From the NCBI GenBank assembly GCA_013041925.1, contig JABDRB010000001.1, positions 1 to 47,749 on the forward strand: DNA of 47,749 nt, given 5' to 3'. Below the pieces are notes generated by a model that was given only the letters and a program-made list of their open reading frames with translations, did no database searches and was not told where the DNA came from. Of this stretch, positions 1-47,749 are shown in pieces; position 1 is the first letter of the stretch; each line of letters opens with the position of its first letter. The position numbers and the translations under genes were made by a program. Source of the stretch: Akkermansiaceae bacterium (GTDB taxonomy: Bacteria; Verrucomicrobiota; Verrucomicrobiia; Verrucomicrobiales; Akkermansiaceae).

Positions 1-70
1 GGACAAGAAAATAACCAACAAAAAGCAGGAGTTTCACCGGAGGTATACGCATTATGTTGTAGGTAGAGGG

Positions 71-1387
71 GTGAGCGAGAAGGTTGTGCCCTATTATTGG
101 CATTATTTGGAAGGCTGGGGAGCTCATTTACGACAATCTGGAAACCCAACGACTGGGGGTGGAGGGGGCGGAAAAGCTGCGGTTTTTCGTGAATGGCTCA
201 AAAAATTAGGTGGAAATCCACGTTGGGAGGATTGGCAGCTGCGGCAAGCTCTCGATGCGGTGCGAAGTGCACATGAAGGTCTTCTCCATGAAGTCTGGGC
301 GAGCGAGCTGGACTGGGGGGCTGAGCTAGAAGGGGTCTTCAAGCAGCGGGAACTGATGGAATTAGAAAATAGCCCACAGGATGTCAGCAAGGTGGTTGAG
401 CTTGCACTGGGGAAAGGGTTGCTTCCAGAGGCCGCTGGGTTGATTGGCCGTCTGACCGAGAGTCTGAGGGGGAGGCATTATGCTTATAGAACGGAACAGA
501 CTTACCGTGGATGGGCAGAGCGTTTTTTATTGTCGTGTGATGAATCATGCCGCGCTAGGCCGACTGTTCGCGATGCATGGTCATTTCTGGAGGGGTTGGC
601 GGTGGTTCATCATGTGACACGATCCACGCAGGCGCAGGCGGTGAATGCGTTGTCTTATTTTTTTCGTCATGTGTTGGGGGATGAGCACCCTGATTTTTCA
701 AATTTTAAAAAGGCAAGGATGTCAAAGAAGGTGCCGGTTGTGCTGGGTCAGGATGAGGTGGGCCGTTTGCTGGCAGGAAGCCGGGGTGTTACTGGGCTCA
801 TGATGCGCTTGATGTATGGATCTGGCATCCGTTTGATGGAGTGCATGCGCCTGCGCGTAAAGGATCTAGATTTTGCGAATCGTCTGGTGATTGTGAGGGA
901 TGGGAAGGGAGGAAAAGATCGGCGGACGCCTTTGCCCGAATCGCTTGAGGTGTTACTCAAGGGTCATTTACACAATGTGCGTGAGTTGTATGAAAAAGAC
1001 CGATCTTCGGGGGTTGCGGGGGTGATGTTACCTGGTGCGCTTGATCGGAAGTATCCACAGGCTGGCATGGAGTGGGGATGGTTTTGGATTTTTCCTTCTG
1101 CCCGTCTGTCTACGGATCCAAGGGCAAATCTGATCCGTAGGCATCATGCAGGGGGAAATGCGGTGCAAAAGGCGGTGAAAGTGTCGGCACGTGAGGCGGG
1201 CATCGATAAAAAGGTAACGTGCCATGTGCTGCGCCATAGTTTTGCGACTCATCTTCTGGAGGCTGGCCGAGATATCAGAACCGTGCAGGAGCTACTGGGG
1301 CATAGCGATGTTAAGACGACTGAGATTTACACCCATGTGATGAACCGACCAGGGGGCGGAGTAACGAGTCCGCTGGATGAGCTATGA
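71..1387 (+). CDS. intI: Integron-type tyrosine recombinase (IntI-like)
   Basis: Site-specific tyrosine recombinase of the integron integrase family. Catalytic residues are visible: Arg254 (GSGIRLME), His385-x-x-Arg388 ([10 protein letters not shown]), His411 ([16 protein letters not shown]) and nucleophile Tyr420. The IntI-specific insert before the HxxR box is present at about residues 325-375 ([10 protein letters not shown]...[14 protein letters not shown]), and the C-terminus ends in the family's SPLDEL-type motif. The core starts near residue 124 ([14 protein letters not shown]), so there are about 120 extra N-terminal residues with a six-glycine run. The first start in frame is GTG at 71, but the frame stays open to base 2 and encodes protein-like sequence ([13 protein letters not shown]), so the real start may lie outside the window. 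No attC or cassette array is seen downstream; an array would be expected upstream of the gene, off the window. The family assignment is firm; the start is not. Confidence 0.9.
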
Positions 1388-1415
1388 GTCGATAGGGGCG
1401 CTAGGGTGAAGCGGG

Positions 1416-1430
1416 GCGGATATCATCCGC
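1416..1430. repeat. Small inverted repeat between intI and the MYG1-family gene
   Basis: Perfect 6-bp inverted repeat GCGGAT-atc-ATCCGC in the 60-bp gap between two convergent genes. There is no T-tract, so it is a weak candidate for a terminator. It does not match the attC core pattern. Confidence 0.3.
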
Positions 1431-1447
1431 TACGGATCGTGTCTCGA

Positions 1448-2332
1448 TTAGGCCCAGGCACCGGCGAGGATCGCCATGAGGCGGGCAGGATCTGTGGCGC
1501 TGGTCTTGCAGAGGAAGCCGCTGTTGTGGGCGAAGTGGACGTCGTCATCGGCTTCGATGCGGGTGAAGTCGAGTTTCGGGTGATCGTTGAACCTTGCGAG
1601 GCCAAAGCCATGGCCGCGGCTATCTGGGTAAACGATGGCGGCGATCTCTTGGGCGAGTTCATTCACCAGAATATAGCGTGCGAGGCCGCCGGAGGCGTCG
1701 TCGATACCGGTCTCTGTGCGCGGCAAGAACAGGGTGCTGAAGGTTTGTGCCCCCGCGCTGATCTCCCAACGCTCGACGTGCGCGGCGACAAAATCGATTT
1801 TTTCCCTTACCCCGTGAAGGTAATCGATGAGGTCCTGACCGATCATCCGCATCAACTCGTAGACAGGGTCGCCCGCCTGCAGCATCTCCGTGGGAGAAAC
1901 TTGTGCAAACCGACGCAGCATCGACATATCGATTGGCGAGTTCAGCTTACCCACGATATCACGGCTGACACCGAGCCACTCGGCCGTCTTGTTGGGTCCT
2001 CGGGTATCAAACCATTCGGCAGGCTCAAGCCAGTCGCAAAATAGGCGTGCGTCCTCATAGAGCCCAAGGTGTTTGAGCACCAGGGAGATGGCGCAGGTTG
2101 GTGTATAATCGCGCGGGAACTGGTGGTGATCAAAGTTGTTTTTCTCTGGTTCGTGTCGGTCGCCGACATCGAGCACACAGACGTCCGCGTCATCGAGTTC
2201 CTGTTTGGTCGGCTCACGCCTGACGATGGCTACGGGGTGGCGTGCAACCATGATGCTGCAGGCGATAAAATCATCTTTATGGGCGCCGCCAGGGTGGGTG
2301 AGAATGGTATGAATGGACATAGGAAGAGCCAT
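1448..2332 (-). CDS. MYG1/UPF0160 family metal-dependent hydrolase
   Basis: Member of the MYG1 (UPF0160) family, related to DHH phosphoesterases; eukaryotic members act as 3'-5' RNA exonucleases, while bacterial members are largely uncharacterised. The N-terminus carries the metal-site signature THPGGAHKDDFIAC, followed by LDVGDRHEP and the NNFDHHQF box with the DHH triad. The 294-residue length is typical and no signal peptide is seen, so it is cytoplasmic. ATG 2332 is the longest start; ATG 2320 (MSIHTILTHPGG) puts the conserved motif closer to the N-terminus and is equally plausible. It lies 78 bp downstream of glgA on the same strand and may be co-transcribed. The biological substrate is unknown. 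Confidence 0.85.
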   Translation of the reverse strand: MALPMSIHTILTHPGGAHKDDFIACSIMVARHPVAIVRREPTKQELDDADVCVLDVGDRHEPEKNNFDHHQFPRDYTPTCAISLVLKHLGLYEDARLFCDWLEPAEWFDTRGPNKTAEWLGVSRDIVGKLNSPIDMSMLRRFAQVSPTEMLQAGDPVYELMRMIGQDLIDYLHGVREKIDFVAAHVERWEISAGAQTFSTLFLPRTETGIDDASGGLARYILVNELAQEIAAIVYPDSRGHGFGLARFNDHPKLDFTRIEADDDVHFAHNSGFLCKTSATDPARLMAILAGAWA

Positions 2333-2410
2333 CCATAAGGGTGAAAGGCTATCGTGTCCACCCTAACCTTGCGGGTGACGCTGCCTGCCCATCCGGCCTA
2401 CGGGCTATGA

Positions 2411-3949
2411 TTAGCGGCCTACCTTCTGACCGAGCATTTTCTCGTAGAGGCCGATATAGGATGCGGCGGTGGTCGTGTGGTTAAAACGTTCTGCGGACTC
2501 GCGCATGATGCGGGAAAGCGTATGTTGCTTGTCCTCGCGGGAGCGTTTGTAGAAGCCGACCGCCTCATCGACGGCCCAGCGGAGTCCCTCGGGGCCATAA
2601 TGCTGAAAGCGGAAGCCATTACCCATCGAGCCATCGTGGTGCATGTGTTCGACGGTGTCATGGATCCCGCCGGTGTCGTGGACAACGGAGAGCGTGCCAT
2701 ACTTCGGGCTCACCATCTGGGGCAAACCGCAGGGTTCGAAGCGGGAGGGCATAATCATAAAGTCGGATGCGGCATAGCCGAGGCGTGAATAGCTTTCATT
2801 GAAGTCCTCGACGCACACACGTCCCTGAAGCCCGTGCATCTCGACAATTTGGTGGAAATGCTCTTGGAATGACCCGTTGGCGATGATGGCGACCTGCAAA
2901 CCGATGTCTGAGTGGTCGGCAATCATTTGATAAAGGATATCGGCAAGGAGCTGGCAGCCTTTTTGCATGGGGTCGAGACGTGACGGCCAGAAGAAGATTG
3001 GTGCGTCGGGGTCAACGTTGAGTCCGGCGCGTTCCTGAAGTTTCTGTTTGTTGACCGCCTTGCCCTCCATGACATTTTTATGATCGTAGTTCATGGCAAG
3101 GGCGTCATCCGTCGATGGGTCATAGGAAACATCCGGTGCATTGAGGATGCCAGTGGCACATCCAGCGTGAAGTTTGTTGGACAACTCATTCCGAATGGAA
3201 TCGGGGACAAAGCTATGTCTCCCCTCCACCACCTCGTAGAGAAAGGTTTCACTCACTGAGTTCACATGGTCGGCAGCAAAAATGCCACTCGCGAGCAGGT
3301 CGGTCATATTGCCCTCACGCGACTCCTCGTAGGAGTAGGGAGGGTTTTCAAAGTAGAGGTGGTTCCAGAACTCTGCGACATCGATGCCACGGTCTTCGAG
3401 TTCAGCCATCGGCATCTTTTCCGTGTGGATGTTGTGGATGGTAATGAGACAGGGAATCCCCAAACGACGTGCCACGGCCGGGATCAAACCCGTCATCCAG
3501 TCGTTGCAATGAATTAAATCAGGCTTCACGCGCGGGATGATATGGTTGATGACCTCACGCTGAAACGCGAGCGCCATGAGCTTGTTCTCTGACGCATAAA
3601 CTTCATCACGATGATAAAAAATGCGATCTTCCGCGAGGTGGATGCGGTCTTCACCCAGATTGTCCCTGACGCGTTGGTATTCCCGATCGTGCAGGTCTTT
3701 CACACCCTCATTGAACATCCTTCGGTAATTAGGCAAAGCCACGTGCACGTCCGCGCCTTGATCGTAGAGGGCGCTGACTAAGGATGCGGATACGTCCGCC
3801 ATACCGCCAGCCTTGGCACTGAGTCGCTGGGACATGTTTCCCATACCTTCTGGGAGGTAGGTGATTTCTGGCGTAACCACGAGGATGGTGGGCGTCTCCA
3901 CTCCATCGGGATCGGATTGAGGCGAGGCTTTAGATAGGTTCTGGCTCAT
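2411..3949 (-). CDS. glgA: Glycogen/starch synthase (GT5)
   Basis: GT-B glycosyltransferase that transfers glucose from ADP-glucose (or UDP-glucose) to growing alpha-1,4-glucan. The N-terminal Rossmann half has ILVVTPEITYLP and the KxGG substrate loop as SAKAGGMADVSASL. The C-terminal half has FFWPSRLDPMQKG and the GT5 signature MPSRFEPCGLPQM followed by YGTLSVVHDTGGIHDTVE, including the catalytic-region glutamate and the nucleotide-sugar loop. I placed the start at ATG 3949 (MSQNLSKAS); an in-frame ATG at 3994 adds 15 residues, and neither has a clear Shine-Dalgarno. Length is about 512 residues, normal for the family. It follows the cox operon after a terminator, so it probably has its own promoter in 3950-4034. 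No branching enzyme or GlgC is nearby. Confidence 0.9.
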   Translation of the reverse strand: MSQNLSKASPQSDPDGVETPTILVVTPEITYLPEGMGNMSQRLSAKAGGMADVSASLVSALYDQGADVHVALPNYRRMFNEGVKDLHDREYQRVRDNLGEDRIHLAEDRIFYHRDEVYASENKLMALAFQREVINHIIPRVKPDLIHCNDWMTGLIPAVARRLGIPCLITIHNIHTEKMPMAELEDRGIDVAEFWNHLYFENPPYSYEESREGNMTDLLASGIFAADHVNSVSETFLYEVVEGRHSFVPDSIRNELSNKLHAGCATGILNAPDVSYDPSTDDALAMNYDHKNVMEGKAVNKQKLQERAGLNVDPDAPIFFWPSRLDPMQKGCQLLADILYQMIADHSDIGLQVAIIANGSFQEHFHQIVEMHGLQGRVCVEDFNESYSRLGYAASDFMIMPSRFEPCGLPQMVSPKYGTLSVVHDTGGIHDTVEHMHHDGSMGNGFRFQHYGPEGLRWAVDEAVGFYKRSREDKQHTLSRIMRESAERFNHTTTAASYIGLYEKMLGQKVGR

Positions 3950-4034
3950 ATCAAATTCTTCAATGTTTCTGTATCTTCTTAGACAATTCATCATGAGCTA
4001 GCAAGGAAGATTCCAAGTTCGCCTTCATTATGAC

Positions 4035-4074
4035 AAAAAAAATCAGGCGACAAGGAATCACCCTGCAGCCTGAT
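4035..4074 (-). terminator. Rho-independent terminator after coxB
   Basis: Read on the minus strand, this is a 7-bp stem (ATCAGGC pairing with GCCTGAT, 4042-4048 and 4068-4074). The loop contains a small nested AGG/CCT pairing, and the stem is followed directly by eight T residues (4035-4042 are A on the plus strand). It lies 26 bp beyond the coxB stop and marks the end of the oxidase operon. Confidence 0.75.
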
Positions 4075-4100
4075 AGAATAAAGATGTCTGATCAGGATAG

Positions 4101-4874
4101 CTATCTCTTCTTTTTAGCCAACTCCTCGTCACTGCGGGATTTCGCCCACTTGTAATACTCCTCGGCATTGATCACCTCCATGCTTCCTTTCATATTGGCA
4201 TGGGCCTCACCGCAGAGCTGGGCACAGACGACGTATGTTTCCATTTCTTCGACGGGTTTAAACCACATGGGGATTTCTTTACCGGGGATGCAGTCCTGCT
4301 GGATCCGCATTGGGACGATGGCAAAGTTATGGATCACATCCTTTGATGACACCTGGAGGATGCAGTTACGGTTCACGGGGAGTCGAAGCATCGTGGTCGA
4401 CATGAAGTCGTCATCGCCATTCGGGTCATCGGCATCGATGCCGAGCGTGTTATCCCCCGTGATCAGGGTGTTATCGGTGCGACCAAAAATGCCATCGTTT
4501 CCGGGGTAGTGGTAGATCCAGCTATACTGCTGGCCGACAACGCGCACGCGTGGTGCATCGGGGTCGTTGGCGACAACGCGGTCAAAGGTATCAGTGCGCT
4601 CGGCCCAGAGGGGAAATGCAAAGCCGAGCAAGAAGACGGCTTCCACAATGACCACCCCGATCTCAAGGTGCGTAGAGACATGGCTTTTTACACCGGTGTA
4701 GGATGGTTTTGGGTTACGTCTGTGCCAGAACTTAAAGAGGACAACGACAAAGAAAATCGACCAACCGACGAAGAGGACCAGCATCAGCCAGTGGATGACG
4801 GCGTTCATCTGATCGACCTGCTCACCGTGTTGGGAGTAGTTACTAGGGATGCCAAATAAATCGAGAATAGACAT
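4101..4874 (-). CDS. coxB: Cytochrome c oxidase subunit II (CuA)
   Basis: Subunit II of an aa3-type oxidase, which accepts electrons from cytochrome c at a dinuclear CuA centre on the periplasmic side. Two transmembrane helices lie at about residues 25-47 and 70-90, followed by a cupredoxin domain. CuA ligands are all visible: His182 (DVIHNF), then Cys217, Cys221, His225 and Met228 in CAQLCGEAHANM. The usual Glu between the cysteines is Gln; since that residue binds through its backbone this is probably tolerated. There is no N-terminal lipobox and no fused cytochrome c domain, so this is aa3 rather than caa3. It is unusually placed last in the operon, after two small membrane proteins, and is followed by a strong terminator. 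Confidence 0.95.
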   Translation of the reverse strand: MSILDLFGIPSNYSQHGEQVDQMNAVIHWLMLVLFVGWSIFFVVVLFKFWHRRNPKPSYTGVKSHVSTHLEIGVVIVEAVFLLGFAFPLWAERTDTFDRVVANDPDAPRVRVVGQQYSWIYHYPGNDGIFGRTDNTLITGDNTLGIDADDPNGDDDFMSTTMLRLPVNRNCILQVSSKDVIHNFAIVPMRIQQDCIPGKEIPMWFKPVEEMETYVVCAQLCGEAHANMKGSMEVINAEEYYKWAKSRSDEELAKKKR

Positions 4875-4913
4875 AAGGGTATAGGGAAAGGGTGAATCGG
4901 GGTGCGGGCGGGA

Positions 4914-5111
4914 TTAATCGCGCAGGGAGGGGTCGAGTTGGGCGTTTTCACGTTTGGCCATGCGGGCAATGAAAAAAATGATTGCGGTGAGCATGGGGAT
5001 GATAATGACGAGCATCACGAGCATGGCGTAGCCAGCGGCGACGGAGTCGCGGTGCTGTTCGCCCACGCCCATACAGACGGAGCAGGCGAGTGTGTTCAGG
5101 AGTGAGGTCAT
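4914..5111 (-). CDS. Small single-TM protein with CxxC motif in cox operon
   Basis: A 65-residue protein with an N-terminal CSVCMG motif (a CxxC near residues 10-13), one strong transmembrane helix (about residues 27-48, VMLVIIIPMLTAIIFFIA) and a positively charged, probably cytoplasmic tail. The gap to coxB is 39 bp and to the upstream small gene 33 bp, so it is clearly part of the oxidase transcript. Short CxxC membrane proteins are common in oxidase clusters and could aid copper handling or be accessory subunits, but I cannot assign a named family. Confidence 0.7.
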   Translation of the reverse strand: MTSLLNTLACSVCMGVGEQHRDSVAAGYAMLVMLVIIIPMLTAIIFFIARMAKRENAQLDPSLRD

Positions 5112-5144
5112 GATGATTGGGGGTTCGGGCTGGGGGGGCGGGCG

Positions 5145-5339
5145 TTAAATCTTCTGTGCTTTGCGATAAAAGCGGATGCCGTAGAGAGGAAGGAAGATGG
5201 CGGCTACCGCACAGGTGCTACCAAAGACCTTGAGGCCAGCGCCCGAGGCCGACTCAAGCACAAACGCCCACAAGACAACAAACACACAGAGCAGGGTGGC
5301 CAGTGTGATGAAGAGAAGATGAAAACCTTTGAGTGACAT
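5145..5339 (-). CDS. Small two-TM hypothetical protein in cox operon
   Basis: A 64-residue, very hydrophobic protein with two predicted transmembrane helices (about residues 6-28 and 34-54) and a basic C-terminus (RFYRKAQKI). It lies between coxD and the CxxC protein with short gaps (53 and 33 bp) on the same strand, so it is likely co-translated with the oxidase. Its size and hydrophobicity suggest an accessory oxidase subunit or assembly helper. No conserved motif is recognised. It is real by context rather than by homology. Confidence 0.65.
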   Translation of the reverse strand: MSLKGFHLLFITLATLLCVFVVLWAFVLESASGAGLKVFGSTCAVAAIFLPLYGIRFYRKAQKI

Positions 5340-5392
5340 GGTAGGGTGTGGGGGTGATTGGGGTGAGGGTGGTGGCTCGGGTAATGGGACAA

Positions 5393-5731
5393 CTATCGGC
5401 CGAAGAATCCTTCAAAATAGATCGGGTCTGAGAAAGCTAAACCGGTGAGTGCGATCAGGAAAAAACCGAACACAATCCCCATTCCAAAGAACCAGTAGAT
5501 CATTTTTTTCTCATGATTGAGGTGCATGAAGATCAGTGCCACCAGGGTGGCTTTAAACAGGGCGATGAGCAAACCGATCACCATGTCGGCGGTGCCAAAG
5601 CCACGTGAACCAAAGTCGAGAAACTCAAATTTGGCCACGGCAACCGTGAGGAGTGTGCAGGCAAAAAGTGTTGCCCCGATTAAGAGGTAAAGTTTGATAT
5701 GCCGTTTAATTGCTTCTGGAGAATCAGCCAT
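5393..5731 (-). CDS. coxD: Cytochrome c oxidase subunit IV (prokaryotic)
   Basis: A 112-residue, three-helix membrane protein of the prokaryotic subunit IV type. Helices are at about residues 15-35, 50-70 (DMVIGLLIALFKATLVALIFMHL) and 80-102, and the short HLNHEKK turn after helix 2 is characteristic of the family. The subunit helps stabilise or assemble the CuB centre but is not catalytic. ATG 5731 (MADSPEAIKRHIK) is chosen because the longer open frame to 5800 adds residues unlike the family and leaves no gap to coxC. It sits directly after coxC, the usual order. Confidence 0.85.
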   Translation of the reverse strand: MADSPEAIKRHIKLYLLIGATLFACTLLTVAVAKFEFLDFGSRGFGTADMVIGLLIALFKATLVALIFMHLNHEKKMIYWFFGMGIVFGFFLIALTGLAFSDPIYFEGFFGR

Positions 5732-5803
5732 GGAATCGTTACAGGTAATAGGTTTAGTCAGTGGGGTTATGTCAGAGAAAAGAAAAAAGATCAGGCGCAC
5801 ACT

Positions 5804-7444
5804 CTACATCAGATAGAGGATGGGGAAAAGGAATATCCACACCAAGTCGACAAAGTGCCAGAACAGGCCGCCAATTTCAACGCGGTTGGCGAGCCACTCG
5901 GGGTTCTCGTTATACATCTTACGACCAAAGAACAGGTAGTAGGCAAGGACCAAGGCGCCAGCGATGACGTGCAGACCATGCAAGCCGGTGATGGTGAAGT
6001 AGGTCGCGTAGTAGGTATTCCAGCGGGGGCTGAAAACCGACTCAAATCGCACCTGCTCACGTGGCACGGTGATCGAGGGAAATTCAATCTTGCTGTGATT
6101 TGGCCCAGCGAATCCTTCAATATCACCTGGGTAGAGGGCCAGGATTTCTGCGTGGCTCATTGTTTCCAGCTCCTCGATCGTTTTCTCCTGTAAACCGGCG
6201 ATTTCCTGCCAGTTGATCCGGTAGATATCATTCTCGGTGGGTTTGTGCCCCTTGTCCTTGATTCTTTCCTCGAGCTTGGCCGTGATCAGCTTGTGCTTCT
6301 CCCAGATGGCTTTCATGTTTTCATGTTGGAGCAGCCAGGAGTTGTTGATGGCCACCGTCGGGTCGATGCCTTTTTCCTCGGCCTTCATCACGGTGTGGCG
6401 GAAATCGATTCCATCGACATCGAGCCCGATCGAGCTGTCGGCGGCGATACCGAAGATCACCGTCTGATCCTTCAGTTTGAGGTTCGCTTTTTCGCCCTGC
6501 TTCGGGTTACTCAGCTTACCCCAATAGGGGTCGACGCTGATCTGAGCTTGGCCAGAAGCTGGCACAAAGGTGAGGCTGGGAACAGGAAGACGATACTGGT
6601 CTTTGCGCTCGGCCTTGCGGAGACTGATCTGCTTGACGAGAAGTTCCTTCACGTCCTTTTCCCAGTAGCGTTTACCGGGGAGGGCGGCGCGCACATCCAC
6701 CCACGCCTCGCGGTTGGCTGCGATATCAAGCTCGCTGTTGTTGGCAACGGCGTCGAGGAAATCGTCCTTCGCCTGCTCAATGAGTGCTTTGCTGATTTTT
6801 GCACCCTTGGCAAGCACGGCACCGCCGGAAAGCTTCACCTCATCGGCGAGGACAAATCCACCGTCATCATACTGAGCTCCGAGAACCTCATAGTAGATAT
6901 CATCGACGCGACGCAGATTGATCTGCACGCTCTCAGCGCTGATGTTTAAATTTTTCTTCGGCCCGTGTGCGCCATGGGCGGCGTGGCCATCATGATCACC
7001 ATGATCACCATGATCAGTGTGGTCAGCGTGTGCACCCTGCGGGTGGGCATGACCTTCAATCACGGTGTAATCATCCAAGCGGATCGCCTGGTGAGCAAAC
7101 TTCGCCTTATACTCGATGCCTTTCAGCACCATAAAGAGTGCGGCACAGACGATGGTGATCGTCATATAAATCTGAAACTTCCGCCACTGCCTCAGTTTGA
7201 GAGAAACCCAGGCAAAGACGACGGTCACCGACGAGCCAATCAGGACAAAGGTATTGATCAGACCAGGAAGCACAGGAAGTGTGCGCTCGGGCCATGGATA
7301 ATCTGCGTAAACACGCAAGAATACGTATCCAGAAAAGAGACCACCAAAGAGCATCACCTCGGAGGCGAGAAACAGCCAGATGGCAATCTTTGAGTTATTC
7401 AACCCGGTATCCTTCCGGGGTTCTACAATGTAGGGAATTTCCAT
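5804..7444 (-). CDS. coxC: Cytochrome c oxidase subunit III with a large histidine-rich insertion
   Basis: Subunit III of the aa3 oxidase, split by an insertion. Residues 1-112 hold three helices typical of the family (KIAIWLFLASEVMLFGG, a helix near 60-82, and FQIYMTITIVCAALFM to GIEY). Residues 468-546 hold the last two helices, with the signature TITGLHGLHVIAGA and the end FWHFVDLVWIFLFPILYLM. Between them lie about 355 hydrophilic residues where the family normally has about 20-25. The insertion opens with ten histidines between residues 132 and 160 (repeated GDH/ADH/AAH units) and continues as a charged, probably folded domain without membrane segments. In the known topology this loop faces the periplasm. 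The reading frame is intact. The gap to coxA is 33 bp. A metal-binding or cytochrome-docking role is inference. Confidence 0.92.
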   Translation of the reverse strand: MEIPYIVEPRKDTGLNNSKIAIWLFLASEVMLFGGLFSGYVFLRVYADYPWPERTLPVLPGLINTFVLIGSSVTVVFAWVSLKLRQWRKFQIYMTITIVCAALFMVLKGIEYKAKFAHQAIRLDDYTVIEGHAHPQGAHADHTDHGDHGDHDGHAAHGAHGPKKNLNISAESVQINLRRVDDIYYEVLGAQYDDGGFVLADEVKLSGGAVLAKGAKISKALIEQAKDDFLDAVANNSELDIAANREAWVDVRAALPGKRYWEKDVKELLVKQISLRKAERKDQYRLPVPSLTFVPASGQAQISVDPYWGKLSNPKQGEKANLKLKDQTVIFGIAADSSIGLDVDGIDFRHTVMKAEEKGIDPTVAINNSWLLQHENMKAIWEKHKLITAKLEERIKDKGHKPTENDIYRINWQEIAGLQEKTIEELETMSHAEILALYPGDIEGFAGPNHSKIEFPSITVPREQVRFESVFSPRWNTYYATYFTITGLHGLHVIAGALVLAYYLFFGRKMYNENPEWLANRVEIGGLFWHFVDLVWIFLFPILYLM

Positions 7445-7477
7445 TTAAAAAGTAGGCTAAAGTTACTGAATGATGAG

Positions 7478-9334
7478 TTAGTCGGCTTGCGATGATCCTG
7501 TGTCGGATTTTCCGACGGGTTTTTTCCACTGTGGGTAGAAATCTTCCTCGACCTCGGGGCGGGCGAATTCATACGAGCCGCGGTAGGCGATAGGTTCTTC
7601 GATGAAATTGCCGTGGCCGGGAGGTGTGGGTGTTGCCCACTCCAGAGAACAGGCGTTCCACGGGTTGTCACTCTCGACCTTTTTACCCCACTTGATGGAA
7701 CCGAAGAGGTTGATGATAAAGGGGATTTGGGCGGCGCAGAGAAGCCATGCCGACCATGACATCATGATGTTGAGGTCCAGATACTCGGCGACTGTTTTTC
7801 CGAAGACGTTGACGCTATCGGGGTCGGTGCTGAGGTAAGCATCACCCCCATTGTACCAGCGGCGGTGGAATCCTGCCATGCCCTGAATCAGCATCGGGAA
7901 AAACAAGGTGTTCATCAAGATCAAGGACGGCCAGAAGTGCAGGTGGTTGAGTGTGCGACTCATAAAACGACCCGTCACCTTCGGATACCAGTGATGGATG
8001 CCGGCAAAAATTCCAAACAAAATCCCTGGCGCAACCACATAGTGGAAGTGACCAATGACATAGTAGGTATCATGCAAGTGAAGATCCACGAGGTTGAATG
8101 CCAAGGGAAGTCCGGTGAGTCCGCCAATACCGAACATCGGCAAGAAGGCGCAAGCCCACAGCATCGGCGAGGTGAATCGAATCGATCCTCCCCAGAGTGA
8201 GATCAGCAAGCAGGTCAGCAAAATCACCGACGGAATCGAGATCAGCGTGGTGGTGGTCTGGAAGAAGGTGGATACCGCTGGCCCCATACCCGTCATATAC
8301 ATGTGGTGCGCCCAGACGATGAAGGAAAGGAATCCGAGCACCAGCACACCGTAAACCATCGACTTGTAGCCCCAGATCGGGCGGCGTGTGTTGACGGGGA
8401 TGATTTCCGCCACACAGGCGATGGCCGGGAGAAGCAAGACATAAACCTCAGGGTGTCCGAGGAACCAGAACAAGTGCTGGAACAACAACGGGCTACCACC
8501 ACCGGATGCGTCCGACAATCCAATCTGCTGATGGTACAATCCAGACGGCTGGAAGAAACTTGATCCAAACAAGCGGTCGACTAATTGCATAATCCCTGCG
8601 ACCTCAAGCGGCGGGAAGGAAAGCAAAAGAAGGAAGGCGGTAACCAGCATCGCCCACACCAAAAACGGCATACGCATCCATGTCATCCCCTTGGCGCGCA
8701 GGTTGATAATGGTGGTGATAAAGTTGACCGATCCCAACAAGGAGGAGGAAATCAGCATCACCAGGCCGAGCAGCCACTGGGTTTGACCCGTCCAGAACTG
8801 GTGCGGGTATTGGGCGTCATTGAAAAATGAGAGCGGCGGGTAGTTCGTCCACCCGGACTTGGCAGCGCCCGACTCCATGAAGAAGCTCGCGCACATCATG
8901 ATGCCACCCGTCAGATACAGCCAGTAACTCCACATGTTCAACTTCGGGAAGGCCATGTCCGGCGCCCCAATCTGCAGCGGCGTGACGTAGTTACCAAAGG
9001 CACCAAAACCAAGCGGCACAATACCGAGGAAAACCATGATCGTGCCGTGCATTGCGCCCAGCATGTTGTAGGTTGTCCCTGGGAGTTTTCCCTCGTTCAA
9101 CCACTGTGCCTTCCAGTCCTCGGTAAACAACCAGCTCATCCACTGAGGCAGCGGTTCGTTCGGGTAGGCAATACTCCAACGCATCACCATCATCAGATAA
9201 AAACCAAAGAGCAGGAAACACATCGCGGTGAGTCCATACTGAAGGCCGATCGTTTTGTGGTCGGTGGAGAAGATATACTTCTGAAGAAATCCAGGGTTGT
9301 GGTGATCGTGATGATCGTCGTGGTTGTCGCTCAT
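7478..9334 (-). CDS. coxA: Cytochrome c oxidase subunit I (A1-type heme-copper oxidase)
   Basis: Catalytic subunit of an aa3-type oxidase reducing oxygen to water and pumping protons. Haem and CuB ligands are present: His96 (GAMHGTIM), His294 and Tyr298 (WFLGHPEVY), His343-His344 (WAHHMYMTG) and the HFH pair in LHDTYYVIGHFHYVV. D-channel residues are conserved (FGNY, GAPDMAFPKLN) and Glu296 marks it as A1. The K-channel lysine is absent: the segment ISIPSVILLTCLLISLWGGSI aligns without gaps to the classical PTGIK helix and has Leu372 in the lysine position. The N-terminus is histidine-rich (DDHHDHH). About 15 extra residues lie before the HPEVY helix. It is first in its operon, with a 324-bp leader behind the upstream terminator. 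Confidence 0.96.
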   Translation of the reverse strand: MSDNHDDHHDHHNPGFLQKYIFSTDHKTIGLQYGLTAMCFLLFGFYLMMVMRWSIAYPNEPLPQWMSWLFTEDWKAQWLNEGKLPGTTYNMLGAMHGTIMVFLGIVPLGFGAFGNYVTPLQIGAPDMAFPKLNMWSYWLYLTGGIMMCASFFMESGAAKSGWTNYPPLSFFNDAQYPHQFWTGQTQWLLGLVMLISSSLLGSVNFITTIINLRAKGMTWMRMPFLVWAMLVTAFLLLLSFPPLEVAGIMQLVDRLFGSSFFQPSGLYHQQIGLSDASGGGSPLLFQHLFWFLGHPEVYVLLLPAIACVAEIIPVNTRRPIWGYKSMVYGVLVLGFLSFIVWAHHMYMTGMGPAVSTFFQTTTTLISIPSVILLTCLLISLWGGSIRFTSPMLWACAFLPMFGIGGLTGLPLAFNLVDLHLHDTYYVIGHFHYVVAPGILFGIFAGIHHWYPKVTGRFMSRTLNHLHFWPSLILMNTLFFPMLIQGMAGFHRRWYNGGDAYLSTDPDSVNVFGKTVAEYLDLNIMMSWSAWLLCAAQIPFIINLFGSIKWGKKVESDNPWNACSLEWATPTPPGHGNFIEEPIAYRGSYEFARPEVEEDFYPQWKKPVGKSDTGSSQAD

Positions 9335-9658
9335 GACAGGAATTTTAAAGTGATGAAAATGGTGAGTGGTCGTGAAATTCGGGGGTGATCTCAGCGGATA
9401 TCAGGTGATTCCAACGGAAATCGGTGACGGGGAGACGGGATTCAAGCGGGAAACTGCTCTAAATCAAGCATATTTTGCTCAGTGGTTTTTCGAGTAGGTT
9501 TTTCTTGGTAAATAACGAGGATGATGTCCGATTGTGCCAACGAAGACATTACCGTGGGTGAAAAGTAAAAAATGAGTTGGGCTGGGCGACGCTGAGCCCA
9601 GCCAGTGATTTCCGATTACGGGCCAGATAGGTATCGGCCGGCGAGACGAGTCGATGGT
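9335..9658. other. Intergenic leader of the cox operon
   Basis: This 324-bp stretch separates the two respiratory operons. It holds the terminator at 9561-9603 and presumably the cox promoter and leader within 9335-9560. I found no convincing FNR-type box or clear -35/-10 pair. Confidence 0.5.
9561..9603 (-). terminator. Rho-independent terminator ending the act-cco operon
   Basis: On the minus strand this is a perfect 8-bp GC-rich stem (GGCTGGGC at 9580-9587 with GCCCAGCC at 9596-9603, 8-nt loop), followed after five bases by a T-rich tract (complement of aaaagtaaaaaa). It lies about 55 bp beyond the stop of the CcoP-like gene and divides the 12 kb complex III unit from the oxidase unit. 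Confidence 0.8.
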
Positions 9659-10396
9659 TTACTCCGCAGCGGCCACAGGCAGCAGGGTCTTCGGATCGAC
9701 CATAGTTTGCGGGTCGAGCGGGGTGCCCTCGATATCCTTTTTATAATCGGCGTCGAGCTCGTTGGCGGTCATTTGCCCGCCATTGCGCTCTTTCGAGAGA
9801 TCAAGGGCATTCTGAGCCATTTCTAGGCTAACCAGCATCTCGCTCTTGTTGCCAAAGCTGTTGCGGATGAAATTCAGCACGCCGGCCAGCTGCTTGGCAT
9901 CCATTCCGGATCCCATGCTGGGCATGTTGCCATTGTAGGGTTTGCCATTCACGGTGATCGACTCATGCAGACCGTTGAGGATAATCATTGCTGGGCGCAA
10001 GCTCGGGCCCGTAACCCACTCGGAGTTCGCCAGCGGCGGGTAGGATGCATTGCCCTCACCCCCAGGCTGGTGGCAACCGGCACAAGCGGTATAGGCTTTT
10101 TGACCCGCCTTCATATGCGCATCAAGCGCAGCTTTCGGCTGCGTCGAGGCACTGGCGGCACCTGGCGCACTGGCGCGGACGTAATCTTTTCGGACAAAAT
10201 GATCGAAGTCGAAAAAGCTATTACCGATCACACCGCCGGCAACCAGAACGATCAGGGCACCACCAAGGATGACCCAGAGTGAGATCGGTTCAGCTCCTTC
10301 AGTGAACATGTGGTTTTCACGGTTCGCGGCAGTGGCGTCCGTGATCACATTTGTATTATCGTCGAGATCCGGTCGGTTTGTGGATGGGTCGGACAT
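9659..10396 (-). CDS. Membrane-anchored monoheme cytochrome c (CcoP-like)
   Basis: A 245-residue cytochrome with a cytoplasmic N-terminus, one transmembrane helix (about residues 38-60) and a periplasmic c-type domain. The single haem site is CAGCH at residues 105-109; MPSMGSGM further on offers the axial methionine. Helix, linker (FFDFDHFVRKDY) and cytochrome are arranged as in CcoP of cbb3 oxidases, but canonical CcoP carries two haems and this has one. The C-terminal 60 residues beyond the cytochrome fold are charged and unassigned. It is last in the unit that begins at actA, 43 bp downstream of the CcoO-like gene. Probable role: passing electrons between complex III and the oxidase. Confidence 0.8.
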   Translation of the reverse strand: MSDPSTNRPDLDDNTNVITDATAANRENHMFTEGAEPISLWVILGGALIVLVAGGVIGNSFFDFDHFVRKDYVRASAPGAASASTQPKAALDAHMKAGQKAYTACAGCHQPGGEGNASYPPLANSEWVTGPSLRPAMIILNGLHESITVNGKPYNGNMPSMGSGMDAKQLAGVLNFIRNSFGNKSEMLVSLEMAQNALDLSKERNGGQMTANELDADYKKDIEGTPLDPQTMVDPKTLLPVAAAE

Positions 10397-10439
10397 GTTT
10401 TTGGGCGAATGGGTAGAAATTACGGAGTGGGGTCAATGT

Positions 10440-11168
10440 TTACTTGCCCTCGTCGTTTGGCTCGGGGCTGTGGTCCATGCTTTCGGGCATGGCATCATCA
10501 CGTTTTAAAGAAATCAGGTAGCTGGCGAGCACGCGGGCCTGCTCGGCGGGGACAATCTGCTGGCCAGTGTCGGTTTTCTGCGACAGCGCAAGGTGTGTTC
10601 CTTGGCCGTTGATGTCTTTGGCATCGAACATCTGCGGCTGGGACGGGCAGTTCGACCACGTCATATCGATTTTCTCACCCTGTTCACCGCGGCGCAGCTC
10701 ACTATTGCGGGGGTTGTGGAGGTGCTCGACGATCCACTGCTCGGCACTGATGCCCAGCTTAGCGGCATACGCCTCAGCGCGATGACCAAAGTTGCTGAGA
10801 TCGGGGCCCATGCGAGTCAGCCCGATCTGAGCGTATTGCTCACCATCAAAATCATTGACGCTGGTTTCACGGCGGGTATCGCCATCTTCATTGACCACAC
10901 CCGCGATGTCATTACGCCAAATTTGGTGACCGAGGTAAGTCGGGCGGATCAGCTGGGAGTGGCAGGTGTAGCAGCCGTTGGAGGCATAGATTTCGGCACC
11001 ATTGAGGATACGTCCGGATGTCTGGCGTTGGTAATACGCCGCATCTTCCTCGGCGCTCATCTTCACAGGTGGAAGTGCTCCCATTTTTGCCACAGGAATG
11101 GCAATCATGAACATCCATGCCACAGCAAAGCTGGCGAGCATCCCGATGAGAAAAGTTTTAAGGGTCAT
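10440..11168 (-). CDS. ccoO: CcoO-like membrane-anchored monoheme cytochrome c
   Basis: Homologue of cbb3 oxidase subunit II. An N-terminal helix (about residues 5-27) anchors a periplasmic cytochrome whose haem site is CYTCH at residues 66-70, in the characteristic context NGCYTCHSQLIRPT. A second CcoO hallmark, RMGPDLSNFG, follows at about residue 118. The region that normally carries the axial methionine (NPR...MPAY in classical CcoO) is altered: NPRNSELRR leads to WSNCPSQPQMFD with an extra loop, so the sixth ligand is uncertain. It is flanked by CcoN-like (44 bp) and CcoP-like genes. Since its CcoN partner appears non-catalytic, this is probably an electron carrier rather than an oxidase subunit. 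Confidence 0.85.
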   Translation of the reverse strand: MTLKTFLIGMLASFAVAWMFMIAIPVAKMGALPPVKMSAEEDAAYYQRQTSGRILNGAEIYASNGCYTCHSQLIRPTYLGHQIWRNDIAGVVNEDGDTRRETSVNDFDGEQYAQIGLTRMGPDLSNFGHRAEAYAAKLGISAEQWIVEHLHNPRNSELRRGEQGEKIDMTWSNCPSQPQMFDAKDINGQGTHLALSQKTDTGQQIVPAEQARVLASYLISLKRDDAMPESMDHSPEPNDEGK

Positions 11169-11212
11169 GGTTGGAAAAAGGTAATCAGTTGGAAATTATC
11201 AGAGGTCAGGGG

Positions 11213-12700
11213 CTAGGCACCGGCGCTTTCAAGCTCGTCACCTTCGAGCCCGTGCGGGCCAATGGCTGAGTGATCACGACGCAGTAGGGTCGGATGGTTG
11301 CTGCGACGACCAAGCCGAAGCCACATCAAAGTGAGGTGAAGGAAAAAATACAGGTTGGCGTATAGGATGGCACACCATGCCACGGTGGTTCCCACCGCAT
11401 ACGGGTAGGTGCTCATGACCGCCTGCTTCCACGGTTGGATATGATTTTCTTGTGCCGCACCCTGCTGGAAGGCACCCAGTAATGTGCAGAACAAAACAAT
11501 CAGAAGCACACCATACACAGAAAACCAGAAGTGCGTCCGGATCAATCGGCGCGATAGCCATTCGCGACGTGTGATCCGAGGCACGATAAAGTAAATCGCC
11601 CCAAACATGCACATGCTGAAGAAGCCGTAGAGTGCTAGCACCTCATACCCGTAACCCGCCAAGCTGAACTGCGTGTATCGCGCTGCCGCTGGATGCGCCA
11701 GAATCACACCCAGCACGGCCACACCAATCATGCCAAAGATGCCGGCGACGGTAAAACGGAGTGACGGGCTATGCGATGCCAGGTTGGCTTGCCCCTTGGC
11801 CGTCTTGAGGATGTTGACGCCGGCGAAGAGCAACGGCACGGCAGCGAGCATCGTTGCGGCTGCGCCCATATTTTGCAGGAAAAGTGGGATCGGAGCCCCC
11901 ATGACCACGTGCATGCCCGCCCATGGAGCGATGATAGCGAGCGCCCAAAAACCACCGACTGAGTAGGCGTAGTTGTAAATGGGGCGCGCGGTGATCTTTG
12001 CGGTGATGTAGTAGGCACTGGCAATCGCGATGGGAGCAAAAAATAAGAAGACCATCGCCTGACGGAACCATCCATTGATCGCCGCAGCCATCAGTGGGTG
12101 GACATCAAAGACATGGATATAAAGGTTGGCCGTGAGATAAACCCACGGGAACCAAAGGATCGCCCCCAGCAGATACCATTGCGAGATGTAGATGTGATCA
12201 CCACGGCGGACGCGGAAGGCAATCAATGACCAAATTGCAATGACCGCATAGGCGGCAAGCAGCACAGGCCAGACAAACGTGGGAAACTCCATCCAGTGCT
12301 TTCCGGTTCCGTGACCGAAAATAATCCCCGCTGTGCCAATCAGGACAGCCAGGTTCCAGATGTGACCTGCCACCAGTAAGGTGCCAGCATTCTTGCTCGG
12401 CTGGCGGGACAGACGCGCCATCAACCAGATCAGCACACCCAAGCCAGCTTGGGCACCCCATCCGTAAACCAGTGCATTGATATGCGCAGGAAAGGTGCGG
12501 CCGTATTGCAGCCATGCACAATCACCGAGAAATCCCGGGCTGTGGGTCTTGGCCGAAGCAATGATACCAAGCAGCAATGACACTGCGAGCCACGCGGCTC
12601 CGCTGGTAAAGAAAAACATCACAGGATGACGCAGCGATCGGTCGATTTCCGAACGCAATTGCGTGTCCTCAGTCGTAGATTCGTGACTTAATGTGGGCAT
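11213..12700 (-). CDS. CcoN-like membrane protein lacking oxygen-site ligands
   Basis: A 495-residue, about 12-helix protein recognisable as the subunit I fold of cbb3 oxidases (YGRTFPAHINALVYGW; GAIYFIVPRI). It keeps the helix-2 histidine (His73) and one helix-7 histidine (His264 in WAGMHVVMGAPIP, where CcoN has WAGPHHLHYTALP). The helix-6 CuB histidine of WWYGHNAV is replaced (INGWFRQAMV), the second helix-7 histidine is Val265, the active-site tyrosine position is Ala258, and the HxH of helix 10 that binds both haems is absent (SLAGYGYEVLALYGFF). It therefore should not bind CuB or the high-spin haem, and the low-spin haem would lack one ligand. Oxygen reduction is unlikely; a structural anchor for the neighbouring cytochromes is inferred. 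It may be annotated automatically as cbb3 subunit I. Confidence 0.85.
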   Translation of the reverse strand: MPTLSHESTTEDTQLRSEIDRSLRHPVMFFFTSGAAWLAVSLLLGIIASAKTHSPGFLGDCAWLQYGRTFPAHINALVYGWGAQAGLGVLIWLMARLSRQPSKNAGTLLVAGHIWNLAVLIGTAGIIFGHGTGKHWMEFPTFVWPVLLAAYAVIAIWSLIAFRVRRGDHIYISQWYLLGAILWFPWVYLTANLYIHVFDVHPLMAAAINGWFRQAMVFLFFAPIAIASAYYITAKITARPIYNYAYSVGGFWALAIIAPWAGMHVVMGAPIPLFLQNMGAAATMLAAVPLLFAGVNILKTAKGQANLASHSPSLRFTVAGIFGMIGVAVLGVILAHPAAARYTQFSLAGYGYEVLALYGFFSMCMFGAIYFIVPRITRREWLSRRLIRTHFWFSVYGVLLIVLFCTLLGAFQQGAAQENHIQPWKQAVMSTYPYAVGTTVAWCAILYANLYFFLHLTLMWLRLGRRSNHPTLLRRDHSAIGPHGLEGDELESAGA

Positions 12701-12732
12701 GGCTTGTGAATTTTTTAAGATGGGTATTAAAC

Positions 12733-13587
12733 TTACTTTTTACCGGTAAGCCACTCGGCGATTAATTTGATTTCTTCATCACTGACACCAGCCATGATTC
12801 CTTTCATCGCGGCGCTTTGACCATTCGAGCGGGTGCCATCCTTGATCGCTTTCATCTGATCAATGGCGTATTGGGTATTTTGTCCGGCCAGACGGGGGTA
12901 AAGGGGCATAATGGGCGAATTGGCATCCATTCCGTGACACGCGATACATCCTTTGCTCAGGAACAATGCCTTACCAGCATCATCGGCCAAGGTTGGCATG
13001 GCAGGCTTGAGACCCGCCATCCAATCGGCCAGCGTTTTCTGCTCCTGCTCACTGACCAGCGCCATCATCGGCTTCATCACCGCGCTCTGACCATTGGTGC
13101 GTTTCCCTTCATGAAAGTCTTTCATTTGCGCCAGCAGATACTCGGCATTCTGACCCGCCAACTTTGGATAAGCAGGTGAAATTGGGGTATTGGCATCGGC
13201 ACCGTGACAGGTTGCACAGGTCTTATCGGTAAAGAGTTTAAACCCTTCACCGCCACCCGTGCTGTTGCTCAGGGCATCCATGGCTTTTTGGTGGGACGCC
13301 GTGCCAGGCACAAACTGACCACTCGCCTTGGGCGCGCTCTTGATCTCGCCAGCCACCTTTTCCAAGCTCCCCGCAGCAGGCAGCATCGCCGATTGGACAG
13401 TATCCACCTCGGATTTAATCTCATGTCGGTCTGCAGCACGTAGGCTCTCGACGTCCGGACGATCACACGTTGCCCAGTCAACAACGGTGGACATCAGGCC
13501 GAAAAGACCGAAGCAAGCAAGACCCCACCAGAACGCGTTAAAGCGGCGCAGTGGTGTGTCGCGGTGATTGGAATACTGTGTTGGCAT
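12733..13587 (-). CDS. Membrane-anchored diheme cytochrome c (c4-like)
   Basis: A 284-residue protein with an N-terminal anchor helix (about residues 18-38), a linker of about 75 residues and two tandem cytochrome c domains of the c4 kind. Haem sites are CATCH at 124-128 and CIACH at 214-218. Each is followed by the same block (YPKLAGQNAEYLLAQMKDF; YPRLAGQNTQYAIDQMKAI) and NGQSA-MK methionine segments, showing an internal duplication. It lies 50 bp after actF and 32 bp before the CcoN-like gene. It probably receives electrons from the ActA/ActE haems and passes them on towards the oxidase. Confidence 0.88.
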   Translation of the reverse strand: MPTQYSNHRDTPLRRFNAFWWGLACFGLFGLMSTVVDWATCDRPDVESLRAADRHEIKSEVDTVQSAMLPAAGSLEKVAGEIKSAPKASGQFVPGTASHQKAMDALSNSTGGGEGFKLFTDKTCATCHGADANTPISPAYPKLAGQNAEYLLAQMKDFHEGKRTNGQSAVMKPMMALVSEQEQKTLADWMAGLKPAMPTLADDAGKALFLSKGCIACHGMDANSPIMPLYPRLAGQNTQYAIDQMKAIKDGTRSNGQSAAMKGIMAGVSDEEIKLIAEWLTGKK

Positions 13588-13637
13588 GTCCTGAAAATTG
13601 GGTGTGAATACGAGGTGAGGATGTGGCTCCGATCAAC

Positions 13638-14990
13638 TTAGTTATACAAGTTAGCGGATTCGAGGATGCGTGGATCGCGGTGTGGATAGAGGCTGTTCTT
13701 GGTGAACGTGCGGAGGTAAACAAAGAGGAAAAAAGCGCCGACGGTGACAAACGCGAGGATGTCGAGCCAGATGACGCTGCCATTCGGGTAGAGGCTTGGG
13801 CCGTTAGCGCCGTGCATCGTCAGCGATGGGCCACGCTCGGGCGCCACAATGATGTAGTGGTCGAGCGCATGCAGAGTGAACAGATAGAGCGTGATCGGAA
13901 TCATCAGGCCCGGCTTCTTTTTGACATCAGATCGGATCAGGAAGAGGAAGGGCAAGGCAAAGTGACCAAAGACAAGCGCGATATTGGCCAAGTTCCAGTT
14001 CCCTGTGTTACGCAGCAGGAAGTAGCTGGTTTCCTCCGTGATGTTGGCATACCAGATCAGGAAAAACTGGGAAAACGTCACGTAGGCCCAGAAAACCACA
14101 AAGGTAAAGGTGAGCTTACCCATGATGTGATGGTGCTCGGGGCTCATCACCGTTTGCAGGTAACCCGCACGACGTAAAACGATGGATGTCAGGATCAGCA
14201 ACGCCATGCCATTCAGGGCACAACCCGCAAAGAAATAAACGCCATACATCGTCGAAAACCATTTGTAATCGAGAGCTTTTAACAAATCGAAGGCCAGGAA
14301 GGTGACCGTCAACGCAAACAATGGCAAAATCACGGCACAAAGTTTACGAGCCAAGATCAATCGCTCCGTGCCTGGGTTCGGGTCGTTGTCCTGAGCCACG
14401 GAGATTTTTTTCAGCAGCAAAATTGATCCGCCAAAAACGACAAAGTAGGCAATCATGCGTCCCAACCAATCTGGCAGGTTCATGTAAAATGTTTTGGCGT
14501 AGAGCATGTGGTCGAACTGGCCATGGCTATGGTGAAGCACCTCCTTGGCATTGGCATAAGAACTCGGGCTACCGAGCAGCTCCCGGTGTCTGTTCATCCA
14601 CTCAAACAAGTGCTGCTGCACCTCTGGGAAAAGAAAAGGAATGGCCAGAATCCCCATCCATGGGAAAACACAGGCAAGGTTTTCCATCAATCGACGCACG
14701 GCAACACCCCAACCCGAGTTGGATACGTGGTGAAGTAGTAACCAAAAGGCACCCCCGAGTGGAAAACTTACAAAAAAGGCAAACGCATACAGCCATGAGT
14801 AGGCATATCGGCCAGCGACACCATCCTGCGGTGTGTTCGTGGCTTCATTGCCACTGAACAACAAATAGGCGCTGACGATCAGTCCGATTAAAGCGACGAC
14901 GCCGCTCACCATCATAGGCTTGGACAGCTTGCCCTTCTCGATGTGCTCCCCGTCCGCGGGGATGTCTTGGGATGTGATAAAGTGACTCAT
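13638..14990 (-). CDS. actF: Alternative complex III subunit ActF
   Basis: NrfD-like integral membrane subunit of alternative complex III, the cytochrome bc1-unrelated quinol:cytochrome c/HiPIP oxidoreductase. The 450-residue protein has about ten hydrophobic helices and a conserved-looking HSHGQFDHMLYAKTFYMNLP segment. It sits in the canonical sixth position after ActE (48 bp away). ActF resembles ActC but lacks a well-established quinol pocket and is thought to complete the membrane core. Length and position agree with known ActF proteins. Confidence 0.92.
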   Translation of the reverse strand: MSHFITSQDIPADGEHIEKGKLSKPMMVSGVVALIGLIVSAYLLFSGNEATNTPQDGVAGRYAYSWLYAFAFFVSFPLGGAFWLLLHHVSNSGWGVAVRRLMENLACVFPWMGILAIPFLFPEVQQHLFEWMNRHRELLGSPSSYANAKEVLHHSHGQFDHMLYAKTFYMNLPDWLGRMIAYFVVFGGSILLLKKISVAQDNDPNPGTERLILARKLCAVILPLFALTVTFLAFDLLKALDYKWFSTMYGVYFFAGCALNGMALLILTSIVLRRAGYLQTVMSPEHHHIMGKLTFTFVVFWAYVTFSQFFLIWYANITEETSYFLLRNTGNWNLANIALVFGHFALPFLFLIRSDVKKKPGLMIPITLYLFTLHALDHYIIVAPERGPSLTMHGANGPSLYPNGSVIWLDILAFVTVGAFFLFVYLRTFTKNSLYPHRDPRILESANLYN

Positions 14991-15038
14991 GGTTGAGTGG
15001 GAAGTATTCAGTTAAATGTTGGAAAATGTGCGGCGGTA

Positions 15039-15677
15039 TTATTTGCCCGCCGAATCGGCACGTGCTATTTGCAGGGCCCGGACGTAGGCGATGATTGCCC
15101 ATCGATCGTTGACGGGGATGTTGTATCCGTAACCACCCATCAGGCCTTTGCCCTTGGTGATCGTTTCGAACATCTTACCATCGGGGTAGGTCGACTTGGG
15201 AAAGTTCATTAGATCCGCAACCGTTGGGATCCCGATCACTGCGACCGTCCCCTTGCCGTTGCCGGCCTCGCCATGACAGGGCATACAGGAAATCTTATAC
15301 CGCTCCTCGCCGTGTCGAAGGAAGCCCGCGGTGGAGTCGTCACTCAGTCCAAGCTCCACAGGCATTCCATCACCGTAGGCGTCACCCATCATGCCAGTAT
15401 CGATGTAGAGCTCACTGTTGCCGAAGCTTGGCTCTGCGCCGTAGGCGTGCTGCACGCCGTCAGGCTCAAACCCGCGTGGCACCGTGCCCGCTACCGGTTG
15501 ACGTGAGCCCATGCCATCAGCAAAAAAGGCACTGGGACGCTGCGTCTTGATGTAATCCTGGTCGTCCATGTCCGGGAATAACCGCAGTGGCGTGCCACTG
15601 AAATGGTCACCACGGAAGCCAAAGAAACCAATGACCATGGTCACGATCAGGGCGAATGCTAAAAAGAAGTATCTCAT
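15039..15677 (-). CDS. actE: Alternative complex III monoheme cytochrome ActE
   Basis: Periplasmic monoheme cytochrome c of alternative complex III. The N-terminus has a hydrophobic signal/anchor (about residues 3-21), followed by a DQDYIKTQRPSAFFADG stretch typical of ActE. The single haem site is CMPCHG at residues 131-136, followed by the GNGKG loop; MGGYGYNI downstream may supply the methionine ligand. ActE hands electrons from the ActA haems to the soluble carrier or oxidase. Gaps to actD and actF are 36 and 48 bp. The 212-residue length is normal. Confidence 0.92.
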   Translation of the reverse strand: MRYFFLAFALIVTMVIGFFGFRGDHFSGTPLRLFPDMDDQDYIKTQRPSAFFADGMGSRQPVAGTVPRGFEPDGVQHAYGAEPSFGNSELYIDTGMMGDAYGDGMPVELGLSDDSTAGFLRHGEERYKISCMPCHGEAGNGKGTVAVIGIPTVADLMNFPKSTYPDGKMFETITKGKGLMGGYGYNIPVNDRWAIIAYVRALQIARADSAGK

Positions 15678-15713
15678 TGTGTGAGGTGGAAGTAAGATAA
15701 AAATAGGAATGGA

Positions 15714-16271
15714 TTAATCGCCCGGCTCTTCAACCAGTTCGAGATTTGTGCCACCGGCATCTTCCAGTAGCGCTTTTGTTTCCTCCGATGAAAACCGGGG
15801 GTCGCGTGCTTCAATAGCGATGAAAAAACCATCGTCGGTGACCCGATGAAACTGACGACTTTCAAAGAGCGGATGATTCAGGCGAGGTAACTGCATCAAG
15901 GCGAGCAAACCAAAAAGCGTCGTAAATCCTGAAAATAGAATCGTCAGCTCAAACATGATCGGAAAAAATGCCGCCGTGGTAAAGATGTTCGCTGGCTTCG
16001 CCTGCACCACCGTCGGGTAAATAGCCACCTGCGTCGTGTAGGCGAGTGTGAAGGCGGTGATAATCCCCAGAGTTCCGCCACAGAAGACAAGATAAGGAAG
16101 AATCGATTTCTTCATCCCCATGGCTTTATCCAGTCCGTGGATAGGATAAGGCGAATAGCAGTCCCACTTTTTGTGCCCTGCATCGCGGACCTTCTCCGCC
16201 GCCTTGTAAAGGGCTGAAGCACTCTTGAACTCGGCAAGGTATCCGTAAACGCGTTTAGCTGTCATACTCAA
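15714..16271 (-). CDS. actD: Alternative complex III subunit ActD (DUF3341)
   Basis: A 185-residue DUF3341 protein. It has a soluble N-terminal part with the family motif CYSPYPIHGLDKAMG (about residues 37-51), then two transmembrane helices (about residues 59-82 and 100-125) and a soluble C-terminus ending in an acidic tail. ActD is a peripheral membrane subunit of alternative complex III with no cofactor. It is 33 bp downstream of actC in standard gene order. Confidence 0.92.
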   Translation of the reverse strand: MSMTAKRVYGYLAEFKSASALYKAAEKVRDAGHKKWDCYSPYPIHGLDKAMGMKKSILPYLVFCGGTLGIITAFTLAYTTQVAIYPTVVQAKPANIFTTAAFFPIMFELTILFSGFTTLFGLLALMQLPRLNHPLFESRQFHRVTDDGFFIAIEARDPRFSSEETKALLEDAGGTNLELVEEPGD

Positions 16272-16304
16272 TGTAGAAGTTGGTTAATTGATGGGTTGGC
16301 TCGC

Positions 16305-17771
16305 TTAGCCTTGAAGCTCATGTTGATAAGCGGCGGTCGACGTCGCGCCCTGGTCGTCCAGCGCTTCCTTATCGTCGTGGTGTGGATCACTCTCAGGCAG
16401 AGTCCATTTCACCTCGGCAATGTTGATGCAGGGGAGGAATCTGAGGAACAGGAGGAACAAGGTGAGAAACAGCCCGATGGTGCCGACGTAGGTCATGATA
16501 TCCACCCAGCTCGGGTTGTAGTATTTCCAGTCGCCTGGCAGCCACATCCGCGGCAGCGTGGTGACAATGATGACAAATCGCTCAAACCACATACCTGCGT
16601 TCACACACATGCAGACGGCCATCACAATCCACAGGTTTTCGCGGCAATACTTAAACCAGAATAACTGCGGGGAGAGCACGTTGCACGACATCATCGCGAG
16701 ATACGCCCACCAATACGGGCCGGCGATTCGATAGAAAAATGCGGCACCCTCAAACTTGGCACCCGAGTAAAATGCGACAAAGAGCTCCATCAAATACGCG
16801 TATCCGACGATGGTTCCGGTCAAGAGAATGATCTTGGTCATGTTCTCGATGTGCTTCATCGTGATCAGATCGTGCAGCCCATAGATGAAACGCGCTGGGA
16901 TCATGATGGTCAACACCATCGCAAATCCACCAAACACAGCACCCGCAACAAAGTAGGGTGGGAAAATCGTGGTGTGCCAACCCGGCACCACCGAGGTGGC
17001 AAAGTCAAACGAGACCACCGAGTGCACTGAGAGCACCAGCGGGGTGGAAAGGGCAGCAAGCAGGAGGTAAGCGACTTCGTAGTGACTCCACTGACGGTTT
17101 CCGCCACGCCATCCGAGCGAGAAGATGCCGTAAAGAAGTTTACGCAGGCCGGGCTTCGCGCGGTCCCGGATGGTGGCAAGATCGGGAACCATTCCGAGGT
17201 ACCAGAAAATCAGGGAGATTGTAAAGTAGGTGGAAATGGCAAACACGTCCCAGAGCAGCGGCGACTTAAAGTTTTGCCAGATCGCATTCGCATTCGGGAT
17301 TGGAGCAAGAAACCAAACCATCCAAATACGGCCGACGTGGAACATCGGATAAATACCGGCACAGACCACCGCAAAGATCGTCATCGCCTCGGCTGCTCGG
17401 TTAATCGACGTTCGCCAGTTCTGGCGCGTCAGGAAAAGGACTGCCGAAATCAGCGTGCCAGCATGTCCAATACCAATCCAGAACACGAAGTTCACAATCG
17501 GCCACCCCCACATCGCGCGGTTGCTGTTACCCCAAACACCAACACCAGTGGACACAAGGTAAAAAAGACCTCCTCCTACACCCACAATGGCAATGATCAC
17601 ACTCGGAATAAAAAGCATCCACCAAATCGCAGGTTGCTTGTTTTCCAAAATGCCACAGATGCGCTCTGTAATCCAGTTATAGGAACGGTCGTTGAGAATC
17701 AGCTTCTCACGCTCCATGACAGGAATCACGGGCTTGTTTGGGTCTTTTTCTATAGTCGTTTCGTGCGACAT
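16305..17771 (-). CDS. actC: Alternative complex III quinol-binding subunit ActC
   Basis: NrfD/PsrC-family membrane protein, about ten helices and 488 residues. In solved ActC structures this subunit carries the quinol-oxidation site on the periplasmic side. Family-typical segments include [20 protein letters not shown] (residues about 85-105) and [11 protein letters not shown]. The histidine of GHAGT and aspartate/arginine positions near the quinol pocket appear retained. The gap to actB is 129 bp, the largest inside the act unit, and contains a CAGAAT/ATTCTG hairpin (17807-17824) without a T-tract on the coding strand. Confidence 0.94.
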
Positions 17772-17900
17772 GGTTTGTTGTTTTTTGACAGATTTTCCAG
17801 ACGACTCAGAATGTTAAAATTCTGTTTCTTCTGGGTGATCCGTGGTTGAAAGTTGCTAGAGTGAGTTGATATCTTAATGCTTGCCGGTGATGCCGTCAGC

Positions 17901-20900
17901 TTAGTGCATCGTTATTGTTGCGCGCCCGACCCCTTTGGCATCAGGCATCGCCGGATTCGGGTTTTTAACCCGCGCAAGGTAAGAGGTGCGTGGCAGCGTG
18001 CCAATGTAGTTGAGCAGATCGTAAGCACGATTCAGAATCGGCTTGTTGTCCTCGCTCTTGATCCGGCGGATGACCGACTTCGGATCCATCAGGTTACCAA
18101 AGACAATCGCACCCGACGGGCAGGCGTCCTGACAGGCTGACGTGACGCTGTCCGTCTTCGGACGCAATTCACTGTCAGCAATCTTCACATCAGCGGACGG
18201 CACGCCAAGGCGGGTCACCTTTTTCTTAAAGTTGGCTTTCACCTTCCCTTTGGCCGATTGAATGCGCTGCACGCAGTAGGTGCATTTCTCGATCACACCG
18301 CGCATACGGACGGTGACGTTCGGGTTGCGTTGGAGGCTGGGAGCCTCGCCAACCGCGGTCTTACCCGCAGGCCCTTTGTAGAGGTTTTTCTCGATGAGGG
18401 GGTTGCGTTTATTGTAATCGAAGAAATTGAATCGACGCGCTTTGTAGGGGCAGTTACTGGCGCAGTATCGGGTTCCGATACAGCGGTTATAGGCCATCGT
18501 ATTCAGGCCGTCTTCTGAGTGCACGGTTGCATTCACCGGGCAAACCGTTTCACAGGGTGCCGCCTCGCAGTGTTGGCAAGCAACCGGCTGAGGGATCATC
18601 TCGGGATTGTCCTCATCGAAGATCGGGTCTCCATGGCTATCGACTAGCTTGTGGCCTTTGTCATCGTATGTTTCCTTAGCCGCAAAGTAGCGATCCATGC
18701 GGATCCAGTGCATTTCACGTCCTATGGCGACTTGCTCTTTACCCACGACGGGGATGTTGTTTTCAGCCTGACAGGCAACGAGGCAGGCATTACAACCGAT
18801 GCAGTTGTTTAGGTCGATCGTCATCGCCCATTGTTGACGCTCGTCAAACAGGTGCTTGTCGGCTCTCGCTTTATCGTGCCAGGTAGACGACCCCTGTGGC
18901 TTGTATAGCGAGATGTTTTCCGGGGCGTGTGAGTCCATGCCCTGTTTTTTCACCCCCTCAAGTTGCTGCGCAAAATCTTTGCCGTGACCATGGCTGGCAT
19001 CGGTCGACTCCGTGGAAATTTCACGGGCGAGCGCGCGGCCATACATTGCGTGGTGCTCTTGGGTCATGGCGATGGAATAACGTTTCTTGACGTCTTCCGC
19101 CTTGGCACCGGTCGCTAGGTAGGGTGTTTCCGCCTTACGTAGGGAGTAGGCATTAAACCCTCGGTTCACACTGACCACGCTGACGTCTTTTTCATTGAAT
19201 GGGCCACGTTTTAGTTCGTCGTGTTGGTCAAACCCTTGTCCGTATCCCAACGAAAGCGATACCACGTTTTCAGCATGACCAAATCCAATCATGATCGGCA
19301 CTTCAAGCGACTGACCATTCACGGTGAGTTTGACCATCGGGTTGGTGTGATCCCTGCCCTCCTTATCCTGGGGGTGGGCACCCGCATTTTTTTCGACATC
19401 GAGCAAACCGTAGATTTTCCCGGACGGCTCGAGCTTGAGGATGGCATCGTAAACACCCATTTCCTTGGCCGTCTTCGGTGAAACCATCGCGACGTTGTCC
19501 CAGCAAACTTTGCTGATGGGATCCGGGGCTTCCTGAAGCCAGGCATTGTTTGCATAGCGACCGTCATAGAGCGATCCATCGGTCGAGAAGATCACCTCAA
19601 GGCTGTCAAGCGTCGGCGCCTTTGGTACCTCGATTGTGATCGGCCCGACACCTTTCGGCGACGCTGCGGCATAGGTGGATTTTTTCCAGAATCCGTCACG
19701 GAGGACTTGCAGCCAGCTCTTGGTCGAATCGTCGGCCAAGGTCGAGAACGTCGCACGAACTGCATCGTACGATGGGGATGTTTTTTCGCCATCCTTGGCG
19801 GAGTCAAACAACTGGCCATCCAGGACAGCCAGTAAGAGGTCGAGCTCAGACACACCATTGTAAAGTGGTAAAATCATCGGCTGCACGACCGTGTAGGATC
19901 CGTGCGCAGAGCGTGCATCACTCCAGCTCTCAAGGAAATGAGCGGCGGGCACATGCCAATCGGCAGCGTGAGCAGATGCGTCATTGCGCAGGCCGAGGTG
20001 CACCACGGTGGTGCTCTCAGCCGCAGCCGCAAAATCAGGAGCATCGTAAACCGGGTTGGCCGGCGTTAGGAGAATGAGGGCATCCAGTTGTTTGGCATTC
20101 AGCGCCTTCTTAAGCGCGTCCATATCACCGTATTCGCCACGCTCGGTGAGAACCGGTTTCAGAGTCTTGCTGTAATTGCCAAGTGCTGTGTTGATGGCGA
20201 TGCAAATATCTTGCAGCTCCCTGCTCTGGCGAGATCCTGCGAGCACAACCGACTTGCCGGCATTCGCCTTGAGGTCTTTCGCGCACTCGAGCGCCCACTT
20301 GGTCTGCTCGGCGGTAAGAGACGGGCCGCTCGTGACGGTCACCGAGGCGCCAAGGTGATTGGCAATGGCCGCGGCGATGGCGGGAATCTGACTCGGGGCG
20401 ATACGCATCCGGTGGTCTGCCATGCCCCCCGTGAGGCTAAACCCACCTTCGACGACGTAGAGGCGATTCATCGCGTTCTTGTCTGCCTTTTTGGTGTAAT
20501 CAGCTCCTTCGATAAAGCGGTTTTTGTAAAACCCGCTGACCGGCCCTTGCTGGTCGAGCTCAAGAAAATCACTGTCTAAGGAAAGCACCACCTTGGCCGT
20601 GGAAAAATCGGCAACCACATCCACACCCGCACCAAATGCGGCGGCATGGGCTTGCTTGCGATCTTCACCCGTCAGGGGCTCATAACTAAAGAACTTCGCA
20701 CCTGAGAACTTCGCCTTAAGGTCTTTGACAAGGCGACTCCGGGTTGGCGACTCATCTTCACCGAAGACAAATCCGATCGCGGCGTCAGGCTTGGCGATCT
20801 CAGCGAGTGCGGCTTCAAACTCGACTCGGGATTTCTTTTCCCCCTTGGCTAAAAACTCACGGGACCGCGCCGGGTCATACATGTCCAGGATCGACGCCTG

Positions 20901-21335
20901 GGTAAAGGAATCCGTGCCCGCACGCTTTTGAAATAGCTTGTTCGGCTCCAGCTTCGTCGGCCGACCGTCGTGGGTCGTTACCACCAAGGGCACCGCACCG
21001 CCGGCACGCGGCATCGAGGTCGCATAGTGAAGTGGCTTTCCGGGCACGCTCCACTCAGGGGACTCGGTAAAGGGGACAATCAAGCTCTCAGGGCGCCGGC
21101 AGGCAGCAAGCCCCATACCGGCAAGTGCCGAGGAGGCCCCCATCAGCTTCATGAATGAACGACGAGAAACTTCGCGTTCCTCCTCCGTCTCCATCTGGGA
21201 TGATCCCTCGACAAATTCACGGTCGAGCGCGTCTTGAAAGCGTTCTGTGCTTTCTAGTTCGCCGAGGCTACGCCAGATTTTGGTTCCTCCCTGGTTCACA
21301 GGGGTCTCTGGCTGGTTGGTCTTCCGATTGCTCAT
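17901..21335 (-). CDS. actB: Alternative complex III ActB (molybdopterin-like and iron-sulfur fusion)
   Basis: A 1144-residue fused subunit. A twin-arginine signal (SRRSFMKLMGASSALAGMG, about residues 57-75) is followed by a molybdopterin-oxidoreductase-like domain (about 90-800), which in this family has lost the cofactor. Residues 835-1144 form an iron-sulfur domain with four cysteine groups: CIGCNACLVAC near 845, CQHCEAAPCETVCP near 920, CIGTRYCASNCP near 952, and CTYCVQRI near 1018 with CQDACPSGAI. This is the usual three [4Fe-4S] plus one [3Fe-4S] set. It relays electrons from the ActC quinol site to the ActA haems. Its order and length match known ActB. Confidence 0.95.
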   Translation of the reverse strand: MSNRKTNQPETPVNQGGTKIWRSLGELESTERFQDALDREFVEGSSQMETEEEREVSRRSFMKLMGASSALAGMGLAACRRPESLIVPFTESPEWSVPGKPLHYATSMPRAGGAVPLVVTTHDGRPTKLEPNKLFQKRAGTDSFTQASILDMYDPARSREFLAKGEKKSRVEFEAALAEIAKPDAAIGFVFGEDESPTRSRLVKDLKAKFSGAKFFSYEPLTGEDRKQAHAAAFGAGVDVVADFSTAKVVLSLDSDFLELDQQGPVSGFYKNRFIEGADYTKKADKNAMNRLYVVEGGFSLTGGMADHRMRIAPSQIPAIAAAIANHLGASVTVTSGPSLTAEQTKWALECAKDLKANAGKSVVLAGSRQSRELQDICIAINTALGNYSKTLKPVLTERGEYGDMDALKKALNAKQLDALILLTPANPVYDAPDFAAAAESTTVVHLGLRNDASAHAADWHVPAAHFLESWSDARSAHGSYTVVQPMILPLYNGVSELDLLLAVLDGQLFDSAKDGEKTSPSYDAVRATFSTLADDSTKSWLQVLRDGFWKKSTYAAASPKGVGPITIEVPKAPTLDSLEVIFSTDGSLYDGRYANNAWLQEAPDPISKVCWDNVAMVSPKTAKEMGVYDAILKLEPSGKIYGLLDVEKNAGAHPQDKEGRDHTNPMVKLTVNGQSLEVPIMIGFGHAENVVSLSLGYGQGFDQHDELKRGPFNEKDVSVVSVNRGFNAYSLRKAETPYLATGAKAEDVKKRYSIAMTQEHHAMYGRALAREISTESTDASHGHGKDFAQQLEGVKKQGMDSHAPENISLYKPQGSSTWHDKARADKHLFDERQQWAMTIDLNNCIGCNACLVACQAENNIPVVGKEQVAIGREMHWIRMDRYFAAKETYDDKGHKLVDSHGDPIFDEDNPEMIPQPVACQHCEAAPCETVCPVNATVHSEDGLNTMAYNRCIGTRYCASNCPYKARRFNFFDYNKRNPLIEKNLYKGPAGKTAVGEAPSLQRNPNVTVRMRGVIEKCTYCVQRIQSAKGKVKANFKKKVTRLGVPSADVKIADSELRPKTDSVTSACQDACPSGAIVFGNLMDPKSVIRRIKSEDNKPILNRAYDLLNYIGTLPRTSYLARVKNPNPAMPDAKGVGRATITMH

Positions 21336-21392
21336 GTGCTTGATAGGAAATAGATAGGATATTGGGAAAATAGGGTCGTCGACGCCGAACGA

Positions 21393-22121
21393 TTATCGGT
21401 GACAGGTGGCGCAGCTCTCTTTCGGGTGGATGCTCCAATTCTTTTTAAGAAGTTCGCCAAACTCTTTCTGGGTGGTGACACGCTCACCCTTCTCGTTTTT
21501 GATCTCGTTCTTCGCCAAGTATTCCTCGGCATCGTAATCAAGGTTGTAGACCTCTTCGAGTGGGCGCAGGTGCAACTCGGGCTGACGGTGACAATCGAGA
21601 CAGAAGGCCATACTCAAGTCCTTGGCGTGGTATACCTTACGCATCTTATTGATGTCGCCATGGCAGGACTTACAAGATACCCCACGGTTTACGTGCGCAG
21701 AGTGATCAAAGTAAACATAATCCGGTGACTTGTGAATACGCACCCACTTCAGTGGCTTCTTCTCCGCTCCTTCAATCGGAACATGATCTTCATCCACTCC
21801 CATGGCAGCACGCAGCGGCGCCAGCTTCGGGTTGCCCTTCTGCACATGCTGGTGGCAATTCCAACACGTATTCGCCGTCGGTATCCCCGCACTCGGCGAC
21901 TTGTCCACCGAGCTGTGACAATAACGACAGTCAATCCCCAGCTGATCGACATGCAAGGCATGATCATACCCGATCGGCTGATCCGGCTCGTAGCCCACGC
22001 GCTGGGCCTTCGGGGTGGCATAGTACGCAAAGGCTGCTGCCAGCCCTAATACTACAAAAATCACACATACCACTATCTTAAGTGGTAGTAAATTGGTCCA
22101 TCGCGGGAAAAAATTAGCCAT
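21393..22121 (-). CDS. actA: Alternative complex III pentaheme cytochrome ActA
   Basis: A 242-residue pentaheme cytochrome c, first gene of the complex III unit. An N-terminal helix (about residues 14-33) anchors it in the membrane. Five CxxCH sites are visible: CRYCH 65-69, CWNCH 86-90, CKSCH 150-154, CLDCH 174-178 and CATCH 237-241, the last next to the C-terminus. Extra histidines (DHALH, FDHSAH) provide distal ligands as expected in this family. ActA forms an electron wire with ActE and the ActB clusters. Upstream is a divergent intergenic region with its candidate promoter. Confidence 0.95.
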   Translation of the reverse strand: MANFFPRWTNLLPLKIVVCVIFVVLGLAAAFAYYATPKAQRVGYEPDQPIGYDHALHVDQLGIDCRYCHSSVDKSPSAGIPTANTCWNCHQHVQKGNPKLAPLRAAMGVDEDHVPIEGAEKKPLKWVRIHKSPDYVYFDHSAHVNRGVSCKSCHGDINKMRKVYHAKDLSMAFCLDCHRQPELHLRPLEEVYNLDYDAEEYLAKNEIKNEKGERVTTQKEFGELLKKNWSIHPKESCATCHR

Positions 22122-22154
22122 GTCGTCCCGCGGTTTCTAGGGCGAATCAAAAAT

Positions 22155-22183
22155 TTCACAAGAAAAATTTGTAAGATTTTCAA
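22155..22183 (-). promoter_or_regulatory. Candidate sigma70-type promoter for the act operon
   Basis: Minus strand TTGAAA (22183-22178), 17-bp AT-rich spacer, then TGTGAA (22160-22155), ending about 33 bp before the actA ATG. The -35 is good and the -10 weak. Prediction by eye only. Confidence 0.3.
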
Positions 22184-22211
22184 GGTGATTCACGTGTGTC
22201 TTTGCACCACC

Positions 22212-22225
22212 TGACCGATAGGTCA
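22212..22225. promoter_or_regulatory. Inverted repeat, candidate operator upstream of actA
   Basis: Perfect inverted repeat TGACC-gata-GGTCA, about 30 bp upstream of the candidate act -35. Position and symmetry suggest a regulator site. No cognate regulator gene is in the window. Confidence 0.3.
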
Positions 22226-22345
22226 CCTCGCCATAACCCTTCACCTGTAAGGCTTTGATGGATTAGAACCCAGCTGATGATCGTTTGTCCTCTGCCTCGA
22301 CCGCACAAGATCACACTCCCACATTACGCTCATCCCGTTTGACAA

Positions 22346-22392
22346 ATTTCAAAAAGAGGTGGGGGTCGAAATCCGCTCCCACCCCCCACCTC
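22346..22392 (-). terminator. Terminator-like GC-rich hairpin in the divergent promoter region
   Basis: A perfect 10-bp stem (GAGGTGGGGG at 22356-22365 with CCCCCACCTC at 22383-22392, 17-nt loop). On the minus strand it is followed at once by a T-rich run (complement of aaaaa at 22351-22355). No minus-strand gene ends here, so it may block antisense read-through into actA, or it may act as a 5' leader structure of the plus-strand gene. Confidence 0.4.
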
Positions 22393-22458
22393 GAGCAGCC
22401 CAAAAAACCTGACTCATTCCCTTGCCACCCTCCTGCATCACCGCCTAGTTTCCTATTC

Positions 22459-23646
22459 ATGCAACGACCTCAGATCATCGCCCATCTCATCATCAGCTGC
22501 CTCACACTCTGCACCGCAACCACGCTACCTGCAGCCACTGGGGAGGACGCACGACTGAAACAACTCGATGCTTACTGGGCCGAAGTGTCGCGATCTGTCC
22601 GCGAGGGCGACTTCCAAGGCTACAAGGCCACCTGCCACCCAAAGGCCGTCATCGTCTCCATCAGCAAAATGAACAGCACGCCCCTTTCGGTCGCTCTGGC
22701 ACGCTGGGAAAAAGACTTCACCGAAACCAAGTCAGGAAAAGTCAAAGCCAGCGTGCAATTTAGGTTTTCCCAACGGCTGGGTGACGAAACCACCGCCCAC
22801 GAAACCGGCATGTTCTGCTACACCTCCACCGACACCCAAGGCAAACGCATCGAGGATTTCCTTCACTTCGAGGCGTTGCTGGTCAAACGTCACGATGGAT
22901 GGAAAATTCTGATGGAATACCAAAAAACCAAGGGGACCAAGGATGAGTGGGCAACCCTTGCGGAAAAACCCAGCCAAAAACCCGCCAAAATCGGCTGGAT
23001 CCAACCAGTTGTCCAAAACATCGAAGGATGGTCGGTTCATATCGACCCTCAGTTACTCAGCGGCGGGGCGCACCATGAGGAAGGCCAGAAAGCCATCGCC
23101 ATCCTCCGGAACCACCTGCAGCGCATCGCTATCCTCGTCCCCCAAAAGCCCCTCAAACAATTAAGAAAGTTAGGGATCTGGCTGGAACACGCCCACCCTG
23201 AGTTAGCCTCGATGCAATATCACCCTGGTGCGCAATGGCTCATCGACAAGGGTTACGACCCAAAACTCAACAAGATGGTGCACATCCCACGCGCCGCTCA
23301 GCTCTTTTCACGCCAACAGATGCTCAAACACCCCGCCGTCATCCTACACGAACTGGCCCATGCCTATCACGATCAGGTGCTCGACTTCAAGCACCCCGGA
23401 ATCCTCAAGGCCTACCAATCGGCCATGACCGCCGGCCAATACGAGAAGGTGCTGCTTTTTAACGGAGATCATGTCCGCCACTACGCAACCACCGACCACA
23501 AGGAGTATTTCGCCGAGGCCACCGAGTCCTATTTCTATCGAAACGATTTCTTCCCCTTTGTGGCCGCGGAGCTCAAAAGGCACGACCCCACTGCCTACGC
23601 TCTGATGCAGCAGGTCTGGGGCGCTCTGGATAATTCACCCAAATAA
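22459..23646 (+). CDS. Secreted protein: NTF2-like domain plus HExxH zinc metallopeptidase domain
   Basis: A 395-residue protein starting at ATG 22459 with a signal peptide (MQRPQIIAHLIIS...LPAATG). Residues about 30-150 resemble a SnoaL/NTF2-like (DUF4440-type) fold (LDAYWAEVSRSVREGDFQGY ... KRHDGWKILMEYQK). The C-terminal half has a zincin motif, HELAHAYHD (about residue 300), and a downstream glutamate helix EYFAEATESYFYRNDFFPF, the arrangement of anthrax lethal-factor-like and related peptidases. The preceding segment (LGIWLEHAHPELASMQYHPG) is typical of secreted zincins of this kind. It is divergent from actA and convergent with the SASA esterase. The substrate is unknown. Confidence 0.8.
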   Translation: MQRPQIIAHLIISCLTLCTATTLPAATGEDARLKQLDAYWAEVSRSVREGDFQGYKATCHPKAVIVSISKMNSTPLSVALARWEKDFTETKSGKVKASVQFRFSQRLGDETTAHETGMFCYTSTDTQGKRIEDFLHFEALLVKRHDGWKILMEYQKTKGTKDEWATLAEKPSQKPAKIGWIQPVVQNIEGWSVHIDPQLLSGGAHHEEGQKAIAILRNHLQRIAILVPQKPLKQLRKLGIWLEHAHPELASMQYHPGAQWLIDKGYDPKLNKMVHIPRAAQLFSRQQMLKHPAVILHELAHAYHDQVLDFKHPGILKAYQSAMTAGQYEKVLLFNGDHVRHYATTDHKEYFAEATESYFYRNDFFPFVAAELKRHDPTAYALMQQVWGALDNSPK

Positions 23647-23705
23647 TCCAACACCGATTAACCACCCACGGCGGCGATTCCACCAACGAGGAAAATGCGT
23701 TGGTA

Positions 23706-25154
23706 TTATTTCTTGCTCTCGACCATCGCCTTACCCATCGCTTCACCAACGAGCATGTAAGTCTCTGCATTGCCATTGTAGTGAAACCCTTGATTCCGTG
23801 GTGAGATCTCTGGCACGCGATAGAAATCGCGGATATCAACCGACTTTACTGTGCCATTCATCTCCGGATGTTTGGCGGGATCTCCCACATTCATCTGTGC
23901 TTTGAAAATGGTATCGGCACTGCTGCCTGGCTCCCAGGTCTTGCCACCACCAAATCCGACGGTGGCCACCACGAACGGGGCACCGGGCGCATCAAATGCT
24001 TTGCGTAGCGTCTGGATCAGCTGCACGAGGTTCTCCTCATACTTCGTCGCCGCGAGGCCTGCTTTGCCCACACCTTGCTCGCCACCATCCTTGTGGCCCT
24101 GCCACCAACCAAAGCCGGCGATCTCGTAGCCACGCCCTTTCCACTGAGGGAATTCCTTGTCAAAATGGGCCAACACCGCCTTGGCTGCATCAAAGCATTC
24201 GTCGTATTGCTTTCCGGCATACCAATTAATGGGCTCCGGCTTGGTGCCCTTTTCCCATCGATTGGGAGACTGCTTGTAACCCGCATACACCCATGTGATG
24301 CCGTCCTCATCGGTGTGCTCGTAGCCCTTGGAACCTGGTGGCAGAAAATCCCATGACAGCGAACGATTCCCTTGGCTGGCTTTGAGAATAAGCACCGGCG
24401 CATCGTGATGGTTGCCGACCACGTGTCCAAATCCGAGTTCCGGTCCGATGCTGTTATTCGAAGCACCGCAGCCGATGTTCAGCCACTTGTCGGCCGTGGC
24501 GGTGACCACTCCTTTATAATAGACATCTTTGCGCGGGACAAAGTTCCCTTGATCGTCGACGAGATGCTTGAATTTCCCGTCGTAATTGACCACCGACTTC
24601 AGAGTGCCTGGGATGTCCTGCCGTGCATACCAGCCCAACCCATTCGCTTGATTGTTTAGGTAAGTAACCTTGAAAGGGACCTTCTTCCCACCCTCCAGCT
24701 TGATCGGTGTGTGCACGGCTTTTCCGCTCGGCTCCTTGCGATAAACCTCCTGGCCAGCAACCACCATGATGTTTTCAGCCGAAGCACCATAACCCGGACG
24801 AAACTCGTAAACTCCACGATCAGGCATTTCAATTTGACCACGGACAACGTGAACGCCTCCTTCCGGATATGGGGTGGGCTTCACTCCACCAAAACTTTCA
24901 AGCTTGTGACTCTCACTCGCCTCCAACGTGTCGTAGTCGATCGAGGCGTCAGGTTTCCCAGAGTAAATCGAGAGCACCGGGTCGCTAAACTCCTTTCCCC
25001 AGCGACTGCCACCGCCGTCAACCTGGCCGATGCCCACCATATTCGACTGGCCAGATAAGATATAAACTTGAACAGGGGCGGGATCCGCAAGCGTGGATGG
25101 ACTCGCGAGCAAGCCCACCAGCAGCGGCAGGAGGGAGGTGATGTGTCGTTTCAT
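23706..25154 (-). CDS. Secreted SASA-family carbohydrate esterase (sialate O-acetylesterase-like)
   Basis: A 482-residue SGNH/SASA-family esterase, start at ATG 25154 with a signal peptide (MKRHITSLLPLLVGLLASPS). Block I is YILSGQSNMVGIG with the nucleophile serine. The conserved WWQGHKDGG block and the C-terminal HYNGNAETYMLVGEAMG histidine block complete the site. Between block I and the GPELGFGHVVG block lies an added segment of about 110 residues (from about GGVKPTPYPEGG to GTLKSVV) that looks like a beta-rich domain. Family members remove acetyl groups from glycans, suggesting polysaccharide degradation outside the cytoplasm. The longer open frame to 25250 adds 32 residues with no family character. 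Confidence 0.85.
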   Translation of the reverse strand: MKRHITSLLPLLVGLLASPSTLADPAPVQVYILSGQSNMVGIGQVDGGGSRWGKEFSDPVLSIYSGKPDASIDYDTLEASESHKLESFGGVKPTPYPEGGVHVVRGQIEMPDRGVYEFRPGYGASAENIMVVAGQEVYRKEPSGKAVHTPIKLEGGKKVPFKVTYLNNQANGLGWYARQDIPGTLKSVVNYDGKFKHLVDDQGNFVPRKDVYYKGVVTATADKWLNIGCGASNNSIGPELGFGHVVGNHHDAPVLILKASQGNRSLSWDFLPPGSKGYEHTDEDGITWVYAGYKQSPNRWEKGTKPEPINWYAGKQYDECFDAAKAVLAHFDKEFPQWKGRGYEIAGFGWWQGHKDGGEQGVGKAGLAATKYEENLVQLIQTLRKAFDAPGAPFVVATVGFGGGKTWEPGSSADTIFKAQMNVGDPAKHPEMNGTVKSVDIRDFYRVPEISPRNQGFHYNGNAETYMLVGEAMGKAMVESKK

Positions 25155-25521
25155 AGGTGCAGGAATGATGATCGATCGCATGCCGTTTGCGTAAATGTTG
25201 CTCACACAGACAAACGACGATCCATCACGATAATTATAGGTTCCATTCATTTACGGGTCCCATTCAAAATCCTTTCATCATCGATACGAAATGAGCCACT
25301 CCCGCTTCACGCGTTAGCCACCTTTGATGACAAAATAACTCCACCCACAAGCGACTCTGAATACACGACGTGTCACTCCTTGACCTCCGCCGAGATGCAA
25401 ATGACTGATCGATTTCCGGTCAATACGTGACCCATTTATTAATAATAGTTTGGTTTCAGGTTGCTCTTTTTTGTTTTTTTTGAAATAATGAAGACAATCT
25501 AGAAAATTACCCCGCCCCCCC
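25155..25521. other. Intergenic region before the PEP-CTERM gene
   Basis: A 367-bp divergent region between the esterase and the PEP-CTERM gene. The part near 25430-25500 is AT-rich with T-tracts and is the likely promoter region. Immediately before the PEP-CTERM ATG is a run of seven C residues and no purine-rich ribosome-binding site. No small ORF or RNA was recognised. Confidence 0.5.
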
Positions 25522-26499
25522 ATGAAAAAATTACGCTTCAGCATTATCGCAGGACTCACGATAGCCACTACCCAATCCACATGGGCCGTGTTTCCCTTTT
25601 TAGTAGAAACCAATGGATCCAACAACTTTGTCTCCGGCTACGGCGCTTATACGGGCGGAGGGACGGTGCAATCAAACGTAGTTGCTGGTTCGTTCAGCGC
25701 TGGTGGCCTCAATAATAGCCTGTTGGTAGAGGGTGTTGACAACGGCATATTATCCTTCGATACGGCGGTGAGTGGAACTCGGGTCGACTCAGACCTGTCC
25801 GCTACCATCGGGATCAACTTTACGGGGGCCACTGGTGATCTCTATGTTGCCAACTCCGCCAATTATGATGGGGGTGACGATAAGTTCAACTCCGTTGGGC
25901 TTTCTGGTCTGGCTGGCGTCACGTCACTCTCCGTCACTTTTACCTATAATCAATATGTAGCTGGTCGAGATAGCGACCCCGGAGGCCTTAATAACCGCCC
26001 GATGTTATCGGGCTTGGGACTGGTTAATACAGGCACAGGCTTAGCTCTCAGCAATTTCGATATCGCCATGAGTCTGGGTGGCTCCCATTACGCTACGGAT
26101 GGAACTAACTTCACAGCGGGCGGGCCTGGGGTCACGAGCCACAGTTCGGCGGCATGGGATACCATTACGGGGGGTGGCATCCATTACGCGGCGGATGCCT
26201 TTGCGGGGACCGTCTCGCTAGGTGCCAGTAGCACCAACTTCTTGATGGTCAAAGGATTTGATTTTGATGGGGGGGGCTACGGTGCCGCTGACGCTCAAAA
26301 ATTTTATGCCGACACTCAGACCTGGACCATCACTCCGGGGGGCGGCGCGACCACTTTTGCAGAAGATACCCAATTCACCTTCTCATTGGATGGCAAACAA
26401 TATGCGAACCTCTCTAATGTCCCCGAACCCAGTGGCTCCATGTTACTGGCTGTGACAGGTCTCGCAGCTCTCGGCTACCGCCGGCGTAAACAGGTATGA
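25522..26499 (+). CDS. PEP-CTERM sorting-domain protein
   Basis: A 325-residue secreted protein. Signal peptide MKKLRFSIIAGLTIATTQSTW is followed by a Gly/Ser/Thr/Asn-rich, probably beta-stranded body without a recognised domain. The C-terminus (residues about 300-325) is a textbook PEP-CTERM signal: VPEPSGS, hydrophobic helix, then YRRRK. Such proteins are processed by an exosortase and linked to exopolysaccharide production; no exosortase gene is in the window. The gene stands alone with its own terminator. Confidence 0.88.
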   Translation: MKKLRFSIIAGLTIATTQSTWAVFPFLVETNGSNNFVSGYGAYTGGGTVQSNVVAGSFSAGGLNNSLLVEGVDNGILSFDTAVSGTRVDSDLSATIGINFTGATGDLYVANSANYDGGDDKFNSVGLSGLAGVTSLSVTFTYNQYVAGRDSDPGGLNNRPMLSGLGLVNTGTGLALSNFDIAMSLGGSHYATDGTNFTAGGPGVTSHSSAAWDTITGGGIHYAADAFAGTVSLGASSTNFLMVKGFDFDGGGYGAADAQKFYADTQTWTITPGGGATTFAEDTQFTFSLDGKQYANLSNVPEPSGSMLLAVTGLAALGYRRRKQV

Positions 26500-26527
26500 T
26501 CAGACAATTTTGTCTGATCGTAATTTT
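26498..26527 (+). terminator. Rho-independent terminator of the PEP-CTERM gene
   Basis: A 9-bp perfect stem (GATCAGACA at 26498-26506, TGTCTGATC at 26511-26519, tetraloop ATTT) overlapping the TGA stop codon and followed by gtaatttt. The short T-tract makes termination moderate. Confidence 0.65.
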
Positions 26528-26797
26528 AAAGGACCACGACATTTTTTTGAATCCCACGAAGTGCGGTCGGTGGGACTGCTGGTCAGAGATGATCGAGCAT
26601 GATGGCGTGAGTGCCAATCGAACATGTGGCCAATCAACGCTGTATTAAACCCCTCATGGCTGATCGATCTCCCATGAATGCACGGCAAAATACATCCTTG
26701 AAACTCGACCTCTACAGGGTAAATATCCCTACAGTTTGCCACAGCTGATTTTCCATTAGTCCGAGGCTCCGATCCAACACGCACCCATAACACCAAA
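26528..26797. other. Intergenic region, no recognised feature
   Basis: About 270 bp between the PEP-CTERM terminator and the next gene. A short minus-strand open frame overlaps it but has no family resemblance. The promoter of the downstream gene is presumably here; no clear box was found. Confidence 0.4.
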
Positions 26798-27406
26798 ATG
26801 ATAATGCAAAAAATTTTAAGCGATCCGAGATTGATGATTTTTCTAGGAGTCATCGCCATTGCCTTACTGTCTGTTGCCTTCTACTATGGCGTTAGATACC
26901 TGAAGGGCAGCTTGAAGTTAGAAATCAAACAGAGAAGTGTTTCTTCCGGTCAGAAAATAACAGGAAGCCTCACCGCAAATGTAAAACAACGGCTCTATGC
27001 CGACCGCCTTTACGTAGCAGTTATTGGTGAACGTGAAGTAAGAAGGAGGAGGAGGAGTTCAAGCGGCACAAGCAATACAAGAGAATGGCAGGAATTTTAC
27101 CGAGATGAGGTTGATGTTATCCTAGATGAGGAACTGCACTCAGGCTTCGTTAAGCGTTATGATATTGCGCTCGATGCCCCTACACAGGACCAAATAATGA
27201 CGGGGAGGCAAGCTATTTCCAAGGTTGCTGAGAACATGGAAGATGGTCTTGCGAAAAGCATTGCAGCAGGAATTGGATCCATAGCTGGTGCCACAGGGTC
27301 AATGGGTAGCGGACGGAAACGTTGGAAAGTCATATCCCGTCTCGAGACCAAGGGCGTCGACCTAGCAACCTCGAAAAAAATCCATGTCAGCCTGAAGTCC
27401 CTCTAA
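26798..27406 (+). CDS. Membrane-anchored hypothetical protein, arrestin-like fold suspected
   Basis: A 202-residue protein with an N-terminal transmembrane helix (about residues 11-30) and a soluble domain. The domain begins LKLEIKQRSVSSGQKITGSLTANVKQRLYADRLYVAVIGERE and ends WKVISRLETKGVDLATSKKIHVSL, an alternation reminiscent of arrestin/Spo0M-type beta-sandwiches that recognise ligands. A run of five arginines (about residues 82-86) and a low-complexity Ser/Gly stretch interrupt the centre. Coding sequence is more AT-rich than its neighbours, which may mean recent acquisition. The homology is suggestive only. Confidence 0.7.
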   Translation: MIMQKILSDPRLMIFLGVIAIALLSVAFYYGVRYLKGSLKLEIKQRSVSSGQKITGSLTANVKQRLYADRLYVAVIGEREVRRRRRSSSGTSNTREWQEFYRDEVDVILDEELHSGFVKRYDIALDAPTQDQIMTGRQAISKVAENMEDGLAKSIAAGIGSIAGATGSMGSGRKRWKVISRLETKGVDLATSKKIHVSLKSL

Positions 27407-27469
27407 TCCCCAAAATCACTCACCATATCTTACCGATGCGTTGGCGCATGACGGAAGTGAGCGGGGGAA
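27407..27469. terminator. Possible bidirectional terminator between convergent genes
   Basis: Between convergent genes lies a nested inverted repeat: CTCAC (27419-27423) with GTGAG (27457-27461), and inside it ATGCG-ttgg-CGCAT (27436-27449). T-tracts are short on both strands, so function is uncertain. Confidence 0.35.
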
Positions 27470-28867
27470 TTAGGATTCTGGAATATAGATGTATCGATAA
27501 AATTGTTTCCCTGTGCCTTCTGGGGCCGCAACGGTCATCGTCAAGGCACCAGAGACGGGAGCCGTGATATTGGTGGATGTCCAGTTTACCAGGTCGCTTG
27601 ACGTCTGAAATACGTAATCAATCAGCGGAACCGCCTGCGCATTCACCGTGACCTCTCTGGAGGTGCCAGAGCCCGTAAAGATAAGATGATCCGTATCCAT
27701 CGGCAATACGATGACTTGCAGGCTGTTGTTGGCATCAAAGGGGTTTGACCATTTGGGATCCACGTAAACGGCGTTTCCTGTGAGTGTTTTGAGGAATGCG
27801 ACCAAGTTATCTTTCTCTGTCTGCGTTAAATTCAGTTGCTGCCCCTGATCGCCGGACCGTCCGATCCGTGCGAGCCGTGCGTCTAGGCCCTCGTTGTTCG
27901 TCGGTATGCTGTTGTAATGGTTGATGACATCGGACAGCGTCGGCAAACTGGCATCGTGCATGAACCCTCCATGCGGGATGCCCGAAGTGTCCACCGTATC
28001 ACGTAGGCTTGGCGAGCGTGTAACGGTAAAATCATTGCCACCCCCTATGGCGGAGATGATGCCATTGTTTCCTGAGAAGGGGGCGATATCAAATTCTGGT
28101 GGTTGATGGCACGATGCGCAATCCGCACCACCATCGCCAGGCGCTCGAAGAAAGAGAGCCTTACCGCTGTTTTCCTCATCCGTGAAATTGGTGAACGGGT
28201 CATCGTCGTTGCCTATGACCGACCGCCCGATATCATACTTGCTGTCGAATGACTGAATGCTGCGCACAAACTGCGCGAGCGCCTTTTGAATACGGTCTTC
28301 ATCGATACCAGGACCCCCATAGACGGCAGTAAACAGCACCTTGTATTCCTCAATCAGTGAAAGCTTGGTAACAAGGTCCGTAAACGATGGGTCACCATCG
28401 CGATCACTGAAGCCCATTTCGATATGATCATGAATCGGTTGCGTGCTTTGCGCTTCCAAAGTGGCTGCACGTTCGTCCCAGAAAAATTTACTCTCTCTTG
28501 AAAACCGCGCGTTAATCAGGCGCATGCTGTGTCTTCCCGTGGTCCCACTAACCCCTGTGCTGGCTGTATCAGGATCACCAAAAGCATGTTCCTGCTGGTG
28601 GCAGGATGCACATGAAATCGTGTCATTGCGCGATAGTCGTTTGTCGTAAAAAAGCACTCTGCCAAGCGTCGCCCCGATGTCCGTGATCGGGTTAGCATTG
28701 CCACCGTTTCCTGTATTATCCTTCAGGATGTAGTCTGGAATCGGCTGGTTGGCGTAGTTGGATAGGCGGGTCAAATCCACGATTCCACCTTGCGCCATCA
28801 GAGGCAAATGCCACCCTAAGGAGGTAACGGCACCGGTGATGGCGAGCGTGATGGTTCGGAAGCGCAT
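27470..28867 (-). CDS. Diheme cytochrome c peroxidase (CcpA/MauG family)
   Basis: Periplasmic diheme peroxidase that reduces hydrogen peroxide with electrons from small c cytochromes. Two CASCH haem motifs are present: SCASCHQQEHAFGD in the N-terminal domain and DCASCHQPPEFD in the second. Family segments IGATLGRVLFYDKRLSRNDTISC and FFWDERAATLEAQ also match. Start at ATG 28867 (MRFRTITLAITG) leaves a signal peptide; ATG 28873 is an alternative. The last about 100 residues (VLPMDTDHLIF ... YVFQTSSDLVNWTST ... YRYIYIPE) form an added beta-sandwich common in Verrucomicrobiota secreted proteins. It is divergent from the phosphoesterase, with a shared 240-bp promoter region. Confidence 0.9.
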   Translation of the reverse strand: MRFRTITLAITGAVTSLGWHLPLMAQGGIVDLTRLSNYANQPIPDYILKDNTGNGGNANPITDIGATLGRVLFYDKRLSRNDTISCASCHQQEHAFGDPDTASTGVSGTTGRHSMRLINARFSRESKFFWDERAATLEAQSTQPIHDHIEMGFSDRDGDPSFTDLVTKLSLIEEYKVLFTAVYGGPGIDEDRIQKALAQFVRSIQSFDSKYDIGRSVIGNDDDPFTNFTDEENSGKALFLRAPGDGGADCASCHQPPEFDIAPFSGNNGIISAIGGGNDFTVTRSPSLRDTVDTSGIPHGGFMHDASLPTLSDVINHYNSIPTNNEGLDARLARIGRSGDQGQQLNLTQTEKDNLVAFLKTLTGNAVYVDPKWSNPFDANNSLQVIVLPMDTDHLIFTGSGTSREVTVNAQAVPLIDYVFQTSSDLVNWTSTNITAPVSGALTMTVAAPEGTGKQFYRYIYIPES

Positions 28868-29109
28868 GAGCATTAAACCATGCAGAGCATAAGAGGTTGC
28901 AAAAATTGTGGTTGTGATGATCGACGCATTGGACAATCTACCGCAAAAGATGAAACAAATCTCTGCATTAGAACGATCCGCATCACGGGGAAGCTTACAG
29001 GTTGCTATCCCTGCCGTTGTTTATTTTTAAGGCCGGCGATGATTTATTCATTGGTCGAGACTCGGCATGCTGGGTATCATCCCCCTTCAACTCATCCTCA
29101 TCCTTTTCA

Positions 29110-29973
29110 ATGAACTATTCATCATGGCGACGATTGCGAGTGCGTCTCGCTCTGGCTTTGGCCCTTTGGCCATCATCGTTGCTGGCAGGGGACTCCACCC
29201 TCGTCCCCTCAACGGCTAACAATCAGGTGCCGTTTTCTTTTGTGCAAATGTGTGACACCCAGCTGGGTATGGGTGGCTACGAACACGACATCATGACCTT
29301 CAAGCTGGCGGTTAAAAAAATCAATGCCATCAACCCCGACTTTGTCGTCATCTGTGGCGATCTCGTGCAAAATGCCAACGACAAGTCGTTCGCGGATTTC
29401 AAAGCCATCAAGGCAGGCTTCAAGCTGCCCTGCCACTGTGCCGCCGGAAACCACGATGTGGGTAACAAACCGACAGACAAGTCGCTGAAACGCTACCGCG
29501 AAATCATCGGCAAGGATTACTATGCGTTCGAAAACAAAGGGATCACCTTCGTTGTCGCCAATACCCAGCTATGGAAAGCGCCGCTTGTGGGGGAATCCGA
29601 GAAACACGATGCGTGGTTTAAAAAGACGCTCGCAGCGGCCAAGGCCAAAAACTCACCAGTGGTCGTCGTCGTGCACTATCCGCTCTTCACCAAGAAGCCC
29701 GACGAAAAGGAGCACTACTACAACCTACCTCAGCCCAAACGACAGGAGATTCTTGATCTATGCGAGAAGCATGGCGTGGTCGCCTTTCTCGCGGGTCACA
29801 CGCACACGCAGATCACGAACACATACCAAGGCATCCAGCTGGTCAACGGAGAGACCACCAGCAAGAACAATGACAATCGCCCCATGGGATTTAGGCTCTG
29901 GAATGTCGATAAGCAAAATGAGCTACGTCACCAGTTTATAAAGTTAGACCCCATTGAAATAGGCCCGCCATGA
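29110..29973 (+). CDS. Secreted calcineurin-like metallophosphoesterase
   Basis: A 287-residue metallophosphoesterase. Start at ATG 29110 gives a hydrophobic signal peptide (residues about 10-25, LALALALWPSSLLAG). The metal-binding motifs of the family follow in order: D-x-Q (MCDTQLG), GDLVQNAND, GNHDVG, VVHYPLF and AGHTHTQ. They build the dinuclear metal site that hydrolyses phosphoesters. The gene ends 3 bp from the end of the convergent sugar kinase fusion. The upstream open frame to 29002 lacks domain character. The substrate is unknown; purple acid phosphatase-like or nucleotidase roles are possible. Confidence 0.88.
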   Translation: MNYSSWRRLRVRLALALALWPSSLLAGDSTLVPSTANNQVPFSFVQMCDTQLGMGGYEHDIMTFKLAVKKINAINPDFVVICGDLVQNANDKSFADFKAIKAGFKLPCHCAAGNHDVGNKPTDKSLKRYREIIGKDYYAFENKGITFVVANTQLWKAPLVGESEKHDAWFKKTLAAAKAKNSPVVVVVHYPLFTKKPDEKEHYYNLPQPKRQEILDLCEKHGVVAFLAGHTHTQITNTYQGIQLVNGETTSKNNDNRPMGFRLWNVDKQNELRHQFIKLDPIEIGPP

Positions 29974-29976
29974 GCG

Positions 29977-32900
29977 TCAACTCCAAGCACACAGGGTGCG
30001 GATGTAATCGGCCGAGCCGTCACGCAGCCAAGCATCCAGCTGAGCTGGGTCCTTGAGTTGCTGACCACGCAGGCGGGGGACCACGAAGTAACCACAATCG
30101 ACGTCAGGCAACATCGACATGTCACCCCAGATTTTTTCAAACTGAGTGATTGGGAAAACATCCTCCTGTCCGTGACCCCAACGTTTTTTCACCTCTTTAA
30201 GCGTCAGGTAGGTCGGCAAACGAGCCGCCAAGGCATGCACCCCAGCACTTATTTTTTGCATATCGTGATTCAGGATATCATCACGCGTTAGAGAAAAAAG
30301 CGTGAGCAGTTGATCGATATCAATCCAAGTCGTCAGCGAGTTGTAATAGGAGAGCTTAAACTCGGCATCTTCACGGGGCATCGCTAAACCTTCAACGAGT
30401 CGCAGGTGCCCATCAACATAAGCAAGTCCACCACCACGATCCTCAAGTCGCCGCGTAATCACTTCAAACGTCAACGCTTTGTTGGACTCAAGATGTAGCC
30501 CGAGTAGGGTCGGGTCGACATTGGCTCCCAAGGTATCAATATTATGAAGCAGCAATGTCTTAAGCTGCGGCCGATCCCTAAGGAGCTCACGAAGTTTACC
30601 ATTCAGTAAGAGGTTCGGGATCTCAAAAAAGTGCCCGACCGGATGGAGACATTGTAGCGGCAGGTTATCGGTGTAATCGGATGCCTCGCCTGTATTTTTT
30701 GACCAATGAATCAGGGCGGCATGCAGCGACTCCTTGACCTTCTGCTGCTGCTCATCGAGTTGCTGCTGAGCGACTTCTTCCCACGCAAATCGAAGATCGC
30801 GTTCCGTCGGGATCATCCGTAGGCCGACCGACTGACCACGGGAAAGAACAAGTGGACCTGGGTAGTTGTAGTTCTCAGCCGATGAGAGATAGGCAGCAGT
30901 CGGTTCGTGGGTAAGGTATGAGGTCGTGAATACATGCGGCACTGGCGTGCCCGCGGATTGTCCCGTCATGCGGGATTTGGCAAGATGCGTCTCAATGAAG
31001 GTCCGGTAAGAACCATCGAGAGGAGCAAATGGGTTGAGCGCCTTACAGGTACCCGCACCCCCCGTCCAACGAGAGCCCGCACCAGCCGCGAGTGTCACAA
31101 CCGCTACTTCGCCCGATGCGATCGCATCGCGTCCTCGTTGCGTGGCATCACCCCACTCGGCGGTGGCGTCCGCGGTATGAAGCAGGGATACGTCCGTGAC
31201 GTCGTCCTGACCGACATCCTCTATCTGTGCCGAAGCAGGAAGCCGGTTCTGAGCCAAGCCAATACGCCCCGCTAACAAGTCAGCGCGAACGTCATCGTGA
31301 AGCTTTTTGTCAAAGCCATTTTGCTTGAGGAGTTCGGCAAGTGACGCATCGGTGGCAGACGGTGACCCATGCTCGCTGGGAAACAGCGTGTCAAAAAGTG
31401 TGCCGACCGCCGTGTCAAATTCCGGTTGGGTCCGCGAGGCTTCCGCAAATTGTCGGAGGTCGCCTCGCTGCGTCGCCGTCAGCGCGGCCACATCACGCCC
31501 AAGTAAGCGGGGGACCGTGATCTGGTAATACGAGGGAGGGAGGGTCGCCGGTGAATCTCCGCCCGGTTCCAACAAGTCAGCAGACGTTCCGTGCGGGTTG
31601 ATGGAGAAATCGTAGACAACCGGATCCATCGCGAAGGGGAGGGCGTGATTCAACTGAGCCTTCGCCTCGGTCATAAACTCTTGCATCTTCTTCTGGCCTT
31701 CCGCTTTACGATGAGGCGCAAAGATAAACCCCATCCCGCCCCCCGACATGCCACCAAGCATCCAGAATCCCCAAAAATCATCGCCAAAATGTTCCCGCGC
31801 ATTCGCAATCAGTGTCTCTGTAAAAAGATTCGTCGCCCACGGGATAATCGTTTGCAGCGGACCGTAAAAATTGCGTGTGGTTGCCTCGCCAAGCGCTTTG
31901 ATGTCACCCCGCTTCAACGCGTCAATCAACTCGTCAAGCAGTGCGAGCGCTTCCTGACGACCAGTCCACTCAGAGCCACACCGAAGTAAGTATTTCTCTG
32001 TGACCATCTCCAGAATCGGCCCGACATTTTGGGCCATCCCGCCGTGCACAAGGACCAGCGAGTCCTGCAACGCCTGCCGTGACGACGCCGGAATCTCCTC
32101 TTCATCAAAGACGTGGTGGGACGGCATAAGTCGCCCACGTGAAATGCCGTGCTCAGGGTCATCTGCCGTCGCAACCTGTCCGCTGATGAGTTTGATCCCA
32201 GGCCAGACGCCACCCGAATCTTGCCAGCCGCCACCCGAGCCCCCGATCCATTCACCGAGAACGGCACGGGCAAGTACGATGCGGCGCTCATTCTCCTGCA
32301 ATGGCCCGGTGAGCGAATCCGTTTGGCCTGTTGCCCGCATCAGCACGCCGATCAGTGCCGCGAGCAAGTTCGTAGACACCGCGAGGCGTGAACCCTTCGG
32401 GATATCGTTCACCGACGATACCAACTCGATACCCAGACCCTTACCCACAAGGCGCTCAAGCAGATCAGAAAGTTTCTGCCCAGAACCTTCAATCCCAGGG
32501 GGGACAATACCAGAGGCAATCACCGCCGCTTTCAGCAGGCCAAGGTAATCCTTCGCAAAATCAAACACCTCACCCAGAGAATCAATACAGGCACTCGCCT
32601 TGAGGTCGACGGAGGTAAGTCGAATCACCGGCTCGTCAATGATCCGCAAGTAGGCTTCCACGGGGGGACGGGTGACCGCATCACGTCCATGAACGCCGAG
32701 GTCAACGGAGACATTGAGCACGCGAGCACCATCAGGGAAATCCATCCCTAGGAAAAAAATATCCGACCACCCAGAGTGGGAGAGGTCCATTCTTACTGGC
32801 GTGCGTTCGCGCAGGATTGGCTGAATTCCATCTGCCGACTCCCGCAGCATTTCCTTGCGAATGCGCAAGGGTTGATCCGCTGGGTGACCCATACGGAACA

Positions 32901-33336
32901 TCCACTGGTTCCCTCGAACCGTGCGAACCGATCTGCGCACCTGGTCCGCCAATGTCTGAAAGGCGAGCTGATGGTAGGCTGAGGCAAGGGAGGACGAAAG
33001 GGCATCGCCGGGGCCATCCATATCCATGGCATCAAGAAATGTATCGATCGCTTCATGGAAACGCCGCTTGAGTAAATGCTCATATCCACCAAATGGGATA
33101 CGCCCAATCTGATGGGCGGCAAGTTGATCAGGGAGGTGGTAACGATGGATCGCGTAGAGAAAAAAGAGCGCGCGCACGCGATGGTAAAGATTGGTTTCCT
33201 CACGCCGAAATGCGTCAAGCATCGCACACTCGTCCAACAAGCCTTGAAGGTCGAGATCCTGACAAGCGAGCTGCAATGCTGTATCGCGCTGCGCGGGGAC
33301 TTCTGCCTGAATAATGGCTACGAGCTTGGAATCCAT
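29977..33336 (-). CDS. Fused GHMP sugar kinase (fucokinase-like) and UDPGP-type nucleotidyltransferase
   Basis: A 1119-residue bifunctional protein. After a helical region (1-175), a GHMP kinase of fucokinase type spans about 180-580: MDLSHSGWSDIFFLG (183-197), ATP loop IPKGSRLAVSTN (312-323), GSGGGWQDSGG (366-376) and GGMSGGGMGFIFAP (528-541). The ATP loop lacks the usual GSGLGTSS order. From about 745 a UDPGP-like nucleotidyltransferase begins with VVTLAAGAGSRW and Lys765, and continues with LLLHNIDTLGANVD and the C-terminal sugar-binding region. Together they would phosphorylate a sugar at C1 and convert it to a nucleotide sugar by the salvage route. The order is the reverse of Bacteroides FKP and plant FKGP. 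The gene starts 9 bp after the GalU-like gene. Specificity (fucose, arabinose or heptose) cannot be told. Confidence 0.82.
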   Translation of the reverse strand: MDSKLVAIIQAEVPAQRDTALQLACQDLDLQGLLDECAMLDAFRREETNLYHRVRALFFLYAIHRYHLPDQLAAHQIGRIPFGGYEHLLKRRFHEAIDTFLDAMDMDGPGDALSSSLASAYHQLAFQTLADQVRRSVRTVRGNQWMFRMGHPADQPLRIRKEMLRESADGIQPILRERTPVRMDLSHSGWSDIFFLGMDFPDGARVLNVSVDLGVHGRDAVTRPPVEAYLRIIDEPVIRLTSVDLKASACIDSLGEVFDFAKDYLGLLKAAVIASGIVPPGIEGSGQKLSDLLERLVGKGLGIELVSSVNDIPKGSRLAVSTNLLAALIGVLMRATGQTDSLTGPLQENERRIVLARAVLGEWIGGSGGGWQDSGGVWPGIKLISGQVATADDPEHGISRGRLMPSHHVFDEEEIPASSRQALQDSLVLVHGGMAQNVGPILEMVTEKYLLRCGSEWTGRQEALALLDELIDALKRGDIKALGEATTRNFYGPLQTIIPWATNLFTETLIANAREHFGDDFWGFWMLGGMSGGGMGFIFAPHRKAEGQKKMQEFMTEAKAQLNHALPFAMDPVVYDFSINPHGTSADLLEPGGDSPATLPPSYYQITVPRLLGRDVAALTATQRGDLRQFAEASRTQPEFDTAVGTLFDTLFPSEHGSPSATDASLAELLKQNGFDKKLHDDVRADLLAGRIGLAQNRLPASAQIEDVGQDDVTDVSLLHTADATAEWGDATQRGRDAIASGEVAVVTLAAGAGSRWTGGAGTCKALNPFAPLDGSYRTFIETHLAKSRMTGQSAGTPVPHVFTTSYLTHEPTAAYLSSAENYNYPGPLVLSRGQSVGLRMIPTERDLRFAWEEVAQQQLDEQQQKVKESLHAALIHWSKNTGEASDYTDNLPLQCLHPVGHFFEIPNLLLNGKLRELLRDRPQLKTLLLHNIDTLGANVDPTLLGLHLESNKALTFEVITRRLEDRGGGLAYVDGHLRLVEGLAMPREDAEFKLSYYNSLTTWIDIDQLLTLFSLTRDDILNHDMQKISAGVHALAARLPTYLTLKEVKKRWGHGQEDVFPITQFEKIWGDMSMLPDVDCGYFVVPRLRGQQLKDPAQLDAWLRDGSADYIRTLCAWS

Positions 33337-33345
33337 GAGATCAGC

Positions 33346-34188
33346 CTACTTGTTCACTGCGAGAAGATTGATGAGCGAGGTGAGGATTTCATCTCGATGC
33401 GGACCCGCTAGGGCCATCCCAATCTCGGCACGAAGCAAACCGTATCGTCTGCCCAAATTAAACCGTGTTCCGTCGATCTGAAATGCGAGATAACGCTCAG
33501 AGGCCGCAACCTCCGCAAGCGTCTCAGTGAGACCGAGCGTATCACCCGCAGCAAGAGCGGACACCTTCTCATCAAGCAGATCCATCACCTTACCATTCAG
33601 CACATGAACACCAAAAAAACAAAGGTAGTTGCCATGGCGCAGGCCGGGAACAATCAGGTCTTGCTCGGCTCGTGTCGGGGTAGGTTTTTCCACAACCGTC
33701 TGCACCTCAAAGCAGTTCTCACTGCCGTAGACACGTGTGACCCCAACGGTTCCGTAGAGGTTAAGCCGGCTCTCATGGGTCGACTGCACCGCCGAGACAC
33801 AGCCTTCGTGTTGGCTGGCGACATCCAGAACTTGCTCGATGCAGGGTTGATCCGTCTGGCTCAGGTAGAGGTGGTCGCCAACAAGAAGCACAAAGGGGTC
33901 TGCGCCCACGTAATCACGCGCCATCCAAACAGCATGCCCGTAACCAAGGGGATCGGCCTGCTCGATAAAGACAAGTTTGTCACCATATGGACCCGCCGCC
34001 CGCAGGTAGTCGTCTTGGGCACCGGGAACAATAATCACGGCCACCGATTCCAGCCCAGCCGTAAAAAGTTCATCTAAAATAATCTGCAACGCCGTCTTAG
34101 TGTCGCCATGGGAGTCGGTGATCGTCTGCAACGGCAGATACCTCTCAAGCGGGTTCGCAGCGGTAATAACGGCTTTGATGGGTTTCAT
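33346..34188 (-). CDS. GalU-like sugar nucleotidyltransferase
   Basis: A 280-residue nucleotidyltransferase of the UTP-glucose-1-phosphate uridylyltransferase kind. The fold signature is clear (TALQIILDELFTAG, LGYGHAVWMA, VLLVGDHLY, VVEKPTPT). The nucleotide loop AAGxGTRxLP of GalU is replaced by TAANPLERYLPLQT, keeping only the LP and one arginine, which could change nucleotide choice or reduce activity. It is translationally close to the kinase/pyrophosphorylase (9 bp), suggesting one nucleotide-sugar route. It is preceded by a 184-bp gap with a palindrome. Confidence 0.82.
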   Translation of the reverse strand: MKPIKAVITAANPLERYLPLQTITDSHGDTKTALQIILDELFTAGLESVAVIIVPGAQDDYLRAAGPYGDKLVFIEQADPLGYGHAVWMARDYVGADPFVLLVGDHLYLSQTDQPCIEQVLDVASQHEGCVSAVQSTHESRLNLYGTVGVTRVYGSENCFEVQTVVEKPTPTRAEQDLIVPGLRHGNYLCFFGVHVLNGKVMDLLDEKVSALAAGDTLGLTETLAEVAASERYLAFQIDGTRFNLGRRYGLLRAEIGMALAGPHRDEILTSLINLLAVNK

Positions 34189-34289
34189 GGAGTAGGATTA
34201 AACAAAATTTGAAAAGATGAAAAAGGGGGCAGAAAATGTGACCGAGTAGGGAGCCGATCTTTCCAGCTACGGGGTGGATCACCTTGTGC

Positions 34290-34304
34290 GTTGACTGGGT
34301 CAAC
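34290..34304. promoter_or_regulatory. Perfect palindrome, candidate operator upstream of the GalU-like gene
   Basis: GTTGAC-tgg-GTCAAC, a 6-bp inverted repeat with a 3-bp centre, about 100 bp upstream of the GalU-like start, in the longest gap of the sugar region. It is compatible with a dimeric regulator site. No T-tract follows, so a terminator is unlikely. Confidence 0.35.
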
Positions 34305-34372
34305 ATCGAGCAAATGCTAAGGAGCAGGGGGATTGAGTCAAGACGAATCCATCTACCCTGTTAGACTCATCA

Positions 34373-36256
34373 TCAACCATCAGCCGGCCCAGCAACCTGC
34401 TCACAAATCGCGCGCAGGTAGCGGTCGTCTGTCCCGCAGCACCCGCCGAGCACTTGGACGCCATAAGTCTGATTAAGTTGCGCCATCGCAGCCGTCCATT
34501 CTTCAAGACTTTCTTGAGCTGTTTCCTTGAGTTGCTCAAGCTCTGAATGGTCCTTGGATGAGGCATTGGCACAGATCCCGATCAAACGGCGTAGAGCGCG
34601 TGGATTCATCGTATCTGCAGGCACAAAAGTAGGGTGCGAGCAATTGACAAAATACCCCAATGGGGCGCCGTCCAAGCGAGAATCGAGCAGATCAATCGCG
34701 TCATCGAGCGGGGTACCATCGAGCACCTGCCCGTGACGGTTGATACAGAAACTGATGATGACGGGTAATCCGGTCGCGAGCATGGCACGGGCCATGCCCT
34801 CAGCCTCGGATACCGACGGGATTGTTTGAGCGATCAGGGCATCCAGCTTGGTCTCGGCGAGCTCATTGGCTTGCGTGGCATGAAATCGCTCGGCGGCATC
34901 GACAGTGAGGGCTTCGCTCGGTTGATAACAATCGTTTTGAGGCGCCATCAACCCCGCGACGTAAACCTGCGCATAGCCCGATTGCTCCTTAACCTGGTTG
35001 ATAAACTCCACGGCATCACGGTTAATCGTCGGCGGCACCTCGGCCGCAGCAACACGCTCCGAGTCGAGACGCCATGTCGGAGCGGCAATCAGAATCGGAA
35101 CCTGATACTCCTCCGCGATGGCGATGTATTCGGTAAAAATCCCCTTCACGATGTCAGATGCTTCTGGGTCATAAATCAAGGGTGCATTAAAAAGCGTCGG
35201 GTGAAGTTCGACTCCACCGATCCCTCTCAGGCGCTCACAGATCGCAGCTTCGGAGAGGATCAATGGCACACGCGCGAGGACGTCTTTCATCGGACTCATC
35301 GGGTTGAGGGTGGAATCGCCTGACTCCGCGCTTGCCGCATCAGCATCTCCCTCAGAACCTTCTTTGCTAATTTGATCGATAGAAGACTCGCGCATTCTCC
35401 TTTCTGCCATCAGTTCGGCCACCAGCTCAGAACCGTAAAGAAAAGCCTGCATCGCGAAGTAAACCCAGAAGAGAACCAGCACCAAGGTCAGAGCACTTCC
35501 ATAAAAACTGCCGACGTCTGTGTGTTGCAAAAATTGCGCCAGTCCAATCTTTAGACCCACTAACAGAACTGCGCTCACCGCTCCACCGAACAGAGCTTCA
35601 CGGAACCTCGGAGGTCGTGCTGGCAGCCACCGCATTGCTACCGCCGCAAGAAAAACCATCGCTCCAAACGACAACATCGGTGAAACCGCCGTCGCCATCC
35701 TTAGCAGCAAAGGTGAATCATTAAGAGAACTAACAATCACGCCCATCATCGTTTCAAAAATCACCGCACTGGCGATGAACACACCGAGAAGTAGCAGCAT
35801 AATCATCGCAGCCAAACGTCCGACAAGACCCGCGATAGCTGCCTTCCGACCTTTCTCCTTCGGCACCCCAAACACCTTCCCCAACGACTTTCTTAACTCG
35901 GCGATGACCTTGGTCGCGGCAAATAATAGAAGTAAACCACCAATGATCGGAGAAACCCCCGAGCCGACCCAGTGAATATCATTTTGCAAAATCTGTGCAA
36001 AGTATCCGCCCACGGTAGGACCCGCAACACGTCCCGCCTCGGACAACAGGATCCGTGTTGCCGTTTCCTCATCAACAAAGATCGAGGCAACGGATATCCC
36101 AACCAATAAAATGGGCACCAATGAAATGAGCGAATAAAACGCTAAGGCTGCCGCCTCATCCGCGTGTTTATGGCGCCACCACTTCTCGGCCGCCCTAGTC
36201 AGGCGGGCGGCCCATAGCTTCACGATATTCAGTGGCTTCATCCGTTGCAGATTCAT
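34373..36256 (-). CDS. YihY-family membrane protein fused to homocysteine S-methyltransferase domain
   Basis: A 627-residue fusion. Residues 1-285 form a YihY/UPF0761 (RNase BN-like) protein with several helices, starting with a basic segment and AFYSLISLVPILLVG, and ending FWVYFAMQAFLYGSELVAEL. A Ser/Asp/Glu-rich linker (286-319) leads to a homocysteine S-methyltransferase domain (about 323-627): LSEAAICERLRG...GGVELHPTLF, then zinc ligands Cys539 (NCSHP) and Cys606-Cys607 (GGCCGT). Members transfer methyl groups to homocysteine from S-methylmethionine or betaine, and YihY proteins have no settled function. The frame is continuous, so this is either a genuine fusion or a lost stop. Internal ATGs at 35299 and 35290 could start the methyltransferase alone, but no ribosome-binding site is evident. 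Confidence 0.85.
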   Translation of the reverse strand: MNLQRMKPLNIVKLWAARLTRAAEKWWRHKHADEAAALAFYSLISLVPILLVGISVASIFVDEETATRILLSEAGRVAGPTVGGYFAQILQNDIHWVGSGVSPIIGGLLLLFAATKVIAELRKSLGKVFGVPKEKGRKAAIAGLVGRLAAMIMLLLLGVFIASAVIFETMMGVIVSSLNDSPLLLRMATAVSPMLSFGAMVFLAAVAMRWLPARPPRFREALFGGAVSAVLLVGLKIGLAQFLQHTDVGSFYGSALTLVLVLFWVYFAMQAFLYGSELVAELMAERRMRESSIDQISKEGSEGDADAASAESGDSTLNPMSPMKDVLARVPLILSEAAICERLRGIGGVELHPTLFNAPLIYDPEASDIVKGIFTEYIAIAEEYQVPILIAAPTWRLDSERVAAAEVPPTINRDAVEFINQVKEQSGYAQVYVAGLMAPQNDCYQPSEALTVDAAERFHATQANELAETKLDALIAQTIPSVSEAEGMARAMLATGLPVIISFCINRHGQVLDGTPLDDAIDLLDSRLDGAPLGYFVNCSHPTFVPADTMNPRALRRLIGICANASSKDHSELEQLKETAQESLEEWTAAMAQLNQTYGVQVLGGCCGTDDRYLRAICEQVAGPADG

Positions 36257-36307
36257 ACTACGTCAAGTGACAGCGTATTGCGAGGCTGGATCACCAACGC
36301 TATCTCC

Positions 36308-37006
36308 CTATTTACCCTGGCCGTAATAAGCCGCTGCGCCGTGTTTGCGCTCGTGGTGTTTATTAAGGATGTGGCTGGGGATTCTTCTGGCATCGGGGTT
36401 GAGCTGCCAAGTCATCAAGGCCATCTTGGCACACATTTCCAGCGCGATGCTGTTATCGAGCGCATACTGCGGTGTCTTCCCCCAGGTAAATGGCGCGTGG
36501 TGCTTGAGGAGGATGGCAGGCATTTCCAGTGGGTTGAGCTCGAGCTCCCTCAACCTCTCTACGATACTCACTCCGGTGGCATGTTCATAGTCGCCGACCA
36601 CCTCCTCCGGCGTCAATGCTCGGGCAACGGGAACCTCTCCGAAAAAATGATCCGCATGGGTGGTGCCGAGACAGGGAAGACCGACGCCAGCTTGCGAAAA
36701 TGCCGTCGCACACGGGCTGTGGGTGTGCACCACAGCTCCGATCTCTGAAAAATTCCGATACAGCTCGAGATGAGTCTTGGTATCCGACGACGGTCGCAGG
36801 TCGCCATCGACCACATCCCCTGCCAAATTAACCACCACCAGATGATCCACTGTCAGCTCAGCGTAATCGACGCCACTGGGTTTGATCGCGACCAGCCCTG
36901 ACGCGCGGTCAATACCACTGACATTCCCCCAGGTCAGCGTCACCAGGCCTGAGCTCACGAGTGCCATGTTTGCATCGACGACTTGCTGTTTGAGCTCTTG
37001 GTTCAT
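36308..37006 (-). CDS. araD: L-ribulose-5-phosphate 4-epimerase
   Basis: Class II aldolase/epimerase converting L-ribulose 5-phosphate to D-xylulose 5-phosphate, the last step of L-arabinose-type degradation. Zinc ligands His94 and His96 (VVHTHS), the acidic Asp75 (SSDTKTH), and the histidine of LKHHAPFTWG fit the family; the 232-residue length is normal (E. coli AraD 231). The start ATG overlaps the stop of araB by four bases (ATGA), a sign of translational coupling. Confidence 0.95.
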   Translation of the reverse strand: MNQELKQQVVDANMALVSSGLVTLTWGNVSGIDRASGLVAIKPSGVDYAELTVDHLVVVNLAGDVVDGDLRPSSDTKTHLELYRNFSEIGAVVHTHSPCATAFSQAGVGLPCLGTTHADHFFGEVPVARALTPEEVVGDYEHATGVSIVERLRELELNPLEMPAILLKHHAPFTWGKTPQYALDNSIALEMCAKMALMTWQLNPDARRIPSHILNKHHERKHGAAAYYGQGK

Positions 37007-38682
37007 GATGTTCTTTGGTTTTCGCGGATGGCGATTAGATCTTTCATAACGTGATCGAGTGAGCCCGACCAGCCAGTCTTTCCAAACGCATCATGCAGTG
37101 TTTTATACAGTTCGTAAAGCTGCGCATACACCGATTGATTGGAAGGATCGGGTTGGTATATCGTCTCTGTGTATTCGACAACCACTTTCTGAAGCTTCGT
37201 GAGCGAGGCATACCCGGAAGCCACAGCACCAAAAATCGCCGCGCCCATTGCGCAGGTTTGTTCGGACCTCGATACCTTCATCGGCCTACCTAACACATCA
37301 GCATAAATCTGCATCATCGTAGCATTTTTTAGCGATAGCCCACCAGTGGTGACCACCTCATCAACACGAATGCCGTGCTCTTCCATGCGGTTGATAATCG
37401 TTAACGCACCATAGGCGGTTGCCTCGATGTAGGCACGGTAAATTTCATGGGCCTGCGTGTGCAGAGTCTGTCCTAACATAAGACCTGAAAGTCGGACGTC
37501 GGTCAACACCGTGCGGTTACCATTGTTCCAATCCAAGGCAAGTAGGCCGGACGCCCCAGGTAACTGGCATTTCATTTCCTCCTCCATGGCGGCAAACTTC
37601 TCGCTGACGTCCGCACCGTAACCTTCAGGAACTAAATGGTGCACCAACCAGAGAAAGAGGTCGCCGACAGCTGACTGCCCAGCTTCCACACCGACCTGGC
37701 CGGGCACGACGGACGAGAGCACCTGACCGCAGAGGCCGGGTACATCAGCCACGTCTGAATCGGCGACGGTGATATCGCAGGTTGACGTCCCAAGCACCTT
37801 GACCAGAGTGCCTTTTTTGACGCCGGCTCCGACCGCACCCATGTGGCAGTCGAACGCTCCCACGGCGATGGTGATACCTTCGGGAAGCCCGAGCTTTCCT
37901 GCCCACTCGGCACTGAGTGTGCCTGCTGCTGTGTCAGATGCGTCGGCCGTTTCATAGAGTCGCCTGCGGAGATCCGGCAGGGCGGGATCGAGACGTCCGA
38001 GGAACTCTTCATCTGGAAGGCCTCCCCAGGCGGCGTTATACATCGCCTTATGCCCAGCCGAACAAACCGACCGTGTAAGCGTCAGCGGGTTGGTGTTTCC
38101 TGCGAGAACCGCCGGTAACCAATCGCAATGCTCTACAAAGGAATACGCCGCATCGTACACGCCGGCATCAACATTCCTGATGTGGAGGATCTTTGCCCAC
38201 CACCATTCTGAAGAATAAACCCCACCGCATTTGGCGAGATATTCGGGTCGGACCTCCTTGGCTAGGTTCGTAATTTGCTCCGCTTCACGGTAGGAGGTGT
38301 GATCCTTCCATAACCAAACGTGTGCGTTGATATTGTCTTTAAACGCGTCCTGAAAAACGACGGGAACGCCATCGGAATCAACAGGAATCACGGTTGAGCC
38401 TGTGGTATCAATGCCGATCCCGACTATATCCTCAACACGAAATGCCGTATCAACCGCGTGTGCCTGCACGATCGCGCCACGGATGATACTCACACATCCA
38501 TCGAGGTAATCCTGCGGGTTCTGGCGGGCGACATTCGGGTCATTAGGATCGGTCAGTATTCCGTGGTCACCCGACGGATAAGGGAAAACGGTCGAGCCAA
38601 GCTCGCGACCATTTTCCAAGTCAATGATCAGCGATCGACACGAGTTCGTCCCGTAGTCGAGACCTAGGGCATAGTTCGGCAT
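37003..38682 (-). CDS. araB: L-ribulokinase
   Basis: FGGY-family kinase phosphorylating L-ribulose to L-ribulose 5-phosphate with ATP. Features include LGLDYGTNSCRSLIID (phosphate 1 motif), GIGIDTTGSTVIPVD, GAFDCHMGAVGAGV and GGLSLKNATMMQIYADVLGRP in the second domain. The 559-residue length matches AraB (about 560). The gene overlaps araD by four bases and lies 11 bp downstream of the alpha/beta hydrolase. No araA (isomerase), araC or arabinose transporter is present in the window, which is unusual for an ara pathway. Confidence 0.95.
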   Translation of the reverse strand: MPNYALGLDYGTNSCRSLIIDLENGRELGSTVFPYPSGDHGILTDPNDPNVARQNPQDYLDGCVSIIRGAIVQAHAVDTAFRVEDIVGIGIDTTGSTVIPVDSDGVPVVFQDAFKDNINAHVWLWKDHTSYREAEQITNLAKEVRPEYLAKCGGVYSSEWWWAKILHIRNVDAGVYDAAYSFVEHCDWLPAVLAGNTNPLTLTRSVCSAGHKAMYNAAWGGLPDEEFLGRLDPALPDLRRRLYETADASDTAAGTLSAEWAGKLGLPEGITIAVGAFDCHMGAVGAGVKKGTLVKVLGTSTCDITVADSDVADVPGLCGQVLSSVVPGQVGVEAGQSAVGDLFLWLVHHLVPEGYGADVSEKFAAMEEEMKCQLPGASGLLALDWNNGNRTVLTDVRLSGLMLGQTLHTQAHEIYRAYIEATAYGALTIINRMEEHGIRVDEVVTTGGLSLKNATMMQIYADVLGRPMKVSRSEQTCAMGAAIFGAVASGYASLTKLQKVVVEYTETIYQPDPSNQSVYAQLYELYKTLHDAFGKTGWSGSLDHVMKDLIAIRENQRTS

Positions 38683-38693
38683 CTTGATTGATT

Positions 38694-39506
38694 TTAGGAA
38701 TTTGCTTTCACAAAATCAATCACTCGCTGATTGAAGTCGTCGAGGTTTTCCCAGTGGAATGCGTGACCTGATTCTGGGTAAAGATGAATCATGCTGTTAG
38801 GCATTTCCGCGTGTATTTCTTCTGCCATCCATCGGGGAGTGAACGTATCACCTTCTCCGCCAATCACCAACGTGGGCGCGGTGATGGTTTTAAGTTGATC
38901 GAGGGTGTTGTGGTTGATACATGCAGCGGCTTGGCCGTGGAGTCCGTGGAGTGGTTGCGGATTCGGGTCTTCGGCCGCGGCCTGGCGGCCTTCCAGCAAC
39001 GAGGCATAAAACTCTGGGTCATCCCAGCTGCGTTTGTGAAAAATGAGGAGCTGGATCCACTCCATAAATGCCGTCGGCGCAAGGTGCGCCTTACATTGTT
39101 TCATATGTTCGAAAACGGATTTTGCATAATCGTCACACCTCGCCCAAGAACACATCAGCACCAGGCTTTTTACCTTTTGAGGGTGCCTCAGCACCAACTG
39201 CTGCGCGATGATGCTTCCCATGGAACATCCCACGATGTGTGCTTTTTCAATACCGAGACCGTCCATCAGATTGGCATAATCGTTCGCCATCATCGCGCTG
39301 GTGTAGTCGCCTGCTGGTTTATCGCTGAGTCCGACACCCCGATTATCAGGTGTGATACAATAAAACTGTGAACTCCACGCCTCGACATGAGCTTCCCATA
39401 CGTTACCCGGAGCAGTGATTCCCATGATACAGATGACAGGCTCGTTCGCACGATCACCCAGCACCTCATAGTGCATGTTAAATCCGTTTGTTGAATGAAT
39501 CAGCAT
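38694..39506 (-). CDS. Alpha/beta hydrolase
   Basis: A 270-residue alpha/beta hydrolase, cytoplasmic by lack of a signal peptide. The nucleophile elbow is GCSMGS with Ser95; acid and histidine sit in GGEGDTFTP and ESGHAFHWEN. The oxyanion region is IMGITAPGNVW. The start at ATG 39506 overlaps the stop of the upstream TIM-barrel gene by seven bases, so the longer frame to 39560 is not used. It resembles 3-oxoadipate enol-lactonase-type enzymes. In this sugar operon a lactone or ester hydrolysis is plausible but not shown. Confidence 0.82.
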   Translation of the reverse strand: MLIHSTNGFNMHYEVLGDRANEPVICIMGITAPGNVWEAHVEAWSSQFYCITPDNRGVGLSDKPAGDYTSAMMANDYANLMDGLGIEKAHIVGCSMGSIIAQQLVLRHPQKVKSLVLMCSWARCDDYAKSVFEHMKQCKAHLAPTAFMEWIQLLIFHKRSWDDPEFYASLLEGRQAAAEDPNPQPLHGLHGQAAACINHNTLDQLKTITAPTLVIGGEGDTFTPRWMAEEIHAEMPNSMIHLYPESGHAFHWENLDDFNQRVIDFVKANS

Positions 39507-40333
39507 TGTTTTTGATTGTAGTTCGTTGTGATCGACGGAATGAGCGTGTCCTTGATCCATTTTCCATCATGCAGGGTGACGCCATCGGGATCATCCACCG
39601 CTTGGGGGGCTTCGTCCTCACAAATGATCCAGCCATCATAATGCTGGTCGCTGAGCCACTGGGTGATGCCTTGAAAATCGACTTCTCCATCTCCCATCAG
39701 AGCGAACTCTGGCTTACCGTCCCAGTCCTTGTAGTGAACATGATTAATGAGATCAGCATACTGCTTCATCTTCGTCAGCGGGTCCATTTTGCCGTTGATG
39801 ATGTGACCGACGTCAGGCGTCCATCCGGTCACGGAGCTGTCCAAGCCATCGATGATCACGGAATAATCCTCCTCGGTGCGGTTAATTGAGCTTTCAGGTG
39901 AGTTCGGGTGGAAACTACACGGCACGCCGGCATCCACGGCGCGACGCGAAACCGTATTAACATTGGCGACAAGATTTTTGCGACGTTGTTCGAGGTTGTG
40001 TCGTCCGTTCGGCATCTGCACGGTGCAGAGTAGGGCACCTGGGAACCTCTTGAGCAGGTTGATCGTCTGCTCGGCCTGCTGGATCTCTTCCTCGGATTCC
40101 TCAGGGTTGTTCCAGTCTAAGACCAGGGCAATAGCCGCGAGATCAATCCCGTTTTCCTTGAGGCAATCACCAAGTCGATCAGGATTGGAGAGATCTCCCA
40201 TCCAAAAATGCATGGGTTCAATACCAGACATCCCGGCCTTGGCGGTCACCTCGATCATGTGGGCAAGTTGGTTGTCCCAATAGCCACCCGATTCCTTCAT
40301 GAACCAGGTGTAACATTCATTTCCAAATTTCAT
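39500..40333 (-). CDS. Xylose isomerase-like TIM-barrel protein (IolE/IolI-like)
   Basis: A 277-residue sugar isomerase/epimerase-like TIM barrel. Likely metal ligands and family signals are GIEPMHFW near the N-terminus, CSFHPNSPE, TPDVGHII, HVHYKDWDG and ICEDEAP near the end. It is the second of three adjacent TIM barrels and overlaps its upstream neighbour by four bases, so it belongs to one translationally coupled unit. It resembles IolE-type dehydratases and IolI isomerases; the substrate is unknown. Confidence 0.82.
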   Translation of the reverse strand: MKFGNECYTWFMKESGGYWDNQLAHMIEVTAKAGMSGIEPMHFWMGDLSNPDRLGDCLKENGIDLAAIALVLDWNNPEESEEEIQQAEQTINLLKRFPGALLCTVQMPNGRHNLEQRRKNLVANVNTVSRRAVDAGVPCSFHPNSPESSINRTEEDYSVIIDGLDSSVTGWTPDVGHIINGKMDPLTKMKQYADLINHVHYKDWDGKPEFALMGDGEVDFQGITQWLSDQHYDGWIICEDEAPQAVDDPDGVTLHDGKWIKDTLIPSITTNYNQKQC

Positions 40334-41187
40334 TGTTTCCTGGTTGTCTGTTTTTCAATCATCGCCTTGGTAAAGGCATAGCCGTCGCGGCAAATGTCCA
40401 TGCGTGGATTATACTCACGCCATACATTAATCGCGTTGGCAAATTCCACATCGTCTCTCGAAAATGCCTCTATGTAATACCAGCCATCGTAACCGGTATC
40501 AGCAATCGAACTGAACACCTCGTCCCAAGCAATATGACCTGATCCGGGCGTGCCCCGATCGTTTTCGCTGATGTGCACGTGTGTCATCACTGCGGCGATA
40601 TCCGCCACGGCACCAGCGAAGGATTTCTCCTCAATGTTGGCGTGGTGCGAGTCAAACATGCCGCGCAGGTTCGGGTGATCAACCAGATCGACCAGTTTCC
40701 TGAGCTGCGCCATCGTGTTACAAAGATAGCACTCAAAACGATTGAGCGCCTCAGGAGTCAGCGTGATGCCGGCGGTGGCCGCATACTCGGCCGCTTCACG
40801 TAGCACATCGGCGCTCCGTTGGTATTCGTCCTCCTGAGGTGCGTTGCGTGAAAAAGTTGCAAAGGCGGAGTGGAAGGGCCCACAGATATTTTGACCTCCT
40901 GCCGCATGCATATGATCGACGGCCAACTTGATCTGATCCAGACCTGCCTGCCGGACGGATGAGTCCGTAGATATCGGGTTCTGGTCAGGGCCGAGGCCGA
41001 GGCAACCATTCACTTCCATATCAATCGATCGTAAAAAATTGCCGAGATCAACATATCCCGGCCGATCATCTTCGGCGAGAAAAACTTCAATCCCGTCGTA
41101 ACCGATCTCCTTCAATTCCCCGATATCTGCGTAGTGCGCATCCGTGATGTGGGTCGACCACAAATGCATGTTCATACCAATTTTCAT
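40330..41187 (-). CDS. D-tagatose/L-ribulose 3-epimerase-like TIM-barrel protein
   Basis: A 285-residue TIM barrel that looks like ketose 3-epimerases (D-tagatose 3-epimerase/D-psicose 3-epimerase family): PEALNRFECYLCNTMAQ, GMFDSHHANIEE, THVHISENDRGTPGSGH and YIEAF supply the metal-binding glutamate, aspartate, histidine and second glutamate. Such enzymes interconvert ketoses at C3, for example L-xylulose and L-ribulose. That would give AraB its substrate without an arabinose isomerase, an inference from context. The stop overlaps the next gene by four bases. Confidence 0.85.
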   Translation of the reverse strand: MKIGMNMHLWSTHITDAHYADIGELKEIGYDGIEVFLAEDDRPGYVDLGNFLRSIDMEVNGCLGLGPDQNPISTDSSVRQAGLDQIKLAVDHMHAAGGQNICGPFHSAFATFSRNAPQEDEYQRSADVLREAAEYAATAGITLTPEALNRFECYLCNTMAQLRKLVDLVDHPNLRGMFDSHHANIEEKSFAGAVADIAAVMTHVHISENDRGTPGSGHIAWDEVFSSIADTGYDGWYYIEAFSRDDVEFANAINVWREYNPRMDICRDGYAFTKAMIEKQTTRKQ

Positions 41188-41211
41188 AATGTGTGATTGT
41201 TGTCTTTGAGT

Positions 41212-42231
41212 TTAACCATGGGCGATATTTACATCCTGCATAACGCTCAAAATCGTATTCCAGGTCTCCTGTTTTTCAAGGTCTTCGTTAGGAAACATAC
41301 ACCCGTCCCAGCATAGGTGTTTAATCTCCGGTCGTGGATTCCCTCGATCGTCTAGTAGCCAGTAGCCAGCACACCTCACGATGTCGAGTCGGCCATTCGG
41401 GTCGTCCGCCTTGCAGTGACGCCCAGTTTTGTCATGAGCGCCAGTGCCATGCACGGATCCGTCATTCTGCGCGACATGAAAATCATAGGTCCACGGGCGA
41501 AGCTGGTCGGTCATCGTTTGATATGCCGCCCAGAATTCATCCTCGCAGTATGGGGCGCTCAGTAGTGCATGCTGCTCGGCATTATACCCAAGTAGGTAAA
41601 GATAGGTGTGGGCAAGATCCGCCTGAAATCCTAAGCGGTCGGGCATACCAACCGCTTCGAGCAGGTCGAGCATATCCTTCCACGAGTGCATGCCCGCCCA
41701 GCAGATTTCGCCTTCGGCTACGAGGACCTCATCGTAATCCTCGGCGACACGGGCACTTTCCTTAAAGGTCTCGGCGATGAGCTTGGTTCCGGCAACGGGG
41801 TCCTTCGACCACTCTGCGACACCGGCCGCGGAATCAATCCGGATCGACCCGTATTCTCGCACACCATGTTCGCGTAGGATTTTGGTGTAGCGGCAGGCTT
41901 TTTCAACAGCGAGAACAAATCGTGTCCGCGCAGCGGCATCACCCATGGAGCTACCGCCGACGGTGCCCTCCCAGATCGGTGCCACAACGCTACCAATTTT
42001 CAACCCGATGCCAGCAATCTGGTCCGCAAGGCGTTTCACCTCATCCTCACCAGCATCAATGTCGAGATGCGGTTGGAAAAGGAACATGTCCACCCCGTCA
42101 AAAGTTTGGCCCCCCACATCGCTGGCTCGCGTCAGTTCCAACATTCTGTCCAGGCTGATCGGGGGCTCCGATGTCCCATCTTCCTTACCCACCAGTCCGG
42201 GCCACATCGCGTTATGTAATTTCCATGCCAT
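41212..42231 (-). CDS. Sugar isomerase/epimerase-like TIM-barrel protein
   Basis: A 339-residue TIM barrel of the xylose isomerase-like superfamily, first gene of the sugar operon. Start at ATG 42231 ([15 protein letters not shown]); a TTG start at 42243 would add four residues. Candidate metal ligands lie in [33 protein letters not shown] and LCWDGCMF. It is clearly longer than the two other barrels and differs in sequence, so the trio is not a simple duplication. It may be the isomerase feeding the route; that is inference. Confidence 0.82.
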
Positions 42232-42264
42232 AATTGCTGACAAATCTAGGAGTCAACGCAGATT

Positions 42265-42276
42265 TATTCTAGAATA
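42265..42276. promoter_or_regulatory. 12-bp perfect palindrome before the sugar operon
   Basis: TATTCTAGAATA, perfectly symmetrical, 34 bp upstream of the ATG of the first TIM-barrel gene in an AT-rich stretch (42244-42310) that is the likely promoter. A repressor or activator site is plausible. No regulator gene is adjacent. Confidence 0.35.
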
Positions 42277-42312
42277 TCTTACTTTATTTTTTGTATAAAA
42301 TCGGCGCATTCC

Positions 42313-42380
42313 AAAATTTCACCCTCTCGCGCCCCGCCGGTAAAAACACCCGCCGCGTAACATGGAGCAACGGGAGGGTG
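42313..42380 (-). terminator. Possible terminator after oadB
   Basis: On the minus strand CACCCTC (42380-42374) pairs with GAGGGTG (42326-42320), enclosing a 47-nt GC-rich loop, followed by AAATTTTGG. The long loop and short T-run make it weak, but it lies between the oad operon and the sugar operon. Confidence 0.4.
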
Positions 42381-42410
42381 ATGGTAAAAACGTGCGTTGT
42401 AGGTGGATGA

Positions 42411-43748
42411 TTACCCTCCACCCGTAAGTGCTAGCAGGACGCCGGCAGCCACAGCCGAGCCGATCACGCCGGCTACGTTTGGCCCCATTGCGTGCATCAG
42501 CAGGTAATTATGGGAATTAGCTTCTAGGCCGACCTTGTTTGAGACTCGGGCAGCCATCGGTACCGCCGAGACACCGGCTGATCCGATGAGCGGATTGATT
42601 TTCCCCCCATCCGTCTTAGCTAACTTGTTCATTAACTTGGCCATGAGAACACCTGAGGCTGTGCCGATGCTGAAGGCGATGAGGCCGAGGACGATGATAC
42701 CAAGCGTTTCGGTTGAAAGAAACTTGTCCGCCTGGAGCTTGGATCCGACGGCGAGCCCGAGCATGATGGTGACAATATTGATCAGCTCGTTGGCGGCGGT
42801 CTTGGATAAGCGATCCACTACGCCGCACTCTTTAAACAGATTACCAAGCATCAACATACCCACAAGTGGCGTTGCGGAGGGCAACAACAGGGCACAGAGT
42901 AACAACACCGAGAGCGGAAAAACTATCTTCTCAATTTGCCGAACTGGACGCAGCTGCTTCATTTCGATCTCACGCTCCGCCTTGGTGGTCAGCAGGCGCA
43001 TGATGGGCGGCTGGATAATCGGAACCAATGCCATATACGAGTAGGCTGCCACAGCAATGGCACCTAATAAATCAGGTGCCAGCTTACCGGCGAGAAAAAT
43101 GGCGGTCGGTCCGTCAGCTCCACCGATGATGCCAATGGCACTCGCATCCTGAATGGAAAAATTAATGCTGTCGAATGTATCGGTGAGCCAAAGGGCGCCA
43201 ATCAGAGTGGTGAAGATCCCGAACTGGGCCGCCGCGCCGAGCAGCGCGGTCTTGGGGTTGGCGAGGAGCGGACCAAAGTCGGTCATGGCACCCACTCCGA
43301 GGAAAATCAGGAGAGGAAAAATTGGCACGTCCCCAATCCCAGAGGAATAGAAGGCATAGAGGAAGCCACCGGGCTCGGCGATGCCCGCGTTCGGGATGTT
43401 GGCGAGGATGCCACCGAAGCCAATCGGGATCAGCAGCAGCGGCTCAAACTTCTTGGCGATACCGAGGTAAATGAGAAGAAGGCCCACCAAGATCATGACC
43501 AACTTAAGAATACCGTGCTGGCCGGGTGTCTCGACGCCGTCCGCATCGACAACGGGCTGGCCACGTTCGATAAAACCTTTCAGGCCAGTGCTCTGCCATA
43601 AACTTTCCACCTTCGATTTTTCCTCCACAGCCGTCTCAGCAGAAAGCTCAGACGCAAACAGGTCCATCGGCATCAGCACAAAAGCCAGGGCCGCAAGACT
43701 CAGGCAAGCCAACCATTTCATCCTCATCGTGTATCGGTATTTATGCAT
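42411..43748 (-). CDS. oadB: Na+-translocating decarboxylase beta subunit (OadB-like)
   Basis: Membrane subunit that couples decarboxylation of biotin-bound carboxylate to sodium export. The core is unmistakable: [32 protein letters not shown] and the [18 protein letters not shown] segment near the end. The 445-residue protein has about 75 extra N-terminal residues, including a basic start and a hydrophobic stretch that looks like a signal or added helix ([19 protein letters not shown]). The start overlaps the oadA stop by one base (TAATG), so translation is coupled. ATGs at 43727 and 43721 are alternatives. Confidence 0.92.
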
Positions 43749-45538
43749 TAACCTAGAGTTGCTAGAACTTGTCCTGATGTCACCTGATCTCCCTTGCTGA
43801 CCAGAATCTCCGCAACCACGCCGGCGGTGGGTGCCGCGATGGCCATTTCCATTTTCATGGCTTCGAGGACGAGTATGGTTTCACCTTCCTCGACCGATTC
43901 GCCGGGGCCCTTGAATATTTCAAATACCACGCCAGGCATCGGCGCCGTCACTGGGGTGCTTTCACCACCACCGCCACTGGGTGCTGTAGAATCATCACCA
44001 CCCTCACTGACGGAAATATCGTAGCTCTTGCCGTTGACCGTTGCTTGATCACCCTCGAACTTGACGGAAAATTTTTCACCTCCCACCTTGACGGTGAGGC
44101 TATCGGAGACGGTTTCGCAACTTGATGATGTGCCTTTTTCAATCTTGCGCACATTCGTTTTCATCTCTCCCTTGAGGAAGGAAATACCTTTCGCGCCACA
44201 AGCGGCGGCGATAAAGATGTTTTCCTCCGTCGTCGGCAACCCCTCTTCTTCAAGTTTTGCCTTGGCTGGTGCCAACCCTTTGTTCGGGTTCGCCTCATCC
44301 ATCTCCAGCGGACTCTCCGTCGTCGGTGGTAGTCCCATCTTCTCGGAGGCGCGTTTGACAATATCCGCATCAGGTGGAACGGGTGTTTTTCCAAAGTACC
44401 CGAGAACCATCTTCCCGTAACCTTCCGCAAATTTCTCCCACTTGCCAAACATCACATTGTTAAATGCCTGCTGGAAGTAGAACTGGCTCACCGGGGTCAC
44501 CGAGGTGCCGAATCCGCCGAGTCTGACCACTTCGCCCATCGCAGCGATGACTTCGGGATACCTGTCCATGATACCATTATCACGCATCATCTGGGTGTTG
44601 GCCGTTAACGCGCCACCAGGCATCGGGCTCCACGGGATAAGCGGTTCGACCGCCTTAGCTTCTGGCGGCATAAAGTAGTCCGACATGCAGTCTTTAAAGA
44701 CCTCCTCGGCCTCCATGACTTTCTCGATATCAAGATCGAGACGATAATCACTCCCGCGCAGTGCGTGCCACATCGATGCCACATCCGGCTGGCAGGTTCC
44801 ACCCGAGCAGGGTGCCATCGAGAGGTCAATCTGGTCGATGCCGGCCTCAATCGCCGCTTTGTAACAAATCACTCCAGTGCCCGCCGTATCGTGGGTGTGG
44901 AAAACGAGCCGCGTATCTGCCGGCAGCCTCTTCCGAGCCGCCTTGACGGTTTCGAAAATCGTTGATGGATAGGCGGTGCCACTCGCATCCTTAAAACAAA
45001 CTGAGGTAAAGGGAATTTCTGCGGCGAGGATGTCATCCAACGTCTTAGCATAGAATTCCGGGTCATGGGCACCGCTGCACCCTGGTGGCAGGGCCATCAT
45101 GGTGACACACACCTCATGATTGAGCCCGTGATTGGTAATCGAACGGCCAGAGTCAATCAGGTTGTTGACATCATTCAGGGCATCAAAGTTCCTGATCGTC
45201 GTCATCCCGTGCTTTTTAAACATCTTGGCGTGCAGATCAATGACATCACGCGGTTGGGAATCGAGCGCCACCACATTGATTCCACGGGCGAGCGTCTGCA
45301 GGTTTGCATCGGGTCCTGCCTTCTCGCGGAAGGTGTCCATCATATCGAAGGCATCCTCGTTCGAATAGAAATAGAGCGACTGATAGCGCGCTCCGCCGCC
45401 TGCTTCAAAATGCCGGATGCCCGCATCACGTGCAGCTTCCACAGCGGGCATAAAATCGTTGGTAAATACTCGGGCACCATACGCGCTCTGGAACCCGTCC
45501 CGGAACGCCGTAATCATTACATCTATGTCTTTAGCCAT
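43748..45538 (-). CDS. oadA: Biotin-dependent carboxyltransferase alpha subunit (OadA-like)
   Basis: Carboxyltransferase with attached biotin carrier, 596 residues. The N-terminal TIM barrel has [12 protein letters not shown], the carboxylated-lysine segment CFKDASG and the metal motif VFHTHD. The C-terminal part has a Gly/Ser-rich linker and a biotinyl domain, with biotin on about Lys562 in EAMKMEM. It moves the carboxyl group from oxaloacetate (or a related acid) to biotin, feeding the OadB sodium pump. Oxaloacetate is the family default, but pyruvate carboxylase subunit B-like or other acids cannot be excluded. It lies between the oadG and oadB genes. Confidence 0.92.
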
Positions 45539-45604
45539 TATTTCTGAATCTATTGAGGTTTGGTAAAATTCTGCCGATGAGGATAATCTGTATTAAAAAT
45601 GCGA

Positions 45605-45841
45605 CTAGGCACCGTGTCTTTTTCGGTAGGCGGCGGCCACGGCTACGGCCACCTTGGCTGTCTGGGGTTGCTCAGTTTGGCTTGTCTGGCCATTACCACC
45701 AACTCGCGCTGGTGCCGTTTCGGGCTCTGGGAGCTTGTTAAGCAACGCACCAGATACGCGCATCAGTATGACCAACATCACAAGAAACGAGAATACCACT
45801 CCCATTCCCACAACCATCAGTTCAAATCCTTCTGCGATCAT
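45605..45841 (-). CDS. oadG: Na+-translocating decarboxylase gamma subunit (OadG-like)
   Basis: A 78-residue protein with one N-terminal transmembrane helix (MIAEGFELMVVGMGVVFSFLV) and a soluble Pro/Glu/Gln-rich tail ending in the charged AAAYRKRHG. The helix pattern and the tail length fit gamma subunits, which link the alpha and beta subunits and bind zinc. ATG 45841 is used, since the longer frame to 45910 adds Ser/Arg-rich residues unlike the family. It is the first gene of oadGAB. Confidence 0.85.
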   Translation of the reverse strand: MIAEGFELMVVGMGVVFSFLVMLVILMRVSGALLNKLPEPETAPARVGGNGQTSQTEQPQTAKVAVAVAAAYRKRHGA

Positions 45842-46099
45842 TTTTGTATTTTCTATCTGGTTGTTTGAGGGTGATTTTCGGCTGCTCCATCGTGAGCAAG
45901 GGCACGCCACATCTGCCGCGTGGATTTCAGACTCACTTGTTTAACGGGCATCTGACCGCTTGTAAACATTCGGATGAAAAAGTTTTTTACCTTCACACAC
46001 CATGACTGGACGCTGGGGCGGACTCTCCAGCATCGTGGGAGCCTTGCTAAAATACAAAATACTCCGTGTTGTTCCGACAACCTGACTGCACCCATGATA
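45842..46099. other. Intergenic region upstream of the oad operon
   Basis: About 258 bp between the TPR protein end and oadG. It presumably holds the oad promoter. No distinct hairpin with a T-tract, no small ORF with family resemblance and no RNA were found. Confidence 0.4.
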
Positions 46100-47749
46100 T
46101 TAGTAGGCTTTCTGCACCTCGACTCCTTTGCCACCTTTTTGGCGTCGGAACGAGTTCCACCCCTCGATGTTACTATGCTGAATATCACTGTTTGAGTCAT
46201 TGAGGTTTTGCAGAAAATCTTTCTGTTGAAGCTTCTGAGCTTGTTTCCTTTGTTGCTTCGGCACGGCATTGGGTGCGACAGGCCGACCAAGGTGGTTGGA
46301 GCCTCGGTAAAAGGCATAACGCCCTTCCTGGCGCGCGATCACGGTAGCACTTCCGTTGAGCCCTTCGGCTACAAAGATACCACGCAGGTCGGTATCACCG
46401 CTCTTAAACTCATTGTCACTCGAACCAATCGCCTTCACGTGCACGTCCGCTTGGTAACCTTCATTGATGGTGTCACGCACGTTAACCCGAAGTGAACCAG
46501 CTGACGGGGATTCTTGGATTTCAAGCTTCAAGGGAGTAACGAGAACCATTCCGCTGGTGAATAGATTGTCACCACGGCAGATCACAAGGTAGGCACCTTC
46601 GTCCTTGAGTGGCAGCACCGCCTTTTGTTCGCGATCACGGTAGTCCTTACCCTTTCCTAGCTGTAGAGTTAGTTCGCTTTCAGGTTCAATTCCGGCGAGG
46701 TGGACCTTCGTAATATTGGAAAGGTTTTTCTCACGGAGATAGAGCTTCATGAGATCAACCTTATAGACTTGGAGATAGGCTTCTTTGATATTACGGAATT
46801 TCAGATCCAACTCGACCTTTTCGCCGGGCTTGAAGGTGGTGACTTCCTCGAGACTGATTTTTTCCTCCTCGAAATAGCCGATGGACTCCTTGGCGTCGGG
46901 GTAGAGTTTTTCGACCTTACGATACCAATCAATCGCCTTACCAGGTGCCCCTTGGGCGTGGTGGATTTGCGCTGTAATATAGCGAGCGTAATCGCGGTCT
47001 TTGCTATCACCGTCGCTGACAGGCGCCGCCGAGGCCAGAGCCTTAACATAATGGAGCTGCCAGAAATGCCCGAGCGCTGCCATATACTGAAAGCTGCTGA
47101 CAAAAGAGCTCTTCGGATAACGTTTCTGGAATCGCTCCGCGACTGCCACCACCGTTTTGTAATCTTTCAGGGCAAAAAAGGCGTTGGCCATACTGAACGC
47201 AGCATCGTCGGCGAGTGGTTCGTCTGGGTAGAGGCTCAGGAATCCATGTAGGTATTCGAGTGAGCGCTTGAGTAACCCGATGCGGTCGTAGCCAGCTTCT
47301 TCCGCGGCCTTCGCTCCACGCTGACGTCGCCGGCGGTCCTCCTCCGCCTTGAGCTCGTGAGCCTTCGGTGCCTTTTCATAAAGCTGCTGGGAGATAGCGA
47401 AGTAGGCAGTCACAACTTCGGATGTGTCTGGGTATTCACGCCAGATTCGGTCCATGTATTCAAGGCTGCCGAGGAATTGACCCTGGTCCTCGAGGGTAGC
47501 AGAGAGGCTGGCATCGTTGATAAAGCTCGAATCGACGGTGGCCCGGTAAACAAGCCACGCGCGTTCATGCTCACCAATCACACGGTAGGCCTTTCCTACC
47601 GCGAGGATTTTTTTAAACGGGATGGTGAGGTCAGGGTGACGTTCACGCAGGATTTCAAACATTTCGACCACACGCTCGGCATTGAAATACTTGTCCATGG
47701 TATAGATCCAGAGAAGCATACGAGCCGCCTCGCGCTCATAATGCTTGCG
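46100..47749 (-). CDS. TPR/MG-domain protein, 5' end beyond window
   Basis: C-terminal part of a large protein; the frame is open to the window edge, so its start lies to the right. The first about 260 visible residues form tetratricopeptide-like helix pairs (SLEYLHGFLSLYPDEPLADDAAFSMANAFFALKDY; KAIDWYRKVEKLYPDAKES). Then follow macroglobulin-like beta domains (TFKPGEKVELDLKFRNIKEAYLQVYKVDLMKLYLREK; GTLEI-type strands LKLEIQESPSAGSLRVNVRD). The tail is Gln/Lys/Asn-rich. This resembles large Planctomycetes-Verrucomicrobia TPR proteins with MG-like domains, probably extracytoplasmic. The function is unknown. Confidence 0.75.
   Translation of the reverse strand, partial: RKHYEREAARMLLWIYTMDKYFNAERVVEMFEILRERHPDLTIPFKKILAVGKAYRVIGEHERAWLVYRATVDSSFINDASLSATLEDQGQFLGSLEYMDRIWREYPDTSEVVTAYFAISQQLYEKAPKAHELKAEEDRRRRQRGAKAAEEAGYDRIGLLKRSLEYLHGFLSLYPDEPLADDAAFSMANAFFALKDYKTVVAVAERFQKRYPKSSFVSSFQYMAALGHFWQLHYVKALASAAPVSDGDSKDRDYARYITAQIHHAQGAPGKAIDWYRKVEKLYPDAKESIGYFEEEKISLEEVTTFKPGEKVELDLKFRNIKEAYLQVYKVDLMKLYLREKNLSNITKVHLAGIEPESELTLQLGKGKDYRDREQKAVLPLKDEGAYLVICRGDNLFTSGMVLVTPLKLEIQESPSAGSLRVNVRDTINEGYQADVHVKAIGSSDNEFKSGDTDLRGIFVAEGLNGSATVIARQEGRYAFYRGSNHLGRPVAPNAVPKQQRKQAQKLQQKDFLQNLNDSNSDIQHSNIEGWNSFRRQKGGKGVEVQKAY

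Follow-up and report, generated by a model that had tools for sequence, protein, structure and literature searches.

The cytochrome c oxidase subunit III (CtaE) of a member of the Akkermansiaceae, order Verrucomicrobiales, carries a large domain between transmembrane (TM) helices 3 and 4 that is predicted to fold and to face the periplasm. This insert is real, and it elaborates, in one lineage, a respiratory subunit that is very conserved. ctaE is part of a row that includes the genes for alternative complex III (ACIII) and for a cbb3-like module that has lost most of its cofactor ligands, and it is plausible, as a testable reading, that the insert serves as a docking platform in a respiratory supercomplex. 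The DNA analysed, referred to here as the window, comprises 47,749 nucleotides (positions 1-47,749 of contig JABDRB010000001.1, assembly GCA_013041925.1, Akkermansiaceae bacterium).

The ctaE gene and its inserted domain

The ctaE frame (Table 1) encodes 546 amino acids and contains no internal stop. As the initial annotation held, both halves of the protein keep family signatures: the Pfam COX3 model (PF00510) scores CtaE as a whole at 62.2 bits (curated cut-off 23.8), and both matching stretches were above the cut-off in the genome search. The profile is split at its position 180 (77-180, then 180-255), with 353 residues in between, and the AlphaFold2 model places residues 117-472 between the third and fourth of five predicted helices (18-45, 58-83, 87-116, 477-513 and 515-545), in agreement with the annotated loop of about 355 residues. 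Relatives in the PDB align only with the two ends of CtaE, and the N-terminal MEIPY is mostly kept among homologues. At E 0.001, the genome of 3.28 Mb yields no COX3 match other than CtaE. With both family halves, five predicted helices and an operon shared with subunits I, II and IV, it belongs to the five-helix subunit III of A-type haem-copper oxidases, the typical member of which has a short TM3-4 loop where CtaE has about 355 residues.

The model of the whole protein has a mean pLDDT of 85.3. Taken in blocks of ten, residues 171-440 reach 89-98, whereas residues 1-60 have only 47-60 and the 16 C-terminal residues about 60. Despite this low confidence, residues 1-60 and 531-546 are covered by the COX3 family match. 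Structure prediction, which the initial annotation had proposed as a check, gave a confident fold for the insert modelled alone (pLDDT 91.8, pTM 0.85). The model contains strands near both ends of the insert (119-133, 166-176 and 457-470), a second strand set (290-347) and helices spanning 182-279 and 349-435. Each strand set has a D-x-[TS]-x3-G motif. The first of the two lies near the start of the portion that is common to short-loop relatives, while residues 324-347, around the second, are the best conserved portion of the insert (D326, T328, G332, D344 and D347). The profile comparison of the two motifs with hhalign (E 0.0003, probability 40%, 22 columns) is only suggestive of a likeness between the two strand sets. 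In the alignments (one of 76 rows, the window and 75 of 77 translated homologues, and one of 67 rows), the conserved residues of the insert are chiefly Asp, Gly and Thr plus one His. No Met is conserved, every measured insert has zero or one Cys, and H132 is the only nearly invariant His beyond the membrane edge.

A known domain was considered as the source of the insert and rejected, as searches of Pfam, NCBIfam and PDB sequences gave no convincing match. For 67 members searched against Pfam, the best single-member E value was 0.01, and among 25 of 35 families listed none was matched by more than two members. The best PDB sequence match had an E value of 0.2, and NCBIfam yielded a single weak match, between the His run and a model of His-Xaa-Ser repeats (E 0.001, below the cut-off). 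Foldseek and VIA-align returned no structure match spanning the domain, a result that is not evidence of a new fold; the best Foldseek match (E 0.21) was to an unrelated chain. The two insert ends could be superposed on the small Sm protein 5mki_A over 56 residues (rmsd 2.1) with a Z of 3.5, which is far under the trust level of the tool. Sm/LSm (SH3-like) small barrels have a D-x-[GT]-x3-G strand pattern, similar to that of the insert, but they show no sequence match to it and leave most of the domain unmatched. We infer that the insert ends form a small SH3/Sm-like barrel atop helices 3 and 4.

The membrane side of the insert can be read from its charge. Averaged over 76 homologues, the TM2-3 and TM4-5 loops have net charges of +3.2 and +1.6, and the TM1-2 loop and the insert have -1.2 and -11.5, whereas the N-terminal stretch is neutral on average and therefore uninformative for topology. 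This pattern indicates that the insert lies outside, consistent with the known topology of the COX3 family (five or seven helices, N-terminus inside), which puts the TM3-4 loop on the periplasmic side. The periplasmic position originally assigned to the loop is thus supported.

Distribution and origin of the insert

In a protein search of 117 relatives, ctaE was found in 107 among the matches listed, with frames of 434-695 amino acids where contig ends did not cut them. Six of the ten relatives with no ctaE match belong to genus g3 and also have no COX3 match at all. When named genomes were scanned, 574 places were confirmed, the best 80 of which were analysed, so that the sample is biased towards close relatives. 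Their titles name Verrucomicrobiota groups and list Persicirhabdus sediminis, Haloferula rosea, Rubritalea marina, Rubritalea profundi, Roseibacillus ishigakijimensis and two Verrucomicrobium strains. Three of these 80 loci are partial (L056, L108 and L130). The other 77 were translated without encountering a stop, and 76 were measured, L131 being left out. The TM3-4 loop of these 76 homologues has 274-458 residues (median 355, including the window), and no member of the order among the rows measured has the gene without the insert. An assembly artefact, which should be absent from close relatives, is ruled out by the occurrence of the gene in 107 of 117 relatives (among the matches listed) and in cultured strains among the named genomes. 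Five metagenome assemblies titled Akkermansia muciniphila (L059, L075, L085, L088 and L097) also carry ctaE, which g3 genomes lack; these titles may be wrong. The g3 genomes (e.g. G015, G039 and G048) have no COX3 match and at most a distant ActC-like protein, at about 41-49% identity.

The core of the insert has a dN/dS of 0.05-0.18, computable for 4 of 15 pairs, whereas the membrane part stands at about 0-0.05; the values are rough, as several pairs approach saturation. As far as substitution ratios can tell, they show an insert that is under constraint yet changes faster than the membrane part. Its identity to most rows outside the genus is 15-38%.

A profile of the insert alone, run against 145 genomes of the phylum as the initial annotation had recommended, found the insert in only two, both Verrucomicrobiales, while COX3 itself occurs in 43. 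The 15 other genomes of the same family in this set belong to genus g3 and have no ctaE. At E 0.01, no stand-alone copy of the domain was detected in the 145 genomes, the organism's own included. The nearest homologues outside the order are the subunit III proteins of methanotrophs, four genomes of family f8 that all have a pMMO match. Their profile gap at the TM3-4 loop comprises 73-79 residues, and one genome of family f10, which aligns less clearly, has a gap of 97. The usual loop length of about 20 residues given in the initial annotation therefore holds for many family members, but not for these nearest relatives, with 73-97. The f8 loops begin with KFHHYG and then GQEITGH and end with IRWWSNF, like the large insert, but the middle is missing, and they thus represent only the outer part of the domain. 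Three of the methanotroph genomes have the same act-cco-cta gene order as the window.

In a tree of the membrane part, built from 37 rows chosen by hand and including 8 unlinked rows, all 16 rows with a long insert group in a single clade (100/100). Four short-loop rows stand just outside it, and both groups together are separated from the rest (98/95). The long insert is shown on this 37-row tree, a reconstruction from sequence, to have arisen once in the Verrucomicrobiales. The domain probably grew by nesting from a loop of 73-79 residues with the same ends; the second barrel and the helical hairpins would then have been nested in the Verrucomicrobiales inside the barrel formed by those ends.

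Two further observations concern subunit III in other genomes. In family f9 (L150, L152 and L154-L160), extra residues, probably membrane-spanning, are seen by eye between TM4 and TM5. L133 (G156:C3:10325-11092) is a full-length COX3 match in which nine TGA codons are read through, and it has the appearance of a mitochondrial contig within a bacterial assembly.

The act-cco-cta gene row

In the window, actA-actF are followed by genes for a dihaem cytochrome and for CcoN-, CcoO- and CcoP-like proteins, and then by ctaD, ctaE, ctaF and ctaC (Table 1). ACIII and oxidase genes are thus adjacent, as is expected for ACIII-oxidase supercomplexes. For Verruconatronum, ActABCDEF is listed with Cox I-IV directly after it (PMC13274419). 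Two short frames between ctaF and ctaC (4914-5111 and 5145-5339, reverse strand; 65 and 64 amino acids) resemble small membrane proteins.

Table 1. Features of the act-cco-cta row and of CtaE; positions refer to the window, residues to CtaE.
Feature	Position	Strand	Basis
ctaC, oxidase subunit II, CuA motif, no cytochrome c domain	4101..4874	-	PF00116; no CxxCH; PDB subunit II matches
ctaF, oxidase subunit IV	5393..5800	-	COX4_pro PF03626
ctaE/coxC, cytochrome c oxidase subunit III	5804..7444	-	ORF; PF00510 in two stretches; AlphaFold2 model
Inserted domain, residues 117-472, between TM3 and TM4	6029..7096	-	Helix borders of model
Second D-x-T-x3-G motif and VDxxDFR, residues 324-347	6404..6475	-	Alignments; hhalign
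His-rich linker, residues 132-160	6965..7051	-	Sequence count; homologue rows; model; congeners
First D-x-[TS]-x3-G strand motif, residues 125-132, DYTVIEGH	7049..7072	-	Alignments
ctaD, oxidase subunit I	7478..9334	-	PF00115; TIGR02891 below cut-off
CcoP-like monohaem cytochrome c	9659..10396	-	PF00034/PF13442; one CxxCH
CcoO-like monohaem cytochrome c	10440..11168	-	PF02433; one CxxCH
CcoN-like subunit without full haem b3, haem b and CuB ligand set	11213..12700	-	Alignment to 3mk7 CcoN; 64 order sequences
Dihaem cytochrome c	12733..13587	-	PF00034 twice; two CxxCH
actF	13638..14990	-	PDB ActF 6f0k_F, E 1.2e-50
actE, monohaem	15039..15677	-	PF13442; one CxxCH; named by operon place
actD	15714..16271	-	PF11821 ActD, E 1.2e-59
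actC	16305..17771	-	PDB ACIII subunit C 6f0k_C, E 1.2e-179
actB	17901..21335	-	Fer4 domains; size and place
actA, pentahaem, short form	21393..22121	-	5 CxxCH; PDB 8k9e_A, 6f0k_A

Leaving the dihaem gene aside, the row from actE to ctaC is complete in 55 of the best 80 of 574 loci, and 20 are cut by contig ends; the dihaem cytochrome gene is seen in about half of the 55. A strict operon linkage of the insert to the act genes was considered, and it is not absolute. Five loci (L075, L085, L088, L097 and L110) keep the insert with 4.9-6.1 kb upstream of ctaD that contain no act or cco genes, and in the case of L075 (a contig of G052) ActC is on another contig. At the genome level, ActC accompanies ctaE in 106 of 107 genomes; it was not found in G116, which is 87% complete.

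Across the phylum sample, the 52 subunit III matches show a break of 13-353 residues at the TM3-4 loop in 13 of 17 genes within 20 kb of ActC, compared with 1 of 35 others; descent is uncorrected in this count, so that the Fisher value (5e-8) serves as a description only. No break is seen in four of the ACIII-linked genes, or in five if a weak ActC-like match of 21% identity in G235 is counted. The ActC list excludes distant g3 matches, the weak matches of G235 and G236, second paralogues of f8 genomes, and the split ActC matches of G149, G217, G228 and G243, which are on other contigs or more than 60 kb from subunit III. The mitochondrion-like match G156:C3 was kept among the 35 unlinked genes.

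In the supercomplexes of Flavobacterium johnsoniae and R. marinus, a cytochrome c domain of ActA or of subunit II links the complexes. No such built-in domain is present here: subunit II has the CuA motif in 75 of 75 sequences and the haem c motif CxxCH in none of them, and ActA of the window, with five CxxCH, has the length of short ActA chains. One haem motif each is found in the CcoO-like (64/64) and CcoP-like cytochromes (65/66).

The CcoN-like protein of the window lacks most ligands when aligned to CcoN of 3mk7. Across 64 sequences of the order, among them that of the window, the haem b3 position and the second haem b position never have a His. The three CuB positions are mostly replaced, with a His in 1 (7 if shifted by one column), 5 and 4 sequences, while 58 retain the first haem b His. 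The full His ligand set of a cbb3 oxidase (haem b, haem b3 and CuB) is therefore not found in this subunit. The genome encodes a separate CcoN-CcoO fusion with full motifs, and a CcoN match is present in 40 of the 145 phylum genomes. Outside the order, 13 of 27 genomes with CcoN beside ActC keep the ligand motifs and 14 do not; these genomes were chosen by score and interest, and the counts represent no rate. Three of the 14, pMMO-bearing methanotroph genomes (L196, L197 and L198), contain an ACIII-adjacent 'cbb3' subunit I without ligand motifs. Verrucomicrobial methanotrophs have been described as having ACIII next to a cbb3 oxidase, and the accessible portions of the two reports contain no mention of ligand loss (PMC6688271, PMC8498564). 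A strict link between ligand-less CcoN and the insert can be dismissed, because 14 of the 27 outside genomes are ligand-less and several of these groups have a short-loop subunit III.

Possible roles of the insert

Since subunit III meets ACIII in known ACIII-oxidase supercomplexes, the insert may act as a periplasmic docking platform, a reading that we consider about evenly balanced between right and wrong. On the outer face of the membrane, it would hold the aa3 oxidase against ACIII and/or the ligand-less cbb3-like module, and electrons would pass from the ACIII haems to CuA without a diffusing carrier. With a subunit II that has no haem c motif and a short ActA, the monohaem CcoO- and CcoP-like cytochromes would be the natural bridges between ACIII and the oxidase. 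A close parallel is the ACIII-aa3 supercomplex of F. johnsoniae (6BTM), an aa3 oxidase working with ACIII, in which contact is made via a five-helix subunit III comparable to CtaE; the accessible part of that report mentions no such insert (PMC8361435). According to PMC5928083, ACIII contact in R. marinus is likewise mediated by subunit III, and ActA of F. johnsoniae carries an extra cytochrome c domain. ActA of the window, in contrast, is the short form.

Docking is favoured by an insert that is conserved, predicted to be folded and of one origin, by the act-cco-cta row and by the concentration of loop breaks near ActC. The initial annotation had suggested that the domain binds copper or zinc, delivers metal to the oxidase or docks the cytochromes of the neighbouring operon, and docking is the best fit of the three, with a contact that would still be conjectural. 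Several findings count against it. Four ACIII-linked subunit III genes show no break and the counts are tied to descent, while the ligand-less module does not demand the insert, since CcoN ligands are also lost alongside a short-loop subunit III. The five loci that keep the insert with no act or cco genes upstream of ctaD, and the fast evolution of the insert, which is more like that of a loosely bound part than of a tight interface, weigh against docking and speak for its main rival, a lineage-specific assembly or stability cap that packs on subunits I-III of its own oxidase and is unrelated to ACIII. The anchoring of the domain ends directly on helices 3 and 4 would also suit such a cap. As extended loops occur mainly in subunit III genes that are linked to ACIII, and subunit III is the known ACIII-facing subunit, we regard the cap as possible but doubtful. 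A near-neutral expansion that has no specific role, and that is tolerated in a loop facing the solvent, would explain the spread of loop lengths (274-458 in measured rows, and uncut frames of up to 695 amino acids among the matches listed) and the low identity between families. It is improbable in view of the 77 translated rows with no stop, the low dN/dS that the insert core shows in the four computable pairs of 15, the confident fold with nearly invariant positions, and a single origin with no measured member of the order having lost the insert from the gene.

Metal binding is the least probable of the readings, and we would be surprised if it proved correct. It proposes that the insert binds or stores copper or zinc via its His-rich start and hands the metal to CuA/CuB or buffers periplasmic copper. 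The ten His among the 29 residues 132-160 and the periplasmic place beside a copper enzyme fit this proposal, and the initial count of His was correct. The run is, however, no feature of the domain: the most His-rich 29-residue stretch has 2-7 His in each of the other 76 proteins measured (drawn from the best 80 of 574 places), and at least eight only in the window. Nine of ten aligned congeners lack most of the linker, while one (L007) has a linker of similar length with fewer His. The run has a pLDDT of about 40 and is predicted to be disordered; the best reading is a variable linker that is private to the species and has no general role. The conserved Asp, Gly, Thr and single His, with no conserved Cys or Met, form no His/Cys/Met cluster of the kind expected for a metal-binding domain. 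A copper or zinc domain as the general role is thus rejected on the basis of homologue His counts, conserved residues and congeners, and the metal function initially suggested is not supported.

Extending the docking reading, we tentatively propose that the Verrucomicrobiales may possess a three-part supercomplex, in which ACIII is joined by a haem- and copper-less cbb3-type scaffold for the two monohaem cytochromes, and by an aa3 oxidase clamped to both by the nested subunit III domain. This arrangement is possible, with the odds against it. No description of such a supercomplex was found in the literature, and none of an insert in subunit III of Verrucomicrobiota, in a search confined mostly to non-subscription papers.

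Subunit III is a highly conserved respiratory protein, and a folded domain that is bigger than its own membrane core and kept throughout an order is unusual. The operon with ACIII and a ligand-less cbb3-like subunit would provide a concrete and testable case of an oxidase turned scaffold. The loss of ligands in three pMMO-bearing genomes calls into question whether the ACIII-adjacent 'cbb3' is the source of high oxygen affinity.
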